A program made the translations under genes and the position numbers. From Lactobacillus melliventris (lineage in GTDB: Bacteria; Bacillota; Bacilli; Lactobacillales; Lactobacillaceae): a stretch of 64,000 bases of DNA. Shown in pieces: positions 1 to 64,000 of this stretch (within the stretch, counting starts at the first letter, position 1; each line of letters opens with the position of its first letter). Under the pieces are notes generated by a model, which worked only from the letters and a program-made list of their open reading frames with translations, was not told the origin of the DNA and searched no databases. The DNA is taken from the NCBI RefSeq assembly GCF_013346935.1, contig NZ_JAAEEB010000006.1:1-64000 (forward strand), in the 5' to 3' direction.

Positions 1-199
1 TGACTTTTGTCAACTGCTTTTGCTTGATTTTTTAACGCTGTCTTCGTGCTCTTGCCTTGCGGCTCATTGCCCGACGACAGTTATTAATACTAGCAAGTAT
101 TTTTCTTTTTTGCAAGTCTTTTTTGCAAATTATTCAAGTGACTATCTTCTTTATTCATGATAAAGTTGTCATATCAACGTTTAGAGGGGAGTTTTCAAA
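1..199. other. Left-edge non-coding stretch with GC-rich hairpin
   Basis: No convincing gene is seen. Around 41-108 there is an island richer in G and C than its surroundings, with an imperfect inverted repeat whose ends read CTGTCTTCG and CGACGACAG. It may be a structured 5' leader or terminator of a minus-strand gene lying to the left of the window. On the minus strand a 26-codon frame runs to the window edge but has no usual start codon, so it is not called. The ribosome site AGGGGAG of the next gene is at 185-191. Confidence 0.4.
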
Positions 200-1159
200 A
201 TAAAAAAATTTGATTTAGCAATTATAGGAGCAGGTCCCGTAGGGTTATTCTGTGCCAATTTTGCTCATCTTCATGACCTAAATACAATAATTTTTGATTC
301 ACTAGCTGAGGTTGGCGGGCAACCAAAACTACTTTATCCTTTTAAAGAAATTTTGGATATACCAGCTTACAGTTCTATTTTAGCTCATGAATTAATTACC
401 AAATTACAAAATGATGCCAGACAACATACAACATTTGTTTTAAATCATCCAGTTAGAGCCATTGAGCAAAGTAACAATGAATTTGTTATCGATGACGACT
501 ATTCTGTTAGAAGCGTCATTATTGCTACTGGGACTGGGTTTTTCAGTCCTAAAAAATTTCCACTAAAAACGAATGAGGAAATTGAAAAAAGGATTCACTA
601 TTATGTTAAAGATCCCCAGGATTTTGCTCATCAAAAAGTAGGTGTCTTCGGTGGTGGTGATTCAGCTCTTGACTGGGCAATTGAATTAGCAAACCAACCA
701 GCTGCAAAGATCAAACTAGTTCATAGAAGAAATGAATTTCGCGGTCTCGAATCAAGTGTCACCAAACTAAAAAGTTTAAAAAATGTTGAAATAAAGACCC
801 CTTATCTTCCTAAATCAATTGAAATTAGAGATAATCAGCTTAATATTAGCTTGAAAAAAATTGGAAGTAACGCTATTACTGACGAGCAATTTGATCAAAT
901 AGTCGTTGGCTATGGCTTTCGAGCTAATAATCAGTTTGTAAAAAAATGGGGTGTTAATTTAGTTAATAACCAAATAGAAGTTTCTCGCTCTATGGAAACC
1001 AATGTACCTGGTATTTATGCAATAGGCGATGTCACTACTTATTCTGGCCGAGTCCCACTTATTGGTCTGGGCTTTGGAGAAGCACAAATTGCAATTACTA
1101 CAATTATGCGTAAGCTTTTCCCTGAAAAGACCTTAACAATACATTCAACCAGCATTTAG
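200..1159 (+). CDS. Ferredoxin/flavodoxin-NADP+ reductase, thioredoxin-reductase-like, with apparent ATA start
   Basis: This is a two-domain flavoprotein of the thioredoxin-reductase-like ferredoxin-NADP+ reductase family (319 residues). The N-terminal FAD motif GAGPVG lies about 10 codons in, a Rossmann motif GVFGGGDSALD binds NAD(P)H in the middle, and the C-terminal FAD-contact segment reads YAIGDV. No CxxC redox pair is seen, which separates it from true thioredoxin reductase. The only start codons of ATG/GTG/TTG type come after the FAD motif (TTG at 353). The family's usual first residues line up with an ATA codon at 200, eight bases after AGGGGAG, so I place the start there. An ATG-to-ATA change or a read error is possible. 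DedA follows at once. Function in electron supply is inferred from the family. Confidence 0.8.
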   Translation: MKKFDLAIIGAGPVGLFCANFAHLHDLNTIIFDSLAEVGGQPKLLYPFKEILDIPAYSSILAHELITKLQNDARQHTTFVLNHPVRAIEQSNNEFVIDDDYSVRSVIIATGTGFFSPKKFPLKTNEEIEKRIHYYVKDPQDFAHQKVGVFGGGDSALDWAIELANQPAAKIKLVHRRNEFRGLESSVTKLKSLKNVEIKTPYLPKSIEIRDNQLNISLKKIGSNAITDEQFDQIVVGYGFRANNQFVKKWGVNLVNNQIEVSRSMETNVPGIYAIGDVTTYSGRVPLIGLGFGEAQIAITTIMRKLFPEKTLTIHSTSI

Positions 1160-1168
1160 GAGATGTTT

Positions 1169-1819
1169 ATGACAATAATCAATTTTATTTTGCACATCGA
1201 TCACCATTTGATTGAAATAGTCAATCAGTTTGGCAATTGGACGTATTTGATTATCTTTGCCATTATTTTTATTGAAACTGGATTAGTTATATTTCCCTTT
1301 TTACCAGGTGATTCATTAATTTTTGCTGCCAGTTCTTTAGCAGTTAATCCTGCATATAATTTAAATATCTGGTGGATTTATTTTGCAGTGCTGCTGGCAG
1401 CAATACTAGGCGATGCCTGTAATTATGAAATAGGTGCCTGGTCGGTTAGACAAGGCTCTAAACATACCTGGTTTAATAGATTAATCAATCAAAAAAATCG
1501 GACGGCAGCTGAAAACTTTTTTGAGCGACATGGACCAATTACTATTGTTATTGGCAGATTTATCCCCTTTATCAGAACTTTTGTCCCTTTCATTTCAGGT
1601 GGAAGTAACATGCATTATGGCAAGTTTGCCTTATATAACGTAGTTGGCGGAATATTTTGGAGTGGTTTGTTCACAATACTTGGTGCCTTCTTTGGCAACA
1701 TCCCTTTTGTCAAAAATCATTTCTCAATGTTAATACTTGCAATAATTATAATCTCGGTTCTGCCGATTTTTATAGTATCGTTAAAAAAACGGATTAAAAA
1801 TAAAAAGGAGATCCATTAA
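1169..1819 (+). CDS. DedA family membrane protein
   Basis: A 216-residue integral membrane protein of the DedA/SNARE-associated family, which takes part in undecaprenyl-phosphate and phospholipid recycling across the membrane and in membrane-potential homeostasis. The family signature is visible: an N-terminal segment ETGLVIFPFLPGDSLIF, then GRFIPFIRTFVPF with the conserved arginines, and hydrophobic helices at both ends. AGGAG at 1158-1162 touches an upstream ATG at 1163, so the ATG at 1169, six bases from it, is the better start. The gene follows the flavoprotein by nine bases and is probably cotranscribed. The exact substrate cannot be told from sequence. Confidence 0.88.
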   Translation: MTIINFILHIDHHLIEIVNQFGNWTYLIIFAIIFIETGLVIFPFLPGDSLIFAASSLAVNPAYNLNIWWIYFAVLLAAILGDACNYEIGAWSVRQGSKHTWFNRLINQKNRTAAENFFERHGPITIVIGRFIPFIRTFVPFISGGSNMHYGKFALYNVVGGIFWSGLFTILGAFFGNIPFVKNHFSMLILAIIIISVLPIFIVSLKKRIKNKKEIH

Positions 1820-1831
1820 GGACTCCTTTTT
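1802..1831. terminator. Bidirectional terminator between convergent genes
   Basis: Perfect stem AAAAAGGAG / CTCCTTTTT with a 12-base loop that includes the dedA stop codon. A-run and T-run on the two sides let it serve both dedA (plus) and the membrane-protein gene on the minus strand. Confidence 0.85.
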
Positions 1832-2438
1832 ATTTTTGTAATAATTTATCTGCAAAATACAATTCGTAGACGATACCGGCAATCGCAAAACAAGAAGCAA
1901 AAAAGCCTTCTGTGAGCACATTAATAATCGGATCTGTAGCTGGATCAAATAGCCAAGTATTGCTGCCAGCAAAAAACAAATGATGAAATGTAATAAAAAA
2001 ATTATCAAAATTTGCCAAGGCAAACGGTAAAACGGCAATCGGCAATAGCAAAAATAATAACGCCCAAACCTTATCTAAGCGCAAAAACTTTTTGTTTTGT
2101 CTTTTACACCAAAAATATATGACCAAACAGCACAAGAAGGCAACGATCGCCAAAACAAATAATTTTTTGACATCAGCAAAATGCTTGGCAGCCATTGCAG
2201 AAGTATGAAAATCACGCATGTGCAGCTTACGCTTAAATGGCCAAATGAGGTACCACAACAACTGATTATAACTAGTCATCACCTGTTCAATCGATAAATT
2301 GACTGTTTTATTTGTTTTTTGCACTAATACAAATACGAATAACAGTGGCCAACTTGCAACAAGAGCTGTCACCACACTAGTAGAAATAGCAAAAATAAAA
2401 TGATAAATAATAGTTAATATATTATTTCTTTTGCTCAT
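1830..2438 (-). CDS. TIGR01906/DUF1461 family integral membrane protein
   Basis: A 202-residue membrane protein with about four hydrophobic segments, at residues ~10-40, ~88-110, ~120-140 and ~178-198. The layout, with a large extracytoplasmic segment holding LIWPF and MRDFH..., matches the TIGR01906 (DUF1461) membrane proteins of lactobacilli and streptococci. The family's role is unknown. Its start overlaps the stop of the upstream HAD phosphatase gene by four bases, a translationally coupled arrangement seen in many lactobacilli, so the two are cotranscribed and perhaps work together. Assignment to the family is by recognition of the layout and neighbourhood. Confidence 0.75.
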   Translation of the reverse strand: MSKRNNILTIIYHFIFAISTSVVTALVASWPLLFVFVLVQKTNKTVNLSIEQVMTSYNQLLWYLIWPFKRKLHMRDFHTSAMAAKHFADVKKLFVLAIVAFLCCLVIYFWCKRQNKKFLRLDKVWALLFLLLPIAVLPFALANFDNFFITFHHLFFAGSNTWLFDPATDPIINVLTEGFFASCFAIAGIVYELYFADKLLQK

Positions 2439-3211
2439 AATTTAACCTGATCCAAACTGTCAACTACAATTGTCGGCTGCCTTTTGCCTTCAATGTCAGC
2501 CAATTTTGTAATACCCGTCGTTACCAGCAATTGGTCAACATGACTGTTAAAACCCGCCTTGATATCAGTATCGTAGTTATCACCTACTAAAAGTGCATCT
2601 TCTTTAGAAAACTGTAGTTTAGCTAACAGCATATCAATAATCACGGAAGAAGGCTTGCCGATAAAAAATGGTTTATGGCCACTTGAAGCCGCAATCATCG
2701 CACACTGAGAACCATTACCGGGCAATAAACCTTTTTCACTAGGCAAATTTAAATCTGCGTTAGTCCCAATAAAAGTAGCACCGTTCCTAATTGCAGTAGC
2801 AGCCACTTGAATTTTATGATAAGTCAAGTCCGTATCCATCCCCACAATCACGTATTCAGGATTAAAATCAGTGACTTCAAAAGCAGAATTTTGCAAAAAT
2901 TCACGCCATAAACCAATTTGACCTATTATATAAATACCGATTTTACTTTGCCGCTTCTTTTCACGGCTTAAAATATAACTTACCGTTGCCATGCAAGGAG
3001 TATAAATGTGCGCAACATCGGTTTTAATGCCATGAGTTTTAAGCTTATCCACCACCATTTGTGGCGTACGAGTAGTATTATTAGTCAAAAAAATATAGCT
3101 TTTGTTTGCCTGTTCAAGGCGCTTAACGAAACGAACACCTGCAGCAATAGTTTCCTTGCCCCGATAAATGGTGCCATCAAGATCAATTAAAAACAAACGG
3201 TAATCTTTCAC
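2435..3211 (-). CDS. HAD-IIA family sugar phosphatase (TIGR01457, NagD-like)
   Basis: A 258-residue cytosolic phosphatase of the haloacid dehalogenase superfamily, subclass IIA. Motif I DLDGTIYRG carries the nucleophile aspartate, motif II is FLTNNTTRT, and motif III/IV near the C terminus reads GKPS...LLVGDNYDTDIKAG. This family dephosphorylates small sugar or nucleotide phosphates; the natural substrate is unknown. The gene starts with GTG immediately after the stop codon of the YutD-like gene and overlaps the next gene by four bases, so it sits in the middle of a four-gene operon (YunD, YutD, HAD, TIGR01906). Confidence 0.9.
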   Translation of the reverse strand: MKDYRLFLIDLDGTIYRGKETIAAGVRFVKRLEQANKSYIFLTNNTTRTPQMVVDKLKTHGIKTDVAHIYTPCMATVSYILSREKKRQSKIGIYIIGQIGLWREFLQNSAFEVTDFNPEYVIVGMDTDLTYHKIQVAATAIRNGATFIGTNADLNLPSEKGLLPGNGSQCAMIAASSGHKPFFIGKPSSVIIDMLLAKLQFSKEDALLVGDNYDTDIKAGFNSHVDQLLVTTGITKLADIEGKRQPTIVVDSLDQVKL

Positions 3212-3799
3212 TTATTTGCTGCCCTTCCTTTTTTTGATTACAAAAGAATGGTTATTTGCACGCTCTTTTTTTATTGCTATTGTTTCGGGCTTCTTTATCT
3301 TGGGTTGGCGAACATGGTAGCTCTTAAACGATTTATAAAGCTTCTTTCTGTGTATATTTTGTCCCCGATTTTTAAACGAATTTAGTCGTCTTTTTCTTTT
3401 ATTATTATGATAATGATGTACCGGACTTAACAACTGCAAGATAAAATACGGACTGCCGGGATTGCAGTATTCTAGTAAATAATCCGCAATAGTTTGTTTC
3501 TTACGATCTATTGCAGCCTGAGCATTATCCTGGTAAAAACCTTTCAAACGCAGATGATCACTGGACAAATCTCCCACAATAAAATCATACTGATCAAGAT
3601 AGGGGTCATATTTTTGCCGCAAAAGTTCAAGATCCAGAGCATCATCCTTATTAACTATTACCTGATACAGTTGTTTGTTTATTTTTAATTGATCATTATC
3701 CAAAGCCACTGCTGCCAAAGGATGGCGCAAAGGCTGCTCTTGGTCAAATTTATTTTCTTGTGGTTGATTAATGTGTGTATTTTTCACTATTAGTTTCAC
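3212..3799 (-). CDS. yutD: YutD family protein (DUF1027)
   Basis: A 195-residue protein of the YutD/DUF1027 family, conserved next to the HAD phosphatase in Firmicutes and of unknown function. The conserved core, about residues 40-130, includes YDFIVGDLSSDHLRLKGFY and YLLEYCNPGSPYFIL. The last 60 residues form a strongly basic, low-complexity tail rich in Lys, Arg and His, which would suit nucleic-acid contact, though this is speculation. It overlaps the end of the upstream phosphoesterase gene by 32 bases. GTG at 3799 is taken as start; a second GTG four codons in, at 3787, is equally placed for the GGAAG upstream. Confidence 0.8.
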   Translation of the reverse strand: MKLIVKNTHINQPQENKFDQEQPLRHPLAAVALDNDQLKINKQLYQVIVNKDDALDLELLRQKYDPYLDQYDFIVGDLSSDHLRLKGFYQDNAQAAIDRKKQTIADYLLEYCNPGSPYFILQLLSPVHHYHNNKRKRRLNSFKNRGQNIHRKKLYKSFKSYHVRQPKIKKPETIAIKKERANNHSFVIKKRKGSK

Positions 3800-5165
3800 T
3801 TCCAGTTAAAGGGTATTTTTGTGCCAAATAGTTTCCAATTACCTCACGCAAGAATTGTGGAAACAAAAAATCATTGTCGCCCACGATTGCCAAAGTTGGA
3901 AAAAACGGTACCAAAACATAATGATCCAAAACAGCAATTTGATATTCCTGGTATGGATCAACTTCTTTGCCGTTGACGAAGACTACTCTACTCATAGGGT
4001 CAAATTTTATGCCCTTATAATGCATTTGACCAAATATTTTCCCGCGAAAACTCATTCCCTGCAAAGGGAATTGATCTAAAAAATGCCGGTTTTTTTCAAT
4101 TTCCATAATTAGGCGCCATAGATCACTGCCTCTTAAAGTAGAACGCACTACATGCATTGAATGCGGTAAAGACTTTTGCAAATCATATTTAGTGATAATG
4201 CCTTTTTTAAAAGGGGTTAAGAAAAGACCTGAGCTGAGCATTGCCAAATCGGTTCCTGCAAAATGAGCAATTGCATTCATTGAAACTTGGATTGCAGCTT
4301 CACGGTCACCATCATATTTTTCGGGCAAATCAGCAACAAGTTCTCGACTCAAAATTTCTTTGCCCTTTTGCCTGTATCCTAAAATAGTGTCTTCATCAGC
4401 TGAATGGGACTTCATCAAACTGGTTGGCTCAACGTGCGGCGTAATCTTGCGTACATGGTGATTGTCATCAATTTCCATATACGTATTGCCTACATAGTTG
4501 CCCCATTTGCCGGTTTGAGTAATCCAAACCCCCTTAACTTCTTTACCATGGGGAAGCAAGTCGTGGCTATGGCCTCCCACAATCAAATCAATTTCTGGAT
4601 AATTTTTGGCTAAAAAGGTATCCATATCTAAGCCAATATGAGTTATTAAAATTAACACGTCATAGTGGCCTTTTATTTGTGGCAAAACCTTATCCATTGT
4701 TTCTTTCAGCATTTTGACGTGCCAGTGATTAGGTTCATAAGAAAGTGGGTATGCGGCAGTCAGACCGATGAGACCGATGCGTGTTCCCTTTTTTGTAGTT
4801 AAGATTTTATCCTGAACTGCCCAGTGAGGCAGAGATTCATCTTCTTCACGCAAATTGGCTAAAATAACGGGAAAATCGGCATGATCAAATAGTCTTTCTA
4901 CTACAGCGTGGGAATTGGAAATACCTTCATTGTTACCAATAGTAATTGCGTCGTAATGAAAAGAATTCATTAATTGAATATTAGCCTGGCCATAAGTTGC
5001 ATCAGTCAAAGGATGTGAGCGGTCCATGAAGTCTCCAGCATCAAAAGTAAACACCTGGTCGACAGTTTGATCTTTTTGAGCTTCCCGCAAATACCGACCA
5101 ATTTTGGGAAAATGTTCGAAATGTGAGTGTAAGTCATTAGTATGTAAAATGCGAATTTTTTCCAT
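3768..5165 (-). CDS. yunD: Metallophosphoesterase / 5'-nucleotidase-like protein (YunD type)
   Basis: A 465-residue calcineurin-type metallophosphoesterase with a C-terminal 5'-nucleotidase domain, UshA/YunD style. Metal-binding motifs in order are HTNDLHSH at the N terminus, FDAGDFMD, GNNE, and GGHSHDLLPHG; the C-terminal domain begins after about residue 290. No signal peptide or membrane anchor is present, so unlike UshA it is probably cytosolic. Members hydrolyse nucleotide or nucleotide-sugar phosphates; the true substrate is unknown. It is the first or second gene of the YunD-YutD-HAD-TIGR01906 operon, and overlaps yutD. Confidence 0.88.
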   Translation of the reverse strand: MEKIRILHTNDLHSHFEHFPKIGRYLREAQKDQTVDQVFTFDAGDFMDRSHPLTDATYGQANIQLMNSFHYDAITIGNNEGISNSHAVVERLFDHADFPVILANLREEDESLPHWAVQDKILTTKKGTRIGLIGLTAAYPLSYEPNHWHVKMLKETMDKVLPQIKGHYDVLILITHIGLDMDTFLAKNYPEIDLIVGGHSHDLLPHGKEVKGVWITQTGKWGNYVGNTYMEIDDNHHVRKITPHVEPTSLMKSHSADEDTILGYRQKGKEILSRELVADLPEKYDGDREAAIQVSMNAIAHFAGTDLAMLSSGLFLTPFKKGIITKYDLQKSLPHSMHVVRSTLRGSDLWRLIMEIEKNRHFLDQFPLQGMSFRGKIFGQMHYKGIKFDPMSRVVFVNGKEVDPYQEYQIAVLDHYVLVPFFPTLAIVGDNDFLFPQFLREVIGNYLAQKYPLTGSETNSEKYTH

Positions 5166-5176
5166 TATCCTGCTCT

Positions 5177-5512
5177 CTATCCAATTTGATTCGACTTCAA
5201 AACTATGTTATAGGCATCTAGAACTTTTCCCTTAGGCTTTTGCCATTCTACCCAATCCGGATTTTTCCAATCATCTTCGTTTGTCAAAGTCTCAAGCTTA
5301 TAGTTCTGATTGATATATTCTTCATAAGTAACAAGGGCTTTAGTACGTGGAATATTTAATTGTAAAATACGAACACTCTTAATTTTTCCTCTGTCAGCTG
5401 CAAGTTCTGCTATACCATTCTGATCAATATTAGAAATTTCAAAATACTTGCTGCCGTCATTGCGCACAATTTCTTCAATTAAATCTAATTCTTCATATTG
5501 TTGCTTATTCAT
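5177..5512 (-). CDS. Hypothetical protein, 111 residues
   Basis: I do not recognise this protein. It is acidic, has no membrane segment or signal peptide, and is probably a small cytosolic alpha/beta protein; its N-terminal half reads EEIVRNDGSKYFEISNI and its end is rich in Trp and Lys. ATG at 5512 is preceded by GGGGA at a spacing of six, better than the TTG one codon earlier. It lies 11 bases upstream of the YunD-like phosphoesterase gene on the same strand, so it is probably the first gene of that operon. Confidence 0.65.
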   Translation of the reverse strand: MNKQQYEELDLIEEIVRNDGSKYFEISNIDQNGIAELAADRGKIKSVRILQLNIPRTKALVTYEEYINQNYKLETLTNEDDWKNPDWVEWQKPKGKVLDAYNIVLKSNQIG

Positions 5513-5597
5513 CAATATTCCCCGTATAAATTAAATCTGTGACATATAGCAAAAAATGTGCAACCATGCTATTGTAATTAACAACAGAGGTGTACAC

Positions 5598-6986
5598 ATG
5601 AAATATCAAAGCCAACTGTTTAAGGCTCTCATTTTTAGCATCATATTTATCATAACTAGTGGTTTCACTGTGGTCGGCCATCGCGGAGACCCCAGCAAAT
5701 ATCCTGAAGAAACTATTCAAAGTGACAACTCTGCCTTTAATTCAGGTGCAGACTACGTTGAACTTGACCTGCGCCTTTCTGCAGACGGTGAACTAGTTGT
5801 ATCACATGATGATGACCTATTTCGAGTGACCCATACACATGCAATTGTATCACAAAATTATTGGCAGGCACTTAGACAATTGACCTATGACAATGGTGAA
5901 CATGTGCTGAGCTTACCAGAGCTATTTGAATATTATCAAAAAAAGCCTAATACCAAATTTATTCTTGAAACTAAAATTGACCATGGACTTGATCCTTCTT
6001 ATGAATTAGAAGATCAGATTGCCGCCACTGTGAAGAAATATCATATGGAAAAAAGAATAATGATTCATTCATTTTCTGCAGCCAGTTTGTTTCATTTTCG
6101 TAAAATTATGCCCGATGCCTACTTAATTCTAATCGTCGGCAGTCTTAAACGAATAAATTTTAGTAATTTGCCGCAAGTCAATGCTGTCAATGTTTCTTCT
6201 GACTTGATTTTAAATCATTCCTGGCTGATACATTGGCTACACCAGTTAAATAAACAGGTTTTTGTGTGGACAGAAATGGACGAATCGCCCGATCTATGGC
6301 AATGGCTAATTAATAAAAATGTCGATGGCGTAGTAACCAATTTTCCCAGCACCGGATTTAAGTACAAGCTGGCTAAGGAAGGCACCAAAAAGTATGCTAT
6401 CCACCGCAAAGGCAGCTATTTTGGCAAAAAGAAAGCCAAGACCATGATGAACCCTTATGTACAGAAAATGCAAAATAAATATGTTTATCCGGGACAAAAA
6501 TTTGAAGTAATGTATGGTGTCAGGGCGCATAATCAACTTTATTATCAGATTGCAAATCAAACATTTATCTCAGCTGAGTTTGTCAACATGGACTTAAGAC
6601 CAGCAGATATTGCACCTTATCAAAGTAAACAAATAATCGCTAAACCGCAAAAAGATGTTCGAATTTATCGTTACCCTGATAATCAAGCCAAAACAAAAAA
6701 ATTGCTACCGGCAAATACCCTTTTTAAAATCCAGAATTTTAATGGTAGTCCTAAGAGTTTATGGCTATTTACATCACAAGGTTGGATCAAAGCACGTGAT
6801 ATTCTTTTCTATGGTTTCTTTGACGACGCAAATTGGCAAAATTATCGCCGCTTGCCGCGAATGAGCCGTTATTCAAATATTGCTTTAACTCCTTATTTAC
6901 AGCTGCAACCAGCCAAGACGTTAAACACGTGGCAGAAGATCAAGCAAATTCAAAAAATAACTACCAAAAAAGTGCTGCATAATTAA
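5598..6986 (+). CDS. Secreted glycerophosphodiester phosphodiesterase with C-terminal SH3-like surface domain
   Basis: A 462-residue exported enzyme hydrolysing glycerophosphodiesters to glycerol 3-phosphate and an alcohol. After a signal peptide (about residues 1-25) the GDPD barrel starts with VVGHRGDPSKYPEET and continues with ADYVELDLRLSADGELVVSHDDD, giving the catalytic His/Arg/Glu/Asp set; it ends near residue 260 with VDGVVTNFPS. The last ~200 residues hold basic, Tyr-rich repeats (AIHRKGSYF..., FKIQNFNGSPKSLWLF) resembling the SH3-like or SLAP modules that hold lactobacillar proteins to the wall. It may act on lipoteichoic or teichoic acid fragments. ATG at 5598, after AGAGG, is chosen over the in-frame ATG at 5556 because the signal peptide begins there. 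Confidence 0.85.
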   Translation: MKYQSQLFKALIFSIIFIITSGFTVVGHRGDPSKYPEETIQSDNSAFNSGADYVELDLRLSADGELVVSHDDDLFRVTHTHAIVSQNYWQALRQLTYDNGEHVLSLPELFEYYQKKPNTKFILETKIDHGLDPSYELEDQIAATVKKYHMEKRIMIHSFSAASLFHFRKIMPDAYLILIVGSLKRINFSNLPQVNAVNVSSDLILNHSWLIHWLHQLNKQVFVWTEMDESPDLWQWLINKNVDGVVTNFPSTGFKYKLAKEGTKKYAIHRKGSYFGKKKAKTMMNPYVQKMQNKYVYPGQKFEVMYGVRAHNQLYYQIANQTFISAEFVNMDLRPADIAPYQSKQIIAKPQKDVRIYRYPDNQAKTKKLLPANTLFKIQNFNGSPKSLWLFTSQGWIKARDILFYGFFDDANWQNYRRLPRMSRYSNIALTPYLQLQPAKTLNTWQKIKQIQKITTKKVLHN

Positions 6987-7000
6987 ATGCAACACTTTTT
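6967..7000. terminator. Terminator shared by GDPD and ccpA
   Basis: Stem AAAAAGTGCTGCAT / ATGCAACACTTTTT with one mismatch and a six-base loop holding the GDPD stop codon. The T-run follows on the plus strand and the A-run precedes it, so it can also stop ccpA transcripts arriving on the minus strand. Confidence 0.82.
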
Positions 7001-7016
7001 GTGTGAATAAATAATA

Positions 7017-8018
7017 TTATTCATTTGTAGTACTTTGCTTTTTCAATATCTCATAAGAAAGCTCAATTTGCTTCTCTGGCACTTCTTCATTATTCATCAA
7101 TTTAGTCAACATTCTCATTGCTACCGCTCCAATATCATAAAGCGGCTGACGAATGGCTGTTAGCGCTGGGCGCACAACTGAAGCAATTTGTGTCGCGCTG
7201 GCTGTAATTATTTCTAAATCTTCCGGCACTTTTTTACCAGCATCAATAGCAGAATTCAAAATTCCCACTGCAGTGACATCACGACTGACAATCACGCCAT
7301 CAATACCGTCCTGCTCCAGTTGGGATAATAAATTATAGCCATCAGAATGGTCTTTAATCTTAGTATAGATATGACCTTCCCCTAAACCATGATCAGCCAT
7401 AAATTTTTTGTAAGCCGGAATTCTATTTTCAGCGCTAACCACAGTGTCTGGATTGCCTAAGACTAAGGCTAAATTTCTCTTGCCATCATTATACAGTAGG
7501 TTTAAAGCTTCTGTATCGGCCTTTTGATAATCAATGGCAACTGATGGAAATTCACTGTGACTATCTTTAGTACCAGCTAAAACTACTGGCGTATCAGTCC
7601 GTTTAAAGGCCTCAATTGCTTCTTCCGGCAAATTGTCTGACATGTAAATCACACCATCGACCTGCTTATTAAGCAATCCCTGAATTGCCTGATCTTCTCT
7701 CATTAAGCGGTTTTCAATACTGGTGATAATAATGTTGTACTTATATAAAAGCGCAATATCATCAATTCCTTTTGACAATTCCGCAAAATAAAGATTAGTT
7801 AAATCCGGCACGATTAAACCAACAGTGGTGGTTCTTTTAGATGCCAGTCCTTGTGCTACCGCATTTGGCTGGTAATGCAACCGGTTGATTACCTTCATAA
7901 CCCGTTCGCGAGTGTCTTTACGCACATTTGTATTGCCGTTAACAACTCGTGAGACAGTAGCCATTGAAACTTTAGCCTCACGAGCAACATCATAAATTGT
8001 AATATCCTGTTTTCGCAT
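7017..8018 (-). CDS. ccpA: Catabolite control protein A
   Basis: A LacI/GalR family regulator of 333 residues, the usual CcpA length. The N-terminal helix-turn-helix reads ITIYDVAREAKVSMATVSRVVNG, followed by the hinge helix region PNAVAQGLASKRT that inserts into the minor groove, and a periplasmic-binding-protein-like core containing VGLIVPDLTNLYFAEL. With HPr-Ser-P it binds cre sites and mediates carbon catabolite repression. The start has GGGGGA at good spacing. The gene is divergent from pepQ, and a perfect cre lies between them, a conserved arrangement in lactobacilli. CcpA is the expected regulator of the cre-bearing sugar operons further along this window. Confidence 0.97.
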   Translation of the reverse strand: MRKQDITIYDVAREAKVSMATVSRVVNGNTNVRKDTRERVMKVINRLHYQPNAVAQGLASKRTTTVGLIVPDLTNLYFAELSKGIDDIALLYKYNIIITSIENRLMREDQAIQGLLNKQVDGVIYMSDNLPEEAIEAFKRTDTPVVLAGTKDSHSEFPSVAIDYQKADTEALNLLYNDGKRNLALVLGNPDTVVSAENRIPAYKKFMADHGLGEGHIYTKIKDHSDGYNLLSQLEQDGIDGVIVSRDVTAVGILNSAIDAGKKVPEDLEIITASATQIASVVRPALTAIRQPLYDIGAVAMRMLTKLMNNEEVPEKQIELSYEILKKQSTTNE

Positions 8019-8074
8019 TTTGGTTCCCCCATCTTAAAATTACTAGAATAAAATTTATCATTCTTTCCCATAAA

Positions 8075-8090
8075 TTGCAAACGTTTACAA
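8075..8090. promoter_or_regulatory. cre site (CcpA operator) between ccpA and pepQ
   Basis: TTGCAAACGTTTACAA matches the cre consensus TGWAANCGNTNWCA at every defined position except the W at position 3, and is almost palindromic. It lies 57 bases upstream of the ccpA start and 77 upstream of pepQ, so CcpA may control both genes, including its own. Confidence 0.85.
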
Positions 8091-8123
8091 CTATTCTTTC
8101 ATTTTTTCAGGTCTAGAACATGA

Positions 8124-8129
8124 TATACT
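8124..8129 (+). promoter_or_regulatory. -10 element of pepQ promoter
   Basis: TATACT, preceded by TGA giving a weak extended -10, lies 38 bases upstream of the pepQ start codon. No good -35 is seen 17 bases upstream, so the assignment rests on the -10 and its position. Confidence 0.5.
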
Positions 8130-8166
8130 GATTTTAATCATAAAATCAAGATGGAAGGAAGAAGCT

Positions 8167-9267
8167 ATGAACTTAACTAAATTACAAGAATGGCTGCAAA
8201 GTACCAATTGCGATGTTGCCTACATTTCTAATCCAACGACAATTGCTTACTTTACAGGATATGACATGGAGCCACATGAACGAATCTTTGCCCTTTTAGC
8301 ATTTAAAGATCAAGATCCGTTCGTCTTTGTTCCAGCTTTAAATGTTGAAGAAGCTAAAAATTCAGCTTGGAACGGTGATGTATATGGTTATCTTGACTCA
8401 GAAGATCCCTGGGCGATTATTGCTGACAAAGTGAAAAGCAGAACCAAAGAATACCAAAAATGGGCTTTAGAAAAAAATAACCTCTCTGTTTCCCATTATC
8501 AACTCATCCATGAGCAATTTCCAGATGCTAATTTTGACGGTGATGTTTCTAATTTTGTTGCAAAAATCCGCTTATATAAAACACCGGAGGAAATTAAGCA
8601 ATTGCAAGCCGCTGGCCGTGAGGCAGACTTTGCTTTTCAAATTGGTTTTGACGCCATTAAGGAAGGTGTTACTGAAAGGTATATTGCTGGTCAGATTGAA
8701 TATCAGCTAAAGGTACAAAAAGGCGTAATGCATGAAAGTTTTGAAACCATTGTACAAGCCGGTGCCAACGCCGCTAATCCTCATTTAGGTCCTACCATGA
8801 ATAAAGTCAAGCCAAATGAATTGGTGTTATTTGACCTCGGTACTATGCACAACGGTTACGCTTCAGATTCCAGCAGAACAGTTGCTTATGGTGAACCAAC
8901 AGCCAAAGAAAAAGAAATTTACGAAATTGATCGCGAAGCTCAACAAGCTGCAATTGACGCGGTGAGACCGGGAATGACAGCTTCTGAATTAGATAGTGTT
9001 GCTCGTGATATTATTACTAAAGCGGGCTATGGTGAATACTTTATTCACCGCTTGGGTCACGGCATTGGTAAAGAAGTACACGAATACCCTTCAATTGTTC
9101 AAGGCAACGATTTGATCATTGAAGAGGGTATGTGTTTTTCAATTGAACCTGGTATCTATATTCCTAATGTAGCGGGGGTCAGAATCGAAGATTGTGGTGT
9201 TGTAACTAAAAACGGCTATGAACCATTTACTCATACAAGTAAGGAACTAAAAGTTTTACCTCTTTAA
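8167..9267 (+). CDS. pepQ: Xaa-Pro dipeptidase (prolidase)
   Basis: A 366-residue cytosolic metallopeptidase of family M24B that cleaves Xaa-Pro dipeptides, ending proline-peptide breakdown. The C-terminal pita-bread domain shows all five metal ligands: two aspartates in [18 protein letters not shown], a histidine in [15 protein letters not shown], and glutamates in SIEPGIY and RIEDCGVV. The N-terminal creatinase-like domain covers about residues 1-130. Ribosome site GGAAGGAAG precedes ATG. It is divergent from ccpA with a shared cre, and ends in a strong terminator, so it is monocistronic. Confidence 0.96.
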
Positions 9268-9292
9268 ATAAACTCACTTTATTTATTGCATA

Positions 9293-9334
9293 AAAATGGC
9301 ACTGACAGATTTTATTTTCTGTCAGTGCCATTTT
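9293..9334. terminator. Strong terminator after pepQ
   Basis: Perfect 17-base-pair stem AAAATGGCACTGACAGA / TCTGTCAGTGCCATTTT with an eight-base loop. It stands between convergent pepQ and the YtxH-like gene and has T-runs in both directions. Confidence 0.93.
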
Positions 9335-9347
9335 ACTAAAATCGTGT

Positions 9348-9761
9348 TTATGGTCTAGAATATGGATCAACAGGTGCATCTGCAGGGCCTTCAGGCTTTG
9401 GGTCTGAGGGTTCCGAGTGATTAAAATCATCTGGACCCTCTGCATGGTGCAAGTCATCAGCTACATCTGCAGCATGATCTTTTTGCTGTGCATCAGTATC
9501 TTTTGAACTATCAATAACGATATCATCAAAATCTTTCAGTTCAGAATCATCTTCTACATTCTTGGGGAATGAGGCCAGTTGATTCTTTACAATTTCAGTA
9601 CCGTTATCATATTTTTTCTTTAAGTCTTGAACAGTTTCATTGTTCTTAACTTTTTTCTTAAGTTCGTCAATTTGTTCATCACTGACTAATAAGGAACCAG
9701 CTAGGAACCCTACAGCACTTCCGACAATAGTACCTAAAACAAAATTTGCAAAATTTTTCAT
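9348..9761 (-). CDS. YtxH domain protein
   Basis: A 137-residue protein with one N-terminal membrane or hydrophobic segment (FVLGTIVGSAVGFLAGSLLV, Gly-rich, typical of YtxH proteins), then a charged helical stretch to about residue 60 and an acidic, Pro-, Asp- and His-rich low-complexity tail. YtxH family proteins are small, often stress-associated membrane proteins of unknown molecular role. It follows the DUF948 gene by 17 bases on the same strand; YtxH/DUF948 pairs are common in Firmicutes, so a shared envelope role is likely. Confidence 0.8.
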   Translation of the reverse strand: MKNFANFVLGTIVGSAVGFLAGSLLVSDEQIDELKKKVKNNETVQDLKKKYDNGTEIVKNQLASFPKNVEDDSELKDFDDIVIDSSKDTDAQQKDHAADVADDLHHAEGPDDFNHSEPSDPKPEGPADAPVDPYSRP

Positions 9762-9778
9762 AAAAGTAACTCCTTTTA

Positions 9779-10204
9779 CTAATCTTCACCTTTACGCCGC
9801 TTATGCCGTGCAAACACTGATGCTAAAGCAGAAGACATCAACCCGTTACGTTTCCAATGAAAATTATTGAAACGCTTTGCCATATTTCTGGTAGATGTGT
9901 TGACATCCGAAACGCTTTCGCCTAAATCAGCTGCTGCTTGCACAACAGGATCAATAGTTTTCATTTTAACATTAACATCTGCTAGCAAGACATTAGTTTT
10001 ATCAAGCAAATCACTGGTTTGATGAAGTAAATCATTTACATCCCCGGTGACCTGTTGAATTGACTCGTTAGCACTCTGGATCGTTTTTTCTGCTTCTCTA
10101 GTCGCTTTTGCGGCACGTATAAGCACTGGAATTGTGAAAAGTACTAAAATTAATAATGCAATGGCGGCTATTAAACCTGCTAATGCACCATAAGAAAATT
10201 TCAT
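9779..10204 (-). CDS. DUF948 domain protein
   Basis: A 141-residue membrane-anchored protein. Residues ~8-30 form a transmembrane helix, followed by a long amphipathic coiled-coil stretch with heptads of Thr, Leu and Val typical of DUF948, which somewhat resembles the linker of chemoreceptors. The C terminus is basic (HKRRKG). Function unknown; in several Firmicutes the family is stress-induced together with YtxH. Ribosome site GGAGG precedes the ATG at good spacing. It is the first gene of the pair. Confidence 0.82.
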   Translation of the reverse strand: MKFSYGALAGLIAAIALLILVLFTIPVLIRAAKATREAEKTIQSANESIQQVTGDVNDLLHQTSDLLDKTNVLLADVNVKMKTIDPVVQAAADLGESVSDVNTSTRNMAKRFNNFHWKRNGLMSSALASVFARHKRRKGED

Positions 10205-10315
10205 CTTTTACCTCCAATTCTATACCTAAAAAAAGTCTAGCATGAAAATGCTTCAATCTCAATCTATATGTAATATTTTGTTATAGTTAATATGCATATA
10301 CGAAAGGTAATTATT

Positions 10316-11131
10316 ATGGATAAAATATTTCAAATCAATAAAAACGTGCTTAAGTTTAACTGGGACAGGCTGGGAGAACAAGTTCTGACAATTATTTGGC
10401 AGCTCCTAGTTTCAGCTTTAGTTTTTTACCTGATCGACCATGTTGGTAAAAAAATAATTAAACATTATTTAGATCATAGTAAAAGAAAACAAAATAAGAG
10501 AACTCAAACAGTTACTGCATTAATTAACAGTATCTTTGAATACACTGTGATTTTTTTCTACTTGTTTGCTGTTTTATCTATCCTAGGTATTCCAATTGGT
10601 ACGCTACTTGCGAGTGCTGGTATCTTTTCTCTGGCTTTAGGGATGGGAGCCCAAGGCTTTGTCAGCGATTTAGTTAACGGCTTCTTCATTTTAAGTGAAG
10701 ACCAGTTTGACGTAGGAGATATTGTCTCAATCAACAATCAAACTGGAGTAGTGGTTCAGTTGGGATTAAGGACTACAAGACTTAAAGGGTCTGATGGTTC
10801 TCTAATCTACATCCCCAATCGTAATATTTCAATCGTACAAAATTTAGCCCACGGTGGCATTGGCTTAGATATTGAAATCCAACTAAAAGCTAATAACGAT
10901 TTTGCAAAAGTTCATAGTCTTATTGAACAGGTAAACAAAAAATTGAGTACCGATATTAATTTTTTAGTGCAAGAACCTAAAATTATTGGCATAGCTACGC
11001 AAACAGCACAAACTGTTAATTATGTGGTTCATTTTCAAGTTAAACCCGGTTATGAAAAAGAAGTGCAGGATAAATACTTAACGCAGTATTTAAACGTCCT
11101 GCAAAGCAACCAAGTTCTTTTAGCAGAATAA
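10316..11131 (+). CDS. MscS family small-conductance mechanosensitive channel
   Basis: A 271-residue membrane protein with about three transmembrane helices followed by a beta domain, as in MscS/YkuT. The pore-lining helix is visible as LLASAGIFSLALGMGAQGFVSDLVNGFFIL, with the Gly/Ala packing pattern of the MscS TM3 helix, and the beta domain follows with FDVGDIVSINNQTGVVVQLGLRTT. It releases solutes on hypo-osmotic shock. ATG at 10316, eight bases after GAAAGG, is preferred to an upstream ATG at 10292 that has no ribosome site. It is monocistronic, with a terminator after it. Confidence 0.9.
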   Translation: MDKIFQINKNVLKFNWDRLGEQVLTIIWQLLVSALVFYLIDHVGKKIIKHYLDHSKRKQNKRTQTVTALINSIFEYTVIFFYLFAVLSILGIPIGTLLASAGIFSLALGMGAQGFVSDLVNGFFILSEDQFDVGDIVSINNQTGVVVQLGLRTTRLKGSDGSLIYIPNRNISIVQNLAHGGIGLDIEIQLKANNDFAKVHSLIEQVNKKLSTDINFLVQEPKIIGIATQTAQTVNYVVHFQVKPGYEKEVQDKYLTQYLNVLQSNQVLLAE

Positions 11132-11134
11132 AAT

Positions 11135-11201
11135 AAAAACTGATAAATGTCTTTAATACTTTTCCAGTAAAAAGTATTAAAAATAATATTTATCAGTTTT
11201 T
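11135..11201. terminator. Long two-part terminator hairpin
   Basis: The outer stem AAAAACTGATAAAT / ATTTATCAGTTTTT encloses a second stem, TTTAATACTTTT pairing with AAAAAGTATTAAA. It separates the convergent mscS-like and rdgB genes and can act both ways. Confidence 0.85.
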
Positions 11202-11208
11202 TAGATAT

Positions 11209-11823
11209 TTATTCAAACTGAGCGAGCCAGTTTGGTAAACACTTTAATAATTTAGCGAGAGCTTTTCCTCGGTGAGAAAGACTATTTTTTTCTGCAGTTG
11301 TCATTTCGGCAAAAGTTTTCTGCTTTTCCGGTACATAAAAAAGCGGATCATAGCCAAAGCCGTCTTCACCTTCAGGCGCTGGTAAAATTAGGCCTTCACA
11401 TTGACCTGAGACAACCAAATCTTTTTCAAAATGACCTGGCATTGATACTACAATTGTAGTATTAAATCTAGCTGTTCTTTTTGCTAACGGCACACCACCA
11501 AGCTCGGCCAGTAATTTAGCATTATTCTTCTGATCATTATGCTCAGGACCGGCAAAACGCGCCGAGTGAACTCCAGGAGCACCATCAAGTGCATCAACCA
11601 TTAAGCCGGAGTCATCCGCTATTGTCAGCAGCTGACTATAGTCAGCTAATTCATGTGCCTTTAGCTTAGCATTTTGCTCAAATGTTGTACCGTACTCATC
11701 AACAATTGGCGGCCTATCTAAATCGGCATTAGTCTTAACTGTGAGGTTAAGCGCAGCTTTTTTAAAAGCTGCGCTTAATTCTTTCACTTTGCCCTGATTA
11801 GTTGTTGCAAATAAAACTTCCAT
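11209..11823 (-). CDS. rdgB: XTP/dITP diphosphatase (RdgB/HAM1 family)
   Basis: A 204-residue nucleotide house-cleaning enzyme that hydrolyses ITP, XTP and their deoxy forms to the monophosphates. Signature segments are FATTNQGKVKEL at the N terminus, IADDSGLMVDALDGAPGVHSARFAG with the catalytic Asp-Asp, and GEDGFGYDPLFYVPE, then SHRGKAL near the end. ATG at 11823, after AAAGGAG, is chosen rather than the upstream ATG at 11856, which would add 11 residues the family lacks and run into murI. murI lies directly upstream, so the two form an operon as in other lactobacilli. Confidence 0.95.
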   Translation of the reverse strand: MEVLFATTNQGKVKELSAAFKKAALNLTVKTNADLDRPPIVDEYGTTFEQNAKLKAHELADYSQLLTIADDSGLMVDALDGAPGVHSARFAGPEHNDQKNNAKLLAELGGVPLAKRTARFNTTIVVSMPGHFEKDLVVSGQCEGLILPAPEGEDGFGYDPLFYVPEKQKTFAEMTTAEKNSLSHRGKALAKLLKCLPNWLAQFE

Positions 11824-11839
11824 TTTTTCTCCTTTCTTC

Positions 11840-12628
11840 TTAAAGGTGTTTTGCACTAACGTATTGCTCGTCTAATACTATTTTACCCAATTCGTTAAAC
11901 TTTCTGACGTCCCCCGTTGTGTAATACTTGTGCGCACCATCATTAGAATTACTGCCAAAAAGGCCGTCACGTTTCATTACATTATACGTATATTGCGCTA
12001 CCTGGTCAGCTGGATCAATAATTTGAACATTTGGTTTTAAACATTGTGCAAACTCACTGCGAATAATAGGATAGTGCGTACATCCCAAAACGAGAGTATC
12101 TATGTCCAGCTTGTTGATTGGCAACAAAAGTTCTTGCAGTGCAGAGACATACGCCTGATGACCTGCATCAGCTTCAATTAGGGGTACAATCTGAGGGGCT
12201 GCTATTTCATGCACAACTATTTGGGAATCACGCTTTTGAATCTCCTTTTGGTATGCATTTAAACTAACAGTCATTTTTGTCGCCACAACTGCCACGTTTT
12301 TGTTTTTAGTAGCTTGCGCTGCCGCTAGAGCGCCCGATTGAATTACGCCGATAATTTGCGGCTCAATCTCTTTTTGAATAGCATTCATAGCTACTGCCGT
12401 GGCAGTATTGCAGGCAAAGACAATTAGTTTAACGTTTTTACTTAATAAAAAATTAACACTTTGCTTTGTTAGCGCAATAATTTCCGCTTTAGACTTATCA
12501 CCATAGGGAACATGAGCATTGTCACCAATGAAAACAGTTGATTCATGAGGCATTTTAGCAATTATTTTTTTGACTACCGTTAAGCCGCCAACTCCTGAAT
12601 CTAATAAGCCAATTGGTCGATTATCCAT
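11840..12628 (-). CDS. murI: Glutamate racemase
   Basis: A 262-residue cofactor-independent racemase making D-glutamate for peptidoglycan. Motifs are IGLLDSGVGGLTVVKKI at the N terminus, the first catalytic cysteine in VFACNTATA, and the second in LGCTHYPII. Length and motifs are those of a normal MurI. The ribosome site AGGGAG is well placed. It is cotranscribed with rdgB 16 bases downstream, and divergent from the DUF2507 gene. Confidence 0.96.
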   Translation of the reverse strand: MDNRPIGLLDSGVGGLTVVKKIIAKMPHESTVFIGDNAHVPYGDKSKAEIIALTKQSVNFLLSKNVKLIVFACNTATAVAMNAIQKEIEPQIIGVIQSGALAAAQATKNKNVAVVATKMTVSLNAYQKEIQKRDSQIVVHEIAAPQIVPLIEADAGHQAYVSALQELLLPINKLDIDTLVLGCTHYPIIRSEFAQCLKPNVQIIDPADQVAQYTYNVMKRDGLFGSNSNDGAHKYYTTGDVRKFNELGKIVLDEQYVSAKHL

Positions 12629-12708
12629 ATTAAAAGACTCCCTAAATAATTTATACTTCAGTCAATTTTACGGTAAAATAAAAGAAAATAAAAGGGATGA
12701 ATTTCTTT

Positions 12709-13116
12709 ATGCAAGACAATAACCAGCAACATGAACATGTTTATTTTGTAAATCAGCTTTATCGGGACTTTTTACTGCCAACGATCTTAGGCAAAGACAA
12801 TGATGTAATTCTATATTGGGGTGGCAAGCGCATAGCCCGTAAATATGACTTAGCGTCCTTTGAAGATGTAGCCAGCTTTTTTACAACTACTGAATTTGGC
12901 AATATTGAAAAAGCAAGAGCCCATCATAGTGAAAAAATTTTCAAATTAACCGGACAAAATGTAGCCGATCGGATTAGCAGTGGTAATCAGGAATTTTCCC
13001 TTGAAGCAGGAATAATTGCAGAAGCAGTTGAAAAAGAAACTGGTCGCACTACTGAATGCGAAATTAAGGTTGATGAACATAAAAAAATAGTAAAACTAAT
13101 CGCCAAATTTGATTAA
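12709..13116 (+). CDS. YslB family protein (DUF2507)
   Basis: A 135-residue cytosolic protein resembling the YslB/DUF2507 family. The conserved region reads LYRDFLLPTILG, then ILYWGGKRIARKYDL; the rest is alpha/beta and acidic. The family's function is not known. ATG at 12697 directly touches AAAGGG and would have no spacing, so the second ATG at 12709 is given as the start, though its 12-base distance is long. It is divergent from murI, and mscL follows about 70 bases on. Confidence 0.75.
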   Translation: MQDNNQQHEHVYFVNQLYRDFLLPTILGKDNDVILYWGGKRIARKYDLASFEDVASFFTTTEFGNIEKARAHHSEKIFKLTGQNVADRISSGNQEFSLEAGIIAEAVEKETGRTTECEIKVDEHKKIVKLIAKFD

Positions 13117-13188
13117 GCACTTTGAAACAAATAATTTAGTTTTTTACCATTTTTGCAATATTATTAAAGTAAGAATGGAGGAAACAAA

Positions 13189-13560
13189 ATGCTTAGAGAA
13201 TTTAAAGAATTTATTCAACGGGGCAACGTTATCGATTTGGCTGTTGGTGTAATCATCGGCGGAGCTTTTACCAACATTGTTAATTCATTGGTAAACAATT
13301 TAATTAATCCCCTTTTGGGTCTATTTATCGGACGAATTGATCTTTCCAATCTGGTATTTAAAGCCGGAGGTGCTACTTTTAAATACGGTGAATTTATCAA
13401 TACTGTGATTAACTTTTTGATTATTGCATTCATCGTCTTTTTGCTAGTTAAAGCTGTCAATAAAGTAATAAGACATAACGACCAGCAACAACCAGCTGGC
13501 CCAACCGCTGAAGATTACTTGAAAGAAATTCGCGATCTATTAAAAGAAAAAAGCAATTAA
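13189..13560 (+). CDS. mscL: Large-conductance mechanosensitive channel
   Basis: A 123-residue membrane channel forming a homopentamer that opens on osmotic downshock. The N-terminal helix and TM1 read EFKEFIQRGNVIDLAVGVIIGGAF, with the pore-constricting Val/Ile positions; TM2 is FINTVINFLIIAFIVFLLVKAVN; the C-terminal amphipathic bundle ends in EDYLKEIRDLLKE. Length is normal. The ribosome site TGGAGGA is strong. A terminator follows at once. Confidence 0.96.
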   Translation: MLREFKEFIQRGNVIDLAVGVIIGGAFTNIVNSLVNNLINPLLGLFIGRIDLSNLVFKAGGATFKYGEFINTVINFLIIAFIVFLLVKAVNKVIRHNDQQQPAGPTAEDYLKEIRDLLKEKSN

Positions 13561-13588
13561 AAAAATTCCTGCAGTTGCAGGAATTTTT
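13561..13588. terminator. Terminator between mscL and trxA
   Basis: Perfect stem AAAAATTCCTGCA / TGCAGGAATTTTT with a two-base loop as drawn (in practice one base pair opens). It serves convergent mscL and trxA, overlapping the last base of trxA. Confidence 0.9.
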
Positions 13589-13899
13589 TAATTGGTATAT
13601 TGATCCAAAATTTGACTCAATTTTGCTTTAGGTGTGTAACCCGTAATACGATCTACAATTTCACCGTTTTTCTTGATTAGCAAAGTCGGAATAGCCATAA
13701 CTCCCAAAGAGCTTGGTACTTCCTTGTTTTGATCAACATCCATTTTGGTAAATTTAACGTCTTGTCTCTCCTCAGCCAATTCATCAACTACCGGAGATTG
13801 CATTTTGCACGGGCCACACCAGGTTGCCCAAAAGTCCGTTAACACGACGCCATCTTTTGTTTCTTCTTCAAAGTTTTGATCTGTAAGTTCATCAACCAT
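13588..13899 (-). CDS. trxA: Thioredoxin
   Basis: A 103-residue thioredoxin with the active site WCGPC in ATWCGPCKMQSP, the cis-proline loop AIPTLL, and the C-terminal glycine-bearing strand DRITGYTPK. It reduces disulphides using thioredoxin reductase. Ribosome site AAAGGAGG is strong. It lies 86 bases downstream of mutS2 on the same strand, as in several lactobacilli, but with a gap long enough for its own promoter. Confidence 0.96.
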   Translation of the reverse strand: MVDELTDQNFEEETKDGVVLTDFWATWCGPCKMQSPVVDELAEERQDVKFTKMDVDQNKEVPSSLGVMAIPTLLIKKNGEIVDRITGYTPKAKLSQILDQYTN

Positions 13900-13985
13900 T
13901 GAAAAAACCTCCTTTAAGGAAAATATTTTTATCTATTGATATTTTCATTATAGCAACCAGACTTACTTTTTACAAGTAAAGTAAA

Positions 13986-16340
13986 TTATTGCAAATGCAC
14001 AATGGTTGCACCATTTCCGCCCTCGTTTGCAGTGGCGTAATTATAACTTTTCACATGCTTATTCGTCCGTAAATATTGCCAAACGCCTTTTCTAATAGCA
14101 CCAGTACCTATGCCGTGAATAATGGTAACAACATCTAAACCAGCTAACAGCACCGAGTCAATATAGCGATCTAAATTAGTCATTGCTTCATCATAACGCT
14201 GACCGCGCAAATCGAGCTCACTTTTAGCATTGCTACGCCTGTTTGCACTAACTGCACGCACTTTCGAATGAGTTTGCGGCTTTTCATGCTGAGTGCTTTT
14301 TTCAATGTCGCGATCACTGACTTTAACCTTAATAATACCCATCTGGACCTCATATTCATGTTCAGACAACTTTTTGGTAATCGTACCAGTTTGCCCATAA
14401 GACAGTACTTTTACCTGATCGCCTACATTAACATGGTGTCTTCTTTTTTCGCGTTGCAGAACACGATTATGAGCCAGATTTTCGTTTTGTCGTTCAAGCT
14501 GATTAAATTCACCCTTGGCGGCAATAATTTCGTTTTGTTTAACATTACCTTTTTGCTGCTCAAGTTGTGCGATAATTTTATCAGCTTTTTTACGGCTTTT
14601 GGTAACTACTTCATTAGCTCTTTCCTGAGCAAATTCCAGCTGCTTTTGCACACGTTGATTGTACCAATCGAGTGCTTGCTGCAATTTCTTTTCCAACTTT
14701 TTAGCACGATCAAGACTGGTAGTTAAATGACTGCGGGCATCTGAAGCAGCCTTAGTTTGCTTCGTTAACTCAGTAATCATTTGGTTAATATCAACGTTTT
14801 CATCACTCATTAGCCCCTGTGCTTTTTTAACCACGTCTTCGCGCATCCCTAATCTGCGCGCAATTGCAAATGCGTTACTGTGACCAGGAATACCAATTTG
14901 TAAACGGTATGTTGGCGACAAGGTCTTTAGATCGAACTCCATTGATGCATTAGTTGTTCTTTCACGATTATAGCCATATAGTTTCAGTTCTGGGTAATGG
15001 GTAGTAACGATAATTTTAGCTTTCTTTTGCCGTAAAAAGTCCAAAATACTGATTGCCAGACTTGCGCCTTCTTCTGGGTCCGTTCCCGCACCAATTTCGT
15101 CAATCAAAACCAGTGTCTTGGCATCGACCTTTTTCATTATTTTGACAATGCCATTAATATGTGAAGAAAAGGTACTGAGTGATTGCTCAATAGATTGTTC
15201 ATCCCCAATATCTGCGCAGATGTCTTTAAAAACACCGGCTTTGCTTCCTTCTGCAGCAGGAATAAACAGACCAGATTGTGCCATTAACTGTAAAATACCC
15301 ACAGTTTTTAATGTAATCGTCTTTCCACCAGTATTTGGACCAGTAATCAACATAGTATCGTAATCTTCACCCAGACAGATATCATTGGCAATAACTGTTT
15401 CAGGATTAATTAAAGGATGTCGTGCTTGTAAAAATACAAGTGACTGATCATCAGTCAACTTAGGTTCAGTTGCTTTCATAGCATGAGCTAATTTCGCTTT
15501 TGCCTGAATAAAATCGAGTTTAACTAAAGCACCAGCAATCGTATCAATGCTATCAGCTTCCGGTCGCACTAGATCAGACAAGTTACGCAGAATATGACTG
15601 ATTTCTCTTCTTTCTTGTGCCAGAAGGTTTTGCTGACGATTATTGAGATTTAAAACTGCACTAGGTTCAATAAAAAGCGTTTGTCCACTGGCACTTTGAT
15701 CATGAACAACGCCGCCAAATTTATTGCGGTATTCTTGTTTGACCGGAATAACATAACGTTCATCACGAATTGTCACAATCTGCTCTGACAAATACTTGCT
15801 GCTACTACCCTTGATATAGCCATCCATTCTCTGCTTAATTTCAGCATCATTGCTTTTGATTTCATGACGTAAATGGGCTAATTCGCTGGAAGCAGTATCG
15901 AGAACTTCTCCATCAAAATCTAGAGAACGATTAAGTTTGTTATACAAACTTTGAGGTACATCTAATTGTGCCAAAATAGAATCTATGGCGGTTAAATCTA
16001 GTTTTTCCTCATCAATTTCACCAAAAAATTCATTTGTTTCATTTGCAAGCGCCAAAACTAATAACAAATTACCCAATTCCTTGGCGTTTAAGTTTGCCTT
16101 GATCCGCAAACGCTTGGTACTTGCAGTAACATCAGCAAAATCTGTCAATGGCAATTGCCCTTTAACCCGCAAAATATCAGCACCAGCAAGAGTTTGCTTC
16201 AAACTAAGTTCAACTTGAGCAAAATCATTACTTGGCAGTAAGTTGAATGCTGTCATTTTAGCTGGTGTAGTAATCGCCATTTGTTGTAATTGTTCAGTAA
16301 TTTTGGCAAATTCTAAAGTTTTTAATATTTTATCATTCAT
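13986..16340 (-). CDS. mutS2: Endonuclease MutS2 (ribosome-collision / recombination factor)
   Basis: A 784-residue MutS2. The ATPase domain has Walker A GPNTGGKT (near residue 335) and Walker B VLIDEIGAGTDP (near residue 410), then a long coiled coil (about 510-630), a KOW-like segment GDQVKVLSYGQTGTITKK, and a C-terminal Smr nuclease domain with LDLRGQRYDEA and HGIGTGAIRKGV. The N-terminal mismatch-recognition domain of MutS is absent, as normal. MutS2 acts on stalled or collided ribosomes and in limiting recombination. A terminator separates it from the alaS operon upstream. Confidence 0.96.
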   Translation of the reverse strand: MNDKILKTLEFAKITEQLQQMAITTPAKMTAFNLLPSNDFAQVELSLKQTLAGADILRVKGQLPLTDFADVTASTKRLRIKANLNAKELGNLLLVLALANETNEFFGEIDEEKLDLTAIDSILAQLDVPQSLYNKLNRSLDFDGEVLDTASSELAHLRHEIKSNDAEIKQRMDGYIKGSSSKYLSEQIVTIRDERYVIPVKQEYRNKFGGVVHDQSASGQTLFIEPSAVLNLNNRQQNLLAQERREISHILRNLSDLVRPEADSIDTIAGALVKLDFIQAKAKLAHAMKATEPKLTDDQSLVFLQARHPLINPETVIANDICLGEDYDTMLITGPNTGGKTITLKTVGILQLMAQSGLFIPAAEGSKAGVFKDICADIGDEQSIEQSLSTFSSHINGIVKIMKKVDAKTLVLIDEIGAGTDPEEGASLAISILDFLRQKKAKIIVTTHYPELKLYGYNRERTTNASMEFDLKTLSPTYRLQIGIPGHSNAFAIARRLGMREDVVKKAQGLMSDENVDINQMITELTKQTKAASDARSHLTTSLDRAKKLEKKLQQALDWYNQRVQKQLEFAQERANEVVTKSRKKADKIIAQLEQQKGNVKQNEIIAAKGEFNQLERQNENLAHNRVLQREKRRHHVNVGDQVKVLSYGQTGTITKKLSEHEYEVQMGIIKVKVSDRDIEKSTQHEKPQTHSKVRAVSANRRSNAKSELDLRGQRYDEAMTNLDRYIDSVLLAGLDVVTIIHGIGTGAIRKGVWQYLRTNKHVKSYNYATANEGGNGATIVHLQ

Positions 16341-16370
16341 TATTTTTCTAAATTATTAATCTTTAATAAA

Positions 16371-16391
16371 AAAGGCTGGCCCAGCCAGTCT
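16371..16391 (-). terminator. Terminator of the alaS-ireB-ruvX operon
   Basis: Stem GGCTGG / CCAGCC followed, on the minus strand, by TTTTTT. It comes directly after the stop codon of the DUF1292 gene and 31 bases before the mutS2 start. Confidence 0.8.
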
Positions 16392-16394
16392 TTC

Positions 16395-16700
16395 TTATTC
16401 ACCACTTAATCGGTCATCGTCCAAAAATGTATTTAAGACTCCTTGGACCATGTTCCACTCATCATCTGCTTCAATCTCGTGTAAATCACTACTGGTAACA
16501 TCACCTGCGGAATCTGAATCATAGCTGAATGCTAAGACTTCAATTTCGTCATCATCACTAGCAGCTGCCGGATAGAGCAAAACATATGATTTATCATAAT
16601 TATCTGAATGAAACGTAAATAAAATTTCGTATAATTCTTCATTACCCTGATCATCAATCAGGGTAATCTGACGGTCATCACCGTTAACTTCTTGTGCCAT
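16395..16700 (-). CDS. DUF1292 domain protein (YrzB-like)
   Basis: A 101-residue, strongly acidic cytosolic protein of the DUF1292 family. The conserved N-terminal strand pattern ITLIDDQGNEELYEILFTF is visible, followed by SYVLLYP and an acidic tail. Function is unknown, but the gene is conserved downstream of ireB and ruvX across Firmicutes, exactly as here (one base from the ruvX stop). It is the last gene of the alaS operon. Confidence 0.88.
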   Translation of the reverse strand: MAQEVNGDDRQITLIDDQGNEELYEILFTFHSDNYDKSYVLLYPAAASDDDEIEVLAFSYDSDSAGDVTSSDLHEIEADDEWNMVQGVLNTFLDDDRLSGE

Positions 16701-16701
16701 A

Positions 16702-17130
16702 TTAATCCTTTCGGTTTAGATCCAAATAATTCTGTAAAATCAAAACAGCAGCCATTTGGTCAATAACTTCTTTGCGCTTATGGCGATCGTACATTCCTGC
16801 CTCTTCAACTAAAACTCTTTCAGATTCCACTGTCGTTAGTCTCTCATCTAAATAATGCACTGGCAAACCAAACTTTTTCTCCAGTCTTTCACCATATGCT
16901 TTACTGCGATTAACTGAAGCACCTGAAGAGCCATCCATGTTTTTAGGCAGACCCAGCACAAAGGCCTCTGGTTCATATTGGCGGACAATTTTTTTAATTG
17001 CACGCATACCAAAATTATAACGCGTTTCATCAATAGGGATGGTTTCAACCATCTGCGCAGTTATTCCTAATTCATCACTAACAGCAACGCCTACTGTCTT
17101 TGATCCAACATCTAAACCAACTAGTCGCAT
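16702..17130 (-). CDS. ruvX: Putative pre-16S rRNA nuclease YqgF/RuvX
   Basis: A 142-residue RNase H-fold nuclease of the YqgF family, essential in many bacteria and implicated in 16S rRNA 5'-end maturation. The first acidic residue is in [15 protein letters not shown], the second in LDERLTT, and the last in DQMAAVLIL. The start overlaps the ireB stop by one base. Part of the alaS-ireB-ruvX-DUF1292 operon. Confidence 0.94.
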
Positions 17131-17387
17131 TATTTATCTTTTCCAAGATAATTTTTGACAAGCTCTTCAATAATTTCGTCACGTTCATGCTTCAAAATTA
17201 AATTACGAGCATCATTATGCCGTGGAATATAAGCCGGATCGCCAGACAATAAGTAGCCGACAATCTGGTTAACTGGATTATAACCCTTCTCTTCCAGAGC
17301 ATTATAAACGTCTTGCAGAGTATCATGAACATTTTTGCCTTTATTTTCGTTAAAGTCAAAATGCATTGTCTTATCTAGCGAACTCAT
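17130..17387 (-). CDS. ireB: IreB family regulatory phosphoprotein (DUF965)
   Basis: An 85-residue protein of the IreB/YrzL family. In enterococci IreB is phosphorylated on N-terminal threonines by the PASTA kinase IreK and affects cephalosporin resistance; here one threonine is at position 7 (SLDKTMHF). The conserved core reads [32 protein letters not shown] at 17387 is chosen because AGGAGG precedes it; a longer frame from 17435 includes the ribosome site itself. It follows alaS by 52 bases. Confidence 0.93.
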
Positions 17388-17439
17388 AATTATTCCTCCT
17401 AGCATAATTTTACTTGAAAAACAGCACAAACTCAATTAA

Positions 17440-20079
17440 TTATTTTTCGGAAATCATTGTAACCACTGTCTGAATAGCCTTTTCAAGGCCTTCAGGGTTT
17501 TTGCCACCGGCTTGAGCCATGTTTGGTCGACCGCCACCGCCACCACCAAAGATTGGTGCGACTTGTTTAATTAGATCTCCTGCTTTAAGCCCCTTTGCCA
17601 AAGCTTTATCACCTAAGCTAATAATCATATTGGCCTTGCCATCACTGGCAGTTCCTAAAACGAGCACATCAGACTTCTGACCACTCTTCCAAGTATCAGC
17701 GAACTCACGCAAATCATTCATGCCACCGGCATCAACTTCTTGGGCAATAATGGACAAATCACCTGCTTGTTTTACATCATTAAAAATTGAATTTGCTTTA
17801 CTCTGATTAATTTGCAAGTTTAAATCTTCAACCTGCTTTTGACTATCATGTAATTCCTGTTCAAGGGAATCAACCTTATCAATAATATCTTCGGGCTTGG
17901 TCGATTTTACTTCCGCTTGAATATCATCCAGGAGTTCAGATCTGTTAGCCAGATATTCGTAGGCCTTTTTAGAAACAACTGCTTCAATTCTTCTCATTCC
18001 AGCACCAATGGCAGATTCAGAAATGATTTTAAAAATACCTATTTGGTTAGTATTGGCGCAATGAGTACCACCACAGAATTCAATAGAAAAATCTTGCATT
18101 TGGACAACTCTAACTTTATCACCATATTTGCCATCAAATAAAGCCAAAGCTCCCATTTTTCTACCAGTATCAGGATCGGTAATAGTAGTTTTGACATCAA
18201 TTGCTGCCCAAATCTTTTGATTTACCAAATTTTCAACTGACTTAATTTCCTTGGCAGTCATTGGTTCAAGTGCAGTAAAGTCAAAGCGCAAATAATCAGG
18301 CTCCACCAAACTGCCGGCTTGATGCGTATGTTCACCCAGAACGCTTCTCAAAGCCGCATGCAACAAGTGTGTAGCTGTATGTGAGTGGCGCAGGCCTTCG
18401 CGGCGAACTCTGTCAATTTTTAAAGTATAGTCTTCACCCTTTTTCAGAGGCAAAATCACATCGACAAAGTGCATATTTTGATCATTCGGAGCGTGTTGTA
18501 CATCCGTTACCTGAGCAACCAGTTCACCTTCTTGATTATAGATATTACCGTGATCTGCTACCTGGCCACCACGTTCACCGTAAAAAGGAGTCCGGTCAAA
18601 GATTAAAACCGCATTATCACCATCTGCTCTATCAACTAATTGGTCATTGACTATAATATCAATTAATTTAGCATGTTTTTCTTCATAAACACCATATTCA
18701 AACTCTGATTTATCCTTTAAGTTCATCAAAGTTTCATCCTGCGCACCCATTGATTGCAGATTACCCCGAGCTTTACGCGCACGCTCTTTTTGGGCCTTCA
18801 TTTCAGCATCAAAGCCCTTTTGATCAACCTTTAAGCCTGCATCTTGTGCAGTTTCAAAAGTCAATTCATAAGGAAAGCCATAAGTATCAAACAACTTGAA
18901 CGCATCTTTACCGGTAATTGTTTTATCTTCAGAGTTTTGGGCCTTGGCAATTAAGTCATCAAGTAAAGTTAACCCAGATTCAAGAGTTAGCTGGAATCTT
19001 TCTTCTTCATTTTTAATTACTTTGGCAATAAAGTCCTTTTGGTCTGTAACCTCTGGGTAATGACTTTCCATAATTTTACCGACCACTGGGACAAGTTGGT
19101 AAAGAAAAGCACCCTTAATCCCTAAACGTTGACCATTTAAATCAGCGCGCCGAATCAAGCGCCGTAAAACATATCCTCTACCTGTATTTGATGGCAATGC
19201 TCCATCCGCAATGGCAAAACAGACAGTCCGCACATGATCAGCAATAATCTTAAAGGCTGTTGTATCCGCCTTGTTTGTGCCGTACTTTTTAGCAGCAGTC
19301 ATTTTTTCAGTTTCATGAATAATTGGCAAGAAGAGGTCAGTTTCAAAGTTAGTTGGTGCGTCTTGTAAAATAGACAAAACACGCTCTAGGCCCATACCAG
19401 TATCAATATTCTTGTGTGGCTGATCAACATATTTGCCATTTGCTAAATGATTATATTGTGAAAAGACTATATTCCAAATTTCCAAGTAACGGGCATTTTC
19501 ACCGCCAGGGAAGTTTTCAGGATCATCTTCTGCCACATCGTTATTTTCTTGACCACGATCATAGAAAATTTCAGAGTCAGGACCACAAGGACCTTCACCA
19601 ATATCCCAGAAATTTTCTTCCAGTTTAACAATATGATCTTCAGGCATACCAACTTCCAGCCAAATTTTATGTGCTTCTGTATCTTTAGGATAAACCGTAC
19701 AGTAAAGTTTTTCTTTATCTAAATCGAGCCAGTCAGGACTGGTCAAAAATTCCCAAGCCCAGGTAATCGCTTCTTTTTTGAAATAATCGCCAACTGAAAA
19801 GTTACCCAGCATTTCAAAAAAGGTCTGGTGTCTGGCAGTTTTACCAACATTTTCAATATCATTAGTTCTAATGGACTTTTGTGAACTGGTGATCCGGTGA
19901 TTCTTGGGCACTACTGAGCCGTCAAAATACTTTTTCATCGTTGCCACACCGGAATTGATCCACAGCAATGTTGGATCATCTTGCGGAATCAATGATTGAC
20001 TGGGCAATACCATGTGGCCGTGCTGCTTGAAGAAATCCAAAAACATCTGTCTAAATTCTGAACTTGTCAGTTTCTTCAT
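17440..20079 (-). CDS. alaS: Alanyl-tRNA synthetase
   Basis: An 879-residue class II aminoacyl-tRNA synthetase. The aminoacylation domain begins with SSEFRQMFLDFFKQHGH and includes motif 2 near KTARHQTFFEMLGNFS; the editing domain carries HSHTATHLLHAALR and CGGTHCANTNQIG, whose His and Cys bind zinc; the C-Ala domain ends with the Gly-rich GGGGGGRPNMAQAGG. ATG at 20079, after GGGAG, fits the family better than a start at 20103, which would add eight residues and lie in the T-box terminator. It is regulated by the T-box leader directly upstream. Confidence 0.97.
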   Translation of the reverse strand: MKKLTSSEFRQMFLDFFKQHGHMVLPSQSLIPQDDPTLLWINSGVATMKKYFDGSVVPKNHRITSSQKSIRTNDIENVGKTARHQTFFEMLGNFSVGDYFKKEAITWAWEFLTSPDWLDLDKEKLYCTVYPKDTEAHKIWLEVGMPEDHIVKLEENFWDIGEGPCGPDSEIFYDRGQENNDVAEDDPENFPGGENARYLEIWNIVFSQYNHLANGKYVDQPHKNIDTGMGLERVLSILQDAPTNFETDLFLPIIHETEKMTAAKKYGTNKADTTAFKIIADHVRTVCFAIADGALPSNTGRGYVLRRLIRRADLNGQRLGIKGAFLYQLVPVVGKIMESHYPEVTDQKDFIAKVIKNEEERFQLTLESGLTLLDDLIAKAQNSEDKTITGKDAFKLFDTYGFPYELTFETAQDAGLKVDQKGFDAEMKAQKERARKARGNLQSMGAQDETLMNLKDKSEFEYGVYEEKHAKLIDIIVNDQLVDRADGDNAVLIFDRTPFYGERGGQVADHGNIYNQEGELVAQVTDVQHAPNDQNMHFVDVILPLKKGEDYTLKIDRVRREGLRHSHTATHLLHAALRSVLGEHTHQAGSLVEPDYLRFDFTALEPMTAKEIKSVENLVNQKIWAAIDVKTTITDPDTGRKMGALALFDGKYGDKVRVVQMQDFSIEFCGGTHCANTNQIGIFKIISESAIGAGMRRIEAVVSKKAYEYLANRSELLDDIQAEVKSTKPEDIIDKVDSLEQELHDSQKQVEDLNLQINQSKANSIFNDVKQAGDLSIIAQEVDAGGMNDLREFADTWKSGQKSDVLVLGTASDGKANMIISLGDKALAKGLKAGDLIKQVAPIFGGGGGGRPNMAQAGGKNPEGLEKAIQTVVTMISEK

Positions 20080-20103
20080 CAAATATATCTCCCTTTTTGC
20101 CAA

Positions 20104-20295
20104 AATAAAAACACCGTTGCTTATCTTAAGGACGCCTTTAAACGCGGTACCACCTCAATTGCAACAGTGTTTGTTACCTCTTAATTATTTTATTTATTTG
20201 AACTGTAAGGAGCATCTTTTAAGTAACAGTAAGCCATTTTCACCAGGCGGCTCTCTCTTTGAACTGTTATTCTTAAAAAACATATCTTAAGTTAA
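20104..20295 (-). ncRNA. T-box riboswitch of alaS
   Basis: The minus strand carries the T-box sequence AGGTGGTACCGCG (20143-20155), which pairs with the acceptor end of uncharged tRNA. The terminator arm AAACACTGTTGC (20161-20172) pairs with GCAACGGTGTTT (20109-20120) and is followed by a T-run. Upstream are typical Stem I pieces, including AGAGAG and GGTGAAAA; a likely alanine specifier GCT sits at 20211-20213 in GATGCTCC. Uncharged tRNA-Ala would favour the antiterminator and permit alaS transcription. The specifier assignment is inferred from codon identity and position. Confidence 0.93.
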
Positions 20296-20300
20296 CAGTA

Positions 20301-20328
20301 ATTGTACTACTTGCACAGTTTTTGTCAA
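20301..20328 (-). promoter_or_regulatory. Promoter of alaS
   Basis: On the minus strand, a perfect -35 TTGACA (20323-20328) and a -10 TACAAT (20301-20306) with 16 bases between them. The transcript would start near 20294, at the beginning of the T-box leader. Confidence 0.85.
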
Positions 20329-20374
20329 TAACAGGCCTATTAAGGTAAAATTTAAACTCAAAATGCCCTAGTCC

Positions 20375-21205
20375 TTATTTACGATAAAAATCATCAAAAA
20401 CGGTTACGGGCAAATGCCGTTTGTGTTCACTCTTACGCCATAAAGATTCGATTTTTTCAGCGGCTTCTTCAGAAACTTCGTGCCCTTCTAAATAGTCATC
20501 AACATCCCTGTAGCTGACGCCGAGTGCAACTTCATCAGGTAAGCCAGGCTTATTTTCTTCCAAGTCGGCTGTGGGCGCTTTGTGATACAAATGCTCCGGA
20601 CAATTTAAAAACTTGAGCATCTGTTTTCCTTGGCGCTTGTCTAAACGAAACAGCGGAGTTAAATCTGCCGCACCATCACCATATTTGGTATAAAAGCCGC
20701 TGAAGTTTTCAGCTGCGTGATCCGTCCCCACAACTGCACCATTATGGGCACCAGCAATAGCATACTGCACCACCATGCGCTCGCGCGCCTTAATATTGCC
20801 CTTATTAAAATCGGTAATCTCCTGCCCAGCTTCATTCAAAGTAGAAACTAAGGCATCAACAGCCGGTTTAATATTAACTACCAAGTCTTGATCCGGTCTT
20901 TGAAAAGCCACAGCATCTGCCGCATCTTGTGCATCAGCTTGAACTCCATAAGGCAAGCGCACTGCAATAAATTGGTATGAATTATCGCCAGTTTCACTCC
21001 TCATTTCCGAAATTGCCATTTGACATAGTTTTCCTGCTAACGTAGAGTCTTGTCCACCAGAAATACCCAATACATAAGACTTTAAGAAGGTATTTGCTTT
21101 GAGATAATCTTTTAAAAAATCAACTGAACGTCTAATTTCTTTTTGCGGATCAATTTGGGGCAAAACATGCTCATATTTTATAATTTCTTTTTGTAACGGT
21201 CTCAT
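20375..21205 (-). CDS. nadE: NAD synthetase, ammonia-dependent
   Basis: A 276-residue enzyme converting deamido-NAD to NAD using ATP and ammonia. The PPi-loop is [14 protein letters not shown]; substrate-binding segments [11 protein letters not shown] and [26 protein letters not shown] are complete. There is no glutaminase domain, so ammonia is the nitrogen donor. The start overlaps the pncB stop by four bases; the pair makes NAD from nicotinate together with an adenylyltransferase located elsewhere. Confidence 0.96.
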
Positions 21206-22680
21206 TGTGCAGTATCTCCTTTATTGATTTTGGTGCGAATATCCTGAATAATAGTCATTTTACTGTCATATAAATCTTGAGAAAGATCAACAGGATATTC
21301 CTGGGGGTTCAAGCTGCGCTTGTATTCATCCCATAGTCCGTCCAGATTGGCTGCACAAAAGTTCTTAATATCTATTAGTTTGGGCTTTTGGTATGTTAAT
21401 TTGCCTTTAACAAAAATATCTTTTAAAAGTGGTTCTGCAGTGTAATCAGTCACCACTTTATTGATATAAGAATATTGCGGATGAAACATGTACAATGAAT
21501 CAAATTTACGCGGATCTACGCCGGCCCGTGCAATCCAGTCACCTTCATTTTTCTTAGCAGTATTAGCTGAGATACGCCAGACTTGTTTTTTACCTGGAGT
21601 TGATACCTTTTCTACATTCGAAGAAATTTTTAAAGTGTCACGCATATGGTGCTGATCATCTTCAATTGAAACTAATTTATAAACAGCTCCTAAAGCAGGC
21701 TGGTCGTAAGCCGTAATATATTTAGTCCCTATCCCCCAAACATCAATTTTTGCTCCTTGCATCTTTAAACTTGTAATCGTAGTTTCATCCAAATCATTTG
21801 AAGCAAAAATTTTAGCATCAGTATAACCAGCATTATCCAGTTCCCGGCGTACTTGCTTTGAAATATAGGCCATGTCGCCCGAATCAATACGCACGCCTTG
21901 GAAGTTAATTTTGTCTCCCATTTCGTCAGCAACCCGAATTGCGTTTGGTACGCCGCTTCTAACTGTATCGTATGTATCTACCAGAAAGACGCAGTCTTTA
22001 TGCGTTTCTGCATAGGCCTTAAATGCTTCATATTCACTACCAAAGGCTTCTACTAAGGAATGGGCATGTGTGCCAGAAACTGGGATACCAAATAATTTGC
22101 CTGCCCGAACATTACTGGTAGAATCAAAGCCACCAATATAAGCAGCACGAGTGCCCCAAATAGCTGCATCTGCTTCCTGTGCACGCCTGGTACCAAATTC
22201 CATCACTCCGTCACCTTGAACGGCCAGCTTGACGCGCGCCGCTTTAGTGGCCAGTAAAGTTTGGTAATTAATAATATTTAAGATAGTTGTCTCAACCAAT
22301 TGACATTGCGCAAGTGGACCCTCAACTTGCAATAAGGGTTCGTTGGCAAAAGCAATTTCTCCTTCAGGCATCGATCGTACAGTAAGCTGCAATTTCAAAT
22401 GACGTAAATAATCAATAAAATCGTCATCATAGCCAATTTCTTCTTTTAAATATTTTAAGTCACTTGCTTTAAATTTCAGGTTTTGTAAATATAAAATGAC
22501 GTGTTCTAAGCCTGCATATACGGAATAGCCATTGCCGAAAGGCTCTTTCCGATAGTAAACTTCAAAAACAGCATTGCGTTCAGAAATACCTTTTTTAAAG
22601 TAGGTATACATCATATTAATTTCATACAAATCTGTATGAAGGGTTAATGAATCGTCTTCATCCAATTCTTGGTAAAACAT
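21202..22680 (-). CDS. pncB: Nicotinate phosphoribosyltransferase
   Basis: A 492-residue type II phosphoribosyltransferase starting nicotinate salvage. Visible features are [19 protein letters not shown] at the N terminus, [22 protein letters not shown] (phosphate/substrate contacts) and [17 protein letters not shown]. The C-terminal ~130 residues are those of the long Firmicutes form. Promoter elements TTGTTA and TATAAT lie just upstream. It is the first gene of a two-gene NAD salvage operon, consistent with lactobacilli needing niacin. Confidence 0.95.
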
Positions 22681-22718
22681 TCTGTCCTCTTAACTAAATC
22701 CACTAATATTTTTGTTTT

Positions 22719-22747
22719 ATTATAAACATTTGTGGCCTTTTTAACAA
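22719..22747 (-). promoter_or_regulatory. Promoter of pncB-nadE
   Basis: Minus strand -35 TTGTTA (22742-22747) and perfect -10 TATAAT (22719-22724) separated by 17 bases, about 30 bases upstream of the pncB start codon. Confidence 0.75.
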
Positions 22748-22757
22748 ACTTACCAAT

Positions 22758-23849
22758 TTAAACGATATCATCGTATACCCGTAAAATACTACTTAATTGC
22801 TCGTGTAACGAAAAATGCCGCTCAACATAATTTTTCTCAAGCTGCGCCATTTCTCTAAGTTGAGTTTTAGGCGTGTTCACAGCTTGCTTTAAAGCTGAAC
22901 AAATTGAATCTATCTCACCGACTTTGGCAACAAAACCATGTTCTTTATCTGGTATCATCATGCTAATATCACCAACGGCAGTTGACAAAAGTGGCAACAA
23001 ATTATCGCTTGCTTCCAGCAACACTAGAGGAAAGCTCTCAGAATAAGATGTCAGAACAGCCAAATCCATTCTGCGATAAAGATTTTTTAACTGTTTATGT
23101 GTCATGAAACCTTGAAAAGTTACTTGTGGACCCAAGTTTAATTTTTGCGTCAGGTCCTTTAGTGATCTTAATTGAGAACCGTCTCCGGCAATAAACAAAT
23201 GAACATTAGCATTATTTAATTGTTTTAGAGCCTGCAGTAACAAGTCTTGGCCCTTAACTTTTTCAGCCCTGGCTACGTTTACAATATTAAAGTTGGGGTG
23301 CTCATATTTAGCAGGGATTTGACTGTCTGCATGAAAAAAAGTACCGTTGTAAATCACGTGAACTTTTTCCCGCTTGATTTTAGCTTTTTTAACTAACAAA
23401 TCAGCAAATCTTTTAGTAACAGCAAAAACGCAATCCGCTTTGCGAATGGCCTGAATGTTTAATTTGGTAAAAATTTTCCCTGTGAAGCCGCGATCAGCAA
23501 AATCAAGATAAGGATTAGAATGAACAGTTACGCACCATTTAGCGGTAATTTTGTGCCTAATTAAAGAGACAAATAAGTTAGCCCGCGCACCATGCGTGTG
23601 GACAATACTAAAGCCAGCATTATTAATAAAATGAGCCAGCTTATTTAAGCCGGCCAAGTCATAGCGACTATTGATGCCCAAAACTTGCACTTTTAATTTT
23701 GCAGTCCGTGCAGCTTGGGCAACAGGGCCGTCAGCTAAACATAATAATGTAAAATCCTGCTCTTCATTTTTTGCTTGTTTCAGCAAATTAATAATATGAG
23801 TTAAGCCACCACCATTTTCAAGCCCGGCATTAACATGCAAAACCTTCAT
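22758..23849 (-). CDS. Glycosyltransferase family 4
   Basis: A 363-residue GT-B fold glycosyltransferase. The N-terminal acceptor half begins MKVLHVNAGLENGGGLTHI; the donor half has IVNVARAEKVKGQDLLLQAL and the nucleotide-sugar signature SYSESFPLVLLEAS. The donor and acceptor cannot be told. It begins two bases after the stop of the TagA-like gene and is cotranscribed with it, so a role in teichoic acid or another wall polymer is likely. No membrane segment; probably peripheral on the cytoplasmic face. Confidence 0.88.
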   Translation of the reverse strand: MKVLHVNAGLENGGGLTHIINLLKQAKNEEQDFTLLCLADGPVAQAARTAKLKVQVLGINSRYDLAGLNKLAHFINNAGFSIVHTHGARANLFVSLIRHKITAKWCVTVHSNPYLDFADRGFTGKIFTKLNIQAIRKADCVFAVTKRFADLLVKKAKIKREKVHVIYNGTFFHADSQIPAKYEHPNFNIVNVARAEKVKGQDLLLQALKQLNNANVHLFIAGDGSQLRSLKDLTQKLNLGPQVTFQGFMTHKQLKNLYRRMDLAVLTSYSESFPLVLLEASDNLLPLLSTAVGDISMMIPDKEHGFVAKVGEIDSICSALKQAVNTPKTQLREMAQLEKNYVERHFSLHEQLSSILRVYDDIV

Positions 23850-23851
23850 AA

Positions 23852-24583
23852 TTAGATTTTTTCCTTTTTTGACTGATAAACTTCATGCACAAAATGAGGC
23901 AAAATCGTCATTCGCTTTAAGCGTGAGGGGTTTTTAAGCAGACGGTAAAGCCATTCTAAATGGACATTCTGCCAAGTTTGAGGAGCACGTTTTACTTTAC
24001 CTGAAAAGACATCAAAGCTGCCTCCTACTCCCATCATTAAAGCTGGCAGGAGATTTCTCCGGAGAATGGATAAAAGTTGTTCTTGACGGGGTGAACCCAA
24101 GGCGGCAAAAACTAAATCCGGTTCTGTCCGTTCAATTTGGTAAGCAATTAGTTCCAGATCTTCTTTAAAGTAACCATTTTCAGCTCCTACTAGCTGTATA
24201 TCAGAATATTCTCGTGCAATCTTAGCCTGAATCGTATGCATCACTTCCGAGCGAGCGCCAATTAAATAAACTCTGAGGCCCCGATCATTTGCCAGCTTCA
24301 TTAGCCAAGTAAATAAATCATAACCGGTTACCCGTTCTTTAAGTGGCTGACCTAAAATATGACTTGCTTTGACAATGCCTATACCGTCAGCAGTAATATA
24401 GTCAGCATCATAAGTCAGGATCTTCATAAATTCAGGGTTTTCATTTGCTGACATGACAATTTCAGGATTGGCAGTAACAATAAAAGTTGATTGGTGGGTA
24501 TTAATTCTGCCAATAAATTCATTTTGAAATTGATTAAAACTTTTATTATCAAAATTTACACCTAAAACATTTACCTTAGCCAT
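23852..24583 (-). CDS. tagA: WecG/TagA/CpsF family glycosyltransferase (GT26)
   Basis: A 243-residue GT26 enzyme. In wall teichoic acid synthesis TagA/TarA adds N-acetylmannosamine to undecaprenyl-PP-GlcNAc. Family motifs are TANPEIVMSANENPEF, ADGIGIVKAS (with the catalytic Asp), YLIGA, and ALGSPRQEQ. The C-terminal basic tail (RLKRMTILPHFVHEVY) fits membrane contact. It is divergent from tagD, and tagA/tagD adjacency supports the teichoic-acid linkage role, though WecG-like polymers cannot be excluded. Confidence 0.88.
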   Translation of the reverse strand: MAKVNVLGVNFDNKSFNQFQNEFIGRINTHQSTFIVTANPEIVMSANENPEFMKILTYDADYITADGIGIVKASHILGQPLKERVTGYDLFTWLMKLANDRGLRVYLIGARSEVMHTIQAKIAREYSDIQLVGAENGYFKEDLELIAYQIERTEPDLVFAALGSPRQEQLLSILRRNLLPALMMGVGGSFDVFSGKVKRAPQTWQNVHLEWLYRLLKNPSRLKRMTILPHFVHEVYQSKKEKI

Positions 24584-24707
24584 AGCTATATCTCCTAATC
24601 CGCAATTTACCTTATTTTACCAAAATAACAACCAGTTCAGAATACGCTTTACCTTTTCTATAAATATGATACTATTAACTCGTCAAAATGATAGGAGTAC
24701 GGGAACT

Positions 24708-25094
24708 ATGAAAAAAATAATTACTTATGGCACATTTGATTTATTGCATTACGGTCATGTTCGTTTACTAAAAAGGGCTCGTGAACTAGGCGATTACCTC
24801 ATTGTTGGATTGTCTACTGATGAATTTAACCAGTTGCAAAAGCACAAGGAGTCCTATAACAATTACGCCGAACGTAAATATATTCTTGAAGCAATCCGCT
24901 ACGTAGACCAAGTTATCCCGGAAAAAGGGTGGGAACAAAAAGTTAGCGACATCCAAAAATATGATATTGATACTTTTGTTATGGGTAATGACTGGCAAGG
25001 CAAGTTTGACTTTTTAAAGCCCTACTGCCAAGTAGTTTATTTGCCACGCACACCAGGAATTTCTACCACTAAAATCAAAGATGATTTAAAATAA
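24708..25094 (+). CDS. tagD: Glycerol-3-phosphate cytidylyltransferase
   Basis: A 128-residue cytidylyltransferase making CDP-glycerol for teichoic acid. Both nucleotidyltransferase signatures are present: YGTFDLLHYGHVRLL with the HxGH pair, and RTPGISTTKIK at the C terminus. ATG at 24708 after AGGAG / GGGAA is chosen; an in-frame ATG at 24666 would add 14 residues lacking in the family and overlapping the promoter. It is divergent from the tagA-like gene and followed by a bidirectional terminator. Confidence 0.95.
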   Translation: MKKIITYGTFDLLHYGHVRLLKRARELGDYLIVGLSTDEFNQLQKHKESYNNYAERKYILEAIRYVDQVIPEKGWEQKVSDIQKYDIDTFVMGNDWQGKFDFLKPYCQVVYLPRTPGISTTKIKDDLK

Positions 25095-25137
25095 AAAAGC
25101 TCTGAACTAACTAAACACAGTTAATTCGGAGTTTTTT
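25093..25137. terminator. Terminator between tagD and GntR gene
   Basis: An interrupted stem of about 18 base pairs running from AAAAAAGCTC to GGAGTTTTTT, closing over TAACT / AGTTA. It overlaps the last bases of the converging GntR regulator gene. Confidence 0.8.
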
Positions 25138-25834
25138 ATTTGGCAAAGGTAAATTCAAAGCGATCCGCAACATAGTTTGCCCTTGTATATTCAAATGGCA
25201 TGCCATTTGATAATTCAGTTACCTGCAAGCGCGTGATCAACGCCTCACCTTTTTTGGCATCAAGAAGTCTTGCTGAGTTTTCATTTGCAACGGCTGCAGA
25301 AATATATTCTGTTACACGTCCTACTTTATAACCATTTTTTTCCAAAGTTTGGTATAAATGTGAAGAAATATCAGCTTTCGACATATTTTTAACCAGGCTT
25401 TGTGGAATAGAAACGACTTCATAACAAATTGGAACATCATCCGCATAACGAATACGTTCCATCCGTAGAACTTCCTGCTTATCATCCAGATTAAGACGCT
25501 CCATCTCCGATAAGGAAGGCTTACCAAAGCGATAGGATATTAGCTTACTAGAAGGTGTTTGACCATTTGCATGAGTTATATCAGTAAAAGACATAACACC
25601 CGACATTTTTTCCTGCACTTTTTGATTGGCAACATAAGTACCACTACCAACCCGCTGCTCTAAAATGCCTTCATCTTCTAAAGTTTTAATTGCTTGACGC
25701 AAAGTCATCCGCGAGACGCCAAATTTTTGAGCTAATTGTCTTTCCGCTGGAATTTTACTACCAACTTTATAGTCATGATTTTCAATTTCACGTTTGATTT
25801 GATTATGAATTTTGATGTACATTGGTTCTTCCAT
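25136..25834 (-). CDS. GntR/HutC family transcriptional regulator
   Basis: A 232-residue regulator. The N-terminal winged helix reads GSKIPAERQLAQKFGVSRMTLRQAIKTLEDEGILEQRVGSGTYV and the C-terminal UTRA domain (about 90-230), which binds a sugar-phosphate or other small ligand, contains EVLRMERIRYADDVPICYEV and AALITRL-type strands. Start at 25834 has GGGGG before it. No sugar operon is adjacent; the nearest gene upstream on the same strand encodes the cytosolic beta-helix protein, so its targets are unknown. One possibility is a NagR-like regulator, not established here. Confidence 0.88.
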   Translation of the reverse strand: MEEPMYIKIHNQIKREIENHDYKVGSKIPAERQLAQKFGVSRMTLRQAIKTLEDEGILEQRVGSGTYVANQKVQEKMSGVMSFTDITHANGQTPSSKLISYRFGKPSLSEMERLNLDDKQEVLRMERIRYADDVPICYEVVSIPQSLVKNMSKADISSHLYQTLEKNGYKVGRVTEYISAAVANENSARLLDAKKGEALITRLQVTELSNGMPFEYTRANYVADRFEFTFAK

Positions 25835-25918
25835 AAATATACCCCCATTACACATCTTATATAATCTAAATTGGTCTACTTCGTATGATATGTTACAAAT
25901 TATAATAAAGCAAGCTAT

Positions 25919-27031
25919 TTATTTTTTAGTGGTCCATTTCATGCCCCATAAACGGAATTCTGCATTTTGTCCGCACTCCACCATAATAGAATCATCACTT
26001 GTTGCGATGACACTAGCATGCAAATGAGCCTGATTTTCGACAGCTAAAGTAGCACCGTTAGAATTGAAAATCAGATCATGGCCCTCAAATTCAGCTTGAT
26101 CACTAAGAACTAAGAAATACTCATATTCATTTCCGCCATTAAAAGTTGCCCGTCTAGAATTACAATTAACTTTATTTTGAAAATCAGCATGATTAACGAT
26201 AACGGAATTATTCAGGGTGATTTGGGCTTCTCCTGTAGCAATCAAGCGGTCAATTCTACTATTTTGGATAATCACATGCGGCTCTTTTTCAAAATAAATA
26301 CCGCCTTTAAACTCACTGCCAATAATATTAATCCAAGTTTTATCCGTAATGAACATTGCCGTGTCTTCTTGTGACAAAAGCATACTGTTAAGCATGTTTA
26401 GCCAAGCTTGCCCCTGAATAAGAAGTGCATTCACAACAGTATTATTAATATCTAATTCCACATTTGACTTGCTAAAAGTATCAATACTGCCATGAATACG
26501 TGAATTATTAATAACAGCGGTGCCATGCCCTTCAAGTGCTAGAGCACCAATGTCTTTCACAGTATTTTTAATAGTCGAGTCATTCATCTCTAAGCGAAAA
26601 TTCGAATCAGCAAATAATGACACAGAACCATTCATAACCACTGTTGAGAATAATTCCAAGGTGACTTTGCCATTGGCAGCAATAACCGCTGTATCACCAC
26701 CAAAGCCTTTGACGATACAGTTGCGCAATGACAAAAAAGTATTAGCTTCGGCCGGAACGAACAAACTATTCGCATCAGTTACCGTGTTGATGCACAAATT
26801 CTCTAAATTAACAAACTGGCTGCCGGCATCAATATTGATAAAGCCTAATATTGTTGTGTCTTCTGGAAGATTACCTGTCCCCTTAATAGTAATATCAGAT
26901 AAGAAAATTCCTGCGGGTAACTCATAAAATCCCGGCTCCAAAAGCAAAACATCATCTGCACGTAAATCATTTAAGGCATTGTGCCAGCTAATTTCTTTAC
27001 CTCTAGCACCAACGCGCACAAGTCTTGACAT
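25919..27031 (-). CDS. Right-handed beta-helix (pectin-lyase-like) protein, no signal peptide
   Basis: A 370-residue protein I recognise only by fold: repeated short strands of the type NNS.I.., NLENLCINTV, LRNCIVKGF, MNDSTIKNT, INNSRIHGS, LDINNTVVNA, IQNSRIDRL and LNNSVIVNH, with turns rich in Asn, indicate about 12-14 rungs of a parallel beta-helix. The start MSRLVRVGARGKEISWHNALNDL resembles the N-terminal cap of DUF1565/pectin-lyase-like proteins. There is no signal peptide, anchor or obvious catalytic set, so it appears cytosolic. A GntR gene lies 84 bases downstream on the same strand. Function unknown. Confidence 0.75.
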   Translation of the reverse strand: MSRLVRVGARGKEISWHNALNDLRADDVLLLEPGFYELPAGIFLSDITIKGTGNLPEDTTILGFINIDAGSQFVNLENLCINTVTDANSLFVPAEANTFLSLRNCIVKGFGGDTAVIAANGKVTLELFSTVVMNGSVSLFADSNFRLEMNDSTIKNTVKDIGALALEGHGTAVINNSRIHGSIDTFSKSNVELDINNTVVNALLIQGQAWLNMLNSMLLSQEDTAMFITDKTWINIIGSEFKGGIYFEKEPHVIIQNSRIDRLIATGEAQITLNNSVIVNHADFQNKVNCNSRRATFNGGNEYEYFLVLSDQAEFEGHDLIFNSNGATLAVENQAHLHASVIATSDDSIMVECGQNAEFRLWGMKWTTKK

Positions 27032-27370
27032 ATATTTCCCTTCTTAATAAAAGTTAGCTCTTACTATTGTACTATCATTGAAATGAAAATAGGTAAACTT
27101 TAACAACCAAATTCTTAAGATTTAAAAAATCATTTGCAATATTTTAAGATAAAACGCGGAATTTTCGTTAATTGTTTGAGGTCAAGATAAATACCAGTTT
27201 AAACAGTAAAAATTGAGGGGTAATTCATTTGGCTAGCACGAAGCTAGAGCTTTCACTGAAATTTATGGCAGTCAGCTTGCGTTATAGCTAACAGGGGCAA
27301 ACAATTTCAGAAATAGAAGTCCCGTAACATTTATTGAAAACAGATATGCAAATAACAATTCTGAGCCGAC
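27032..27370. other. Intergenic region with a possible 20-codon relic
   Basis: AT-rich DNA upstream of the beta-helix gene, holding its promoter. On the plus strand, GAGGGG at 27215-27220 precedes a TTG at 27229 that opens a reading frame of 20 codons (beginning MASTKLELSLKF). The frame stays open for another ~11 codons beyond its stop. It resembles the beginning of a lost gene more than a real one. Nothing else is seen. Confidence 0.3.
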
Positions 27371-27402
27371 AAAAAAGACGACTCACAAGAGCCGTCTTTT
27401 TT
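27371..27402 (-). terminator. Terminator after tRNA-Tyr/tRNA-Gln
   Basis: Stem AAAAGACGACTC / GAGCCGTCTTTT with one mismatch, followed by T-run on the minus strand. It lies directly after the 3' end of tRNA-Gln. Confidence 0.85.
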
Positions 27403-27403
27403 A

Positions 27404-27475
27404 TTGGGTTAGCTGGATTCGAACCAGCGCATACTAGTACCAAAAACTAGTGCCTTACCGCTTGGCTATAACCCA
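27404..27475 (-). tRNA. tRNA-Gln (anticodon TTG), copy 1
   Basis: A 72-base cloverleaf: acceptor TGGGTTA pairing with TAACCCA and discriminator A, anticodon stem CTAGT/ACTAG with loop TTTTGGT giving anticodon TTG, and T-loop GGTTCGAATCC. CCA is not encoded. It follows tRNA-Tyr by seven bases in the same transcript, and is identical to the copy at 29869-29940. Confidence 0.96.
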
Positions 27476-27482
27476 ATAATGA

Positions 27483-27564
27483 TGGAGGAGGGTGGATTCG
27501 AACCGCCGAACTCAGAGAGAGCGGTTTTACAGACCGCCGCGTTTAGCCACTTCGCTACTCCTCC
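27483..27564 (-). tRNA. tRNA-Tyr (anticodon GTA)
   Basis: An 82-base class II tRNA with a long variable arm. Acceptor GGAGGAG pairs with CTCCTCC, discriminator A; the anticodon loop CTGTAAA gives GTA; the T-loop reads GGTTCGAATCC. First tRNA of a Tyr-Gln pair. Confidence 0.96.
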
Positions 27565-27626
27565 GTCACGCACGTTAATTATAATACCGAAAAACGTGCG
27601 CGATTGCAAGCAAAATTTGCCTAAAA

Positions 27627-28808
27627 TTACTTCTTATTTTCTTTAACGAACTTTTCTAGTCGTTGAAGCCCCTTTTCAATTTGATCCATTGAAACAGCAT
27701 AGGAGAATCTAATATAGCCTTCTCCGCCTTCACTAAAGCTGGAGCCGGCAGAAACAGCTACGTGTGCCTTGTCAACCAGCTCATAAATGAATTTATTATC
27801 ATCTTGCTCAAAACCATCTGGTATTTTAGCAAAAATGTAGAATGCACCTTGGGGTTTAGCACATTCAAAACCTATTTTGGTCAATCCGGCATACAAAGTG
27901 TCTCGCCGTTTTTGGAATTCTTCTTTCATTGGCAAAGAATCATCCATGCCGTTTTTAAAAGCTTCTTCAGCTGCATCTTGCATAGGGGTTGGTTCAGTAG
28001 TCGTTATTGCTTGGTGAATTTTCGCAATTTGTTGCAAAATATCTTTTGGCGCACAGACAATACCAATCCGGTAACCGGTCATGGCCCATGACTTGGAAAC
28101 GCCGTTCATTAAAATTACTTGGTCATGCAATGATTTTTCCATTGACGCATGAGGTTGGTCATAATTCAATTCACTATAGATTTCATCACATAGTGCAAAA
28201 ATTGGTTTATCGCGAATAACATCCGCCAAAGCATCCAATTCATCTTGACTATACATTACCCCTGTTGGATTAGTAGGATAATTCAATACCAGCATGCGAA
28301 CCCGGTCACCATATTTGTCAATTACCTTTTGCAATTTTGCAGGAGTCAACTTGAAACCATCATTTGATGTGTTTACTTTAACTATTTCAACGCCTTCATT
28401 AATTAAACCTGCATCACTCATATAAAGTGGGAACAATGGAGTAGGAACAACCATAATATCGCCAGGATTCAGAGTTGCCATAACTGAATCAAAAATTGAC
28501 TCAGTAACACCATTTGTAACCAAAACCTCAGTTTCGGGATCATAATTTTGACCATATTTTTTACTTAAAAATTGACTTGCTGCTTTGCGCAAACCAATTG
28601 TTCCGTTTGAAGGAGCATAGTGAGAATGATTCTCATCAATTCCCCTTTTGGCTGCTTCCTTTACGTGATCCGGTGTATTAAAATCAGGCTCACCTAGAGT
28701 AAATTTCACAACATCCGGAATTTTACTGGCATAATCCGCAAATTTTAAAATTGGATTAGAAGGGGATTCAGCCAGACCTTTTCGTACATATTTAATTAAA
28801 TCTGCCAT
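27627..28808 (-). CDS. Class I/II pyridoxal-phosphate aminotransferase (PatA/AspC-like)
   Basis: A 393-residue fold-type I aminotransferase. The PLP lysine lies in MNGVSKSWAMTGYRIG; other PLP contacts are NYPTNPTG and ALCDEIYSEL; the C-terminal arginine that binds the carboxylate is in GYIRFSYA. Best matches by motif are the PatA (N-acetyl-diaminopimelate) and aromatic/aspartate aminotransferase groups of lactobacilli; substrate cannot be told from sequence. It lies upstream of the tRNA pair on the same strand but is followed by its own AT-rich gap. Confidence 0.9.
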   Translation of the reverse strand: MADLIKYVRKGLAESPSNPILKFADYASKIPDVVKFTLGEPDFNTPDHVKEAAKRGIDENHSHYAPSNGTIGLRKAASQFLSKKYGQNYDPETEVLVTNGVTESIFDSVMATLNPGDIMVVPTPLFPLYMSDAGLINEGVEIVKVNTSNDGFKLTPAKLQKVIDKYGDRVRMLVLNYPTNPTGVMYSQDELDALADVIRDKPIFALCDEIYSELNYDQPHASMEKSLHDQVILMNGVSKSWAMTGYRIGIVCAPKDILQQIAKIHQAITTTEPTPMQDAAEEAFKNGMDDSLPMKEEFQKRRDTLYAGLTKIGFECAKPQGAFYIFAKIPDGFEQDDNKFIYELVDKAHVAVSAGSSFSEGGEGYIRFSYAVSMDQIEKGLQRLEKFVKENKK

Positions 28809-28903
28809 ATTTTCACCTAACTTTCTTTTTAGTTATAAAAATTATACCTTTTAAAAAATTATTTTTCTACAATATTTTTTTAATTTCAAACTAATCTAGC
28901 AAA

Positions 28904-28937
28904 AAAGGCCTGCTAACTAGACGAGTTAAGGCCTTTC
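28904..28937. terminator. Terminator after gdpD
   Basis: Stem AAAGGCC and TAACT pairing with AGTTA and GGCCTTT around a five-base loop, with A-run/T-run flanks. It stands between gdpD and the aminotransferase promoter. Confidence 0.85.
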
Positions 28938-28962
28938 TAAAAATATTGGTTTAGATATTCAG

Positions 28963-29673
28963 CTATCCTTTTCCCTGTATTTGATCTCGTAATTTAATCA
29001 TTAACGGATAATTATTAGTAAAAATTCCCGCAACATGCTCTTGAAAATACTTCTTAGCTATTTGCGGATCATCAACTGTCCAAATTCGCTCGGTAACCGC
29101 TTCCCGCGTTGGGAGCAATTTACCTGGATGGATACCAGCAAAATGATTATCTTTGACCAGCTTAGCTGAATTAACTACTTCTTCATCCGTTAAGTAGCAA
29201 TAAATTTGATTAGGATCAATTTCTTGACAGTTCTTCAGAGTGACATAGTCAAAGGATGAATAAATAATAGGATACATAAAATGATATAGATAAGCCAAAC
29301 TTAAAACGGTTTTTTCAATACCATGATAGTGAATGATTCCGGTTTTAAATTCCAAATTTATTTGAATATCTTTATTTTCAAGAAGTTCAAATAATTCCTG
29401 CAAAGTGGGTACGGGTTCACCGTTTGATAAATGTAATTTTCTCAGCCTTTTAAGGGTGAAGTCCTTGATATAACCGGTGCCATCTGTTGTACGGTCAACT
29501 TTTTCATCATGCATAACTACAGGGACACCATCTTGGGTCAAGTGAACATCAAATTCAACGCCTTCAGCACCATTTGCAACAGCATTACGAAAGCCTTCCA
29601 TAGAATTCTCTGCAAATTTAGCAGGATAGCCTCTATGTCCAAATACTATTGTCTTACTTTTACCGTTATTCAT
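28963..29673 (-). CDS. Cytosolic glycerophosphodiester phosphodiesterase
   Basis: A 236-residue GDPD. The catalytic region reads VFGHRGYPAKFAENSMEGF and AEGVEFDVHLTQDGVPVVMHDEKVDRTT, with the active-site histidines and acidic metal ligands; IQINLEFKTG and AGIFTNNYP complete the barrel. There is no signal peptide, unlike the exported paralogue at 5598-6986. It hydrolyses glycerophosphodiesters from phospholipid turnover to glycerol 3-phosphate. No strong ribosome site is seen at the chosen ATG; the nearest is GAGG about 18 bases upstream. Confidence 0.92.
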   Translation of the reverse strand: MNNGKSKTIVFGHRGYPAKFAENSMEGFRNAVANGAEGVEFDVHLTQDGVPVVMHDEKVDRTTDGTGYIKDFTLKRLRKLHLSNGEPVPTLQELFELLENKDIQINLEFKTGIIHYHGIEKTVLSLAYLYHFMYPIIYSSFDYVTLKNCQEIDPNQIYCYLTDEEVVNSAKLVKDNHFAGIHPGKLLPTREAVTERIWTVDDPQIAKKYFQEHVAGIFTNNYPLMIKLRDQIQGKG

Positions 29674-29808
29674 ATTTTTGTATTAGTTAAACCTCATCAA
29701 AAAGATAAACATTACAAACAAAACATAATGAGTATAATAAACCCATTTAGCTATTTTTTAAATATGAAAGACTAAAAAAGTAAAGAAATTTTGCAATGCA
29801 TTTTGGGC

Positions 29809-29836
29809 AAAAAAAGACAGGTCCTTTACAGACCTG
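29809..29836 (-). terminator. Terminator after tRNA-Gln copy 2
   Basis: Stem CAGGTC (29818-29823) / GACCTG (29831-29836) with a seven-base loop, followed on the minus strand by a run of seven T. Confidence 0.82.
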
Positions 29837-29868
29837 CCATTTTTCGGGTTGGGTGTTCGTAAGAACAA

Positions 29869-29940
29869 TTGGGTTAGCTGGATTCGAACCAGCGCATACT
29901 AGTACCAAAAACTAGTGCCTTACCGCTTGGCTATAACCCA
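29869..29940 (-). tRNA. tRNA-Gln (anticodon TTG), copy 2
   Basis: Identical in all 72 bases to tRNA-Gln at 27404-27475 and with the same bases just outside each end (ATT and ATA), but without a neighbouring tRNA-Tyr. A terminator lies ~35 bases downstream. The two copies flank 2.4 kb holding tRNA-Tyr, the aminotransferase and gdpD. Confidence 0.96.
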
Positions 29941-30030
29941 ATACCATTTGAGCTTTTACTTGATTGCTCAACAGTAAATAGTATAGGAAATTGTGTCTTG
30001 CAAGTCAAGTACAAAATAACTTTTTTCCCG

Positions 30031-30546
30031 CTATAAATTTAATTCATAGGCGTTTCTAGCGCCATTTTCAGTTTGGTCAACCTGAACAATCCCCCGGTAT
30101 TCAAAGCCTAAACCTTTAATTAAGCCCTGCATCCGCTTATTGACCGCGTGGGTATCAATCCGAAAATTACGAATGCCAAGCATGAGCCCGCGAGAGATTA
30201 AATTGGACATCATAAATTGGCTGAGGTGTTGCCCGCGAAATTTGGAACTAATGGCAATTCGGTGAATTGTTGCATATTGCTCCTTGTTATTAGACCAGGC
30301 TCCAGCTATTTCAGCATAGTTAGGATCCGGTGTTGTCAGCAAGACCGCGACACCTGCTATTTCCTTATTTGCTACGAGGCAGTATGCGCGCTTAAGATTT
30401 ATATCTTCTGTCAGCATTTCACGACTGGGCGTGCCATTCTGCCATTGGGGATTACCGTCTTTTTTTAGCAACGCTTTTGCTTCATCAATAATGGTCATGA
30501 TCTGATCAAGATCTTCTTTTTCAGCCATCCGAATATAAATTAACAT
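30031..30546 (-). CDS. GNAT family N-acetyltransferase
   Basis: A 171-residue acetyltransferase. N-terminal IRMAEKEDLDQIMTIIDEAKALL, the acetyl-CoA motif A in IHRIAISSKFRGQHLSQFMMSNLI, and C-terminal FRIDTHAVNKRMQGLIKGLGFEYRGI are typical of the small GNAT proteins of lactobacilli. The substrate is unknown. ATG at 30546 (after AGGGTAAG) is preferred to one at 30591 which adds 15 residues and runs into the neighbouring terminator. Confidence 0.88.
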   Translation of the reverse strand: MLIYIRMAEKEDLDQIMTIIDEAKALLKKDGNPQWQNGTPSREMLTEDINLKRAYCLVANKEIAGVAVLLTTPDPNYAEIAGAWSNNKEQYATIHRIAISSKFRGQHLSQFMMSNLISRGLMLGIRNFRIDTHAVNKRMQGLIKGLGFEYRGIVQVDQTENGARNAYELNL

Positions 30547-30590
30547 TTTTCTTACCCTACTTAAAAATATATAGAAATAATTGTAAAACA

Positions 30591-30617
30591 AAAGCAGCCC
30601 AATTACTAGGCTGTTTT
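30591..30617 (-). terminator. Terminator after the PgrA-domain gene
   Basis: Stem AAAGCAGCC / GGCTGTTTT with one G-T pair and a nine-base loop, T-rich after the stem on the minus strand. It is directly after the stop codon of the secreted protein gene. Confidence 0.8.
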
Positions 30618-31676
30618 TTACGGTTTAAAACCTTTATTATACTTTTTACTGTTAACTACATAGGTGGGAACGCTAATAAAATGCAGAGAACAAACATTGT
30701 CATTATGGGAAATACTGAAGCCATAATAGTTGTAATCTCCATCGTGAAGCGACCCTTGTGTATTAAACAAATCTCCAGCATGCTCCCATTCTTGATAGTA
30801 GCTTCTGTTAGATCGTTCCTCTTCTCCACTGCCAACATAACCAAATATCATTTGTTTTAAGCCAAAATAAACGCTTTTCTTTAATTCGGTCATAGACATT
30901 GTCTGACTAATATTATAAAAGCCGGCCATATCTTCGACAAAATTATCATCAAGATTAAGGCCATTAGCATGGCAAGCACGAACAATACCCGGAACATAGT
31001 GACTATCTTTAATAGTCTTATTATTCTTACTATATTCCAAGGCAATATCAGCTGCTAACTTACCGGTTCCATTACTTTCAACCCAAGGTGACAAATTTAG
31101 GTCACTCCTAGCTTCATTAATAAGACGAAGTGAAAAAGCAGTTAGATCGCTAATTTGCTTAGGTGTAAGCTGATTTAAGTCAACTTGAGTCAAATCATCA
31201 GCTTTACTTTCAGACACTTTAAGGCGGCTGAAATCATTAGCTTTCATCCCTCGCATTGAAGCATTGACAAAATTCTTAGTAGGTTTGCCTTGATAAGCGA
31301 GCAGCAATTCGCTTTTAGTGTAACCTTTTGGTAATTTCATTTTTGCCTGAGTATATACTCTGGGGAAACTTTTCTTAACGACTTTAACATCCTTAGCTAA
31401 AATCCAATGAGAATTGTTACCGATTTTATAAGCAGGTCTTTTTTTCTTACCAATTTTTTTCTTCGCACTATATGGATAGCTATATTTAGCTTTTGCATAA
31501 AAATTAGAATGCTTTCCAGATATTTTATATAGGCGAACTTTCTTCTTCTTTTTAACTTTAACATAGCCCTTAATAGTGGCTGCTGCTACTTGTTCAGTCC
31601 CGCCTAGAGTTAATCCTGGAATGGTAAATAAAAAAATAATATTAACTACGGCAATAGCAAATTTGCTTTTCTTCAT
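30618..31676 (-). CDS. Secreted SLAP-domain protein with SEC10/PgrA-type surface exclusion (CAP-like) domain
   Basis: A 352-residue exported protein. A signal peptide (about 1-33, ending VAAA) is followed by one or two very basic SLAP-like modules (about 35-115: KVRLYKISGKHSNFYAKAKYSYPYS, SHWILAKDVKVVKK), which in lactobacilli bind wall polymers. Residues ~165-340 match the SEC10/PgrA surface-exclusion domain, a CAP-superfamily relative: LRLINEARSDLNLSPW, AADIALEYS, HYVPGIVRACHANGLN, NYYGFSIS, VCSLHFISVP. In conjugative plasmids this domain is linked to exclusion and adhesion; in chromosomal lactobacillar proteins its role is uncertain. Confidence 0.8.
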   Translation of the reverse strand: MKKSKFAIAVVNIIFLFTIPGLTLGGTEQVAAATIKGYVKVKKKKKVRLYKISGKHSNFYAKAKYSYPYSAKKKIGKKKRPAYKIGNNSHWILAKDVKVVKKSFPRVYTQAKMKLPKGYTKSELLLAYQGKPTKNFVNASMRGMKANDFSRLKVSESKADDLTQVDLNQLTPKQISDLTAFSLRLINEARSDLNLSPWVESNGTGKLAADIALEYSKNNKTIKDSHYVPGIVRACHANGLNLDDNFVEDMAGFYNISQTMSMTELKKSVYFGLKQMIFGYVGSGEEERSNRSYYQEWEHAGDLFNTQGSLHDGDYNYYGFSISHNDNVCSLHFISVPTYVVNSKKYNKGFKP

Positions 31677-31809
31677 ATTCTTCCTCGAGAGTTACTCTTA
31701 AATTGGCTCTTTATGGTACAAACTCAATTCTAAACTTATTATGAAAAATTGCCAATTAAATTATTTTTTCAATTAAGAAACAGTCTGTAATATTGTACAG
31801 AAACTCACT

Positions 31810-32514
31810 TTAAATATGGAATTCATACCTGTCCGAAACTGCGTAATGCCTTCCGGTATGAACAATTTTACCATTTTCATCTTCTACACAATTTTTAAGT
31901 AAAAGCAATGGATAGCCAACAGATTTTTTTAAAAATTTAGCTTCATCTACCGAGGCAGAAACCGCGCTAACTATCATATCCCTAGAGGATAATTTCAAAA
32001 TATGATAGTTACTCTGTAATATTGTATATAAAGACTGGGTTAAATCAACTTTCTCCAAGCCTAAAAATCTAGGTACAGGAAAATAATTATATTCTAGCAT
32101 AACGGGTTCATTATCTATTAAGTGTAGTCTTTCTATAAAGATGGAGTTCTTGCTTTTAAGTATGGATTCATATCTTATAGGTGTTTTAACTTCGGAAGCC
32201 TTAATTACTTGTACGCTATAATTAAAGCCCTCCTTTTTTGCCGTTTTAGAGAAACTTTCAATTGATGTTGTCCTGACCATTCTTTTTACTTTCTGTGGTC
32301 TCTGTACAAAAGTGCCTACCCCACGTACTTTTTTAACCAAGCCATCCTGAACTAGACCCTCAATGGCTCTTCTAAGAGTTACACGGCTAACATTAAACTT
32401 TTTACTTAACTCAAACTCATTTGGTAATTTACTATTAATCGGATACTCTCCGGATATAATTTTTTCTCTTATTTTCTCTGTTACTTGAGAATATAAAGAA
32501 CTTGTTTTTGACAA
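31810..32514 (-). CDS. GntR/HutC family transcriptional regulator
   Basis: A 234-residue regulator with N-terminal winged helix NSKLPNEFELSKKFNVSRVTLRRAIEGLVQDGLVKKVRGVGTFV and a C-terminal UTRA ligand domain with FIERLHLIDNEPVMLEYNYFPV. It begins with TTG eight bases after TAGGAG. It lies downstream of the deglycase/PTS cluster on the same strand, beyond a terminator and 575 bases of AT-rich DNA, so it is likely the regulator of that cluster but is transcribed on its own. Confidence 0.88.
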   Translation of the reverse strand: MSKTSSLYSQVTEKIREKIISGEYPINSKLPNEFELSKKFNVSRVTLRRAIEGLVQDGLVKKVRGVGTFVQRPQKVKRMVRTTSIESFSKTAKKEGFNYSVQVIKASEVKTPIRYESILKSKNSIFIERLHLIDNEPVMLEYNYFPVPRFLGLEKVDLTQSLYTILQSNYHILKLSSRDMIVSAVSASVDEAKFLKKSVGYPLLLLKNCVEDENGKIVHTGRHYAVSDRYEFHI

Positions 32515-32990
32515 AAAAAACTCCTAACTCATATAACATAAAAACATAAATAGATGTTCAATAAAACTAATAATTAAATTTTCGCTTTAAAATAGTCATA
32601 CGACATGAATAAATATATAGATGATAAGCAAATATGGTCAGTAATATTAATTTAAAATTTTCATTAAATATCGTGAATAATTTTAAATAAATTATACTAA
32701 AATATACTTTATTTTTTCAAGACTAGATCATATCGGTTTTTAAAGGCATATACATTTTGGCTAATTTATATATGAAATAAGTCTGCAAAAAATACACAAT
32801 TTACCAAACTTAAGATAAATTTAGAAATATTAATATAACTAACTTAATTCTAGCCATTTTTTGACCATAATAAAATGAAATAACCAAAATCATGCAAAAA
32901 TAAGCATAGCATTAATTGAATTGAAAATTTGGTATTCGATCAAGATATTGAGAAAATTTTATCAATATCTATTACCACATAATTGTATCT
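32515..32990. other. Very AT-rich intergenic region
   Basis: About 475 bases of strongly AT-rich DNA between the GntR gene and the terminator of the PTS cluster. It must contain the GntR promoter. I see no open frame of useful length, no tRNA and no clear hairpin; a 25-codon stretch near 32910-32990 without a start codon may be a remnant of a lost gene. Confidence 0.4.
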
Positions 32991-33026
32991 AAAAAGGCAT
33001 TGAGAAATAAAACTCAGTGCCTTTTT
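32991..33026. terminator. Terminator after deglycase gene
   Basis: Stem AAAAAGGCATTGAG / CTCAGTGCCTTTTT with one G-T or mismatch pair and an eight-base loop, 64 bases downstream of the SIS gene stop (minus strand). Confidence 0.88.
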
Positions 33027-33089
33027 GATAGTATGAATAATGGTTTCTTCCAAGAATCTTTATAATATCTGCTTTTAAATTACGGTGAT

Positions 33090-34067
33090 CTAATATGAAA
33101 GTTTCCACATATAGCGACGTTTAGTAAGTGGGTGCTTCCTTGCTTTTGCTAGCTCATTAGCATAACTACGCATTACACCAGTATGCAGCAATGGATTAAA
33201 GTAATCAATTACGTTTTTACTTGCAATACTGCTCAATCCGAAATCTTTTGCATCAATATTTGTAATCTTAGCATCAAATCTTTGTAAAAATGTTAAAGCC
33301 CTAGCATCAAGATGACGAGTACTACCATCATTCATGAATAGTAAATATGGTGTATCTTTTAAAGTCAGCTCGAATGGTCCATGGAAATATTCACCACTAT
33401 GAATTGTTGGTGCTACAATCCATTGCATTTCCATAAATATGAATGAAGCTGTGGAATATGCTACTCCAAGAGAAGCACCACTACTTAGTACGAATATTTC
33501 CTTTTCATTTTTATATTTTTCAGCAAATTCTTTAGCAGCCGGCTCCACAAACTTAGTTGCATTATCAATTAGTCCCGAAATTCCATCAAAGGCTTCAACT
33601 GCCTCATCATAAAATTCATAACCTTCGAATTCATTCACTATTTCAATAGCTAAGGCTAAACAATAGGCCATTTTTTCTGTTTTGGCAGAACTACCCTCTT
33701 GAAAGCCATGAACCAGCTTATACTCAGTAGCTTGAATAATTGGTGAATCTGCGTGTACTGATAGACTAATAACATGAGCTCCGATTTCTTTAGCCTTTTT
33801 TGTAGCTGCAACTGATTCTGGAGTTGATCCACCTAAGGAGGCCGTGATCACAATTGTATTTTTGCCCAAGCCCTTCGGTGTATCATAGTTAAATTCATTA
33901 GCTGTATGAATCGAGGTCAATAATTTGGTGCTTTCATGAGAAATAAAATAGTATCCAGGATATAAGTCCGCCATTGAAGCACCACAGCCTACAAATAGTA
34001 CACGGTCAACCATAGGCTGCTTCTTTTTTATGTCACTGATAATATCTCTAACTTTTTCAAAATCCAT
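33090..34067 (-). CDS. SIS domain sugar-amine phosphate deglycase (FrlB/GfrF-like)
   Basis: A 325-residue protein with two SIS domains. The first includes RVLFVGCGASMADLYPGYYF and TASLGGSTPESVAATK (sugar-phosphate-binding serines/threonines); the second includes EIFVLSSGASLGVAYSTASF, and IHSGEYFHGPFEL with the catalytic-region glutamates. The C terminus HPLTKRRYMWKLSY is typical of fructoselysine-6-P and glucoselysine-6-P deglycases, which split an Amadori compound phosphate into lysine and glucose 6-phosphate. With EIIB/C/D next to it, uptake of an Amadori compound or related sugar amine is likely. ATG at 34067 is used because AGAGGT precedes it. Confidence 0.75.
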   Translation of the reverse strand: MDFEKVRDIISDIKKKQPMVDRVLFVGCGASMADLYPGYYFISHESTKLLTSIHTANEFNYDTPKGLGKNTIVITASLGGSTPESVAATKKAKEIGAHVISLSVHADSPIIQATEYKLVHGFQEGSSAKTEKMAYCLALAIEIVNEFEGYEFYDEAVEAFDGISGLIDNATKFVEPAAKEFAEKYKNEKEIFVLSSGASLGVAYSTASFIFMEMQWIVAPTIHSGEYFHGPFELTLKDTPYLLFMNDGSTRHLDARALTFLQRFDAKITNIDAKDFGLSSIASKNVIDYFNPLLHTGVMRSYANELAKARKHPLTKRRYMWKLSY

Positions 34068-34101
34068 AAATAAAATACCTCTTTTTCTATTATTCTTTTT
34101 A

Positions 34102-34932
34102 TTAATCAAATATGCCTAAAACATTAAGCAAAATGCCACCTATAATGGAGATGACCATAATCCAAACAGAGCTTACTTTCTTCTTAATTAGATACAGCAT
34201 TCCTAAGGTAAATAACAAAGGTAGCATTTGTGGAAAGATTGAATCTAATGTTTTTTGTAAAACAAATGTTTTACCAAACTTAATCGGAGTTGTGATTCCA
34301 ATCATTGTTGCAATCATTGCCCCTATAACCATTAACCCTATAACGTTCATCAAAGACATTATTCTATTGATCATACCGTTGCTAATTAACTTTTGAATGT
34401 TCTTCTTACCTTGTAAATATCCCCACTTGCCTCCCCAGTAAGTAATAATTACTGCTGGAATAAGAGAAATGATCATTGCTAAAATTGGTCCGAAAATATT
34501 TCCCTCTTGGGCAAGATTTATTCCTAATCCAAAAGCTATTATTTTCACTGTACCCTGAAAAAATGAATCCCCGATACCAGATAAAGGTCCCATTAGTGAA
34601 GTTTTCACTCCGTTAATCGAATCAGGATCAAAAGTATCTGGATTGGCTGCGTATTCTTCTTCCATAGCAGAAGATAGTCCTAAGACAAATGAGGTTAACT
34701 GAGGCGTGCAATTAAAAAATGCCATATGTCTGTGATAAGCATCTTTTTTCTTTTGCAATTTTTCCGGCGTATCAGGGTTCTTTCCGTAAATTTCATCAAT
34801 TGTTGGTGCCATTCCATACATAAAACCCATGCTCATTTGTCTTTCATAATTCCATGAAGTTTGAATTGCCCATGATCTCCAAAAGAATTGCCAAAATTTA
34901 CGCCTTAATTTCTGTTTGCTATTATCAGCCAT
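34102..34932 (-). CDS. PTS EIID component, mannose family
   Basis: A 276-residue membrane subunit of a mannose/fructose/sorbose family PTS. The N-terminal signature RAWAIQTSWNYERQMSMGFMYGMAPTIDEIYG, and the loop GVKTSLMGPLSGIGDSFFQGTVK (the conserved GPLAGIGD-type motif), are clear; helices fill the C-terminal half. It pairs with EIIC to form the translocation channel. It lies 34 bases upstream of the deglycase and 12 bases downstream of EIIC. Confidence 0.93.
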   Translation of the reverse strand: MADNSKQKLRRKFWQFFWRSWAIQTSWNYERQMSMGFMYGMAPTIDEIYGKNPDTPEKLQKKKDAYHRHMAFFNCTPQLTSFVLGLSSAMEEEYAANPDTFDPDSINGVKTSLMGPLSGIGDSFFQGTVKIIAFGLGINLAQEGNIFGPILAMIISLIPAVIITYWGGKWGYLQGKKNIQKLISNGMINRIMSLMNVIGLMVIGAMIATMIGITTPIKFGKTFVLQKTLDSIFPQMLPLLFTLGMLYLIKKKVSSVWIMVISIIGGILLNVLGIFD

Positions 34933-34944
34933 TACTTTTACCTC

Positions 34945-35739
34945 CTACAATTCTTCTAAATCATCTAGACTATCGCTTTCAGTATTCTTTTCATCTTTTG
35001 ATGTTTTTTTACCTCTGAACATTAATTTATTCAGAATAATAGCTAATAAAGTTGCAAAAATTGCAACAGCTACAACTGATAATTTACCGTATGCTGCAAT
35101 AAAAAATCCGATGAAAAGGTAAACAGCGTTTTTCTTATCAATCATAGTCGACATAAGTAAAGCAAACCCATATGCAGGTAAAATCTTGCTTGCAAGAGTC
35201 AGCCCATTAGTTAACCAAGCGGGTATCATTTTTACAATATTAGTAACTACTCCTGTTCCCATATAAATAGCTAAAAAGATTGGTATAAAATATACTAATC
35301 CATAAATTATGGGGCCATAAACTATATGATAATTACGCGCCTTTTTAAATTTGCCAGCATCTATCGCTTTTTCAACTAACTGGTTAAAAGATGAAAGCAA
35401 CATTCTAACAAGTATAGCTACAATCTGACCTAAAACTGCTACTGGCAGTGCTACAGTTAGTGCAGCTTGAGCCGAAGTATGTGAAAGAATAGCGAATGCA
35501 CAAGCGACTATCGATCCTAAAGTCATATCTGGTGGAACTGCGGCACCAACAGCCACAATTCCTATTGATACTAGTTCAAGAGTAACCCCAACTAATAATC
35601 CCTTTGCAGGATCTCCTAATGCTAAACCGACAAGTGTACAAGTTATTAATGGCTCTTTAAAATTTTCATGTCCTAGCAATCGTGTATCATACATTGCTAG
35701 AACGCCAATTAATCCAACAATTAGTGCTTTCCCGAACAT
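34945..35739 (-). CDS. PTS EIIC component, mannose family
   Basis: A 264-residue polytopic membrane subunit. Family features are GHENFKEPLITCTLVGLALGDPAKGLLVGVTLELVSIGIV (substrate-binding reentrant loop region) and VGAAVPPDMTLGSIVACAFAI. The C terminus has an acidic tail (KDEKNTESDSLDDLEEL). Middle gene of the EIIB-EIIC-EIID-deglycase operon. Confidence 0.93.
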   Translation of the reverse strand: MFGKALIVGLIGVLAMYDTRLLGHENFKEPLITCTLVGLALGDPAKGLLVGVTLELVSIGIVAVGAAVPPDMTLGSIVACAFAILSHTSAQAALTVALPVAVLGQIVAILVRMLLSSFNQLVEKAIDAGKFKKARNYHIVYGPIIYGLVYFIPIFLAIYMGTGVVTNIVKMIPAWLTNGLTLASKILPAYGFALLMSTMIDKKNAVYLFIGFFIAAYGKLSVVAVAIFATLLAIILNKLMFRGKKTSKDEKNTESDSLDDLEEL

Positions 35740-35755
35740 TTTATTTCCTTCTTCT

Positions 35756-36226
35756 TTAAATAATATTATTTAGAAACTCTTTTTTATCCGAAGGTACTGG
35801 TTGCATGGAAACTTTAATACCCTGATCACACAAATTTTTAGTTAATTCAATTTCTTTTGGTGTTAAATAAATTACATTAGAAAATCTTTTTGCATTGGGC
35901 TTAGATGGTATTAGTCCATAATTAATTTCTTCAACCTTGCCATAGTATTTTATAAATGAATTTAATTCTTCGACATTTTCGAACAAGAGCATGACATTTT
36001 CATCCAAGGATTTTATCTGGTCAAGCTTGTCAATTGCCATCTTTAAACTAAAAACATTTAGACGCACATTTTCTGGCTTAGCTAATTTTAAGGACATTTT
36101 TTTAAAATCATCTTTTGCAGTGTTAGTGTCAATTATAATCACTCGTTCTATATTTGCAGATTTTGTCCAAGAAAATATTACTTGTCCATGAAGCAAACGA
36201 TGATCAACTCTAATTACTTTTATCAT
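35756..36226 (-). CDS. PTS EIIB component, mannose family
   Basis: A 156-residue cytosolic subunit carrying the phosphoryl group on the histidine in VDHRLLHGQV near residue 14, then IERVIIIDTNTAKDDFKK, all typical of the sorbose/mannose EIIB family. First gene of the operon, after AAGGAG. There is no EIIA gene next to it; phosphate would have to come from an EIIA encoded elsewhere. Confidence 0.93.
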   Translation of the reverse strand: MIKVIRVDHRLLHGQVIFSWTKSANIERVIIIDTNTAKDDFKKMSLKLAKPENVRLNVFSLKMAIDKLDQIKSLDENVMLLFENVEELNSFIKYYGKVEEINYGLIPSKPNAKRFSNVIYLTPKEIELTKNLCDQGIKVSMQPVPSDKKEFLNNII

Positions 36227-36536
36227 AATCTGTACTCCTTACATGATTTTCTTATTAACTCACTAACTGGTAGCTCTCCTTTCTTTTTTATTTTTAGACA
36301 CTAAATTTATATCTTTTAATAAGCCTATAGCTTATTTACTTCTGAAAGGTGAAACTTTCCATAGCTAAATGACTCTTGTATTTTAAAAATTAATATTGAT
36401 ATCATTTTTGCTTTTAATATGAGCATCTCCCTTGTAAATTTTATTTACGCGTAAATTAATGTTGTATTAACATGTCTACCTCATATTAACACTCAATTGC
36501 ATTTTATGTAAAGGCTTTCTTTAGAACGCATCAAAA
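36227..36536. promoter_or_regulatory. Upstream region of the EIIB/C/D-deglycase operon
   Basis: This 310-base region carries the operon's promoter. It contains a perfect 14-base palindrome ATTTACGCGTAAAT at 36443-36456, a candidate operator for the GntR regulator at 31810, and a small hairpin AATAAGC / GCTTATT around 36319-36336 in the presumed leader. A clear -35/-10 pair could not be fixed. Confidence 0.45.
36443..36456. promoter_or_regulatory. Candidate operator palindrome
   Basis: ATTTACGCGTAAAT is a perfect palindrome about 220 bases upstream of the EIIB start. Its form suits a dimeric regulator such as the linked GntR protein. It was not found again upstream of the regulator gene itself. 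Confidence 0.4.
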
Positions 36537-36571
36537 AAGCAGATACTAGTGTTTTCTACTAGTATCTGCTT
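36537..36571. terminator. Terminator after the apf-like gene
   Basis: Perfect 14-base-pair stem AAGCAGATACTAGT / ACTAGTATCTGCTT with a seven-base loop and a T-run on the minus strand, 40 bases after the stop codon. Confidence 0.9.
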
Positions 36572-36610
36572 ACTTTTATAAATATTCTGTTTTAACTTTA
36601 GACTAACTAA

Positions 36611-37279
36611 TTAGTACCAACCATTAGCAAGCCAGAATTGTTTAGCTGCTGCCCATGAGCCGTAGCGACCAGCAACATAGTTGTCAGCAACACGCTCTTG
36701 ATTAGCGGCTGAATAGTCGCCGTTAAGATATGCGGCAGAAAGTTGGTATTTACCAATGTACTGACCATTTTGCGCACTGTATGAGCCACCAGATTCACGA
36801 CTGGCAATCCATGCCTTTGCTCCTGCTTCTGAGTCAGTTGAAGCAGTAGTGTAATTTATATTAGTAGCGTAAGTTGACTCAGTGTTATTTGCAACCGTAC
36901 TGTTTTCAGTCTGACTGCTGGTTACCGCTGTATTTTGAGATTCATTTGCCGGATGATAGCCTTTATTGACGTATTTGGCCTTAACCCATTGGTTCTTGCC
37001 TAAGTCGTACCACTTGTGACCCTTTTTGTCATAAGCAGTCTTAATGACTTTCCAAGAAGAATTACTTGGTAAAATTTGACCAGTAGCCTTAGGGTGTTTA
37101 TAACTGTTCCAAACATGAATTGAATTACCATCAACATAGTTAACAGTTACAACTGCTGCATCATTTTCAACGGTAGCTGCTTGAACGTCGCTAGTTGCAA
37201 CGCTGCCTATAACTGCAACTCCAGAAGCAGATAATGCTGCTACTGCTGCTGATTTAACTAAAATAGATTTTACCTTCAA
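36611..37279 (-). CDS. apf: Aggregation-promoting factor (Apf)-like surface protein
   Basis: A 222-residue exported protein. The signal peptide (about 1-34) ends in DVQAA. Residues ~40-110 form a SLAP-like wall-binding module (YVDGNSIHVWNSYKHPKATGQILP, KWYDLGKNQWVKAKYVN); a Ser/Thr/Asn-rich linker follows; the last ~70 residues are the conserved Apf C-terminal domain, related to the lysozyme-like/transglycosylase fold (AWIASRESGGSYSAQNGQYIGKYQL, ending WLANGWY). The glutamate in SRESGG is the likely catalytic residue. In lactobacilli Apf proteins are abundant surface proteins affecting cell shape, aggregation and adhesion. Confidence 0.9.
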   Translation of the reverse strand: MKVKSILVKSAAVAALSASGVAVIGSVATSDVQAATVENDAAVVTVNYVDGNSIHVWNSYKHPKATGQILPSNSSWKVIKTAYDKKGHKWYDLGKNQWVKAKYVNKGYHPANESQNTAVTSSQTENSTVANNTESTYATNINYTTASTDSEAGAKAWIASRESGGSYSAQNGQYIGKYQLSAAYLNGDYSAANQERVADNYVAGRYGSWAAAKQFWLANGWY

Positions 37280-37667
37280 AAAAATTCTCTCCTTAAATAA
37301 AAATCCATAATATGTTTTTCAAATCAAAAATAGTAAACTAATAATCAATTTGATGTTATATATACTACAACTGTAAAATTGCAGAATGATAACAGGAATA
37401 TCACTCAACCTTTAAGAATTAGTTACCATTTTTATGAAAAATGTCATAGTTGTAACACAAAGTTAACTGTTATTTAATTTGACAAACAGCCATAATAGCA
37501 AGGTAAAATGCAATGTTGTAAGTAGCAAGAACATGCGTTTGTTCACTTAGATTTAAGCGAGTATAGATTATTTTTGCAACATAAATGAAAAACAATAGCC
37601 AGTTTTGAATATTTTTGTTGCAAAAGTGCTATAGTTAATTTAATATTCAGCTGAAAGGAAAAGAAAA
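37280..37667. other. Divergent upstream region of apf and a small ORF
   Basis: AT-rich DNA between two divergent genes. The apf side shows ATATA-rich -10-like elements around 37350-37375. On the plus side a TATAGT -10 is seen at 37630-37635, before the small ORF. No further gene is seen in these 388 bases. Confidence 0.4.
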
Positions 37668-37784
37668 ATGAGTAAATATGAAGTTAAATTAGATGAAAAT
37701 GATTTACAGATGCTTGAGGATTGTCATTCAAAAAATCCTTCAATTATGAAGGCATTGAATGCAGCTAAAAAGATTGAAGATTAA
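37668..37784 (+). CDS. Small hypothetical protein, 38 residues
   Basis: A short frame beginning MSKYEVKLDENDLQ and ending NAAKKIED, with a good ribosome site (GAAAGGAAA) 5-8 bases upstream and a -10-like TATAGT before it. It is acidic and predicted helical. I do not recognise it. Its 3' side is followed by about 60 codons of open frame in another phase (to ~37963) lacking a start codon, so the original gene may have been longer and frameshifted. Confidence 0.45.
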   Translation: MSKYEVKLDENDLQMLEDCHSKNPSIMKALNAAKKIED

Positions 37785-37982
37785 AAGTTAATACGACTAG
37801 AAAGCAGATATGTCCTGCTCCCAAGTTTGAGGAATATTTTGGGACTAAATTGTCTATGCAAGATAAAATTGAACTTGTTAGTCATAGAAGATTTTCATTA
37901 GCTATATTTTGGCGGTATCACATTATCAAATCTATTCCAGCAGCAAGCACTTTTGTAAGATAGCGCAATTATAACTTTAAAC
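37785..37982 (+). pseudogene. Open stretch without a start, possible gene remnant
   Basis: Directly after the 38-residue frame, the adjacent plus-strand phase is open for about 60 codons (..KFEEYFGTKLSMQDK.., ..RRFSLAIFWRYHIIKSI..) to a TAG at 37961-37963. It has no good start or ribosome site. The composition is protein-like. Together with the small ORF it could be the decayed remainder of one gene. No family recognised. Confidence 0.3.
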
Positions 37983-38121
37983 AAAAAGAGACTGGGAAAA
38001 AACTCTAACCTAACTAAAAAGACCGACAAATCACGTCAATAAAACGTTGATTTGCCGGTCTTTTTAAATTGTGAAATTTTTTAATTTAACTTCAAAGAGC
38101 ACTTTTTTCCAGACTCTTTTT
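37983..38121. repeat. Nested inverted-repeat element (MITE-like or double terminator)
   Basis: Outer arms AAAAAGAGACTGGGAAAAAA (37983-38002) and TTTTTTCCAGACTCTTTTT (38103-38121) are near-perfect inverted repeats. They enclose a second, longer hairpin at 38016-38065. Elements with an ends-sequence of the type AGAGxCTGGGA occur repeatedly in lactic acid bacterial genomes. It ends seven bases before the fruA-like gene stop, so it also works as that operon's terminator. Confidence 0.65.
38016..38065. terminator. Terminator hairpin after the EIIBCA gene
   Basis: An 18-base-pair stem starting AAAAAGACCG and ending CGGTCTTTTT, with one A-C mismatch and a 14-base loop. T-runs on both strands. Confidence 0.88.
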
Positions 38122-38127
38122 AGTATA

Positions 38128-40047
38128 TTAATTATTTTCAAACAAAGCCTGAATTTCTTCAGGAGTGTTGGCCTTTTTAAGGCTTGCAATAAAGTCTTCA
38201 TGAGTCAACAATTTAGCAGTATTTGACAAGTATTGCAGATGAGCATTGCTATCAGTTTCTGGTATTAAAAAAGAAATAACTGTATCAATTTTCTTGCCAT
38301 CTAAAGATTGCCAATCAATTGGCTCTTTGAGTTTTAAGACTATCATTGAAGACTTGGCAATTGCAGCTGACTGAGCATGGGGAATTGCAAAACCATCAGT
38401 CATACCAGTTGAGCCTTCTTTTTCACGTTTAAGATAGCTATCGTAAACCGCATCACTATCATTTGCTAATTGGTTTTTGACAGCAAAATCAGCCAGATAT
38501 TTGAGTGCATCATTACGACTAGTAACAGCAACACCAACTTGAATGTTCCTTAATTCAAGAATATCACTGGGCTCAAAAGCTTCTGTATTAATTTCAGTAT
38601 TTTGATTAGTTACATTGGCCTCGCTAGGTGCAACAGTAGTTTCTGCTGCTGCAGCCAGCTTATCTTTTTTATCAAATCTACCGGCAATTAAAGCTAACAG
38701 CGCTCCTGAAATAGCAGCTCCAATGAGAATCCACAATACCCATAAGAACGGTTTATTAACTAACGGTAAAACAATAAAGCCACCATGAGGAGCAGGTACA
38801 CTAATTTTCGTTATATAAGTTAAAACTGATGCTACTGCAGAACCAACCATAAATGCCGGAATATTCCATAATGGGTGTTTAGCAGCAAAAGGAATCGCGC
38901 CTTCAGTAATATGAGTTGATCCCAGTAAAAAGTTGACATAGCCAGCAGCTCTTTCACTCTTTGAATATGCTTTGCGATTCATTAAGACCGCAAAGCCCGT
39001 AGCTAGAGGTGGAGCGATACAAGCCGCAGAAACACCAGCCATAAAGTAATAGTTTCCTTGTGCTAACAGCACGGTTCCCGTAACGTATGCCGCTTTATTA
39101 ATTGGTCCACCAAAGTCTGCCGCACACATGATGCCAATTATGATACCTAACAGTGCAGGATTAGTATTTTCAAAACCTCTAAGCCAGGACATTAAACCAA
39201 CGTTCAATGCTTTAATTGGGGTATTTAACAAATACATAATTGATCCCGTGATTAAAACCCCGAGAACAGGTAAAAGAAAGATTGATTTCAACCCTCTAAA
39301 TTTATCATCTGGCAGTGGTTGAAATAGCTTCTGCAAGCCTAAAACAACGATCGCAGCTAAATAGCCACCAACGATGGCTCCCAAAAAGCCACCGCCACCG
39401 TTGAAGGTGATAAAACCCGCAGAAAGGCCTACTACAAAACCCGTTCTTTGAGCCAAAGCTTCAGCAATATAAGCTCCTAAAACTGGAGCCATTAAGTTCA
39501 TAGTAGTACTGCCGACTGTATTTAGCATCGCAGCAAATTGATTGTATTCGCTACTTTTTGGATTTGCTGAATCAATTCCCCAGAAGAAGGAAATAGCCAT
39601 TAGCACACCACCTGCAACGACAAATGGCAACATATGAGAGACGCCATTCATTAAAGAGGTATAAATTTTGTTGCCTAGCTTTTGATTTCCTACACTATCT
39701 TTATTTGAACTCTTGGCTGCCTGACCCTCTTTATAAATAGGAGCTGCCAACGCTTTTTTAATTAAAGCATCTGGCTCTTTAACACCCCTTGCTACCGGAA
39801 CTACTACTAGACGTTTGCCTGCAAAACGATCTAAGCCAACATCAATATCAGAAGCAACTATCACTGCTTGAGCATCTGCAATTTCTGCACTAGTCAGATT
39901 ATTTTCGATGCCGGTTTGACCGTGTGTTTCAATTTTAATGGTATAGCCAAGCTTTTCTGCGGCTTTTTCTAAAGCCTCTTCTGCCATAAATGTATGAGCG
40001 ACACCGGTTGCACAACCAGTAGCACCCACCAAATCATATTTAGCCAC
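38128..40047 (-). CDS. PTS fructose-family EIIBCA
   Basis: A 639-residue membrane permease in domain order B-C-A. EIIB (about 1-100) carries the phosphorylated cysteine in GATGCATGVAHTFMA. EIIC (about 130-455) has ~9 helices with TGFVVGLSAGFITFNGGGGFLGAIVGG and FGGPINKAAYVTG. EIIA (about 495-639) carries the histidine in DGFAIPHAQS. It takes up fructose or a related ketohexose as the 1-phosphate. GTG start after AAAGGA. It is cotranscribed with the PfkB kinase one base upstream. Tagatose is a possible substrate given lacD nearby. Confidence 0.9.
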   Translation of the reverse strand: MAKYDLVGATGCATGVAHTFMAEEALEKAAEKLGYTIKIETHGQTGIENNLTSAEIADAQAVIVASDIDVGLDRFAGKRLVVVPVARGVKEPDALIKKALAAPIYKEGQAAKSSNKDSVGNQKLGNKIYTSLMNGVSHMLPFVVAGGVLMAISFFWGIDSANPKSSEYNQFAAMLNTVGSTTMNLMAPVLGAYIAEALAQRTGFVVGLSAGFITFNGGGGFLGAIVGGYLAAIVVLGLQKLFQPLPDDKFRGLKSIFLLPVLGVLITGSIMYLLNTPIKALNVGLMSWLRGFENTNPALLGIIIGIMCAADFGGPINKAAYVTGTVLLAQGNYYFMAGVSAACIAPPLATGFAVLMNRKAYSKSERAAGYVNFLLGSTHITEGAIPFAAKHPLWNIPAFMVGSAVASVLTYITKISVPAPHGGFIVLPLVNKPFLWVLWILIGAAISGALLALIAGRFDKKDKLAAAAETTVAPSEANVTNQNTEINTEAFEPSDILELRNIQVGVAVTSRNDALKYLADFAVKNQLANDSDAVYDSYLKREKEGSTGMTDGFAIPHAQSAAIAKSSMIVLKLKEPIDWQSLDGKKIDTVISFLIPETDSNAHLQYLSNTAKLLTHEDFIASLKKANTPEEIQALFENN

Positions 40048-40048
40048 T

Positions 40049-40978
40049 TTAATTCGTCCTTTCCGTTACTGAAATTTGTGGTAATAAATTATCTAAAGAA
40101 AAATCTGTTAGTCCTGTGCGACTAGCGGTATCGCTTCCCGCGGCAACAGCCATTTTAAGAGCAGCACTAATAGGTTTTTTCTTTTCCAAAAAGGCAATGA
40201 AGGTGCCAAGCATGGTATCTCCGGCACAAGCTGAATTAACCACTTGTATTTGCGGAGCATTGGCAAACAGGATATGCCGTTCATTTATAAAAGCAGCACC
40301 ATCAGCACCTAGAGAAACTAAAACATTTTGACAACCCAATTTAATTAATTTCTGAGCCAATTCGACTGTTTTTGTGGCAGTCATCTCACCCTCATAATTG
40401 AAGAAGGCAGCGAGTTCATCATTATTAGGTTTAAGTAAAAACGGCCGATATTTTAAAGTATCAATTACTTCTAGGTAACTACTGTCAATCACAAATTTAG
40501 CCCCTTGTTTTTGGACTAATTGAGCCAGTTGCACTAAAAAGTTTGGTTTTATACCCCGAGAAAAGCTTCCGGAAACAACTACCATATCATCCTTAGTTAC
40601 TGTGCTTTCAAGATAATCCAAAAATTGATCTTGTTTATCTGAACTTACTACTGGTCCGGGATTAACTTGTTTGTATTCTGTACCTTCGTCTAAAACATCC
40701 GTAAAGACATTAACTCTAGTAGGTTCTTTTACCTTTAAGAAATTAGTTTTAATACCCTTTGCTGTTAAACCAGAAATAACATAATCTAGTGTAAAGCCGC
40801 CACCAATACCAGTAGCTACACTATCAATGCCCAATTTCTTTAAAATGAACGAAACATTGACTCCCTTACCATTAGGTTGTAATTCAAATTTTTCAGTTCT
40901 ATTAACTACCTTTGGTTCCAGCTTTTTAGTGACAATTACTAAATCAATTGCTGGATTCAACGTTACTGTATAAATCAA
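40049..40978 (-). CDS. PfkB kinase: 1-phosphofructokinase or tagatose-phosphate kinase
   Basis: A 309-residue ribokinase-superfamily kinase of the FruK/LacC group. The N terminus IYTVTLNPAIDLVI, GGxG-type substrate loop, and C-terminal VNSACAGDTMLGTFIAFLE (catalytic aspartate in the GAGD-like AGDT) are diagnostic. It phosphorylates fructose 1-phosphate, or tagatose 1- or 6-phosphate, to the bisphosphate. It starts with TTG after GGGAGAG and is the first gene of the operon with EIIBCA. The choice between FruK and LacC/TagK cannot be made from sequence. Confidence 0.85.
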   Translation of the reverse strand: MIYTVTLNPAIDLVIVTKKLEPKVVNRTEKFELQPNGKGVNVSFILKKLGIDSVATGIGGGFTLDYVISGLTAKGIKTNFLKVKEPTRVNVFTDVLDEGTEYKQVNPGPVVSSDKQDQFLDYLESTVTKDDMVVVSGSFSRGIKPNFLVQLAQLVQKQGAKFVIDSSYLEVIDTLKYRPFLLKPNNDELAAFFNYEGEMTATKTVELAQKLIKLGCQNVLVSLGADGAAFINERHILFANAPQIQVVNSACAGDTMLGTFIAFLEKKKPISAALKMAVAAGSDTASRTGLTDFSLDNLLPQISVTERTN

Positions 40979-41049
40979 AGATTTCTCTCCCTTTTTTTGC
41001 CTTTTGTATTATTATTATAAAGACAAATATGTGTAACGTTTTTCTGAAT

Positions 41050-41063
41050 TGATAGCGTTTACT
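41050..41063. promoter_or_regulatory. cre-like site between the PfkB operon and the RpiR gene
   Basis: TGATAGCGTTTACT matches the cre consensus at all but one or two positions (T at position 4). It lies in the 123-base divergent promoter region of the EIIBCA operon and the RpiR-family gene, so CcpA repression of either is likely. Confidence 0.6.
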
Positions 41064-41101
41064 ATAATTAATAGAAAAATATTTACAAAAGGAGCACTTA
41101 A

Positions 41102-41863
41102 ATGGCAACAAAAGAACTCTCAGCAGCAGAATTGCATCTTTGGAATATAGTCGAAAATAATCCCCAAAAGATTGCTAACATGTCGATAGTAAAGCTAAGT
41201 CAATTTGCCAACGTGTCAACGGCTACAATTGTGCGCACCATGCAAAAGATGGGTTATAGTGGTTACACCTCTTACCGTGAAACTTTGAAACTAAAAAGCA
41301 ATTCAAATTCCACTTTCAGTGTTCTAAATGATGCTGATGATAAAATTAGAAGCGTCATTACTAAAAACGAAATTGAAATGAACAACACGCTGCACAATTT
41401 GAGCTACAGCACAATTGAAGACAGTATTTCATTGACCAAACAAGCTAAAATAGTTTTTATTTTTGCCCGTGGTTTGTCCGAATCAATTGCTCACGAAATG
41501 ATGGTCAAATTACAATTAACCGAAAAATACTGCGAATTTCACTCAGATCCAAATATCATTAAAACAATTGCCAGCAAGATTAAGAAGGATTCGTTAGCAA
41601 TTTTTATTACCCTAAACGGAGAAACTGAGGAACTAGTAACTGCAGCTAAAGCTTTAAATAAAAATGATGTTCCAATTTTGACATTTACTACTAACCCATC
41701 CGGCAGTATTTTGCCTTTCTCCACTTTAACTTTCATTGGCTACAAATCAAAAACTAACTATTTTCCTGAATATGAGGTTAGATCACGACTGCCACTGCAA
41801 ATAATGACGCGCATCTTTTGTGACGCTTATTCGGTTAGATGTGATTTTTACAAGAGCAAATAA
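41102..41863 (+). CDS. RpiR/MurR family transcriptional regulator
   Basis: A 253-residue regulator with N-terminal helix-turn-helix (IANMSIVKLSQFANVSTATIVRTMQKMGYSGY) and a C-terminal SIS domain (about 110-240; VFIFARGLSESIAHEM, LAIFITLNGETEELVTAA) that senses a phosphosugar. It is divergent from the PfkB-EIIBCA operon, which it probably controls in response to a hexose phosphate. Ribosome site AAAGGAG. It converges on lacD with a shared terminator. Confidence 0.9.
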   Translation: MATKELSAAELHLWNIVENNPQKIANMSIVKLSQFANVSTATIVRTMQKMGYSGYTSYRETLKLKSNSNSTFSVLNDADDKIRSVITKNEIEMNNTLHNLSYSTIEDSISLTKQAKIVFIFARGLSESIAHEMMVKLQLTEKYCEFHSDPNIIKTIASKIKKDSLAIFITLNGETEELVTAAKALNKNDVPILTFTTNPSGSILPFSTLTFIGYKSKTNYFPEYEVRSRLPLQIMTRIFCDAYSVRCDFYKSK

Positions 41864-41903
41864 AAAGCCTTCTATACTTTAAATTAGTATAGAAAGCTTT
41901 TTT
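41862..41903. terminator. Bidirectional terminator between RpiR gene and lacD
   Basis: Stem AAAAAGC-TTCTATACT pairing with AGTATAGAA-GCTTTTT, one mismatch, seven-base loop, T-runs both ways. Confidence 0.88.
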
Positions 41904-41920
41904 AAGTTTGAAAAATTCAG

Positions 41921-42916
41921 TTATTCAGCAACTTCCAGCTTATCACGCCAGGATTTTGCCCCTTTAAGAGCTTCATTTAAGTTTTCGATATTCTCTTTAC
42001 CATGAGTAGATAACCATTTTCTACCTGCTTCTTCACTTTCAGCAGCGAACGGTTTAATGGCAGGTTTCCAAGTAGCACGACCACAAAGAACACCGTTAAA
42101 GTCAGCTCCAGCTTCTTCAGCCATTTTAATTTCAGCGATAAATTCTTCACTGGTTACACCAGCTGATAAGAAAATATAAGGCAAGTCAGTTATTTCAGAC
42201 TGCTTTTTAAGCAGATTCTTGGCTTCTTCTTGAGTATAAACAACATTGTTGTCACCGTTAAAGCCTTCGACGAATTTAATGTTAAACGGAATTTCAACTT
42301 TAAGGACAGTTACACCATATTCAGGCTTTGAAAATTCTTTCATTGTCTGCAAAACTTTGTCAGCTTTAACCTTGGCAAATTCTTCGCTCTTGGCATCAGG
42401 AATGTTAGCATCATAAGTCAAAACCTCTAAGAATAATGGTAGTTCATTGGCCTTAGCTTCTGCACCAACTCTTTCAACAAAAGCTTGTTTTTTATCATTA
42501 ATTTCTTCGCCCTCATCAGGATCATAATAAACTAAAAACTTAATGGCATCTCCGCCTTCATTTTTAATTCTTAATCCGGACTGATTAGCAATTAAATCAG
42601 GCATTCTTCCTGGTTCAGTCGTATCATAACCAGTTTTTTCATAAGAAAGTAATAATCCGCAATTTTTATCTCTAACTTTGGTAGCTGGTAAGCCATACTC
42701 TGGATCAGTCAAAATAGATGAAGCATATGGGGTCAGCTCACTAGATACTGCTTTTTTAAAATCAACGATAGTTGTTTCATCAGCAGGTTTGTTAGCAGCC
42801 TCTGCTAACATCTTTTTCAAAGAGCCACGTTGGTCAATTGCCAAAGCACTAATTATGCCATCAGTAGTTGACAAGTTTGCCATATGTTTGGCAACTGCTG
42901 CAGAAATTGTTTTCAT
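41921..42916 (-). CDS. lacD: Tagatose 1,6-bisphosphate aldolase
   Basis: A 331-residue class I aldolase of the LacD family, splitting tagatose 1,6-bisphosphate (and in some members fructose bisphosphate isomers) to dihydroxyacetone phosphate and glyceraldehyde 3-phosphate. Conserved segments: ISALAIDQRGSLKKML, LTDPEYGLPA, GLLLSYEKTGYD, VLKVEIPFN with the Schiff-base lysine, and YIFLSAGVTSEEF. Ribosome site AAAGGAGA. It is monocistronic but sits between the PfkB-EIIBCA operon and the GH31 gene, and would serve both galactosamine and tagatose breakdown. Confidence 0.94.
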   Translation of the reverse strand: MKTISAAVAKHMANLSTTDGIISALAIDQRGSLKKMLAEAANKPADETTIVDFKKAVSSELTPYASSILTDPEYGLPATKVRDKNCGLLLSYEKTGYDTTEPGRMPDLIANQSGLRIKNEGGDAIKFLVYYDPDEGEEINDKKQAFVERVGAEAKANELPLFLEVLTYDANIPDAKSEEFAKVKADKVLQTMKEFSKPEYGVTVLKVEIPFNIKFVEGFNGDNNVVYTQEEAKNLLKKQSEITDLPYIFLSAGVTSEEFIAEIKMAEEAGADFNGVLCGRATWKPAIKPFAAESEEAGRKWLSTHGKENIENLNEALKGAKSWRDKLEVAE

Positions 42917-43058
42917 TATATATCTCCTTTAACATTATCTTTAATCGCACAATTATTATTATATACTGATAGTTTAGCCTTTTAAAGAAAAGCAGAAGTT
43001 TTAGTAAACTTTTTCACAATTATAAACAATTCAGAAAAAATTTACTTTGATCACCAAA

Positions 43059-45908
43059 TTATTTCTTTTTAGAGTTAACAGCTTTCTTGGTCTTGCAAAT
43101 AATTTTTGCTCCCCAATAAGAAGCTGCCATTTCTTTAATTTCTCTAACTTGAAAAGTATGTGTCGTTTCAGGCTTCAAGTTATTTAACGTAAAATCTGTT
43201 TTTTCAATATTAGAATATAGCAAACCATCGATTTTTAACTGATAACTGTCACAGCTAGGTACTGGCTGCCAAGATACTGTAATAGAATTTGAGGTGGTTT
43301 TTTGATCATTTTGTGTTAAATTGGCTGGAACTATTAGAGCCTCATTTTTTAGCGGCAGTTCATTAACTGGTACTGCTGTCGAAGCGATGCCTGTAATTTC
43401 AACATTGATTTCATCTTGGCACACCTTTGTCTGTTGCAGCTTTATCCTTAAAAATGTTTGCTCCAAATTTGAGCTAAATTCTGCTAAATAAGGATTTGTC
43501 AGATAATGCTGATCGAAATAATAGCAGTTATCATGTTTTTGAAAATCTTCCAAATTTTCTGCTTTAGTTAAATGAACTTCCTCACTACCGATCAGAACTG
43601 CGATTGTCCCTGGTACTTTAGCAGTTTTAATGTTTAACTCGGTTGTCTTTTCAGGGTCAAACTTTGCATAAGTGCCTTGAGCTTTATTAATTTTAACGGT
43701 CAAACTGGAGCCCCGCAAACTACTGCTAATTTTAGTTTGGACATATCTATCTTGCTTATATTGAGCAGAGAAGCCATCATCTTCATAGACATTAAAATTG
43801 CTAGTACCACTGGGATAAATCACAAATTGCCGCATCTTTTTTAAGTTGAAGTATTCCTGCGGCGTGTTAGTTGCCGCTGCTACCGGGATAATGGCTCCGG
43901 CTTTAACAAATACCGGCAGTTTCCACAATGGAGCGGCAAAATTGTTAATTACTTGTCCACCTTGATATTCCTGACCAGTGAAGTAGTCAATCCAGATTTG
44001 TTTTTTATCAGGCAAATAGATTTCGTTTCTGACATCATTTCCTTTTTCATCGCTGGCAGTGTTCTGATAAATTGGAGCAACTAAGAAATTATCTCCCCAT
44101 AAATACTGGTACCTGACCAAATTGGTATAAAATTCTGGAACATTAGGATACTCCAAAAACATTGCCCGTACCATTGGCTTACTAGTAAAGGTTGCCTGGG
44201 CTGCAATACTATATATATACGGCAACAACATTGATTTCTGCTTTAAATAAGCACGATTCAGTTTAGTTGTGATCCCGCCAAACGCAAATGGATTCTTAGG
44301 ATTTTTGCCCCAGCCATCCATGTTCAGCTGAATTGGTGTAAAGGCCTTCCACTGATAATCTCTAGTATTAACAATCGGGTTTTGCCCACCAAAAATACCA
44401 TCCATATCCGAAGCAACATTAGGTTGGCCTGATAATCCTTCACCGATATAAGTTGGTATTTGAAAGCGAATATACTCCCATTCGCCACCAACTTCATCTC
44501 CTGTCCAGACTGTACTAGTATTCTGCGTTCCTGCCCAACCGTCAACTGTAATAATAAACGGCCGCAACTGATCGCCTTTAATTTTAGCAATCATTTTGGC
44601 TGTACTTTGGGTAGCATTTAACCCAAATGAATAACCATGACCAACCCACGCTTCATCAGTCTTAAGTGCGGTGACTCCGGCAACCAGCTCTTTTTCAAAA
44701 TCACGATCATCCGGCTTAGGATTTTCTGGATCGACAGGCGCAAGATTTTGCTGCGTCCATAATCCTACTTGCACGCCTTTGCTATTAGCAAATTTGACAA
44801 ATTCCGCTAAGTTCTTAAGATTTCCTGCTAAAGTATCCGTTTGTCCATATCCGGCACCATAGCCGTCATTAGGCAAAAACCAGCCTATTGGCATATCATG
44901 CTCAAGGTACTGTTCAAGCATTGCCCGGGCACTGAATTGATAGGAAACCCCGCCATGTTCGCCGTTCAGAGTTTCCCTAATTGACTTTGGCTTTAATTCT
45001 GCAGGCAAATCTTTTGGTTGATACTCCCTGTAATACTTACCATCCGGATATTTAATAGCACCCTTTTCTTCAGAATTTACTTCTACCCAATAATCCCGGT
45101 TATAAGCATTTAAATGAGCTTCATAGAAGCCAAAAACTGGTGTTAGCGCTGGCCGGCCAGTTAACTGATGATAAGCCCTGATCAATTCATATGCTGAATC
45201 CGCAAAGAAATAGACAGCATCAAAGCGTTTTTCTTCATGTGCAGTAGTAATTTTATTATTAGAAGCGCTGTCAAAATCGTAATGTCCGGGTTTAAAAGTA
45301 TTACGGATTACGCCATAACCAGTGGTTGACCAGTAAAAGGGATTAGGAGACGCTACACCTTGATCAACCCAGTTATTGGTATTAACAATTTCAACTTTTT
45401 CTCCAGCTAGTGTGAATCGACCGTTTTGCGTACCTCCACCAAAGTAATTACTATTGCAATCAACTAGGGTTTGAACTGTTAATGAATTTGTTAATTCAAC
45501 TGACTTTGCTTCTTGAAAAATTGTCTTGCCGTTTTTAGTGACGCCTAAAGTAGCTGAGTTTCTGTTTAAATTAATTTCAATTATGCCCGTATCAATTTGC
45601 CAACCGGTATTGGTCGCACGAATACTGGCACCATTCATACCGCAAGAATCATAAATATCTTTCACAAAAATTTGAGCATGTAAGCCAGCTTCAGATTGTT
45701 CTGGTTCTTGAAACTTTTGAGTCGGATCAATATATAATCTGAATGTTGTTGAGTCCAAGATATAAAGGCGAGCTGTCAGCCCGTTTTGATAGTTAATTTC
45801 AAAATAACCTGATTGCTTAGTCACATTAGTGATGGCTTGCAACTTCAAGTTACTAAAATCGGTTACTTGGTTTTGGTCATTTTTATTAATAGTGCTCTCC
45901 TCCTTCAT
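43059..45908 (-). CDS. GH31 family glycosidase with C-terminal FN3-like domain (possible alpha-N-acetylgalactosaminidase)
   Basis: A 949-residue glycoside hydrolase of family 31 without signal peptide. The (beta/alpha)8 barrel spans about 255-650; the likely nucleophile is D418 in ALKTDEAW and the acid/base D471 in WTGDEVGG, followed by EGLSGQPNVASDMDGIFGG. The C-terminal beta domains follow, then an FN3-like module (about 855-945, SITVSWQPVPSCDSYQLKIDG). The segment DGWAGTQNTSTVWTGD recalls GH31 enzymes acting on alpha-GalNAc, and the neighbouring AgaS and PTS genes support that, but alpha-glucosidase activity is not excluded. The ATG has no ribosome site before it (see findings). Confidence 0.85.
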   Translation of the reverse strand: MKEESTINKNDQNQVTDFSNLKLQAITNVTKQSGYFEINYQNGLTARLYILDSTTFRLYIDPTQKFQEPEQSEAGLHAQIFVKDIYDSCGMNGASIRATNTGWQIDTGIIEINLNRNSATLGVTKNGKTIFQEAKSVELTNSLTVQTLVDCNSNYFGGGTQNGRFTLAGEKVEIVNTNNWVDQGVASPNPFYWSTTGYGVIRNTFKPGHYDFDSASNNKITTAHEEKRFDAVYFFADSAYELIRAYHQLTGRPALTPVFGFYEAHLNAYNRDYWVEVNSEEKGAIKYPDGKYYREYQPKDLPAELKPKSIRETLNGEHGGVSYQFSARAMLEQYLEHDMPIGWFLPNDGYGAGYGQTDTLAGNLKNLAEFVKFANSKGVQVGLWTQQNLAPVDPENPKPDDRDFEKELVAGVTALKTDEAWVGHGYSFGLNATQSTAKMIAKIKGDQLRPFIITVDGWAGTQNTSTVWTGDEVGGEWEYIRFQIPTYIGEGLSGQPNVASDMDGIFGGQNPIVNTRDYQWKAFTPIQLNMDGWGKNPKNPFAFGGITTKLNRAYLKQKSMLLPYIYSIAAQATFTSKPMVRAMFLEYPNVPEFYTNLVRYQYLWGDNFLVAPIYQNTASDEKGNDVRNEIYLPDKKQIWIDYFTGQEYQGGQVINNFAAPLWKLPVFVKAGAIIPVAAATNTPQEYFNLKKMRQFVIYPSGTSNFNVYEDDGFSAQYKQDRYVQTKISSSLRGSSLTVKINKAQGTYAKFDPEKTTELNIKTAKVPGTIAVLIGSEEVHLTKAENLEDFQKHDNCYYFDQHYLTNPYLAEFSSNLEQTFLRIKLQQTKVCQDEINVEITGIASTAVPVNELPLKNEALIVPANLTQNDQKTTSNSITVSWQPVPSCDSYQLKIDGLLYSNIEKTDFTLNNLKPETTHTFQVREIKEMAASYWGAKIICKTKKAVNSKKK

Positions 45909-46107
45909 ATTAAAAGAAAATTAATCTTAATTAGAAATGTTTGATAGGATTGATTATATGCTAAATCAGGGTGAGGATAAATAGTTATACACAAAATTAT
46001 TGTCCAACCACTTATTTGTCTTTCTACTTAAAACTCAAGGTATACAGCCTTAAATTATGCTAGAATTAAGACAAGATATACAGTTATTTTTATATAGGAA
46101 CAATAAT

Positions 46108-48126
46108 ATGACATTTATTTATACATTAAGATATATGCTGGATCCAAGAACAAATACGCCAGCAAAAGACGAAAAATTAATTGATTTTGTTAAAAAAGGC
46201 CAAATTGATGATGTTGCCTTTTTCATAAACGGCGAAGAATTAAACCACAGTCACTTAACTAAAGCTGAAACACAAGTCTGGCTAGATGCCATTAAGCCTT
46301 TACAAAAGAGACTATCTGATATAGGTGTAACTACTAGCTTAAACCCGTGGACAACTATTATGCACTCCGATCGAGGCTATCAAGTTAATCCTGAGATTGG
46401 TTTCAATACTTTTGTTGACATTGATGGTAATAAGGCTAAGGATATGGCTTGTCCTGCCGATCCTACATGGCGCAAATATTTGGCTGCCACTTATGCCCAG
46501 TATGCCAGCATACATCCCCGCCGATTATGGTTAGAAGACGATTTTCGCCACTATAATCACACCCCTTTAAAATTGATGTGTTTCTGCGACTATCATATGC
46601 AACTGTATAATGAAAAATTAGGCAAAAAAGAAACACGTGCTGAATTTGTTAAAAAGATGTTGCAACCGGGAAAACCCACTAAGGAGCGCCAAATTTACCT
46701 GGATCAAGCACGTCAAGAAATGATTGAAAATGAACATCTAATTGAGCAAGCCGTTCATGAAGTTAGTCCCGAAACAGATCTGGCACAGATGACTTCATAC
46801 CCTGACTGGCACGCTCTTGAAGGCCGAGATTGGGACAAATTGTTTAAGGCTTTAGCTGGAGAAGGTCATCCCAAGGTGGCTCGGCCCCACCTACCTGCTT
46901 ACAATGAAGTTGCGCCTCTAGCATATGGTAGAAATTTTGAAGAGTATACTCGTATTACCGCTGCTTTTTTAGGAGAAAATGCTGAATTTTACCCTGAATT
47001 AGAAAGTTATATGTATTCCCCTCTAGTCAAATCAAATGCATTTACTGCATTTCAAATTATCACTGCTGCTTTAATCGGAAGTCAGGGAATTCTACTCAAC
47101 TTATATGACATGATGGGTAATGGTATCAATGAAAGCTGGCATTACGCTGAAATGCTTGCTGACATCAAGCCATTCGTTAATCAATTATTAGAAAATCGCC
47201 TGCCGCTAGATCATTTAAGAGGGATTAAAGTTCTGGTTGATCAAGATTCCAGTTATCACTTACAAACTACTGCCGGCAAAAATGTGGAAGAACTTTTGCC
47301 CCACGAAAAAAACTGGGCTAGTCTATTAGGAGCTTTTAGTTTTGCAACAAGCATTTTACCTGTTAATCAAAAAACTTCATTAGAAAACGAAATTATTGCT
47401 GTTTCCGGGCAACTTTTACGTAATCTGGCAAATGACCAGATTACAGCATTGCTCAAAAAGAATTTGGTATTGCTTGATGGCGAGAGCATGCAAGTTTTGC
47501 TTGACCGCAATCTGGGTAACTTATTGCACGTTAACAATGCTGAGTGGCATCCAGTTCGCACCAATTATCAATCCTTTGAACAAGCCGACGGACACATTGT
47601 TGACGGCGTCAAAAATCCACGAATAACAATGTTGCAACATACTGGTAATTATTTAAAAATTGAATATCAGCCTCAAAGTGATGTAAACGTATGGTCATTT
47701 GCGTACAACTCGATTGATGAAAAATTGGGCAACGTTATGGCTGTTATTGATCAACATATTATTGTTTTACCTATGGATCAAGATCCACGCCACGGTTGGG
47801 ATTCCCAATTTATTACGTATAAGCAGGGACTGCTCCAGCAAATGCTTGATAGCATTAAACCTGTGGACTACCTAATAGGAATGCCTAACGTCAAGCTCTT
47901 GGTTGAAAACAATGGTCAAAAAGCTTGGCTCGCTAACTTTACATTAGATGGTTACCAGCAAATAAAATGGCATCTGGCAGCACCACTTGTAAGTAATGAG
48001 GCAACGATAGTTAGAAAAGTTGGTAATTCAGTTAAGAAGACAAAAATTCATATTAATGTTGAAAATGGCATTGCTTCAATAGATGAGCCTTTAGCACCAC
48101 TTGAAACTATTCAAATACTGTTTTAA
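46108..48126 (+). CDS. Unrecognised large protein, probable glycoside hydrolase of TIM-barrel type
   Basis: A 672-residue cytosolic protein without signal peptide. I cannot assign it to a known family. The N-terminal ~380 residues look like an alpha/beta barrel: IDDVAFFINGEE, LWLEDDFRHYN (E142, D143, D144), AQMTSYPDWHALEGRDW, and AEFYPELESYMYSP (E297/E299), a spacing that would suit a retaining glycosidase. A Rossmann-like middle (LRGIKVLVDQDSSYHL, KKNLVLLDGESMQ; compare the GH42 trimerisation domain) and a beta-rich C-terminus follow. It is divergent from the GH31 gene and near AgaS/PTS genes, so action on an internalised host-glycan fragment is inferred. ATG at 46108, after AGGAA, is chosen over 46057. 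Confidence 0.6.
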   Translation: MTFIYTLRYMLDPRTNTPAKDEKLIDFVKKGQIDDVAFFINGEELNHSHLTKAETQVWLDAIKPLQKRLSDIGVTTSLNPWTTIMHSDRGYQVNPEIGFNTFVDIDGNKAKDMACPADPTWRKYLAATYAQYASIHPRRLWLEDDFRHYNHTPLKLMCFCDYHMQLYNEKLGKKETRAEFVKKMLQPGKPTKERQIYLDQARQEMIENEHLIEQAVHEVSPETDLAQMTSYPDWHALEGRDWDKLFKALAGEGHPKVARPHLPAYNEVAPLAYGRNFEEYTRITAAFLGENAEFYPELESYMYSPLVKSNAFTAFQIITAALIGSQGILLNLYDMMGNGINESWHYAEMLADIKPFVNQLLENRLPLDHLRGIKVLVDQDSSYHLQTTAGKNVEELLPHEKNWASLLGAFSFATSILPVNQKTSLENEIIAVSGQLLRNLANDQITALLKKNLVLLDGESMQVLLDRNLGNLLHVNNAEWHPVRTNYQSFEQADGHIVDGVKNPRITMLQHTGNYLKIEYQPQSDVNVWSFAYNSIDEKLGNVMAVIDQHIIVLPMDQDPRHGWDSQFITYKQGLLQQMLDSIKPVDYLIGMPNVKLLVENNGQKAWLANFTLDGYQQIKWHLAAPLVSNEATIVRKVGNSVKKTKIHINVENGIASIDEPLAPLETIQILF

Positions 48127-48140
48127 ATTAAATAAAAGCC

Positions 48141-48185
48141 AAAAATAGCGCCTAGTCTCTTTGTTTAGAACTAGACGCTATTTTT
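48141..48185. terminator. Terminator between the 672-residue protein gene and EIIA
   Basis: Stem AAAAATAGCG-CTAGT pairing with ACTAG-CGCTATTTTT, with a mismatch and a 14-base loop, T-runs both ways. Confidence 0.88.
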
Positions 48186-48195
48186 TATTCAAATT

Positions 48196-48597
48196 CTACT
48201 TTTTCATATTAGCTAACATTGCAGTAACATCAACGATACCAGCTTTACCTGCTGTCACATAATCGGATGCTGCACCGCTCATTTGACTGTTGAGCCATTC
48301 AATTACCAGTGGTAAATTCATTCCCGAGATTAAGTGAATTTTTTGACCACCCATAATCAGACGACTAACCACATTTGCCGGAGTTCCACCCATTAAATCG
48401 GCGAAAACAGTAATATCTTCGATATTCATTCCTGAAATCTGCTCTTCAAATTTTTTCTTAAAATCATCAGGACCTTCAGATGGAAGCAAACATACCGTAT
48501 GTACGTGCTCTTGTTCGCCCATAATTAATTCGGCACTGGCTTTTACGCCCTCAGCCATTTTGCCATGACTAATTAAAATTAATTCTTTTTCTGCCAT
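48196..48597 (-). CDS. PTS EIIA component, mannose family
   Basis: A 133-residue cytosolic subunit. The phosphorylated histidine is in LILISHGKMAEGVKAS, and FADLMGGTPANVVSRLI is the conserved second motif. Last gene of an EIIB-EIIC-EIID-EIIA operon, 63 bases after EIID. It could also serve the EIIB/C/D set at 34102-36226, which lacks its own EIIA. Confidence 0.94.
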   Translation of the reverse strand: MAEKELILISHGKMAEGVKASAELIMGEQEHVHTVCLLPSEGPDDFKKKFEEQISGMNIEDITVFADLMGGTPANVVSRLIMGGQKIHLISGMNLPLVIEWLNSQMSGAASDYVTAGKAGIVDVTAMLANMKK

Positions 48598-48660
48598 ACT
48601 TTATCTTTCTATTTAATACTTTATACTATCAGCTTTACTTAAAGCAATTACTATATTTAA

Positions 48661-49479
48661 TTATATCTTAGCGATAACTCCAAGGCCACCTAAAACAATA
48701 CATAGTATTAAAACAATAAAGATTGCTTTGGTTGATGTCATACCCTTTTTACCAAGAAGCCAGTAAACAAAGCCTACAACAGCTGCTGGCAATAATTTAG
48801 GAAGGATCATGTCCAAATTATTTTGAACATTCATAGTAACTTTACCAATTTGAGGTGCCCAGGCAAACTTAATGTTAACCATAGTAGCAACAAGGGCACC
48901 AACCATGAATACACCCAAAACAGTAGCGGAATCAGTTAAAGCATTTAAGCGGTCTCTCATGTCAGTAACTAGAGAAACACCTTTGTCATAAGCAAAGTGA
49001 AGTTGTTTCCAACGGAAGACACAGATCAAAAGGCAGGCAATAACCCAAATGATAACACCAACTGGGTTTCCTTGAGTTGCCATTGAAGCAGCTAAAGCAC
49101 CAAAAATAGTTGGAATTAAAGAAGCGAAGATAGAGTCACCGATTGCGGCAAATGAGCCCATTAAACCAACTTTAATACCAGTAACGGTGTCTTTTCCTTC
49201 AATACCTTCATTTTCCTCTACGGCAAGATCAAGACCAGTGATGATTGTATTAAAGAAGTTAGAAGTGTTAAAGAACTGCATGTGAGTCTTCATCATTTCC
49301 TTTAACTCAGGAGTATCATCGCCATAAATTTTTCTCAATTGCGGCAAAATAGTGTATAAATAGCCACTATTCTGCATTCTTTCATAGTTCCAGCCTAACT
49401 GGAAACCAAACAAAGATCTACGGTTAATTTGATTGAAGTCTTGTTCAGTTAATTTATATTTAGGTTTAGAGTTCGTCAT
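48661..49479 (-). CDS. PTS EIID component, mannose family (GalNAc/AgaD-like)
   Basis: A 272-residue membrane subunit with RRSLFGFQLGWNYERMQNSGYLYTILPQLRKIYG and TGIKVGLMGSFAAIGDSIFASLIP. The ATG at 49479, seven bases after AGGAGAG, overlaps the end of EIIC by 14 bases; a start at 49521 would lie far inside EIIC. Members next to AgaS usually transport N-acetylgalactosamine or galactosamine. Confidence 0.93.
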   Translation of the reverse strand: MTNSKPKYKLTEQDFNQINRRSLFGFQLGWNYERMQNSGYLYTILPQLRKIYGDDTPELKEMMKTHMQFFNTSNFFNTIITGLDLAVEENEGIEGKDTVTGIKVGLMGSFAAIGDSIFASLIPTIFGALAASMATQGNPVGVIIWVIACLLICVFRWKQLHFAYDKGVSLVTDMRDRLNALTDSATVLGVFMVGALVATMVNIKFAWAPQIGKVTMNVQNNLDMILPKLLPAAVVGFVYWLLGKKGMTSTKAIFIVLILCIVLGGLGVIAKI

Positions 49480-50389
49480 CAGTAATCTCTCCTTCATCGT
49501 CATCAGAGCTTGAACTTGCACTATTACTTTGACTTTCAGTACTTTGTGCTTGCGCAGTACCTTTATTTATTGGAATATTCTTGTAATGCAAAATTGCAAG
49601 AGCTAATCCCAGCATTGCAATTGCAAGCATTGGCAAGCCGTTGAAAATAGTAGTAAAGCCTTTGTTAACAGCTGATAAGCCTGTACCCAAAGCTTGCATA
49701 CCACTAAAGAGAACTGAGAACAATGTCGTAATTGTAAAGCCCAGAATCAAATATGCTGCATGTCTCTTAACTGGCAAGTACCGGAGCAAAACAGCAAAAC
49801 CAACTGCTGGTAATGTGGCACCAGCAACAGTCAAACCATTACCAAGCCATAACAGATCTCCATTTAAAGCATTTGCGATCTGCTGTACTAATCCCTGACC
49901 AAAGGCCAATGCGATAAAGACAGGAACAGCACGTGAAAGTGACCACGGAATTGCACCGTATAAAACATTTCTTTCAACTGCCTTATAGTTAATCTTGTCT
50001 TGATCAATCAAGTGATCAATTCTGTGTGAAAAGTAGGTGTTGGCAAACCTTGCCAAAACGTCCAATTCAATCATAATAGCAGCAACTGGAACAGCAATTG
50101 AAGAAATAGCTGTTTGAGGACTCATACCTTTAATACTAGTTGAAAATGCTGTAGCTAAAACTGTACCAGTAGTAGCGTCAATTCTTGAAGCACCACCAAA
50201 AGTACCGATACCTAAAACTGTCAACTGCATTGATGCACCGATAAACAGACCGGTAGGCAGATCTCCCATGATCAGACCGGCGATCAACCCAGCACCAACT
50301 GGTGTGTTTAATGATGAATAAATTTGCAATTCATCTAAAATTTCTAATCCTGCATACAACGTAAGCAGTAATATTTGCCACCAAGCCAT
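49466..50389 (-). CDS. PTS EIIC component, mannose family (GalNAc/AgaC-like)
   Basis: A 307-residue polytopic subunit with TPVGAGLIAGLIMGDLPTGLFIGASMQLTVLGIG and GGASRIDATTGTVLATAFS. The C-terminal ~30 residues are a Ser/Asp-rich acidic tail (SNSASSSSDDDEGEITDDEL). Overlaps EIID; ten bases after EIIB. Confidence 0.93.
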   Translation of the reverse strand: MAWWQILLLTLYAGLEILDELQIYSSLNTPVGAGLIAGLIMGDLPTGLFIGASMQLTVLGIGTFGGASRIDATTGTVLATAFSTSIKGMSPQTAISSIAVPVAAIMIELDVLARFANTYFSHRIDHLIDQDKINYKAVERNVLYGAIPWSLSRAVPVFIALAFGQGLVQQIANALNGDLLWLGNGLTVAGATLPAVGFAVLLRYLPVKRHAAYLILGFTITTLFSVLFSGMQALGTGLSAVNKGFTTIFNGLPMLAIAMLGLALAILHYKNIPINKGTAQAQSTESQSNSASSSSDDDEGEITDDEL

Positions 50390-50399
50390 TTTTCTCCTC

Positions 50400-50888
50400 C
50401 TACTTCATCTTTTCATTAATCAATTTCATTAAATCCCGTGACTCAACACTAGGATTTAATTGGGCAATTAAGTTAACGCCTTTGCCAGAAATCTCTCTGA
50501 AAACATCGGCTTCATGCTCATTGATATTAACTTGCTTAGTCAATTCAGTAGTATCATCTTGTTTAGACATGTTACCAACATTGATTGTGTCCAGCTTAAT
50601 ACCCATGTTAAGCAATTCAAGAAACTTATCTGGTTTCTTAGCTACCAAAAACAGTCTCTGCTTGCCATAACGTTCTTTCTTCAGGTGATCAGCAGCTATT
50701 TCAGTTGGTAAAACACTTAGCTTAGTAGTCATAGGTGTAGCCATTCTCAAGCCGCTTTTTTGGATGTCATCCTTAGCTGCCTTCTCATCAAGAACAATAA
50801 TCCGTTCTACTTGCAACTGAGGTGTCCACAAGTTTGCCACCTGACCATGAACCAAGCGTTCATCAACTCTCGCTCCTACAATATTCAT
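50400..50888 (-). CDS. PTS EIIB component, mannose family (GalNAc/AgaB-like)
   Basis: A 162-residue subunit with the active-site histidine in VDERLVHGQVANLW and VERIIVLDEKAAKDDIQK. First gene of the four-gene PTS operon, after TGGAGGA. Its promoter and cre site are just upstream. Confidence 0.94.
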   Translation of the reverse strand: MNIVGARVDERLVHGQVANLWTPQLQVERIIVLDEKAAKDDIQKSGLRMATPMTTKLSVLPTEIAADHLKKERYGKQRLFLVAKKPDKFLELLNMGIKLDTINVGNMSKQDDTTELTKQVNINEHEADVFREISGKGVNLIAQLNPSVESRDLMKLINEKMK

Positions 50889-50928
50889 ATTTCTTCCTCC
50901 ATATCTTTTAAGGAAATCTAAATATTAA

Positions 50929-50942
50929 CAAAAACGCTTTCA
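50929..50942. promoter_or_regulatory. cre-like site of the GalNAc-type PTS operon
   Basis: On the minus strand TGAAAGCGTTTTTG matches the cre consensus at 12 of 14 positions (last two differ). It lies immediately downstream of the -10 of the operon promoter, where bound CcpA would block initiation. Confidence 0.65.
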
Positions 50943-50948
50943 ACCCTA

Positions 50949-50977
50949 ATATTAAGGTACCAACCAATTTTTGTCAA
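50949..50977 (-). promoter_or_regulatory. Promoter of EIIB-C-D-A operon
   Basis: Perfect -35 TTGACA (50972-50977) and -10 TAATAT (50949-50954) on the minus strand, 17 bases apart. A cre follows at the start site. Confidence 0.82.
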
Positions 50978-50988
50978 TATATATTTTG

Positions 50989-51004
50989 GTATATTTAAAA
51001 TACC
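50989..51004. promoter_or_regulatory. Candidate GntR operator upstream of the PTS promoter
   Basis: Inverted repeat GGTAT-n6-ATACC, 12 bases upstream of the -35. HutC-type GntR regulators often bind GGTnn/nnACC repeats, and such a regulator is encoded two genes upstream. A related but differently spaced repeat lies at 52979-52996. Confidence 0.45.
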
Positions 51005-51052
51005 TTTTTTTGAAAACATAATTATACTTTTTTCAATAACAACAAAAGCATA

Positions 51053-52219
51053 CTAATGAAATTCGTGAATTGTGACTCCTTTAACCACACGATTAACCGT
51101 GCCTGTTGGAGAAGGTGTATCCGGCTTATTATTAACTTTGATTGAGGTTAACAAAGCAATTGTTTGACCAAACATTACATCGGGTAAAGCCAAATATGCA
51201 TCTGGCAACAATTCTTTCTCAGCAAACGTAAATGATTTACCTGAGAAGTTTTGTCCTTCTTTCTCCTGCCCCACGGCCATCACTAGCGGTACAATTTCGT
51301 CATCTTTAATTTCGTTTAAAATGTCCAAATCATATTGTCTGGTATAAGTATTATTTGAAACAAAATCAAAAACAATCGTCTTTTTGTCCAAAAATGACTT
51401 AGGGCCATGACGTAAGCCCATTGATGTATCAAATAGTGCTGCCACTTCTCCTGCAGTTAATTCCAAAATCTTAAGTCGCGTTTCTTCAGCAAGACCTCCT
51501 AAACTGCCACTTCCTATATAAGTAATACGATTAAAGTCAGTATCAACTAAAGATTGAATTTCATCTTCACGGTCAATGACGCTTTTACCCATCTGAGCAA
51601 TTTGCTTAACAATCTGCTCTTTTTGCTCATCTGACAATGTATCAAAAACAAGCAGTGCCATTAAGCTCATGCAGGAAAATGAGCCTGTCATGGCAAACCC
51701 CTGATCTAGTGACTTTTCCGGCATTAATAAAACTAATCCAGAAGGGTCACCTTTTAAGTCTTGTGCCAAGTGGCCTTCTGGTGCACAAGTAATCGCTACT
51801 TGATATAAATTTTTAACTAACTTTTTAGCTAACTCTACAGTTGCTACAGATTCCGGTGAGTTACCACTGCGAGCAAATGATACCAGAATTGTAGGAGTAT
51901 CTTTTGCCAAATAATCTTCCGGAGTAGATACAATTTTAGTAGTATCAATAGCTTCAAAGTCATACCTTGTTCTGTCACCATGCTTTTGTAAATATGGCAT
52001 AATCGTATTCCCAACATATGCACTAGTACCGGCACCAGTGAAAATAACTCTGACTTTGCCGCATTTTTGCTTTATTTCGTCTAAAAATTCGGTAATTTTC
52101 GCCTTGTTATTCTGATAAATTGACCATGTTTGTCCCCATAATTCAGGCTGCTGTTCAATTTCGCGAGTAGTAATTTTAGCGCCCATTTTCTCTAATTCTG
52201 CATCTGTTTTTGAAAACAT
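51053..52219 (-). CDS. agaS: AgaS-family SIS protein, galactosamine-6-phosphate deaminase/isomerase
   Basis: A 388-residue two-SIS-domain enzyme. VIFTGAGTSAYVGNTIMPYL and VSFARSGNSPESVATVELAK form the first SIS site; ITYIGSGSLGGLAEETRLKILELTAGE and GLRHGPKSFLDKKTIVFDF the second. AgaS (called GnbE in Lactobacillus casei) converts galactosamine 6-phosphate to tagatose 6-phosphate and ammonia. Next to EIIABCD and with LacD in the window, it makes GalNAc or galactosamine catabolism the likely role. It follows the GntR gene by 23 bases. Confidence 0.9.
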   Translation of the reverse strand: MFSKTDAELEKMGAKITTREIEQQPELWGQTWSIYQNNKAKITEFLDEIKQKCGKVRVIFTGAGTSAYVGNTIMPYLQKHGDRTRYDFEAIDTTKIVSTPEDYLAKDTPTILVSFARSGNSPESVATVELAKKLVKNLYQVAITCAPEGHLAQDLKGDPSGLVLLMPEKSLDQGFAMTGSFSCMSLMALLVFDTLSDEQKEQIVKQIAQMGKSVIDREDEIQSLVDTDFNRITYIGSGSLGGLAEETRLKILELTAGEVAALFDTSMGLRHGPKSFLDKKTIVFDFVSNNTYTRQYDLDILNEIKDDEIVPLVMAVGQEKEGQNFSGKSFTFAEKELLPDAYLALPDVMFGQTIALLTSIKVNNKPDTPSPTGTVNRVVKGVTIHEFH

Positions 52220-52242
52220 AATTATTTTCCTTCCTTATATAA

Positions 52243-52959
52243 CTAAGATAAATCATTATATTGACGTGAACGATAAACGAATTTATCGCCTCTAGCCAAA
52301 GAAATTGTAAACTCTACTGGTACATTTTTATCATTAATAGTTTTTCGAAATATTTTTAGACTCGGTGCACCGACTTTCTCAGCCAAATTTTTACTCTCTT
52401 CAGAATTAAGACAAACCGCTTCAACATCTTCAAAAGCCATTACACTAATTTGGTTGTATTTTTCTTTCATAACAGTATAGAGTGGCTTAGATTTTAAATC
52501 ATCAATAACAAGTTCAGGGAATATTTTTTCCGGCAAATAGGACGTACTGAAAATTCGCGGCTCATTATTAGCAAGACGCAAACGTACAAGCTTGTATGTT
52601 TTTTCTGTTGGTCCTAAATTTAGCTGTGCTGCAATATTTTTATCCGGGATAATCAAGTCTAAACTTTGATTTTTAGTTGAAGCCTTCTGACCAGTTCGTT
52701 TTAATTCTTCTGAAAAAGAGTACATCCCTCCAATATTAGGCTGATTAAGAAAAGTACTTGAAACAAAAGTACCTTTACCATGAAGACGATAAATCAGTCC
52801 CCGTTCTTCAAGATCCAGAAGTGCTAACCTAACTGTATTACGGCTAACCCCATATTTAACCAATAGTTGTCGTTCACTAGGTAATTTGGCATTAGGTTTC
52901 ATATTTTTTATCTGTTTTTCTAAGTCTAAAATTACTTGTCGATAAAGTGGTTTTCCCAT
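52243..52959 (-). CDS. GntR/HutC family regulator of the agaS/PTS operons
   Basis: A 238-residue regulator, winged helix NAKLPSERQLLVKYGVSRNTVRLALLDLEERGLIYRLHGKGTFV and UTRA domain with YKLVRLRLANNEPRIFSTSYLPE. It is the first gene of the transcript with agaS, as with AgaR2/GnbR in streptococci and lactobacilli, and probably senses a phosphorylated amino sugar. A near-perfect 18-base palindrome just before its ribosome site suggests autoregulation. Confidence 0.9.
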   Translation of the reverse strand: MGKPLYRQVILDLEKQIKNMKPNAKLPSERQLLVKYGVSRNTVRLALLDLEERGLIYRLHGKGTFVSSTFLNQPNIGGMYSFSEELKRTGQKASTKNQSLDLIIPDKNIAAQLNLGPTEKTYKLVRLRLANNEPRIFSTSYLPEKIFPELVIDDLKSKPLYTVMKEKYNQISVMAFEDVEAVCLNSEESKNLAEKVGAPSLKIFRKTINDKNVPVEFTISLARGDKFVYRSRQYNDLS

Positions 52960-52978
52960 TAATACCCCCTCCTCAATT

Positions 52979-52996
52979 AACTGGTTGATACCACTT
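52979..52996. promoter_or_regulatory. Candidate autoregulatory operator
   Basis: AACTGGTTGATACCACTT: arms AACTGGT and ACCACTT around TGAT, with one mismatch, 20 bases upstream of the GntR start codon. Its TGGT/ACCA half-sites are usual for HutC-type regulators. Confidence 0.55.
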
Positions 52997-53076
52997 AAAG
53001 TTTATCAAAGAAAGCGGTTCATTGCAATTTGATTTTAGTGTTTTACAAATAATAAAAATGAAATAGGAGATTAAAA

Positions 53077-53106
53077 ATACCATTAAGAGAAAACCCTTAA
53101 TGGTAT
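53077..53106 (-). terminator. Terminator of the glycosaminoglycan operon
   Basis: Perfect stem ATACCATTAAG / CTTAATGGTAT with an eight-base loop, followed on the minus strand by a TTTTT run. It lies 134 bases after the discoidin-like gene; nothing else is seen in 53107-53239. Confidence 0.82.
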
Positions 53107-53239
53107 TAACTAGATTTATTCAACTAATTTTTAAAAGTAATATTTTCCCCAAATTTTTCACTCAAGTAAATAAGTTTTTGACTTATTATTGATTCATTAA
53201 TTTAAAGAAAAAATGAATCAGCCGAAATACAATAACTAT

Positions 53240-54037
53240 TTAATTGATATTCGTTCCCCACACCAATAGCTGACTTAGAGAAGGAAAAGCTTCACTACCA
53301 TTCGCAGCCTTACACAAATGGTTGACTTTTAAATAACTGCTTTTCTTTTTTACTACGGAAAAATACTGAATTTTATCTGTCTTTTCTAAATTTAATGTTA
53401 TAGTTGCTCCATCAGAAAACGTAATATCTGCTTTAGTCCAATAATTATCATGAGGAAAGTCCGCACGCAAAAGAATACCAATTTTTTTAACCAACACTTC
53501 ACGGCCAAAATCTAATTTTAATTCAGCATCATCTCTTTGGTCTATTCCCCATGACTGAAAAGGAAACCGACCGTGTCCTTTATTTGCTAAATAACCATCA
53601 ATCACATTTTTAGCTAAAAAGGCATCTTCATTTCTGGTCTCTGCATTGGCAGTAACATGAGGAAAGGCTCCACTATTTTGGTGCTGATCGTGTGAATTAT
53701 ATGCCAGGTTCTGTTCTCTTAATATTTCTTCTGTTGTTGCCTCTCGGACGTAGGCATAATGAGCAATCCCTCCAAAAGAACCATCTGCCATAGCAGGGTA
53801 GCGTTGAAAATTAAAGGGAATATTATACCGCCAGTGCTTGCCCTGAATATATATTAATGCTGGATTTAAAATAGGATCAAGCTGAACAACTATATATGAA
53901 TTAGGCTTTTCTAATTCAATTTCATAATAATCCCCCAATTGATATCTTTTTTTAAACACAAGAACTGTAATATCATCTTGCATTTGTTCCAATAATACCT
54001 TATCTTCTGCATCTTTTAAGCTAACCTTTATTCGCAT
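53240..54037 (-). CDS. Discoidin (F5/8 type C)-like protein, cytosolic
   Basis: A 265-residue protein whose second half (about 125-262) resembles discoidin/CBM32 modules: AKNVIDGYLANKGHGRFPFQSWGIDQRDDAELKLDFGREVLVKKIGILLR, KADITFSDGATITL, ending QLLVWGTNIN. The N-terminal ~100 residues form an unassigned beta-rich domain. There is no signal peptide. It overlaps kdgK by ten bases at the end of the glycosaminoglycan operon, so it is likely to bind or act on an internalised uronic-acid oligosaccharide; no catalytic function can be named. Family recognition is by pattern only. Confidence 0.6.
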   Translation of the reverse strand: MRIKVSLKDAEDKVLLEQMQDDITVLVFKKRYQLGDYYEIELEKPNSYIVVQLDPILNPALIYIQGKHWRYNIPFNFQRYPAMADGSFGGIAHYAYVREATTEEILREQNLAYNSHDQHQNSGAFPHVTANAETRNEDAFLAKNVIDGYLANKGHGRFPFQSWGIDQRDDAELKLDFGREVLVKKIGILLRADFPHDNYWTKADITFSDGATITLNLEKTDKIQYFSVVKKKSSYLKVNHLCKAANGSEAFPSLSQLLVWGTNIN

Positions 54038-55002
54038 TTATTATTTTTCCTCATAAATTGTTCTAATTGACTTACATTAGGATAGCCATCGTTATCACCA
54101 CGAGACTGAATAGCTAACGAGCCAATTGCGCAAGCTCTTTTTACAGATCGCTTTATTTCTAAGCCAGAAATCAAGCCTGAGATTAGTCCCACTGCAAAAC
54201 CGTCTCCAGCACCAACAGTATCAACTATTTTATCTGTCTGATATCCTTTTACATATCCACTAGAACCGCTGCTAGTTTGGTAATAGGCACCTTTAGCTCC
54301 TAATTTAACAACTACTAATTTTGTGATATCACTTTTACTTAAATAAAAACTAGCAATTTCTTTTGGATCAGAAGTACCAGTTAATATTTTTCCCTCATTG
54401 CTTCCAGGCAGAACAACTTTAGACTGAAATGATAAATCATTGAGGACTCTAATCATTTTTTCTTTATCGTGCCAAAGAGACATGCGAATATTAGGATCGA
54501 AAAAACTAATAACTTCCTGTTTTTCAGCTTCAGTCAAAATCTTTTCAGTTAAATGTAAAGTACTAGTTGATAACGCAGCTAAAATACCTGTCACATGAAC
54601 TGCCTGAAAATCTGAAATGTTAATTTTTGCCAGGTCTGCACAACACAAATGTGAAGCAGCAGAATTTTTACGACAATATGAAACTTGCGGATCTCCCTTT
54701 GACACTAACTCCTTAAAGTAAAATCCCGTAGGCCATTCCTCATCCTGTCGCAAATATCTTATATCTATTTCTTGCTTTCGCATAAATTTGACAATTTTTT
54801 TGCCTAAAAGATCTTTACCCACATTTGATAAATATGTCGTTTTTATTCCTAACTTTTCGAGACCAACAGCGACATTTAGCTCTGCACCAGAAGGAAACGT
54901 TGTGAAATTCTCAGAATCAATCAATGATTGGTCTATGTCTCTAGAGCTAAACACAATCATTGGCTCACCTACCGTTAAAACTTTATTTTTTTGAGACTCC
55001 AT
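54028..55002 (-). CDS. kdgK: 2-dehydro-3-deoxygluconokinase (KDG kinase)
   Basis: A 324-residue PfkB-family kinase phosphorylating KDG to KDPG. LTVGEPMIVF at the N terminus, FPSGAELNVAVGLEKLG, YFKELVSKGDPQVSYCRKNSAAS and the catalytic VDTVGAGDGFAVGLISG are typical of KdgK. ATG at 55002 follows GGTGA. A terminator lies between kduD and this gene, so its expression may be lower than that of the genes before it. KDPG aldolase, the next enzyme, is not in the window. Confidence 0.9.
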   Translation of the reverse strand: MESQKNKVLTVGEPMIVFSSRDIDQSLIDSENFTTFPSGAELNVAVGLEKLGIKTTYLSNVGKDLLGKKIVKFMRKQEIDIRYLRQDEEWPTGFYFKELVSKGDPQVSYCRKNSAASHLCCADLAKINISDFQAVHVTGILAALSTSTLHLTEKILTEAEKQEVISFFDPNIRMSLWHDKEKMIRVLNDLSFQSKVVLPGSNEGKILTGTSDPKEIASFYLSKSDITKLVVVKLGAKGAYYQTSSGSSGYVKGYQTDKIVDTVGAGDGFAVGLISGLISGLEIKRSVKRACAIGSLAIQSRGDNDGYPNVSQLEQFMRKNNKCE

Positions 55003-55019
55003 TATTTTCACCAATAAAA

Positions 55020-55038
55020 AAGCGGCATTTAAGCCGCT
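55020..55038 (-). terminator. Intra-operon terminator between kduD and kdgK
   Basis: Perfect stem AAGCGGC / GCCGCTT with a five-base loop and, on the minus strand, a TTTTTT run. It lies 10 bases after the kduD stop and 17 bases before the kdgK start. It may attenuate expression of kdgK and the discoidin-like gene, or protect the upstream mRNA. Confidence 0.85.
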
Positions 55039-55048
55039 TCATAGTATC

Positions 55049-55864
55049 CTATCTTACTAAATAACCACCATCAACTGGTAAAATAATACCATTGACATAA
55101 TTTGAAGCAGCACTAGCTAAGAAAACTGCCACTCCCATCAATTCTGAAGGTTCTGCCCAATGACCAGCTGGAATACGATCTAGAATTTCCTTGTTGCGAT
55201 CTTTATCAGCACGAATTGGGGCGGTATTAGCTGTTTTAATATAGCCTGGTGCAATAGCATTAACCTGAATATTGTAAGCACCTAACTCACTAGCAAAAGA
55301 TTTAGTAAGTCCTGCAACCCCATGCTTTGAAGCAGTATATGATGGTATAAATTTACCACCTTGGAAGGATAGCATAGAACCAATGTTTATAATTTTTCCG
55401 GACTTTTGCTTTGCCATTACCTTAGCTGCTGCCATTGACATATGGTAAACTGCATTCAAGTTAATATTAATAACTTTGTCCCAATCTTCGTCTTTTGATT
55501 CTAGTAAAGGATTACGTCTAATCATACCTGCATTATTAATTAAAATATCAATATGACCAAAAGTTTCTAGTACTTTATCTATTACCTGTTGAGGAACGCC
55601 TGGCTTAGTCAAGTCAACATCCATAAACTCTACTTTACGGCCGCGTTTTTCAATCATTGCACGAGTATTATCCCATTCAAGTGTACCGAAAGTAGGAATA
55701 AATATATCGGCTCCTGCTTCTGCTAAAGCAACGGCATAACCTTGACCTAATCCTGTATTACCGCCAGTAATAACGGCAACCTTTCCTGTTAGATCAAAAA
55801 AGCTCATCTTAAATTTATCTAATGCTTTTTCGTTATTTTTAATTTCTTCTTTTGATTGTTCCAT
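55049..55864 (-). CDS. kduD: 2-deoxy-D-gluconate / 2-dehydro-3-deoxy-D-gluconate 5-dehydrogenase (SDR)
   Basis: A 271-residue short-chain dehydrogenase. Cofactor motif GGNTGLGQGYAVALAEAGA, NNAG in DILINNAGMIRRN, and catalytic Ser-Tyr-Lys in NIGSMLSFQGG and YTASKHG. KduD reduces 2,5-diketo-3-deoxygluconate to KDG. It comes 11 bases after kduI and before kdgK, the canonical order. The N-terminal extension of ~25 residues before the Rossmann fold is charged. Confidence 0.93.
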   Translation of the reverse strand: MEQSKEEIKNNEKALDKFKMSFFDLTGKVAVITGGNTGLGQGYAVALAEAGADIFIPTFGTLEWDNTRAMIEKRGRKVEFMDVDLTKPGVPQQVIDKVLETFGHIDILINNAGMIRRNPLLESKDEDWDKVININLNAVYHMSMAAAKVMAKQKSGKIINIGSMLSFQGGKFIPSYTASKHGVAGLTKSFASELGAYNIQVNAIAPGYIKTANTAPIRADKDRNKEILDRIPAGHWAEPSELMGVAVFLASAASNYVNGIILPVDGGYLVR

Positions 55865-55875
55865 TTTGTCCTCTT

Positions 55876-56715
55876 TTAATTTAAATCTTCCATTGGAATT
55901 GTATCCATATCATCATAAGTTTGATTTTCACCAGCCATAGCCCAGATAAAAGCATAATTTGCTGTTCCGACTCCACAGTGAATTGACCAGCTAGGATTGA
56001 TTACAGCTTGTTCATTTCTAATAACAATTTCCTTAGTTTCATGCGGCTTACCCAAAATGTGGAACACTCGGGTATCTGGTGAAGCAAACTCACAATATAA
56101 ATAAGCTTCCATACGTCTGGCGTGAGTATGCGCAGGCATTGTATTCCAGCCTGAGCCACTATCTAGAACTGTATACCCCATTTGTAATTGGCAGGTATCC
56201 ATCTGGCTGGCATCAATATATTTATAAATAGTACGCTTATTCATATGCTCCTGATCACCTAAACGTTTCTTAAGAGCATTCTTAAACAACAACTTTTTAT
56301 TAGGATACGTTTTTTGAGCAGGTGTTGATACTACGTAATATTTTGCCGGCTCTTTTGGATTAGCAGAAGTGAACACCACATGCTTATTTCCTTTACCAAT
56401 GTAAAAGCCATCATGTTTTGTCATTTGTTCTTTTTGACCATCAATTTCTAATGCACCATCGCCTCCTAGATTAATAATTCCTAATTCACGTCTTTGCAAA
56501 AAGTAGTCAACTCCTAAGTCCTTATCTAGAACTATTTCCAATGGCTTATCAGTTGGCATTACTCCGCCAAGAATCATTCGATCATTAAAAGTGTAGGTCA
56601 AATTGATTTTTCCGGGTTCAAATACTTTTTCTACCAAAAACTGATCTCTTAATTCTGAAGTTGAATAGTTTTTTATATCTTCAGGGTTATGACCATAATT
56701 AATATTCATTTTCAT
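55876..56715 (-). CDS. kduI: 4-deoxy-L-threo-5-hexosulose-uronate ketol-isomerase
   Basis: A 279-residue cupin-fold isomerase converting 5-keto-4-deoxyuronate, formed spontaneously from unsaturated uronate, to 2,5-diketo-3-deoxygluconate. The family N-terminus is present (NINYGHNPEDIKNYSTSELRDQFLVEKVF), and the zinc-binding segment reads TMPAHTHARRMEAYLYCEF with the two histidines and glutamate, and SIHCGVGTANYAFIW. It follows the secreted beta-helix gene by 23 bases. Confidence 0.94.
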   Translation of the reverse strand: MKMNINYGHNPEDIKNYSTSELRDQFLVEKVFEPGKINLTYTFNDRMILGGVMPTDKPLEIVLDKDLGVDYFLQRRELGIINLGGDGALEIDGQKEQMTKHDGFYIGKGNKHVVFTSANPKEPAKYYVVSTPAQKTYPNKKLLFKNALKKRLGDQEHMNKRTIYKYIDASQMDTCQLQMGYTVLDSGSGWNTMPAHTHARRMEAYLYCEFASPDTRVFHILGKPHETKEIVIRNEQAVINPSWSIHCGVGTANYAFIWAMAGENQTYDDMDTIPMEDLN

Positions 56716-56738
56716 AAAAATAAAAGCCTTTCTTTATA

Positions 56739-58316
56739 TTACTTAAATTCTAATGGTCCAATTGAAGGATTAATTGAAATGGGATTACCAGCAAAATCTG
56801 TAATATTACTTGCTATAGTAGTACCAGCTTTCTGTAATTCTGATATTTGTAATAACTCAGCGATATTCAAATTATTTATCCCTGAATCACTATCCTGAAT
56901 ATCAGAAAGTAATTTTTCTACCAGTACGGGATTTTGTAATTTAATATTATCGCCACTTGTGAACCACTTATCATTAAAACCATAAGTAGCGTTATTACAA
57001 ATATTAATATCACCAGTCATGTCGTCATAATTGAATGTTTTTAGCTTTTCCGATTTAGAAATAATGACGTTATTTACAAACCTCAAAGTCCGTTTTTTAG
57101 AACTTGTTTTAAATATTTCAGCCGTATTTGGATTAGTAATAAAAAGGTTATTATAAATATCCACTTTTTCAGCATTGTCTTTAGGTAGATAAGAAATCAA
57201 TTTATTATTATCCCAACCATCATTGACGCTGACGTTATATCGAAATACCCCGTTTTTAGAATAATTCATAAACAGCACTGTACCACGAGCATTATCATGA
57301 GAATAATTGTGTTGGACAATAACATTATTGCAGTTTAAATCAATATCAAACGCAGTACCGTCATTAGAACCATATTTTCCGTTGGCAACTTCATTTCTTT
57401 CAACTACAACGTTGTCTGAGGACATTACCCACAGTCCAGCGTAGTTATAACTAGTATTTGCATTACAAAATTTATTAACTATATTATTTTTTACAATACC
57501 ATCACTAGCAACCTCAGAAATAATCAATCCATCGCCAAACACATCGTCAACTTTATTGTTTTCATACCTAATATTTTTATTTAGCTTAGGGTAACTTTCT
57601 GAACCATTAGAATAAAGCATCGTAGTTTTGTTTCTAATTCCAGCTGTTGCTACATTTTTAACTTGATTACTTGTGACCGAAACATTTTGAAAGCCAAAGT
57701 TCTTATTATTATTTATTTTGCCATTGAGATCTTCATTGATACCAATCAGTATGATTCCACCAGTTACTTTCCAGGCATGATCTACCTGTGTGTCAGAATT
57801 AACATCATGGACAAAATTGTTAGCAATTGTAATATTTTTTTCTGGTGTATTTCCGTTATTAATAACTAAAATTCCTGACCTCTGAGAATGAACTTGTGAA
57901 CTATAATTTGTAACTTCTAAGTTGCTTATCACCCAATCATGCTGATTAATAAGCATTACAGTTCCAGAATTTCTAACATAATTTGAAGTACCATTGCCGT
58001 TGATACGAGGTTTTTCTTTTCCCCCGTACTTATTTATTTCAATTGGGTGATTTTCATTGCCACTTCCTTTAGGATGAAGCTGGCCGTTCCATTCAGCACC
58101 GCTCTTAAAAAGGATTTTATCGCCAGGTAAAAATTGAACAGAATTAACTTTAGCAAGTGTTTTCCACGCATAATTTCTACTTATGCCGCTATTTGAATCC
58201 GATCCTTTAGGATCAACATAATAAGTAGCTGCTTTAACATTCGTCTGTGTAAATGCAATTCCTAAAATAGCTATGGCAAATGTTAAAATGAAACAAAAAA
58301 TTTTCTTTTTTTTCAT
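56739..58316 (-). CDS. Secreted right-handed beta-helix protein, candidate glycosaminoglycan lyase
   Basis: A 525-residue exported protein. The signal peptide (about 1-30) ends NVKAA; then YYVDPKGSDSNSGISRNYAWKTLAKVNSVQFLPGDKILFKSGAEW, the start usual in pectin-lyase-like polysaccharide-active proteins, and roughly 12 beta-helix rungs with Asn-rich turns (NNFVHDVN, NNKVDDVFGDG, ENEVANGKYGS-like, NNLFITNP). Chondroitinase B/alginate lyase (PL6) and PL9 share this fold; I cannot identify a catalytic Lys/Arg with confidence. It is the only exported enzyme in the operon, so it probably starts attack on the external polymer. No wall anchor. Confidence 0.7.
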   Translation of the reverse strand: MKKKKIFCFILTFAIAILGIAFTQTNVKAATYYVDPKGSDSNSGISRNYAWKTLAKVNSVQFLPGDKILFKSGAEWNGQLHPKGSGNENHPIEINKYGGKEKPRINGNGTSNYVRNSGTVMLINQHDWVISNLEVTNYSSQVHSQRSGILVINNGNTPEKNITIANNFVHDVNSDTQVDHAWKVTGGIILIGINEDLNGKINNNKNFGFQNVSVTSNQVKNVATAGIRNKTTMLYSNGSESYPKLNKNIRYENNKVDDVFGDGLIISEVASDGIVKNNIVNKFCNANTSYNYAGLWVMSSDNVVVERNEVANGKYGSNDGTAFDIDLNCNNVIVQHNYSHDNARGTVLFMNYSKNGVFRYNVSVNDGWDNNKLISYLPKDNAEKVDIYNNLFITNPNTAEIFKTSSKKRTLRFVNNVIISKSEKLKTFNYDDMTGDINICNNATYGFNDKWFTSGDNIKLQNPVLVEKLLSDIQDSDSGINNLNIAELLQISELQKAGTTIASNITDFAGNPISINPSIGPLEFK

Positions 58317-58344
58317 CTTTGTTCACCTCTTTTTGACTTTAAAA

Positions 58345-60234
58345 CTACTCCTCAACACTGATGTTGCCATAAAAAGGAATATTATTTACAAAATATAACT
58401 TATTTCCTTTAATGGTATTTTCATGTTGAATATTAACAGTTATCGGCTTTCTTCCATTCAAAGAAATAACTATTCCGTAGTTATGGATATCGCTTGTATC
58501 AACCTTGCCATTCCTCATTGAGTCCACATGGTTAACACCTGCAATAACCTCTTTTTTACCAATTACAGTGTAAGAAACATTACTATTATTAAAATTATCA
58601 GAAATAATCAGTTTCGAAGTTTGCTGGATCTGATTATATCTATCTGAAAGTAATTGCCTTTGTATTTCAACTTGTTTTGAAGAATGAAATAAATAGTATT
58701 CATTTTGGTTAATACTAATTTTAATTTGGTTTTGTGTTATTTCCTTTACTTGAGATACTGGATTTAAAATCCAATTATTGCTTTGCAAGTGCTGGCCAGA
58801 ATCTTCGACAATATCCACAATAACCATAACTGCAACAGTCTTAATCCAGATAAAATACCTTGTCACAATGTAATTTATCTTCTTATCCACATAAGTACAT
58901 TTGACACTGTCAAAGGTTTTAAAATGGGCTACTTCATTTCTCTGGTTTGAAACTACCGTACTAAATTTCCAAGAATTTAGTGGTACAGTAGGAAAAGTAT
59001 TATCCACTAAAATAACATTATGTGAAAAGCCTGACTTCAAATATCTACGCTCATGCGAATTGACATATGTATACCTTCCAGGATCAAGAAATATATCATC
59101 ATCATTAATTACCAAGTCTAAATGACCGGAAGAAGCATGACCGTGTCCGCTTCCTAAATTACCGTTATAAATGTGCCAATAATTCTTGTTATTAGTATCT
59201 TTAAAGAAAAAGTTTCCTGAAGTAATCGAATCAAAATATCTAATTTCATCTAATTTTTTTTGGCCTAAAGTTATTTCTGCTTTATCTGCCAAAGAAATCA
59301 GTAAAAAATCATATTTATAATTCGAATTGAATTTGCCAGTTAAAATATATTCTGCTGTTGCAACTAAGTCAGCTATTTTAATTGAATCAGTATCTCCCTG
59401 CTGTAAAAGATTGCCATTAGGTTTAATTAAAAATTTGCTTGCTTTAAGCATTCTTTTTAATACATTCGTAATTTCTGCAGGAACAAACTTTTTATTAGCC
59501 TTAAAACTAGCAACAACTGATAATGAGCTTCTAAATACTTCAATGAAGTACAGTGGTGATTGCTCCCATTGAAGGCCCGTCTCATCTACTTGCAGTTTTA
59601 ACTCTTGAATTAACTTATCTAAGGCCCAATTTGAAATTTGATTATCTATTATATTAGGGTGTTCAGCAGAAAAGGCTAGTATACCAGTGGTTATTAGTAC
59701 TCCCCAATTACTTAGATCATACTTTTCAATATAATTATCTTCCAAATACTTAGCTTGACGCTTGACTGATTGATTAATTTGGCTTTTTTCTTCCGCACTA
59801 ACGATATTCCTACTAATTAAATAGCTAAGGGGCTTTGACCAATTTAACAGCCTTATCCCGGTATCAATTGTGCGCCAAGTCTTATAACGAGCTGAATCGT
59901 CTGTATCATTATTTTGTATCCAGTCAAAGAAAAATGTTTTTATTTTAAATAAATACTCACTCTCATTTGTCCGAAGATAAGAATACAAAAGATCCTGTAA
60001 ATATTCTTGACGCTTTAAAACATAAAGCCACTCGGGGTCACCGTTAGGAGACTCCTGCCAACTATTTAATTGATATACTTCAGGGCTAGGCTCCATATCG
60101 TACACATGTTGAAAACGAAATTGATTATTCAATAATAATTTTGCGTTGTCTAAATAGTCTTTTGCATATGAAATCCTATCATCATGAATCAAACTATTTA
60201 AATTTATTTTTTCTTTTAGATTATTTGGTTTCAT
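58345..60234 (-). CDS. Heparinase II/III family polysaccharide lyase, cytosolic
   Basis: A 629-residue lyase. The N-terminal (alpha/alpha) toroid covers about 1-330 (KTWRTIDTGIRLLNWSKPLSYL, NWGVLITTGILAFSAEHP, QWEQSPLYFIEVFRSSL) and the antiparallel beta domain the rest, with the heparinase II/III signature around GSGHGHASSGHLDLVINDDDIFLDPGRYTYV. The Tyr/His/Asn set expected of PL12/PL21-type lyases is present in these segments. No signal peptide, so it acts on oligosaccharides after PTS uptake, as HepC-like enzymes in streptococci. It overlaps the YajC-like gene by 14 bases, with no strong ribosome site of its own. Confidence 0.9.
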   Translation of the reverse strand: MKPNNLKEKINLNSLIHDDRISYAKDYLDNAKLLLNNQFRFQHVYDMEPSPEVYQLNSWQESPNGDPEWLYVLKRQEYLQDLLYSYLRTNESEYLFKIKTFFFDWIQNNDTDDSARYKTWRTIDTGIRLLNWSKPLSYLISRNIVSAEEKSQINQSVKRQAKYLEDNYIEKYDLSNWGVLITTGILAFSAEHPNIIDNQISNWALDKLIQELKLQVDETGLQWEQSPLYFIEVFRSSLSVVASFKANKKFVPAEITNVLKRMLKASKFLIKPNGNLLQQGDTDSIKIADLVATAEYILTGKFNSNYKYDFLLISLADKAEITLGQKKLDEIRYFDSITSGNFFFKDTNNKNYWHIYNGNLGSGHGHASSGHLDLVINDDDIFLDPGRYTYVNSHERRYLKSGFSHNVILVDNTFPTVPLNSWKFSTVVSNQRNEVAHFKTFDSVKCTYVDKKINYIVTRYFIWIKTVAVMVIVDIVEDSGQHLQSNNWILNPVSQVKEITQNQIKISINQNEYYLFHSSKQVEIQRQLLSDRYNQIQQTSKLIISDNFNNSNVSYTVIGKKEVIAGVNHVDSMRNGKVDTSDIHNYGIVISLNGRKPITVNIQHENTIKGNKLYFVNNIPFYGNISVEE

Positions 60235-60508
60235 TTTTTATTTTCGAAGCTATCCCGTGCTTATTGACTTTGACTACAGTATTATCTGTTACTTTTAAAT
60301 CGACATAATTTTTTGTTATGTTTTTTATAGTACCGACAACACCACTAAGCAGCATAACTTTTTCACCTTCATGTAGTGAAGCAAAAAAGTTATCCATCTC
60401 TGCCTTTTTCCTTTCATTGCTTTTTTTTCTGGCAATAGGAATAATAACAAAATAAAGAACTACCAAGATAATTACCATAATGGTTATTAAAATATTGATC
60501 CAGTTCAC
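60221..60508 (-). CDS. YajC-like membrane protein of the glycosaminoglycan locus
   Basis: A 95-residue protein with a single N-terminal transmembrane helix (ILITIMVIILVVLYFVIIPIARKKS) and a cytosolic KOW-like segment EGEKVMLLSGVVGTIKNI, the YajC signature. The housekeeping YajC assists SecDF, but a second yajC between EIIA/EIID and the heparinase gene is a standing feature of glycosaminoglycan clusters in streptococci. Its role there is unknown. GTG start three bases after the EIIA stop; overlaps the lyase gene. Confidence 0.88.
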   Translation of the reverse strand: MNWINILITIMVIILVVLYFVIIPIARKKSNERKKAEMDNFFASLHEGEKVMLLSGVVGTIKNITKNYVDLKVTDNTVVKVNKHGIASKIKNETK

Positions 60509-60510
60509 TA

Positions 60511-60939
60511 TTAGGACTCTTTTTCTAAATCTTGCTTACATGAGATCTCTTTCATTAATGATTTTGATTCATTAATTACGTGCTTAATTTCATTGTCAAT
60601 ATTTTGAGTGTTCAACTGCTCAGACATGTTTTTCAGATATATATCCAAAACTAAATTTAAAGAAACACCAGCTACTATAAATTTGTGTACATCATTTTGT
60701 AATAAAACTTTTTTAGCTACGATTTGGTATGGTGCACCGCCAACCATATCAGCAAAGAAAATTACATTCGTATGTAATTGAATATAGTGATCAACATTTT
60801 GCTCAAATTGCTCATGAGTAGTTTCTTCATTTAAATTAAAGCAGGTGATTCTATCGCAAGTTCCTGCAATTAATTTGACAGCCGATTTAAGGCCCGAAGG
60901 AAAATTACCATGTCCTATGATACATACATCATATTTCAT
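60511..60939 (-). CDS. PTS EIIA component, mannose family (glycosaminoglycan disaccharide)
   Basis: A 142-residue subunit; the phosphorylated histidine is in VCIIGHGNFPSGLKSAV and the second motif in FFADMVGGAPYQIVAKKV. It follows EIID by 11 bases. In homologous clusters this PTS imports unsaturated disaccharides of hyaluronan or chondroitin. Confidence 0.92.
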   Translation of the reverse strand: MKYDVCIIGHGNFPSGLKSAVKLIAGTCDRITCFNLNEETTHEQFEQNVDHYIQLHTNVIFFADMVGGAPYQIVAKKVLLQNDVHKFIVAGVSLNLVLDIYLKNMSEQLNTQNIDNEIKHVINESKSLMKEISCKQDLEKES

Positions 60940-60950
60940 AACTATTTACC

Positions 60951-61766
60951 TCAAGGAACTAATATGCCCATGGCTGAAAGTGCAATTCCTAAGACTAAAA
61001 GTAAAAGTATAATCTTATAAACTGTCCACTTTTTCTTGGTAATTAACCAATAAACAAAGTAAATTAGTAATACAGGCAATAGGTACGGCATGATTTTGTC
61101 TAAAAATGCCTGCACTGTTACTAGTTGGGTCTTACCTTTGATTACAGCAGAGTATTTTAAGCCTAAATTTACTTTAACAAATGAAACAGATAACCCGGCA
61201 ATAACTGTCAGACCAATTGTACTGGCAATATCAGCTATAACAGCCATCTTGTCACTCAGAGTATCAATGATACTAGTACCGACTTTCCAGCCCAAGTAAC
61301 CCATTAAACATCTAACACCAAATGTAATTCCAAATAAGCAGGCAAAGAACATTAATGGTGCATAAATAATGCCTTGTAAAGCAAGTGAGGCAAATATAGT
61401 TGAAAACAATGGTGCCAAGGCAAATTGTGATAACGCATCACCGATACCTGCTAAAGGTCCCATTAAAGCCATCTTAATTGCTTGCACATCACTTTCACTT
61501 TGACCACTATCATACATAGCCAGCATAATGCTGGTAACAAAAGGATAAGGTTGTGGGTTAGTGTTATAAAACTCTAAGTTAGAAATAGCTACACGTCTAA
61601 ACTCTTGTTCATCATCCTGATAGATTTTATGTAACTCTGGCCAAATAGATTTTAAAACTCCTGTTCCCTGCATATTGCCGTAGTTCTGGACATTTTGCAG
61701 ATAATATGATCTTAAAATAGATATGGCATAATCTTTTTTAGTTAAAACTGGTTTCCTAGATGCCAT
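60951..61766 (-). CDS. PTS EIID component, mannose family (glycosaminoglycan disaccharide)
   Basis: A 271-residue subunit with SYYLQNVQNYGNMQGTGVLKSIWPELHKIYQDD and VQAIKMALMGPLAGIGDALSQFALAPLFSTI (GPLAGIGD motif). The start overlaps the EIIC stop by 11 bases; ribosome site GGAGG inside EIIC. Confidence 0.93.
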   Translation of the reverse strand: MASRKPVLTKKDYAISILRSYYLQNVQNYGNMQGTGVLKSIWPELHKIYQDDEQEFRRVAISNLEFYNTNPQPYPFVTSIMLAMYDSGQSESDVQAIKMALMGPLAGIGDALSQFALAPLFSTIFASLALQGIIYAPLMFFACLFGITFGVRCLMGYLGWKVGTSIIDTLSDKMAVIADIASTIGLTVIAGLSVSFVKVNLGLKYSAVIKGKTQLVTVQAFLDKIMPYLLPVLLIYFVYWLITKKKWTVYKIILLLLVLGIALSAMGILVP

Positions 61767-62538
61767 TTTCTACACCTCCATTGTTTTGCTCTTGATGATT
61801 ACTACCAGATTTTTTACGATTGTAGTAATTGTTAAATGCTAAGGCTACACCTACAAATGCAAGACCAATAACCGGCATCTTAAGGTAAGCAACGCAGATA
61901 TATCCAACTATAATAGCTGGTATATATTCTTTTTTAAGCATGGTACTCATGATAAGAGCAAAACCAACAGCTGGAAGCAAACCACCGACAACTGTCAATC
62001 CATTCATCAACCATTGAGGAATCATCATAACAAATGCTCTTAAAGCTGATGTACTTAATGTAGCTGCTAGTCCAAACAGAAAAGCAAATAACATAAATTC
62101 CCACAAAGTTAAATTAGACATAATATTGAACTTATGATATTTTCCTTCACTAACGGCTTTTTTAGCAGAAGCCATTGAACCTGAGTTAATCGTGAAAATC
62201 AAAGTGATAATAAATGGTACTAACATAGCAAATGGATATGACAGAGTTAATGCTGCACTTGGCGATAATTTATGCATAGAAATTGCTAAAATTGAACCTA
62301 CAATACCAGGTCCAAGCGGATTAGGTGGAGTAGAACCTCCAGGTCCAACACCAAAGCCCATAAATGCTAATTCAGCTGTAGCACCAAAAATAACTGCTGT
62401 CTTTAAGTCTCCTAAAATGAGGCCAACACCAAATGATATAAACAAAGCCCTATTTGTATAAGTGCCCCAAACTTGTCCTGCAAAACAAAATGCGGCCCAT
62501 AAACCTACCAATATAGCCTGCCAAACGGTAAAGTTCAT
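61756..62538 (-). CDS. PTS EIIC component, mannose family (glycosaminoglycan disaccharide)
   Basis: A 260-residue polytopic subunit: FTVWQAILVGLWAAFCFAGQVWGTYTNRALFISFGVGLILGDLKTAVIFG and GPGGSTPPNPLGPGIVGSILAI. ATG at 62538, after AAAGGAG, is chosen; an upstream start at 62556 lies in EIIB. Two bases after the EIIB stop. Confidence 0.93.
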   Translation of the reverse strand: MNFTVWQAILVGLWAAFCFAGQVWGTYTNRALFISFGVGLILGDLKTAVIFGATAELAFMGFGVGPGGSTPPNPLGPGIVGSILAISMHKLSPSAALTLSYPFAMLVPFIITLIFTINSGSMASAKKAVSEGKYHKFNIMSNLTLWEFMLFAFLFGLAATLSTSALRAFVMMIPQWLMNGLTVVGGLLPAVGFALIMSTMLKKEYIPAIIVGYICVAYLKMPVIGLAFVGVALAFNNYYNRKKSGSNHQEQNNGGVENGI

Positions 62539-62540
62539 AT

Positions 62541-63050
62541 TTATTCTCCTTTCCAATCATCAACATATTTATTTAAATTAAAATCTGATCCTACTTCGTT
62601 TCCAATCGGAGTTACGCGGGTATTAAAATCAATCTGATATTTATCTCTCATTGTTTTAAAAGCCGTCATATCTTCCTTGTCTACCGAAATATAATTTGTA
62701 ACTTTAGTTTTTCCATCTTTAAAATGAATATTTCCCACATTTAATTTCTTAATTGGTACGCCTCCTTCAACTAGTTTTAACGTGTCAGCTGCAGTTTTAA
62801 CAATTATAAAAATTGACTGCTGAGGTGCTGCCTTAAAAATCTTGTCAATAGTTTCTGCAATTGTAAAAAATCTAACCCCGATTGAGTCAGGTAATAGTGA
62901 CTTCATCAGAGTTTGCTGAATTGAACTTTTAGCAACTTCATCATTTGCAACTATGACCAAATTAACTCCTAAATTAGAAATCCATAATCTGCCCTGGCCA
63001 TGAATTAATCTTTCATCCAAACGGACAGCTACAATATTTGGATTCGTCAT
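62541..63050 (-). CDS. PTS EIIB component, mannose family (glycosaminoglycan disaccharide)
   Basis: A 169-residue subunit with the histidine in LDERLIHGQGRLW and NLVIVANDEVAKSSIQQTL. It follows the glucuronyl hydrolase gene by 15 bases, giving the order ugl-EIIB-EIIC-EIID-EIIA-yajC-lyase known from streptococci, though with EIIA placed between EIID and yajC. Confidence 0.93.
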   Translation of the reverse strand: MTNPNIVAVRLDERLIHGQGRLWISNLGVNLVIVANDEVAKSSIQQTLMKSLLPDSIGVRFFTIAETIDKIFKAAPQQSIFIIVKTAADTLKLVEGGVPIKKLNVGNIHFKDGKTKVTNYISVDKEDMTAFKTMRDKYQIDFNTRVTPIGNEVGSDFNLNKYVDDWKGE

Positions 63051-63065
63051 TTCTTTCGCCCTTTT

Positions 63066-64000
63066 CTACCAAAATACTTTCCAGTCTTCATAAAATCTCA
63101 TAAGTGCTTCAAAATAAAAATAGTCTCCCCAAATATTTCCTTCATCAACTCCTTTACCTGAATGCCAAGAGTACACACCATGATTTAGTAATGGTGCACC
63201 AGGCTTCAAATCATTATTTGCATAATTATCAATTAAAGATCTCAACATTTTATGCAGTAACAATACATATTCGTACTTGTTGCTAAAAGATTCAGGTAAA
63301 TGTTTTAGCATTTCAGCAATTCCACAAATTGCTATAGCACCAGATGAAGAATCTTTAGGTTGATTATCACCATCATTAAAGATCAAATCCCAGTACGGAA
63401 TAAAATCCTTAGGCAACCTATTTAAAAAATAGTTAGTTACGCCTCTAAAAAGTTTAAAATCTTCCTGTTTGTGACGATATTTATAGTGTAAAGGAATACC
63501 ATAAACGGCCCAGGCTTGTCCTCTGGCCCAACTTGAATCATCACTATATCCTTGTTTGGTCATACCTTTTAAAGGTCTACCATTTTGTTTATCAAAGTAA
63601 TATGTATGATAAGTTGAGCCATTATCCCTAATAACAGTATTAATAACATTTTGGTAATGTTGATCAGCAATTTTACCGTATTTAAAATTCCGTGTGACCT
63701 GTTCAGCCCAATAAAGTAAAGGAATGTTCATTAAAGAATCAATGATTAGTCTATATTCATTGTTATCATTTAGATCACCCCAAGCTTGAATAAATCCACC
63801 ATTAGGTTGAAACCTTGAGACCAGGCAATCAGCAGCCTTCAAGGCTATTTGTCTGGCGTTTTCACTTCCAGTAATTTTGAAATCACTAACTACCGAAGTC
63901 GTATATAAAAAGCCTAAGTCATGATGATTGACTGCAATCTTTTGACTAATTCTTTTTTCAAATGAGTCAACGTTTTTTTCTGCAATCCTTTTATATTTAG
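63066..64000 (-). CDS. ugl: Unsaturated glucuronyl hydrolase (GH88), cut by the window edge
   Basis: At least 311 residues of a GH88 enzyme that removes the unsaturated uronate from disaccharides made by lyases, by hydration of its double bond. The frame stays open to the window end, so the true start is beyond 64000; a TTG at 63842 is internal. Visible signatures are NHHDLGFLYTTS (containing the conserved aspartate), AWGDLND with the second catalytic aspartate region, GYSDDSSWARGQAWAVYG, and the C-terminal HSGKGVDEGNIWGDYFYFEALMRF. No signal sequence can be judged. Confidence 0.93.
   Translation of the reverse strand, partial: KYKRIAEKNVDSFEKRISQKIAVNHHDLGFLYTTSVVSDFKITGSENARQIALKAADCLVSRFQPNGGFIQAWGDLNDNNEYRLIIDSLMNIPLLYWAEQVTRNFKYGKIADQHYQNVINTVIRDNGSTYHTYYFDKQNGRPLKGMTKQGYSDDSSWARGQAWAVYGIPLHYKYRHKQEDFKLFRGVTNYFLNRLPKDFIPYWDLIFNDGDNQPKDSSSGAIAICGIAEMLKHLPESFSNKYEYVLLLHKMLRSLIDNYANNDLKPGAPLLNHGVYSWHSGKGVDEGNIWGDYFYFEALMRFYEDWKVFW

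What the first reader, a model, noticed from the sequence alone, without database searches (positions are those of the whole stretch)
53240..64000. Glycosaminoglycan utilisation locus in a Lactobacillus
ugl, EIIBCDA, yajC, heparinase II/III, kduI, kduD and kdgK match the streptococcal hyaluronan/chondroitin locus. Here the external enzyme is a beta-helix protein in place of the usual hyaluronate lyase, and the lyase is cytosolic. No KDPG aldolase is present, so it lies outside the window or another aldolase serves. The locus suggests adaptation to host connective or mucosal matrix.
Basis: partly seen in the sequence, partly recalled or inferred. Interest (0 to 1): 0.65.

Follow-up and report, generated by a model that had tools for sequence, protein, structure and literature searches.

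The report
Lactobacillus glycosaminoglycan-type operon, unusual secreted enzyme
This Lactobacillus carries a known kind of gene set for eating acidic animal-type sugars such as chondroitin or hyaluronan, but the usual secreted cutting enzyme appears to be replaced by a different protein, related to enzymes that cut milk and mucus sugars.

Summary
Twelve genes with gaps of 34 bp or less encode ugl, PTS EIIB-C-D-A, yajC, a heparinase-like protein, a secreted beta-helix protein, kduI, kduD, a PfkB kinase and an unknown protein. The "missing" KDPG aldolase lies 1.2 kb past the window edge, divergent from an IclR-type regulator. Such clusters are published for L. rhamnosus and L. casei (PMC6045597), so the locus as a whole is not new.

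The unusual part is the beta-helix protein, a distant relative of GH136 lacto-N-biosidases. It keeps both catalytic aspartates, but the galactose-stacking tryptophan is a methionine. Related loci in the genus carry other secreted proteins: a PL8 hyaluronate lyase in one genome, an alginate-lyase-like protein in another. The beta-helix sits in the locus of four genomes, none with PL8. The two named relatives, W8174 and ESL0679, are probably bee-gut strains, so vertebrate mucosa is unlikely. Favoured reading: the beta-helix protein cuts unsulfated chondroitin or hyaluronan outside the cell; hydrolase or lyase is undecided, and no substrate is shown.

The parts
63066..64000 (-). ugl: GH88 unsaturated glucuronyl hydrolase (cut by the window end; whole gene is contig C6 63066-64244, 392 aa)
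   Evidence: PF07470 over cut-off; 514 bits over 377 residues to S. agalactiae UGL 2zzr/3anj; D109, D169 and S359-x-x-S362-x-K364 present (their roles recalled)
62541..63050 (-). PTS EIIB, mannose/Aga family
   Evidence: NCBIfam galactosamine/GalNAc IIB models 157-160 bits, below cut-off 180
61756..62556 (-). PTS EIIC
   Evidence: PF03609 2e-61; best NCBIfam model AgaW, 170.9 below its cut-off 300
60951..61766 (-). PTS EIID
   Evidence: PF03613 1.9e-73
60511..60939 (-). PTS EIIA
   Evidence: PF03610 2e-11
60221..60508 (-). YajC-like small membrane protein
   Evidence: PF02699 2.4e-14; TIGR00739 55.9 against cut-off 44.2
58345..60234 (-). Hep: PL12-like heparinase II/III protein, no signal peptide seen in the sequence (cytosolic lyase, inferred)
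   Evidence: PF16889, PF07940; profile of 8 relatives matches heparinase III 4mmi at 4.3e-24; N176, Y229, H364 invariant in the 8
56739..58316 (-). secreted right-handed beta-helix protein, GH136-related; inferred extracellular depolymerase; D319 and D326 align with the GH136 acid/base and nucleophile
   Evidence: N-terminal hydrophobic signal-like segment seen in the sequence
55876..56715 (-). kduI: 5-dehydro-4-deoxy-D-glucuronate isomerase
   Evidence: NF002091 400.9 against cut-off 250
55049..55864 (-). kduD: 2-dehydro-3-deoxy-D-gluconate 5-dehydrogenase
   Evidence: NF005390 463.9 against 369; TIGR01832 343.3 against 338.85
54028..55014 (-). kdgK-like PfkB sugar kinase
   Evidence: PF00294 8.2e-53; KDG-kinase model below cut-off
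53240..54037 (-). conserved protein of unknown family without a visible signal peptide
   Evidence: no Pfam, NCBIfam or PDB match; 40-79% identity to 7 aligned relatives from related clusters
51053..52219 (-). neighbour outside the operon: AgaS-family sugar isomerase; possible fate of the amino sugar
   Evidence: TIGR02815 427 bits, below cut-off 529

Best explanation
This is a uronate/amino-sugar operon of the known Firmicute glycosaminoglycan-cluster kind, in which the extracellular depolymerase has been exchanged. Proposed working: (1) the secreted GH136-related beta-helix protein cuts an unsulfated or low-sulfated chondroitin- or hyaluronan-type polymer at the beta-linked N-acetylhexosamine, giving short oligosaccharides (inferred). 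(2) The Aga-type PTS imports and 6-phosphorylates them (import of the unsaturated hyaluronan disaccharide is shown for the S. agalactiae homologue, PMC6837340; inferred here). (3) The cytosolic PL12-like Hep trims larger imports by beta-elimination, making unsaturated uronyl ends (inferred). (4) UGL releases the unsaturated uronate, and KduI, KduD, the PfkB kinase and KdgA turn it into pyruvate and glyceraldehyde 3-phosphate (established pathway; genes present). (5) The amino-sugar 6-phosphate is deacetylated by NagA and, if GalNAc, goes through the neighbouring AgaS and LacAB/LacD-type enzymes (inferred). The adjacent IclR-type protein is the likely local regulator (position only). My confidence in step 1 splits: extracellular depolymerase of this locus about 0.7; hydrolysis at the HexNAc bond, as in GH136, about 0.4.
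For: Gene content and tight spacing; kdgA and the IclR-type regulator next door. UGL closest among solved structures to S. agalactiae UGL, with the S-x-x-S-x-K pattern. Beta-helix: profile against PDB gives five lacto-N-biosidase (GH136) chains at 4.5e-58 to 2.4e-44, next an alginate lyase at 1.1e-5; Foldseek's first six are all lacto-N-biosidases, 7.8e-17 to 1.2e-14, next 6.2e-7; the catalytic pair D568/D575 of ErLnb136 (PMC7335108, passages) maps to D319/D326, invariant in the four Lactobacillus proteins. Exchange at related loci: beta-helix between hep and kduI in 4 genomes (own, G017, G010, G033); a PL8 hyaluronate-lyase protein with YSIRK signal and S-layer domains next to the EIIA gene of the G036 locus; a signal-bearing PF05426 protein beside the G035 locus; PL8 in 0 of the 4 beta-helix genomes. 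A Pedobacter homologue lies between SusD on one side and a GH2 and a GH88 on the other. AgaS (51053), LacD (41921) and LacA/LacB (contig 66136-67170) flank the operon and NagA is elsewhere in the genome.
Against: A GH136-type hydrolase would leave saturated uronate ends, which UGL does not use (recalled), and no beta-glucuronidase was identified: the one GH2 protein found scores 92 bits against a cut-off of 544 for beta-glucuronidase and is nearer to beta-galactosidase GalA (622 against 900). PTS import of anything larger than a disaccharide is not shown. PTS 6-phosphorylation would exclude 6-sulfated sugars (argued in PMC6837340), which sits oddly with a 6-sulfate motif in UGL. No dedicated tagatose-6-phosphate kinase was identified; the kinase at 40049 passes the 1-phosphofructokinase cut-off, not that of LacC. 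The beta-helix protein matches no Pfam family at 1e-3 and is far below the LnbX equivalog cut-off (60.2 against 2500). By Z alone AlgE epimerases score higher (35.1 against 32.8). The G010 and G033 stretches carry no kdgA or kdgK. Genomes G452, G057 and G165 have the intracellular set with no PL8 in the genome and no beta-helix in the fetched stretch, so the secreted enzyme can be missing altogether. A second Pedobacter homologue has no uronate genes around it. The tree places the beta-helix clade only weakly. No substrate was tested.
Confidence: 0.55

Rival explanations
1. The beta-helix protein is a polysaccharide lyase (beta-elimination) that has evolved on a GH136-like scaffold, directly releasing unsaturated disaccharides as PL8 does; Hep then only tidies longer imports.
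For: UGL, KduI and KduD work on unsaturated products (established pathway); many other beta-helix proteins are lyases: after the lacto-N-biosidases Foldseek lists rhamnogalacturonan and PL6 alginate lyases; another member of the genus has PL8 in its locus.
Against: The closest kin by sequence and by Foldseek are all lacto-N-biosidases, and both catalytic aspartates are kept; no Pfam family matches the window protein at 1e-3.
Confidence: 0.25
2. The operon targets a non-animal uronic-acid polymer or glycan (pollen arabinogalactan, bacterial exopolysaccharide) with uronate-capped side chains; the beta-helix protein frees them.
For: Probable bee-gut habitat of the named relatives, where pollen is a main polymer source (recalled). 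A GH88 accompanies the beta-helix in Pedobacter with SusD and GH2.
Against: UGL's closest solved relatives are S. agalactiae UGLs; the EIIB, EIIC and EIID genes share 48-52% identity with the set beside UGL and Hep in G047, whose genome also has PL8; a genus member has a PL8 hyaluronate lyase in its related locus.
Confidence: 0.15
3. The beta-helix protein is not a depolymerase of the same polymer but a mucin/N-glycan-type biosidase (a true lacto-N-biosidase-like enzyme) or an adhesin that happens to sit in the operon; the strain scavenges disaccharides made by others.
For: GH136 kinship; genomes G452, G165 and G057 have the intracellular set with no PL8 in the genome and no beta-helix in the fetched stretch, so scavenging looks workable.
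Against: The tryptophan that stacks on galactose in ErLnb136 (W548) aligns with M298; no operon gene looks like a LnbY/GH136I partner; the position between hep and kduI is kept in 4 of 4 genomes.
Confidence: 0.15

Closest known systems
Glycosaminoglycan genetic cluster of Lactobacillus rhamnosus / L. casei (PMC6045597: abstract, passages and one section seen)
   Same: UGL, PTS EII genes, a heparinase II/III gene (HepC), KduI and KduD, as described in the text
   Different: The passages seen name no beta-helix gene; here one lies between hep and kduI. I did not have that cluster's DNA; the unnamed loci L069 and L070, with the same ugl-EIIB-C-D-A-yajC-hep order, have no beta-helix
Streptococcal hyaluronan locus (S. 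pneumoniae SP0314-SP0330, PMC3302838, passages; S. agalactiae PTS, PMC6837340, passages)
   Same: UGL, mannose/Aga-type PTS, heparinase-like gene, KDPG pathway
   Different: No PL8 hyaluronate lyase found in the own genome; KduI/KduD where streptococci have DhuI/DhuD (per PMC6045597); IclR-type instead of LacI/GalR-type RegR regulator
GH136 lacto-N-biosidase (LnbX 5gqc, ErLnb136 6kqs, TnX 7v6m, BsaX 7v6i)
   Same: Right-handed beta-helix, shared sequence over most of the domain, both catalytic aspartates
   Different: W548 position is Met; no operon gene looks like a LnbY/GH136I partner; 60.2 bits against the LnbX cut-off of 2500; sits in a uronate operon

Membership tests
Firmicute glycosaminoglycan genetic cluster | GH88 unsaturated glucuronyl hydrolase | tested here: met
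Firmicute glycosaminoglycan genetic cluster | PTS EIIA, B, C, D of the Aga/mannose type | tested here: met
   (Pfam over cut-offs; NCBIfam Aga models below theirs)
Firmicute glycosaminoglycan genetic cluster | isomerase, reductase, kinase and aldolase for the unsaturated uronate | tested here: met
   KduI, KduD, KdgA over cut-offs; kinase by PfkB family and position only
Firmicute glycosaminoglycan genetic cluster | extracellular PL8 lyase (streptococcal form) | tested here: not met
   PF02278 not found in the own genome; rings in G036, G047 and G209 among 25 genomes
Firmicute glycosaminoglycan genetic cluster | growth on a glycosaminoglycan | not testable with these tools
   needs cultures
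GH136 | sequence and fold kinship to LnbX | tested here: met
GH136 | catalytic Asp pair seven residues apart | tested here: met
   D319, D326
GH136 | Trp that stacks on the galactose of lacto-N-biose (W548 of ErLnb136) | tested here: not met
   M298 in the window protein; alignment-based, numbering offset of 2 deduced from the catalytic pair
GH136 | GH136I/LnbY partner domain or gene | tested here: inconclusive
   no candidate among the operon genes by inspection; no search for it was run
GH136 | NCBIfam LnbX equivalog cut-off | tested here: not met
   60.2 bits against 2500
PL12 | profile kinship to heparinase III | tested here: met
   4mmi 4.3e-24, 5jmd 1.6e-19, 4fnv 6.9e-16; a single-sequence search found nothing at E 1
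PL12 | catalytic Asn, Tyr, His (which residues these are in heparinase III is recalled) | tested here: met
   N176, Y229, H364 invariant in 8 of 8 aligned sequences and aligned with Asn, Tyr, His of 4mmi
PL12 | heparan sulfate lyase activity | not testable with these tools
   needs assay

The most novel reading that the evidence does not exclude
The beta-helix protein founds a new specificity of the GH136 kind: a secreted hydrolase that recognises uronosyl-beta-1,3-HexNAc (the glycosaminoglycan counterpart of Gal-beta-1,3-GlcNAc) and cuts the beta bond of its HexNAc. It would act in series with a cytosolic PL12-type lyase, so that a Lactobacillus of insects eats chondroitin by hydrolysis outside and elimination inside.
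Probability: 0.25. Interest if true: 0.6.

Novelty: new variant of a known kind. Interest (0 to 1): 0.42.

Why it matters
Within one genus, related operons carry different secreted proteins: a PL8 hyaluronate lyase, an alginate-lyase-like protein, a GH136-like beta-helix, or none found. That makes the beta-helix protein a ready candidate for a new glycosaminoglycan-active enzyme. If the relatives' origin holds, it also raises a testable claim that bee-gut lactobacilli feed on host or dietary chondroitin-like polymers. The literature searches listed in Tried and rejected showed no report of either; a 2022 review (PMC9067506, passages) says that Gram-positive chondroitin sulfate loci had not yet been reported.

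Tried and rejected
PL8 in the own genome: one search was uninformative alone (no control rang); repeated with 25 genomes, where three others rang and the own genome did not. Sulfatases: three PF00884 hits with open frames of 740, 690 and 993 aa, sizes that fit lipoteichoic-acid synthases (recalled); these were not studied further and no glycosaminoglycan sulfatase is claimed. Beta-glucuronidase: one GH2 protein, 801 aa, nearer to beta-galactosidase models, none over its cut-off; other families with that activity were not searched. Hep model: mean pLDDT 50 from 3 sequences, not used for fold search. Beta-helix model: mean pLDDT 70 from 5 sequences; residues 447-525 are under 50. VIA-align does not by itself separate GH136 from other beta-helices; the case rests on sequence, on identity (26-28% against 8-17% in the 50 rows shown) and on aligned length. 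Promoter and terminator scans found no more than chance (48 against 50.9; 5 against 5.3). The exact cre pattern found nothing. Tree of 18 beta-helix domains: the four Lactobacillus proteins form one clade (100/100), deeper placing weak; second copies of the same genes and three distant rows (L014, L015, L023) were left out. The catalytic motif was seen in 14 of 21 proteins printed; the 7 misses (L014, L015, L023, L029, L030, L031, L033) were not studied. A first regex was wrong and was redone. Class-wide, the beta-helix profile matched 12 of 398 genomes at 1e-10, own included; I did not look at wider surroundings of the other eleven. I first took G165 and G057 for Lacticaseibacillus; the family numbering puts them in another family, so they are left unnamed here. 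That G047 and the other genomes of its genus are streptococci is likewise only my guess.

Literature for a GH136-like enzyme on glycosaminoglycans, or for such loci in bee bacteria: listings (12 of 12 listed; 20 of 202; 20 of 39; 20 of 94; 5 of 5; 2 of 2; 12 of 1,087; 6 of 6; 8 of 41) showed no such report; open-licence papers only.
Full report
What is there. The window is the first 64,000 bases of a 108.8-kb contig of a 2.01-Mb genome. On the minus strand, twelve genes from ugl to the gene ending at 53240 follow each other with gaps of at most 34 bp and several overlaps: ugl, EIIB, EIIC, EIID, EIIA, yajC, hep, a beta-helix gene, kduI, kduD, a PfkB kinase and a 265-aa protein of unknown family. 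Family searches support the names, the kinase only at family level. Just beyond the window lie an IclR-family regulator (contig 64336-65088, minus) and kdgA (65190-65840, plus).

Known kind. UGL scores 514 bits over 377 residues against S. agalactiae UGL and keeps the pattern S-x-x-S-x-K, which I recall as the 6-sulfate contact in that enzyme. Kawai et al. (PMC6045597; abstract, passages and one section seen) describe such clusters in L. rhamnosus and L. casei, show KduI and KduD activity, and cite a meeting abstract for heparin cleavage by recombinant HepC. The heparinase-like gene and the overall set are thus ordinary for this kind of locus.

The heparinase-like protein. A single-sequence search found no solved relative at E 1, but a profile of 8 relatives matches heparinase III at 4.3e-24. 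The aligned Asn, Tyr and His are invariant in all 8; that these are the PL12 catalytic residues is recalled. I see no signal peptide in the sequence; no predictor was run.

The beta-helix protein. It begins with a signal-like hydrophobic segment. Alone it finds three solved relatives at E 1 or better, at 8.4e-25 to 1.3e-15; two are named lacto-N-biosidase there, and the third is the lacto-N-biosidase TnX. A five-sequence profile gives 4.5e-58 to 2.4e-44 for five such chains, against 1.1e-5 for the next, a PL6 alginate lyase. Foldseek ranks six lacto-N-biosidase chains first. The acid/base D568 and nucleophile D575 of ErLnb136 (PMC7335108, passages) align with D319 and D326, while W548, which stacks on galactose, aligns with M298. 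So the catalytic pair looks kept and the sugar pocket changed.

Comparative evidence. UGL at E up to 1e-20 occurs in 7 of 75 genomes of the genus. Four of these (own, G017, G010, G033) carry a beta-helix gene of 62% identity or more to the own protein, between hep and kduI. In G036 the regulator is followed by kduI, kduD, kdgK-like, kdgA, an EIIA and then a 1217-aa PL8 protein with a YSIRK signal, hyaluronate-lyase domains and S-layer domains. In G035 a different PTS and an 825-aa protein with a signal-like start and an alginate-lyase domain (PF05426, 9.5e-11) precede the regulator and ugl, and only a broken C-terminal piece of hep remains. That 825-aa protein has no relative in the 12 other stretches searched. 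In G452 there is no PL8 in the genome and neither the beta-helix nor the 825-aa protein in the fetched stretches. G035 and G036 have no beta-helix in the genome at 1e-3. PL8 is absent from the four beta-helix genomes. This pattern of exchange is the best argument that the beta-helix protein fills the depolymerase role; it is not proof. A Pedobacter homologue (L021) sits after a SusD gene and before a GH2 and a GH88, which also ties the family to uronate-bearing polymers, though a second one (L022) shows no such enzymes among the neighbours searched.

Substrate. Flanking genes encode an AgaS-type isomerase, a tagatose-bisphosphate aldolase and LacA/LacB isomerases, and NagA is in the genome. 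These would carry GalNAc 6-phosphate into glycolysis and so favour chondroitin. But another PTS lies beside agaS and may be its real partner, and no dedicated tagatose-6-phosphate kinase was identified. PTS import needs a free C6 (PMC6837340, passages), which argues for unsulfated or 4-sulfated units. Heparan sulfate fits less well with a beta-HexNAc-cutting enzyme, because its glucosamine is alpha-linked (recalled).

Where it lives. The only named genomes found with the full locus are Lactobacillus sp. W8174 and sp. ESL0679. W8171 and W8172 are honeybee-gut Lactobacillus strains (PMC8729767, passages); W8174 itself is not in that text, and the origin of the ESL series is recalled. The window's own species was not identified. 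A bee-gut origin is therefore probable, not shown.

Open problem. If the beta-helix hydrolyses, its saturated disaccharide ends cannot enter through UGL, and no beta-glucuronidase was identified. Either longer oligosaccharides are imported and Hep supplies the unsaturated ends, or the beta-helix protein is really a lyase. An assay at 232 nm would settle this.

Noticed in passing
53240-54037 (and L010, L011, L012, L066-L070): A conserved 265-aa protein with a discoidin-like look (by eye) and invariant His/Asp motifs, no Pfam, NCBIfam or PDB match; seen in 9 of 10 related clusters (7 of the genus, G165, G057) and not in the 12.3-kb stretch L071 of G047.
   Followed up: partly
upstream of ugl, contig C6 64245-64335 (L002:1246-1336): A near-palindrome TTGTAAAATCGCTTACA (or TTTCA) before a TATATT-like stretch is kept in 4 of 5 aligned upstream regions; possible regulator or catabolite site, two bases longer than a standard cre (recalled).
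   Followed up: partly
L066:8706-9360 (G035): Remnant of hep: residues 461-627 at 44% identity with an internal stop, N-terminal part gone.
   Followed up: yes
L066:4045-6522 (G035): 825-aa protein with signal-like start and a PF05426 alginate-lyase domain, no PDB sequence match at 0.1, beside a GAG-type locus that lost its hep.
   Followed up: partly
L078:4947-8600 (G036): PL8 hyaluronate lyase with YSIRK signal and two SlpA domains, so probably held in the S-layer of a Lactobacillus.
   Followed up: partly
L010:13912-16166, L011:13348-15598, L012:13936-16186: EIIA (PF00359) and galactitol-type EIIC (PF03611) genes follow the locus in G017, with similar ORFs in G010 and G033; the window has only 280 bp between the operon and the next gene.
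   Followed up: no
43059-45908 (-), 46057-48126 (+), 48196-52219 (-): A GH31 protein with an fn3 domain, a 689-aa protein with no Pfam match, a second mannose-family PTS and agaS form a further sugar locus beside the GAG-type one.
   Followed up: no
L014:8756-15667 (G010), L015 (G033): Two of the beta-helix genomes carry another, distant beta-helix gene; in G010 it lies near a GH115 and a glucuronate isomerase gene, perhaps for glucuronoxylan (families searched in L014 only).
   Followed up: no
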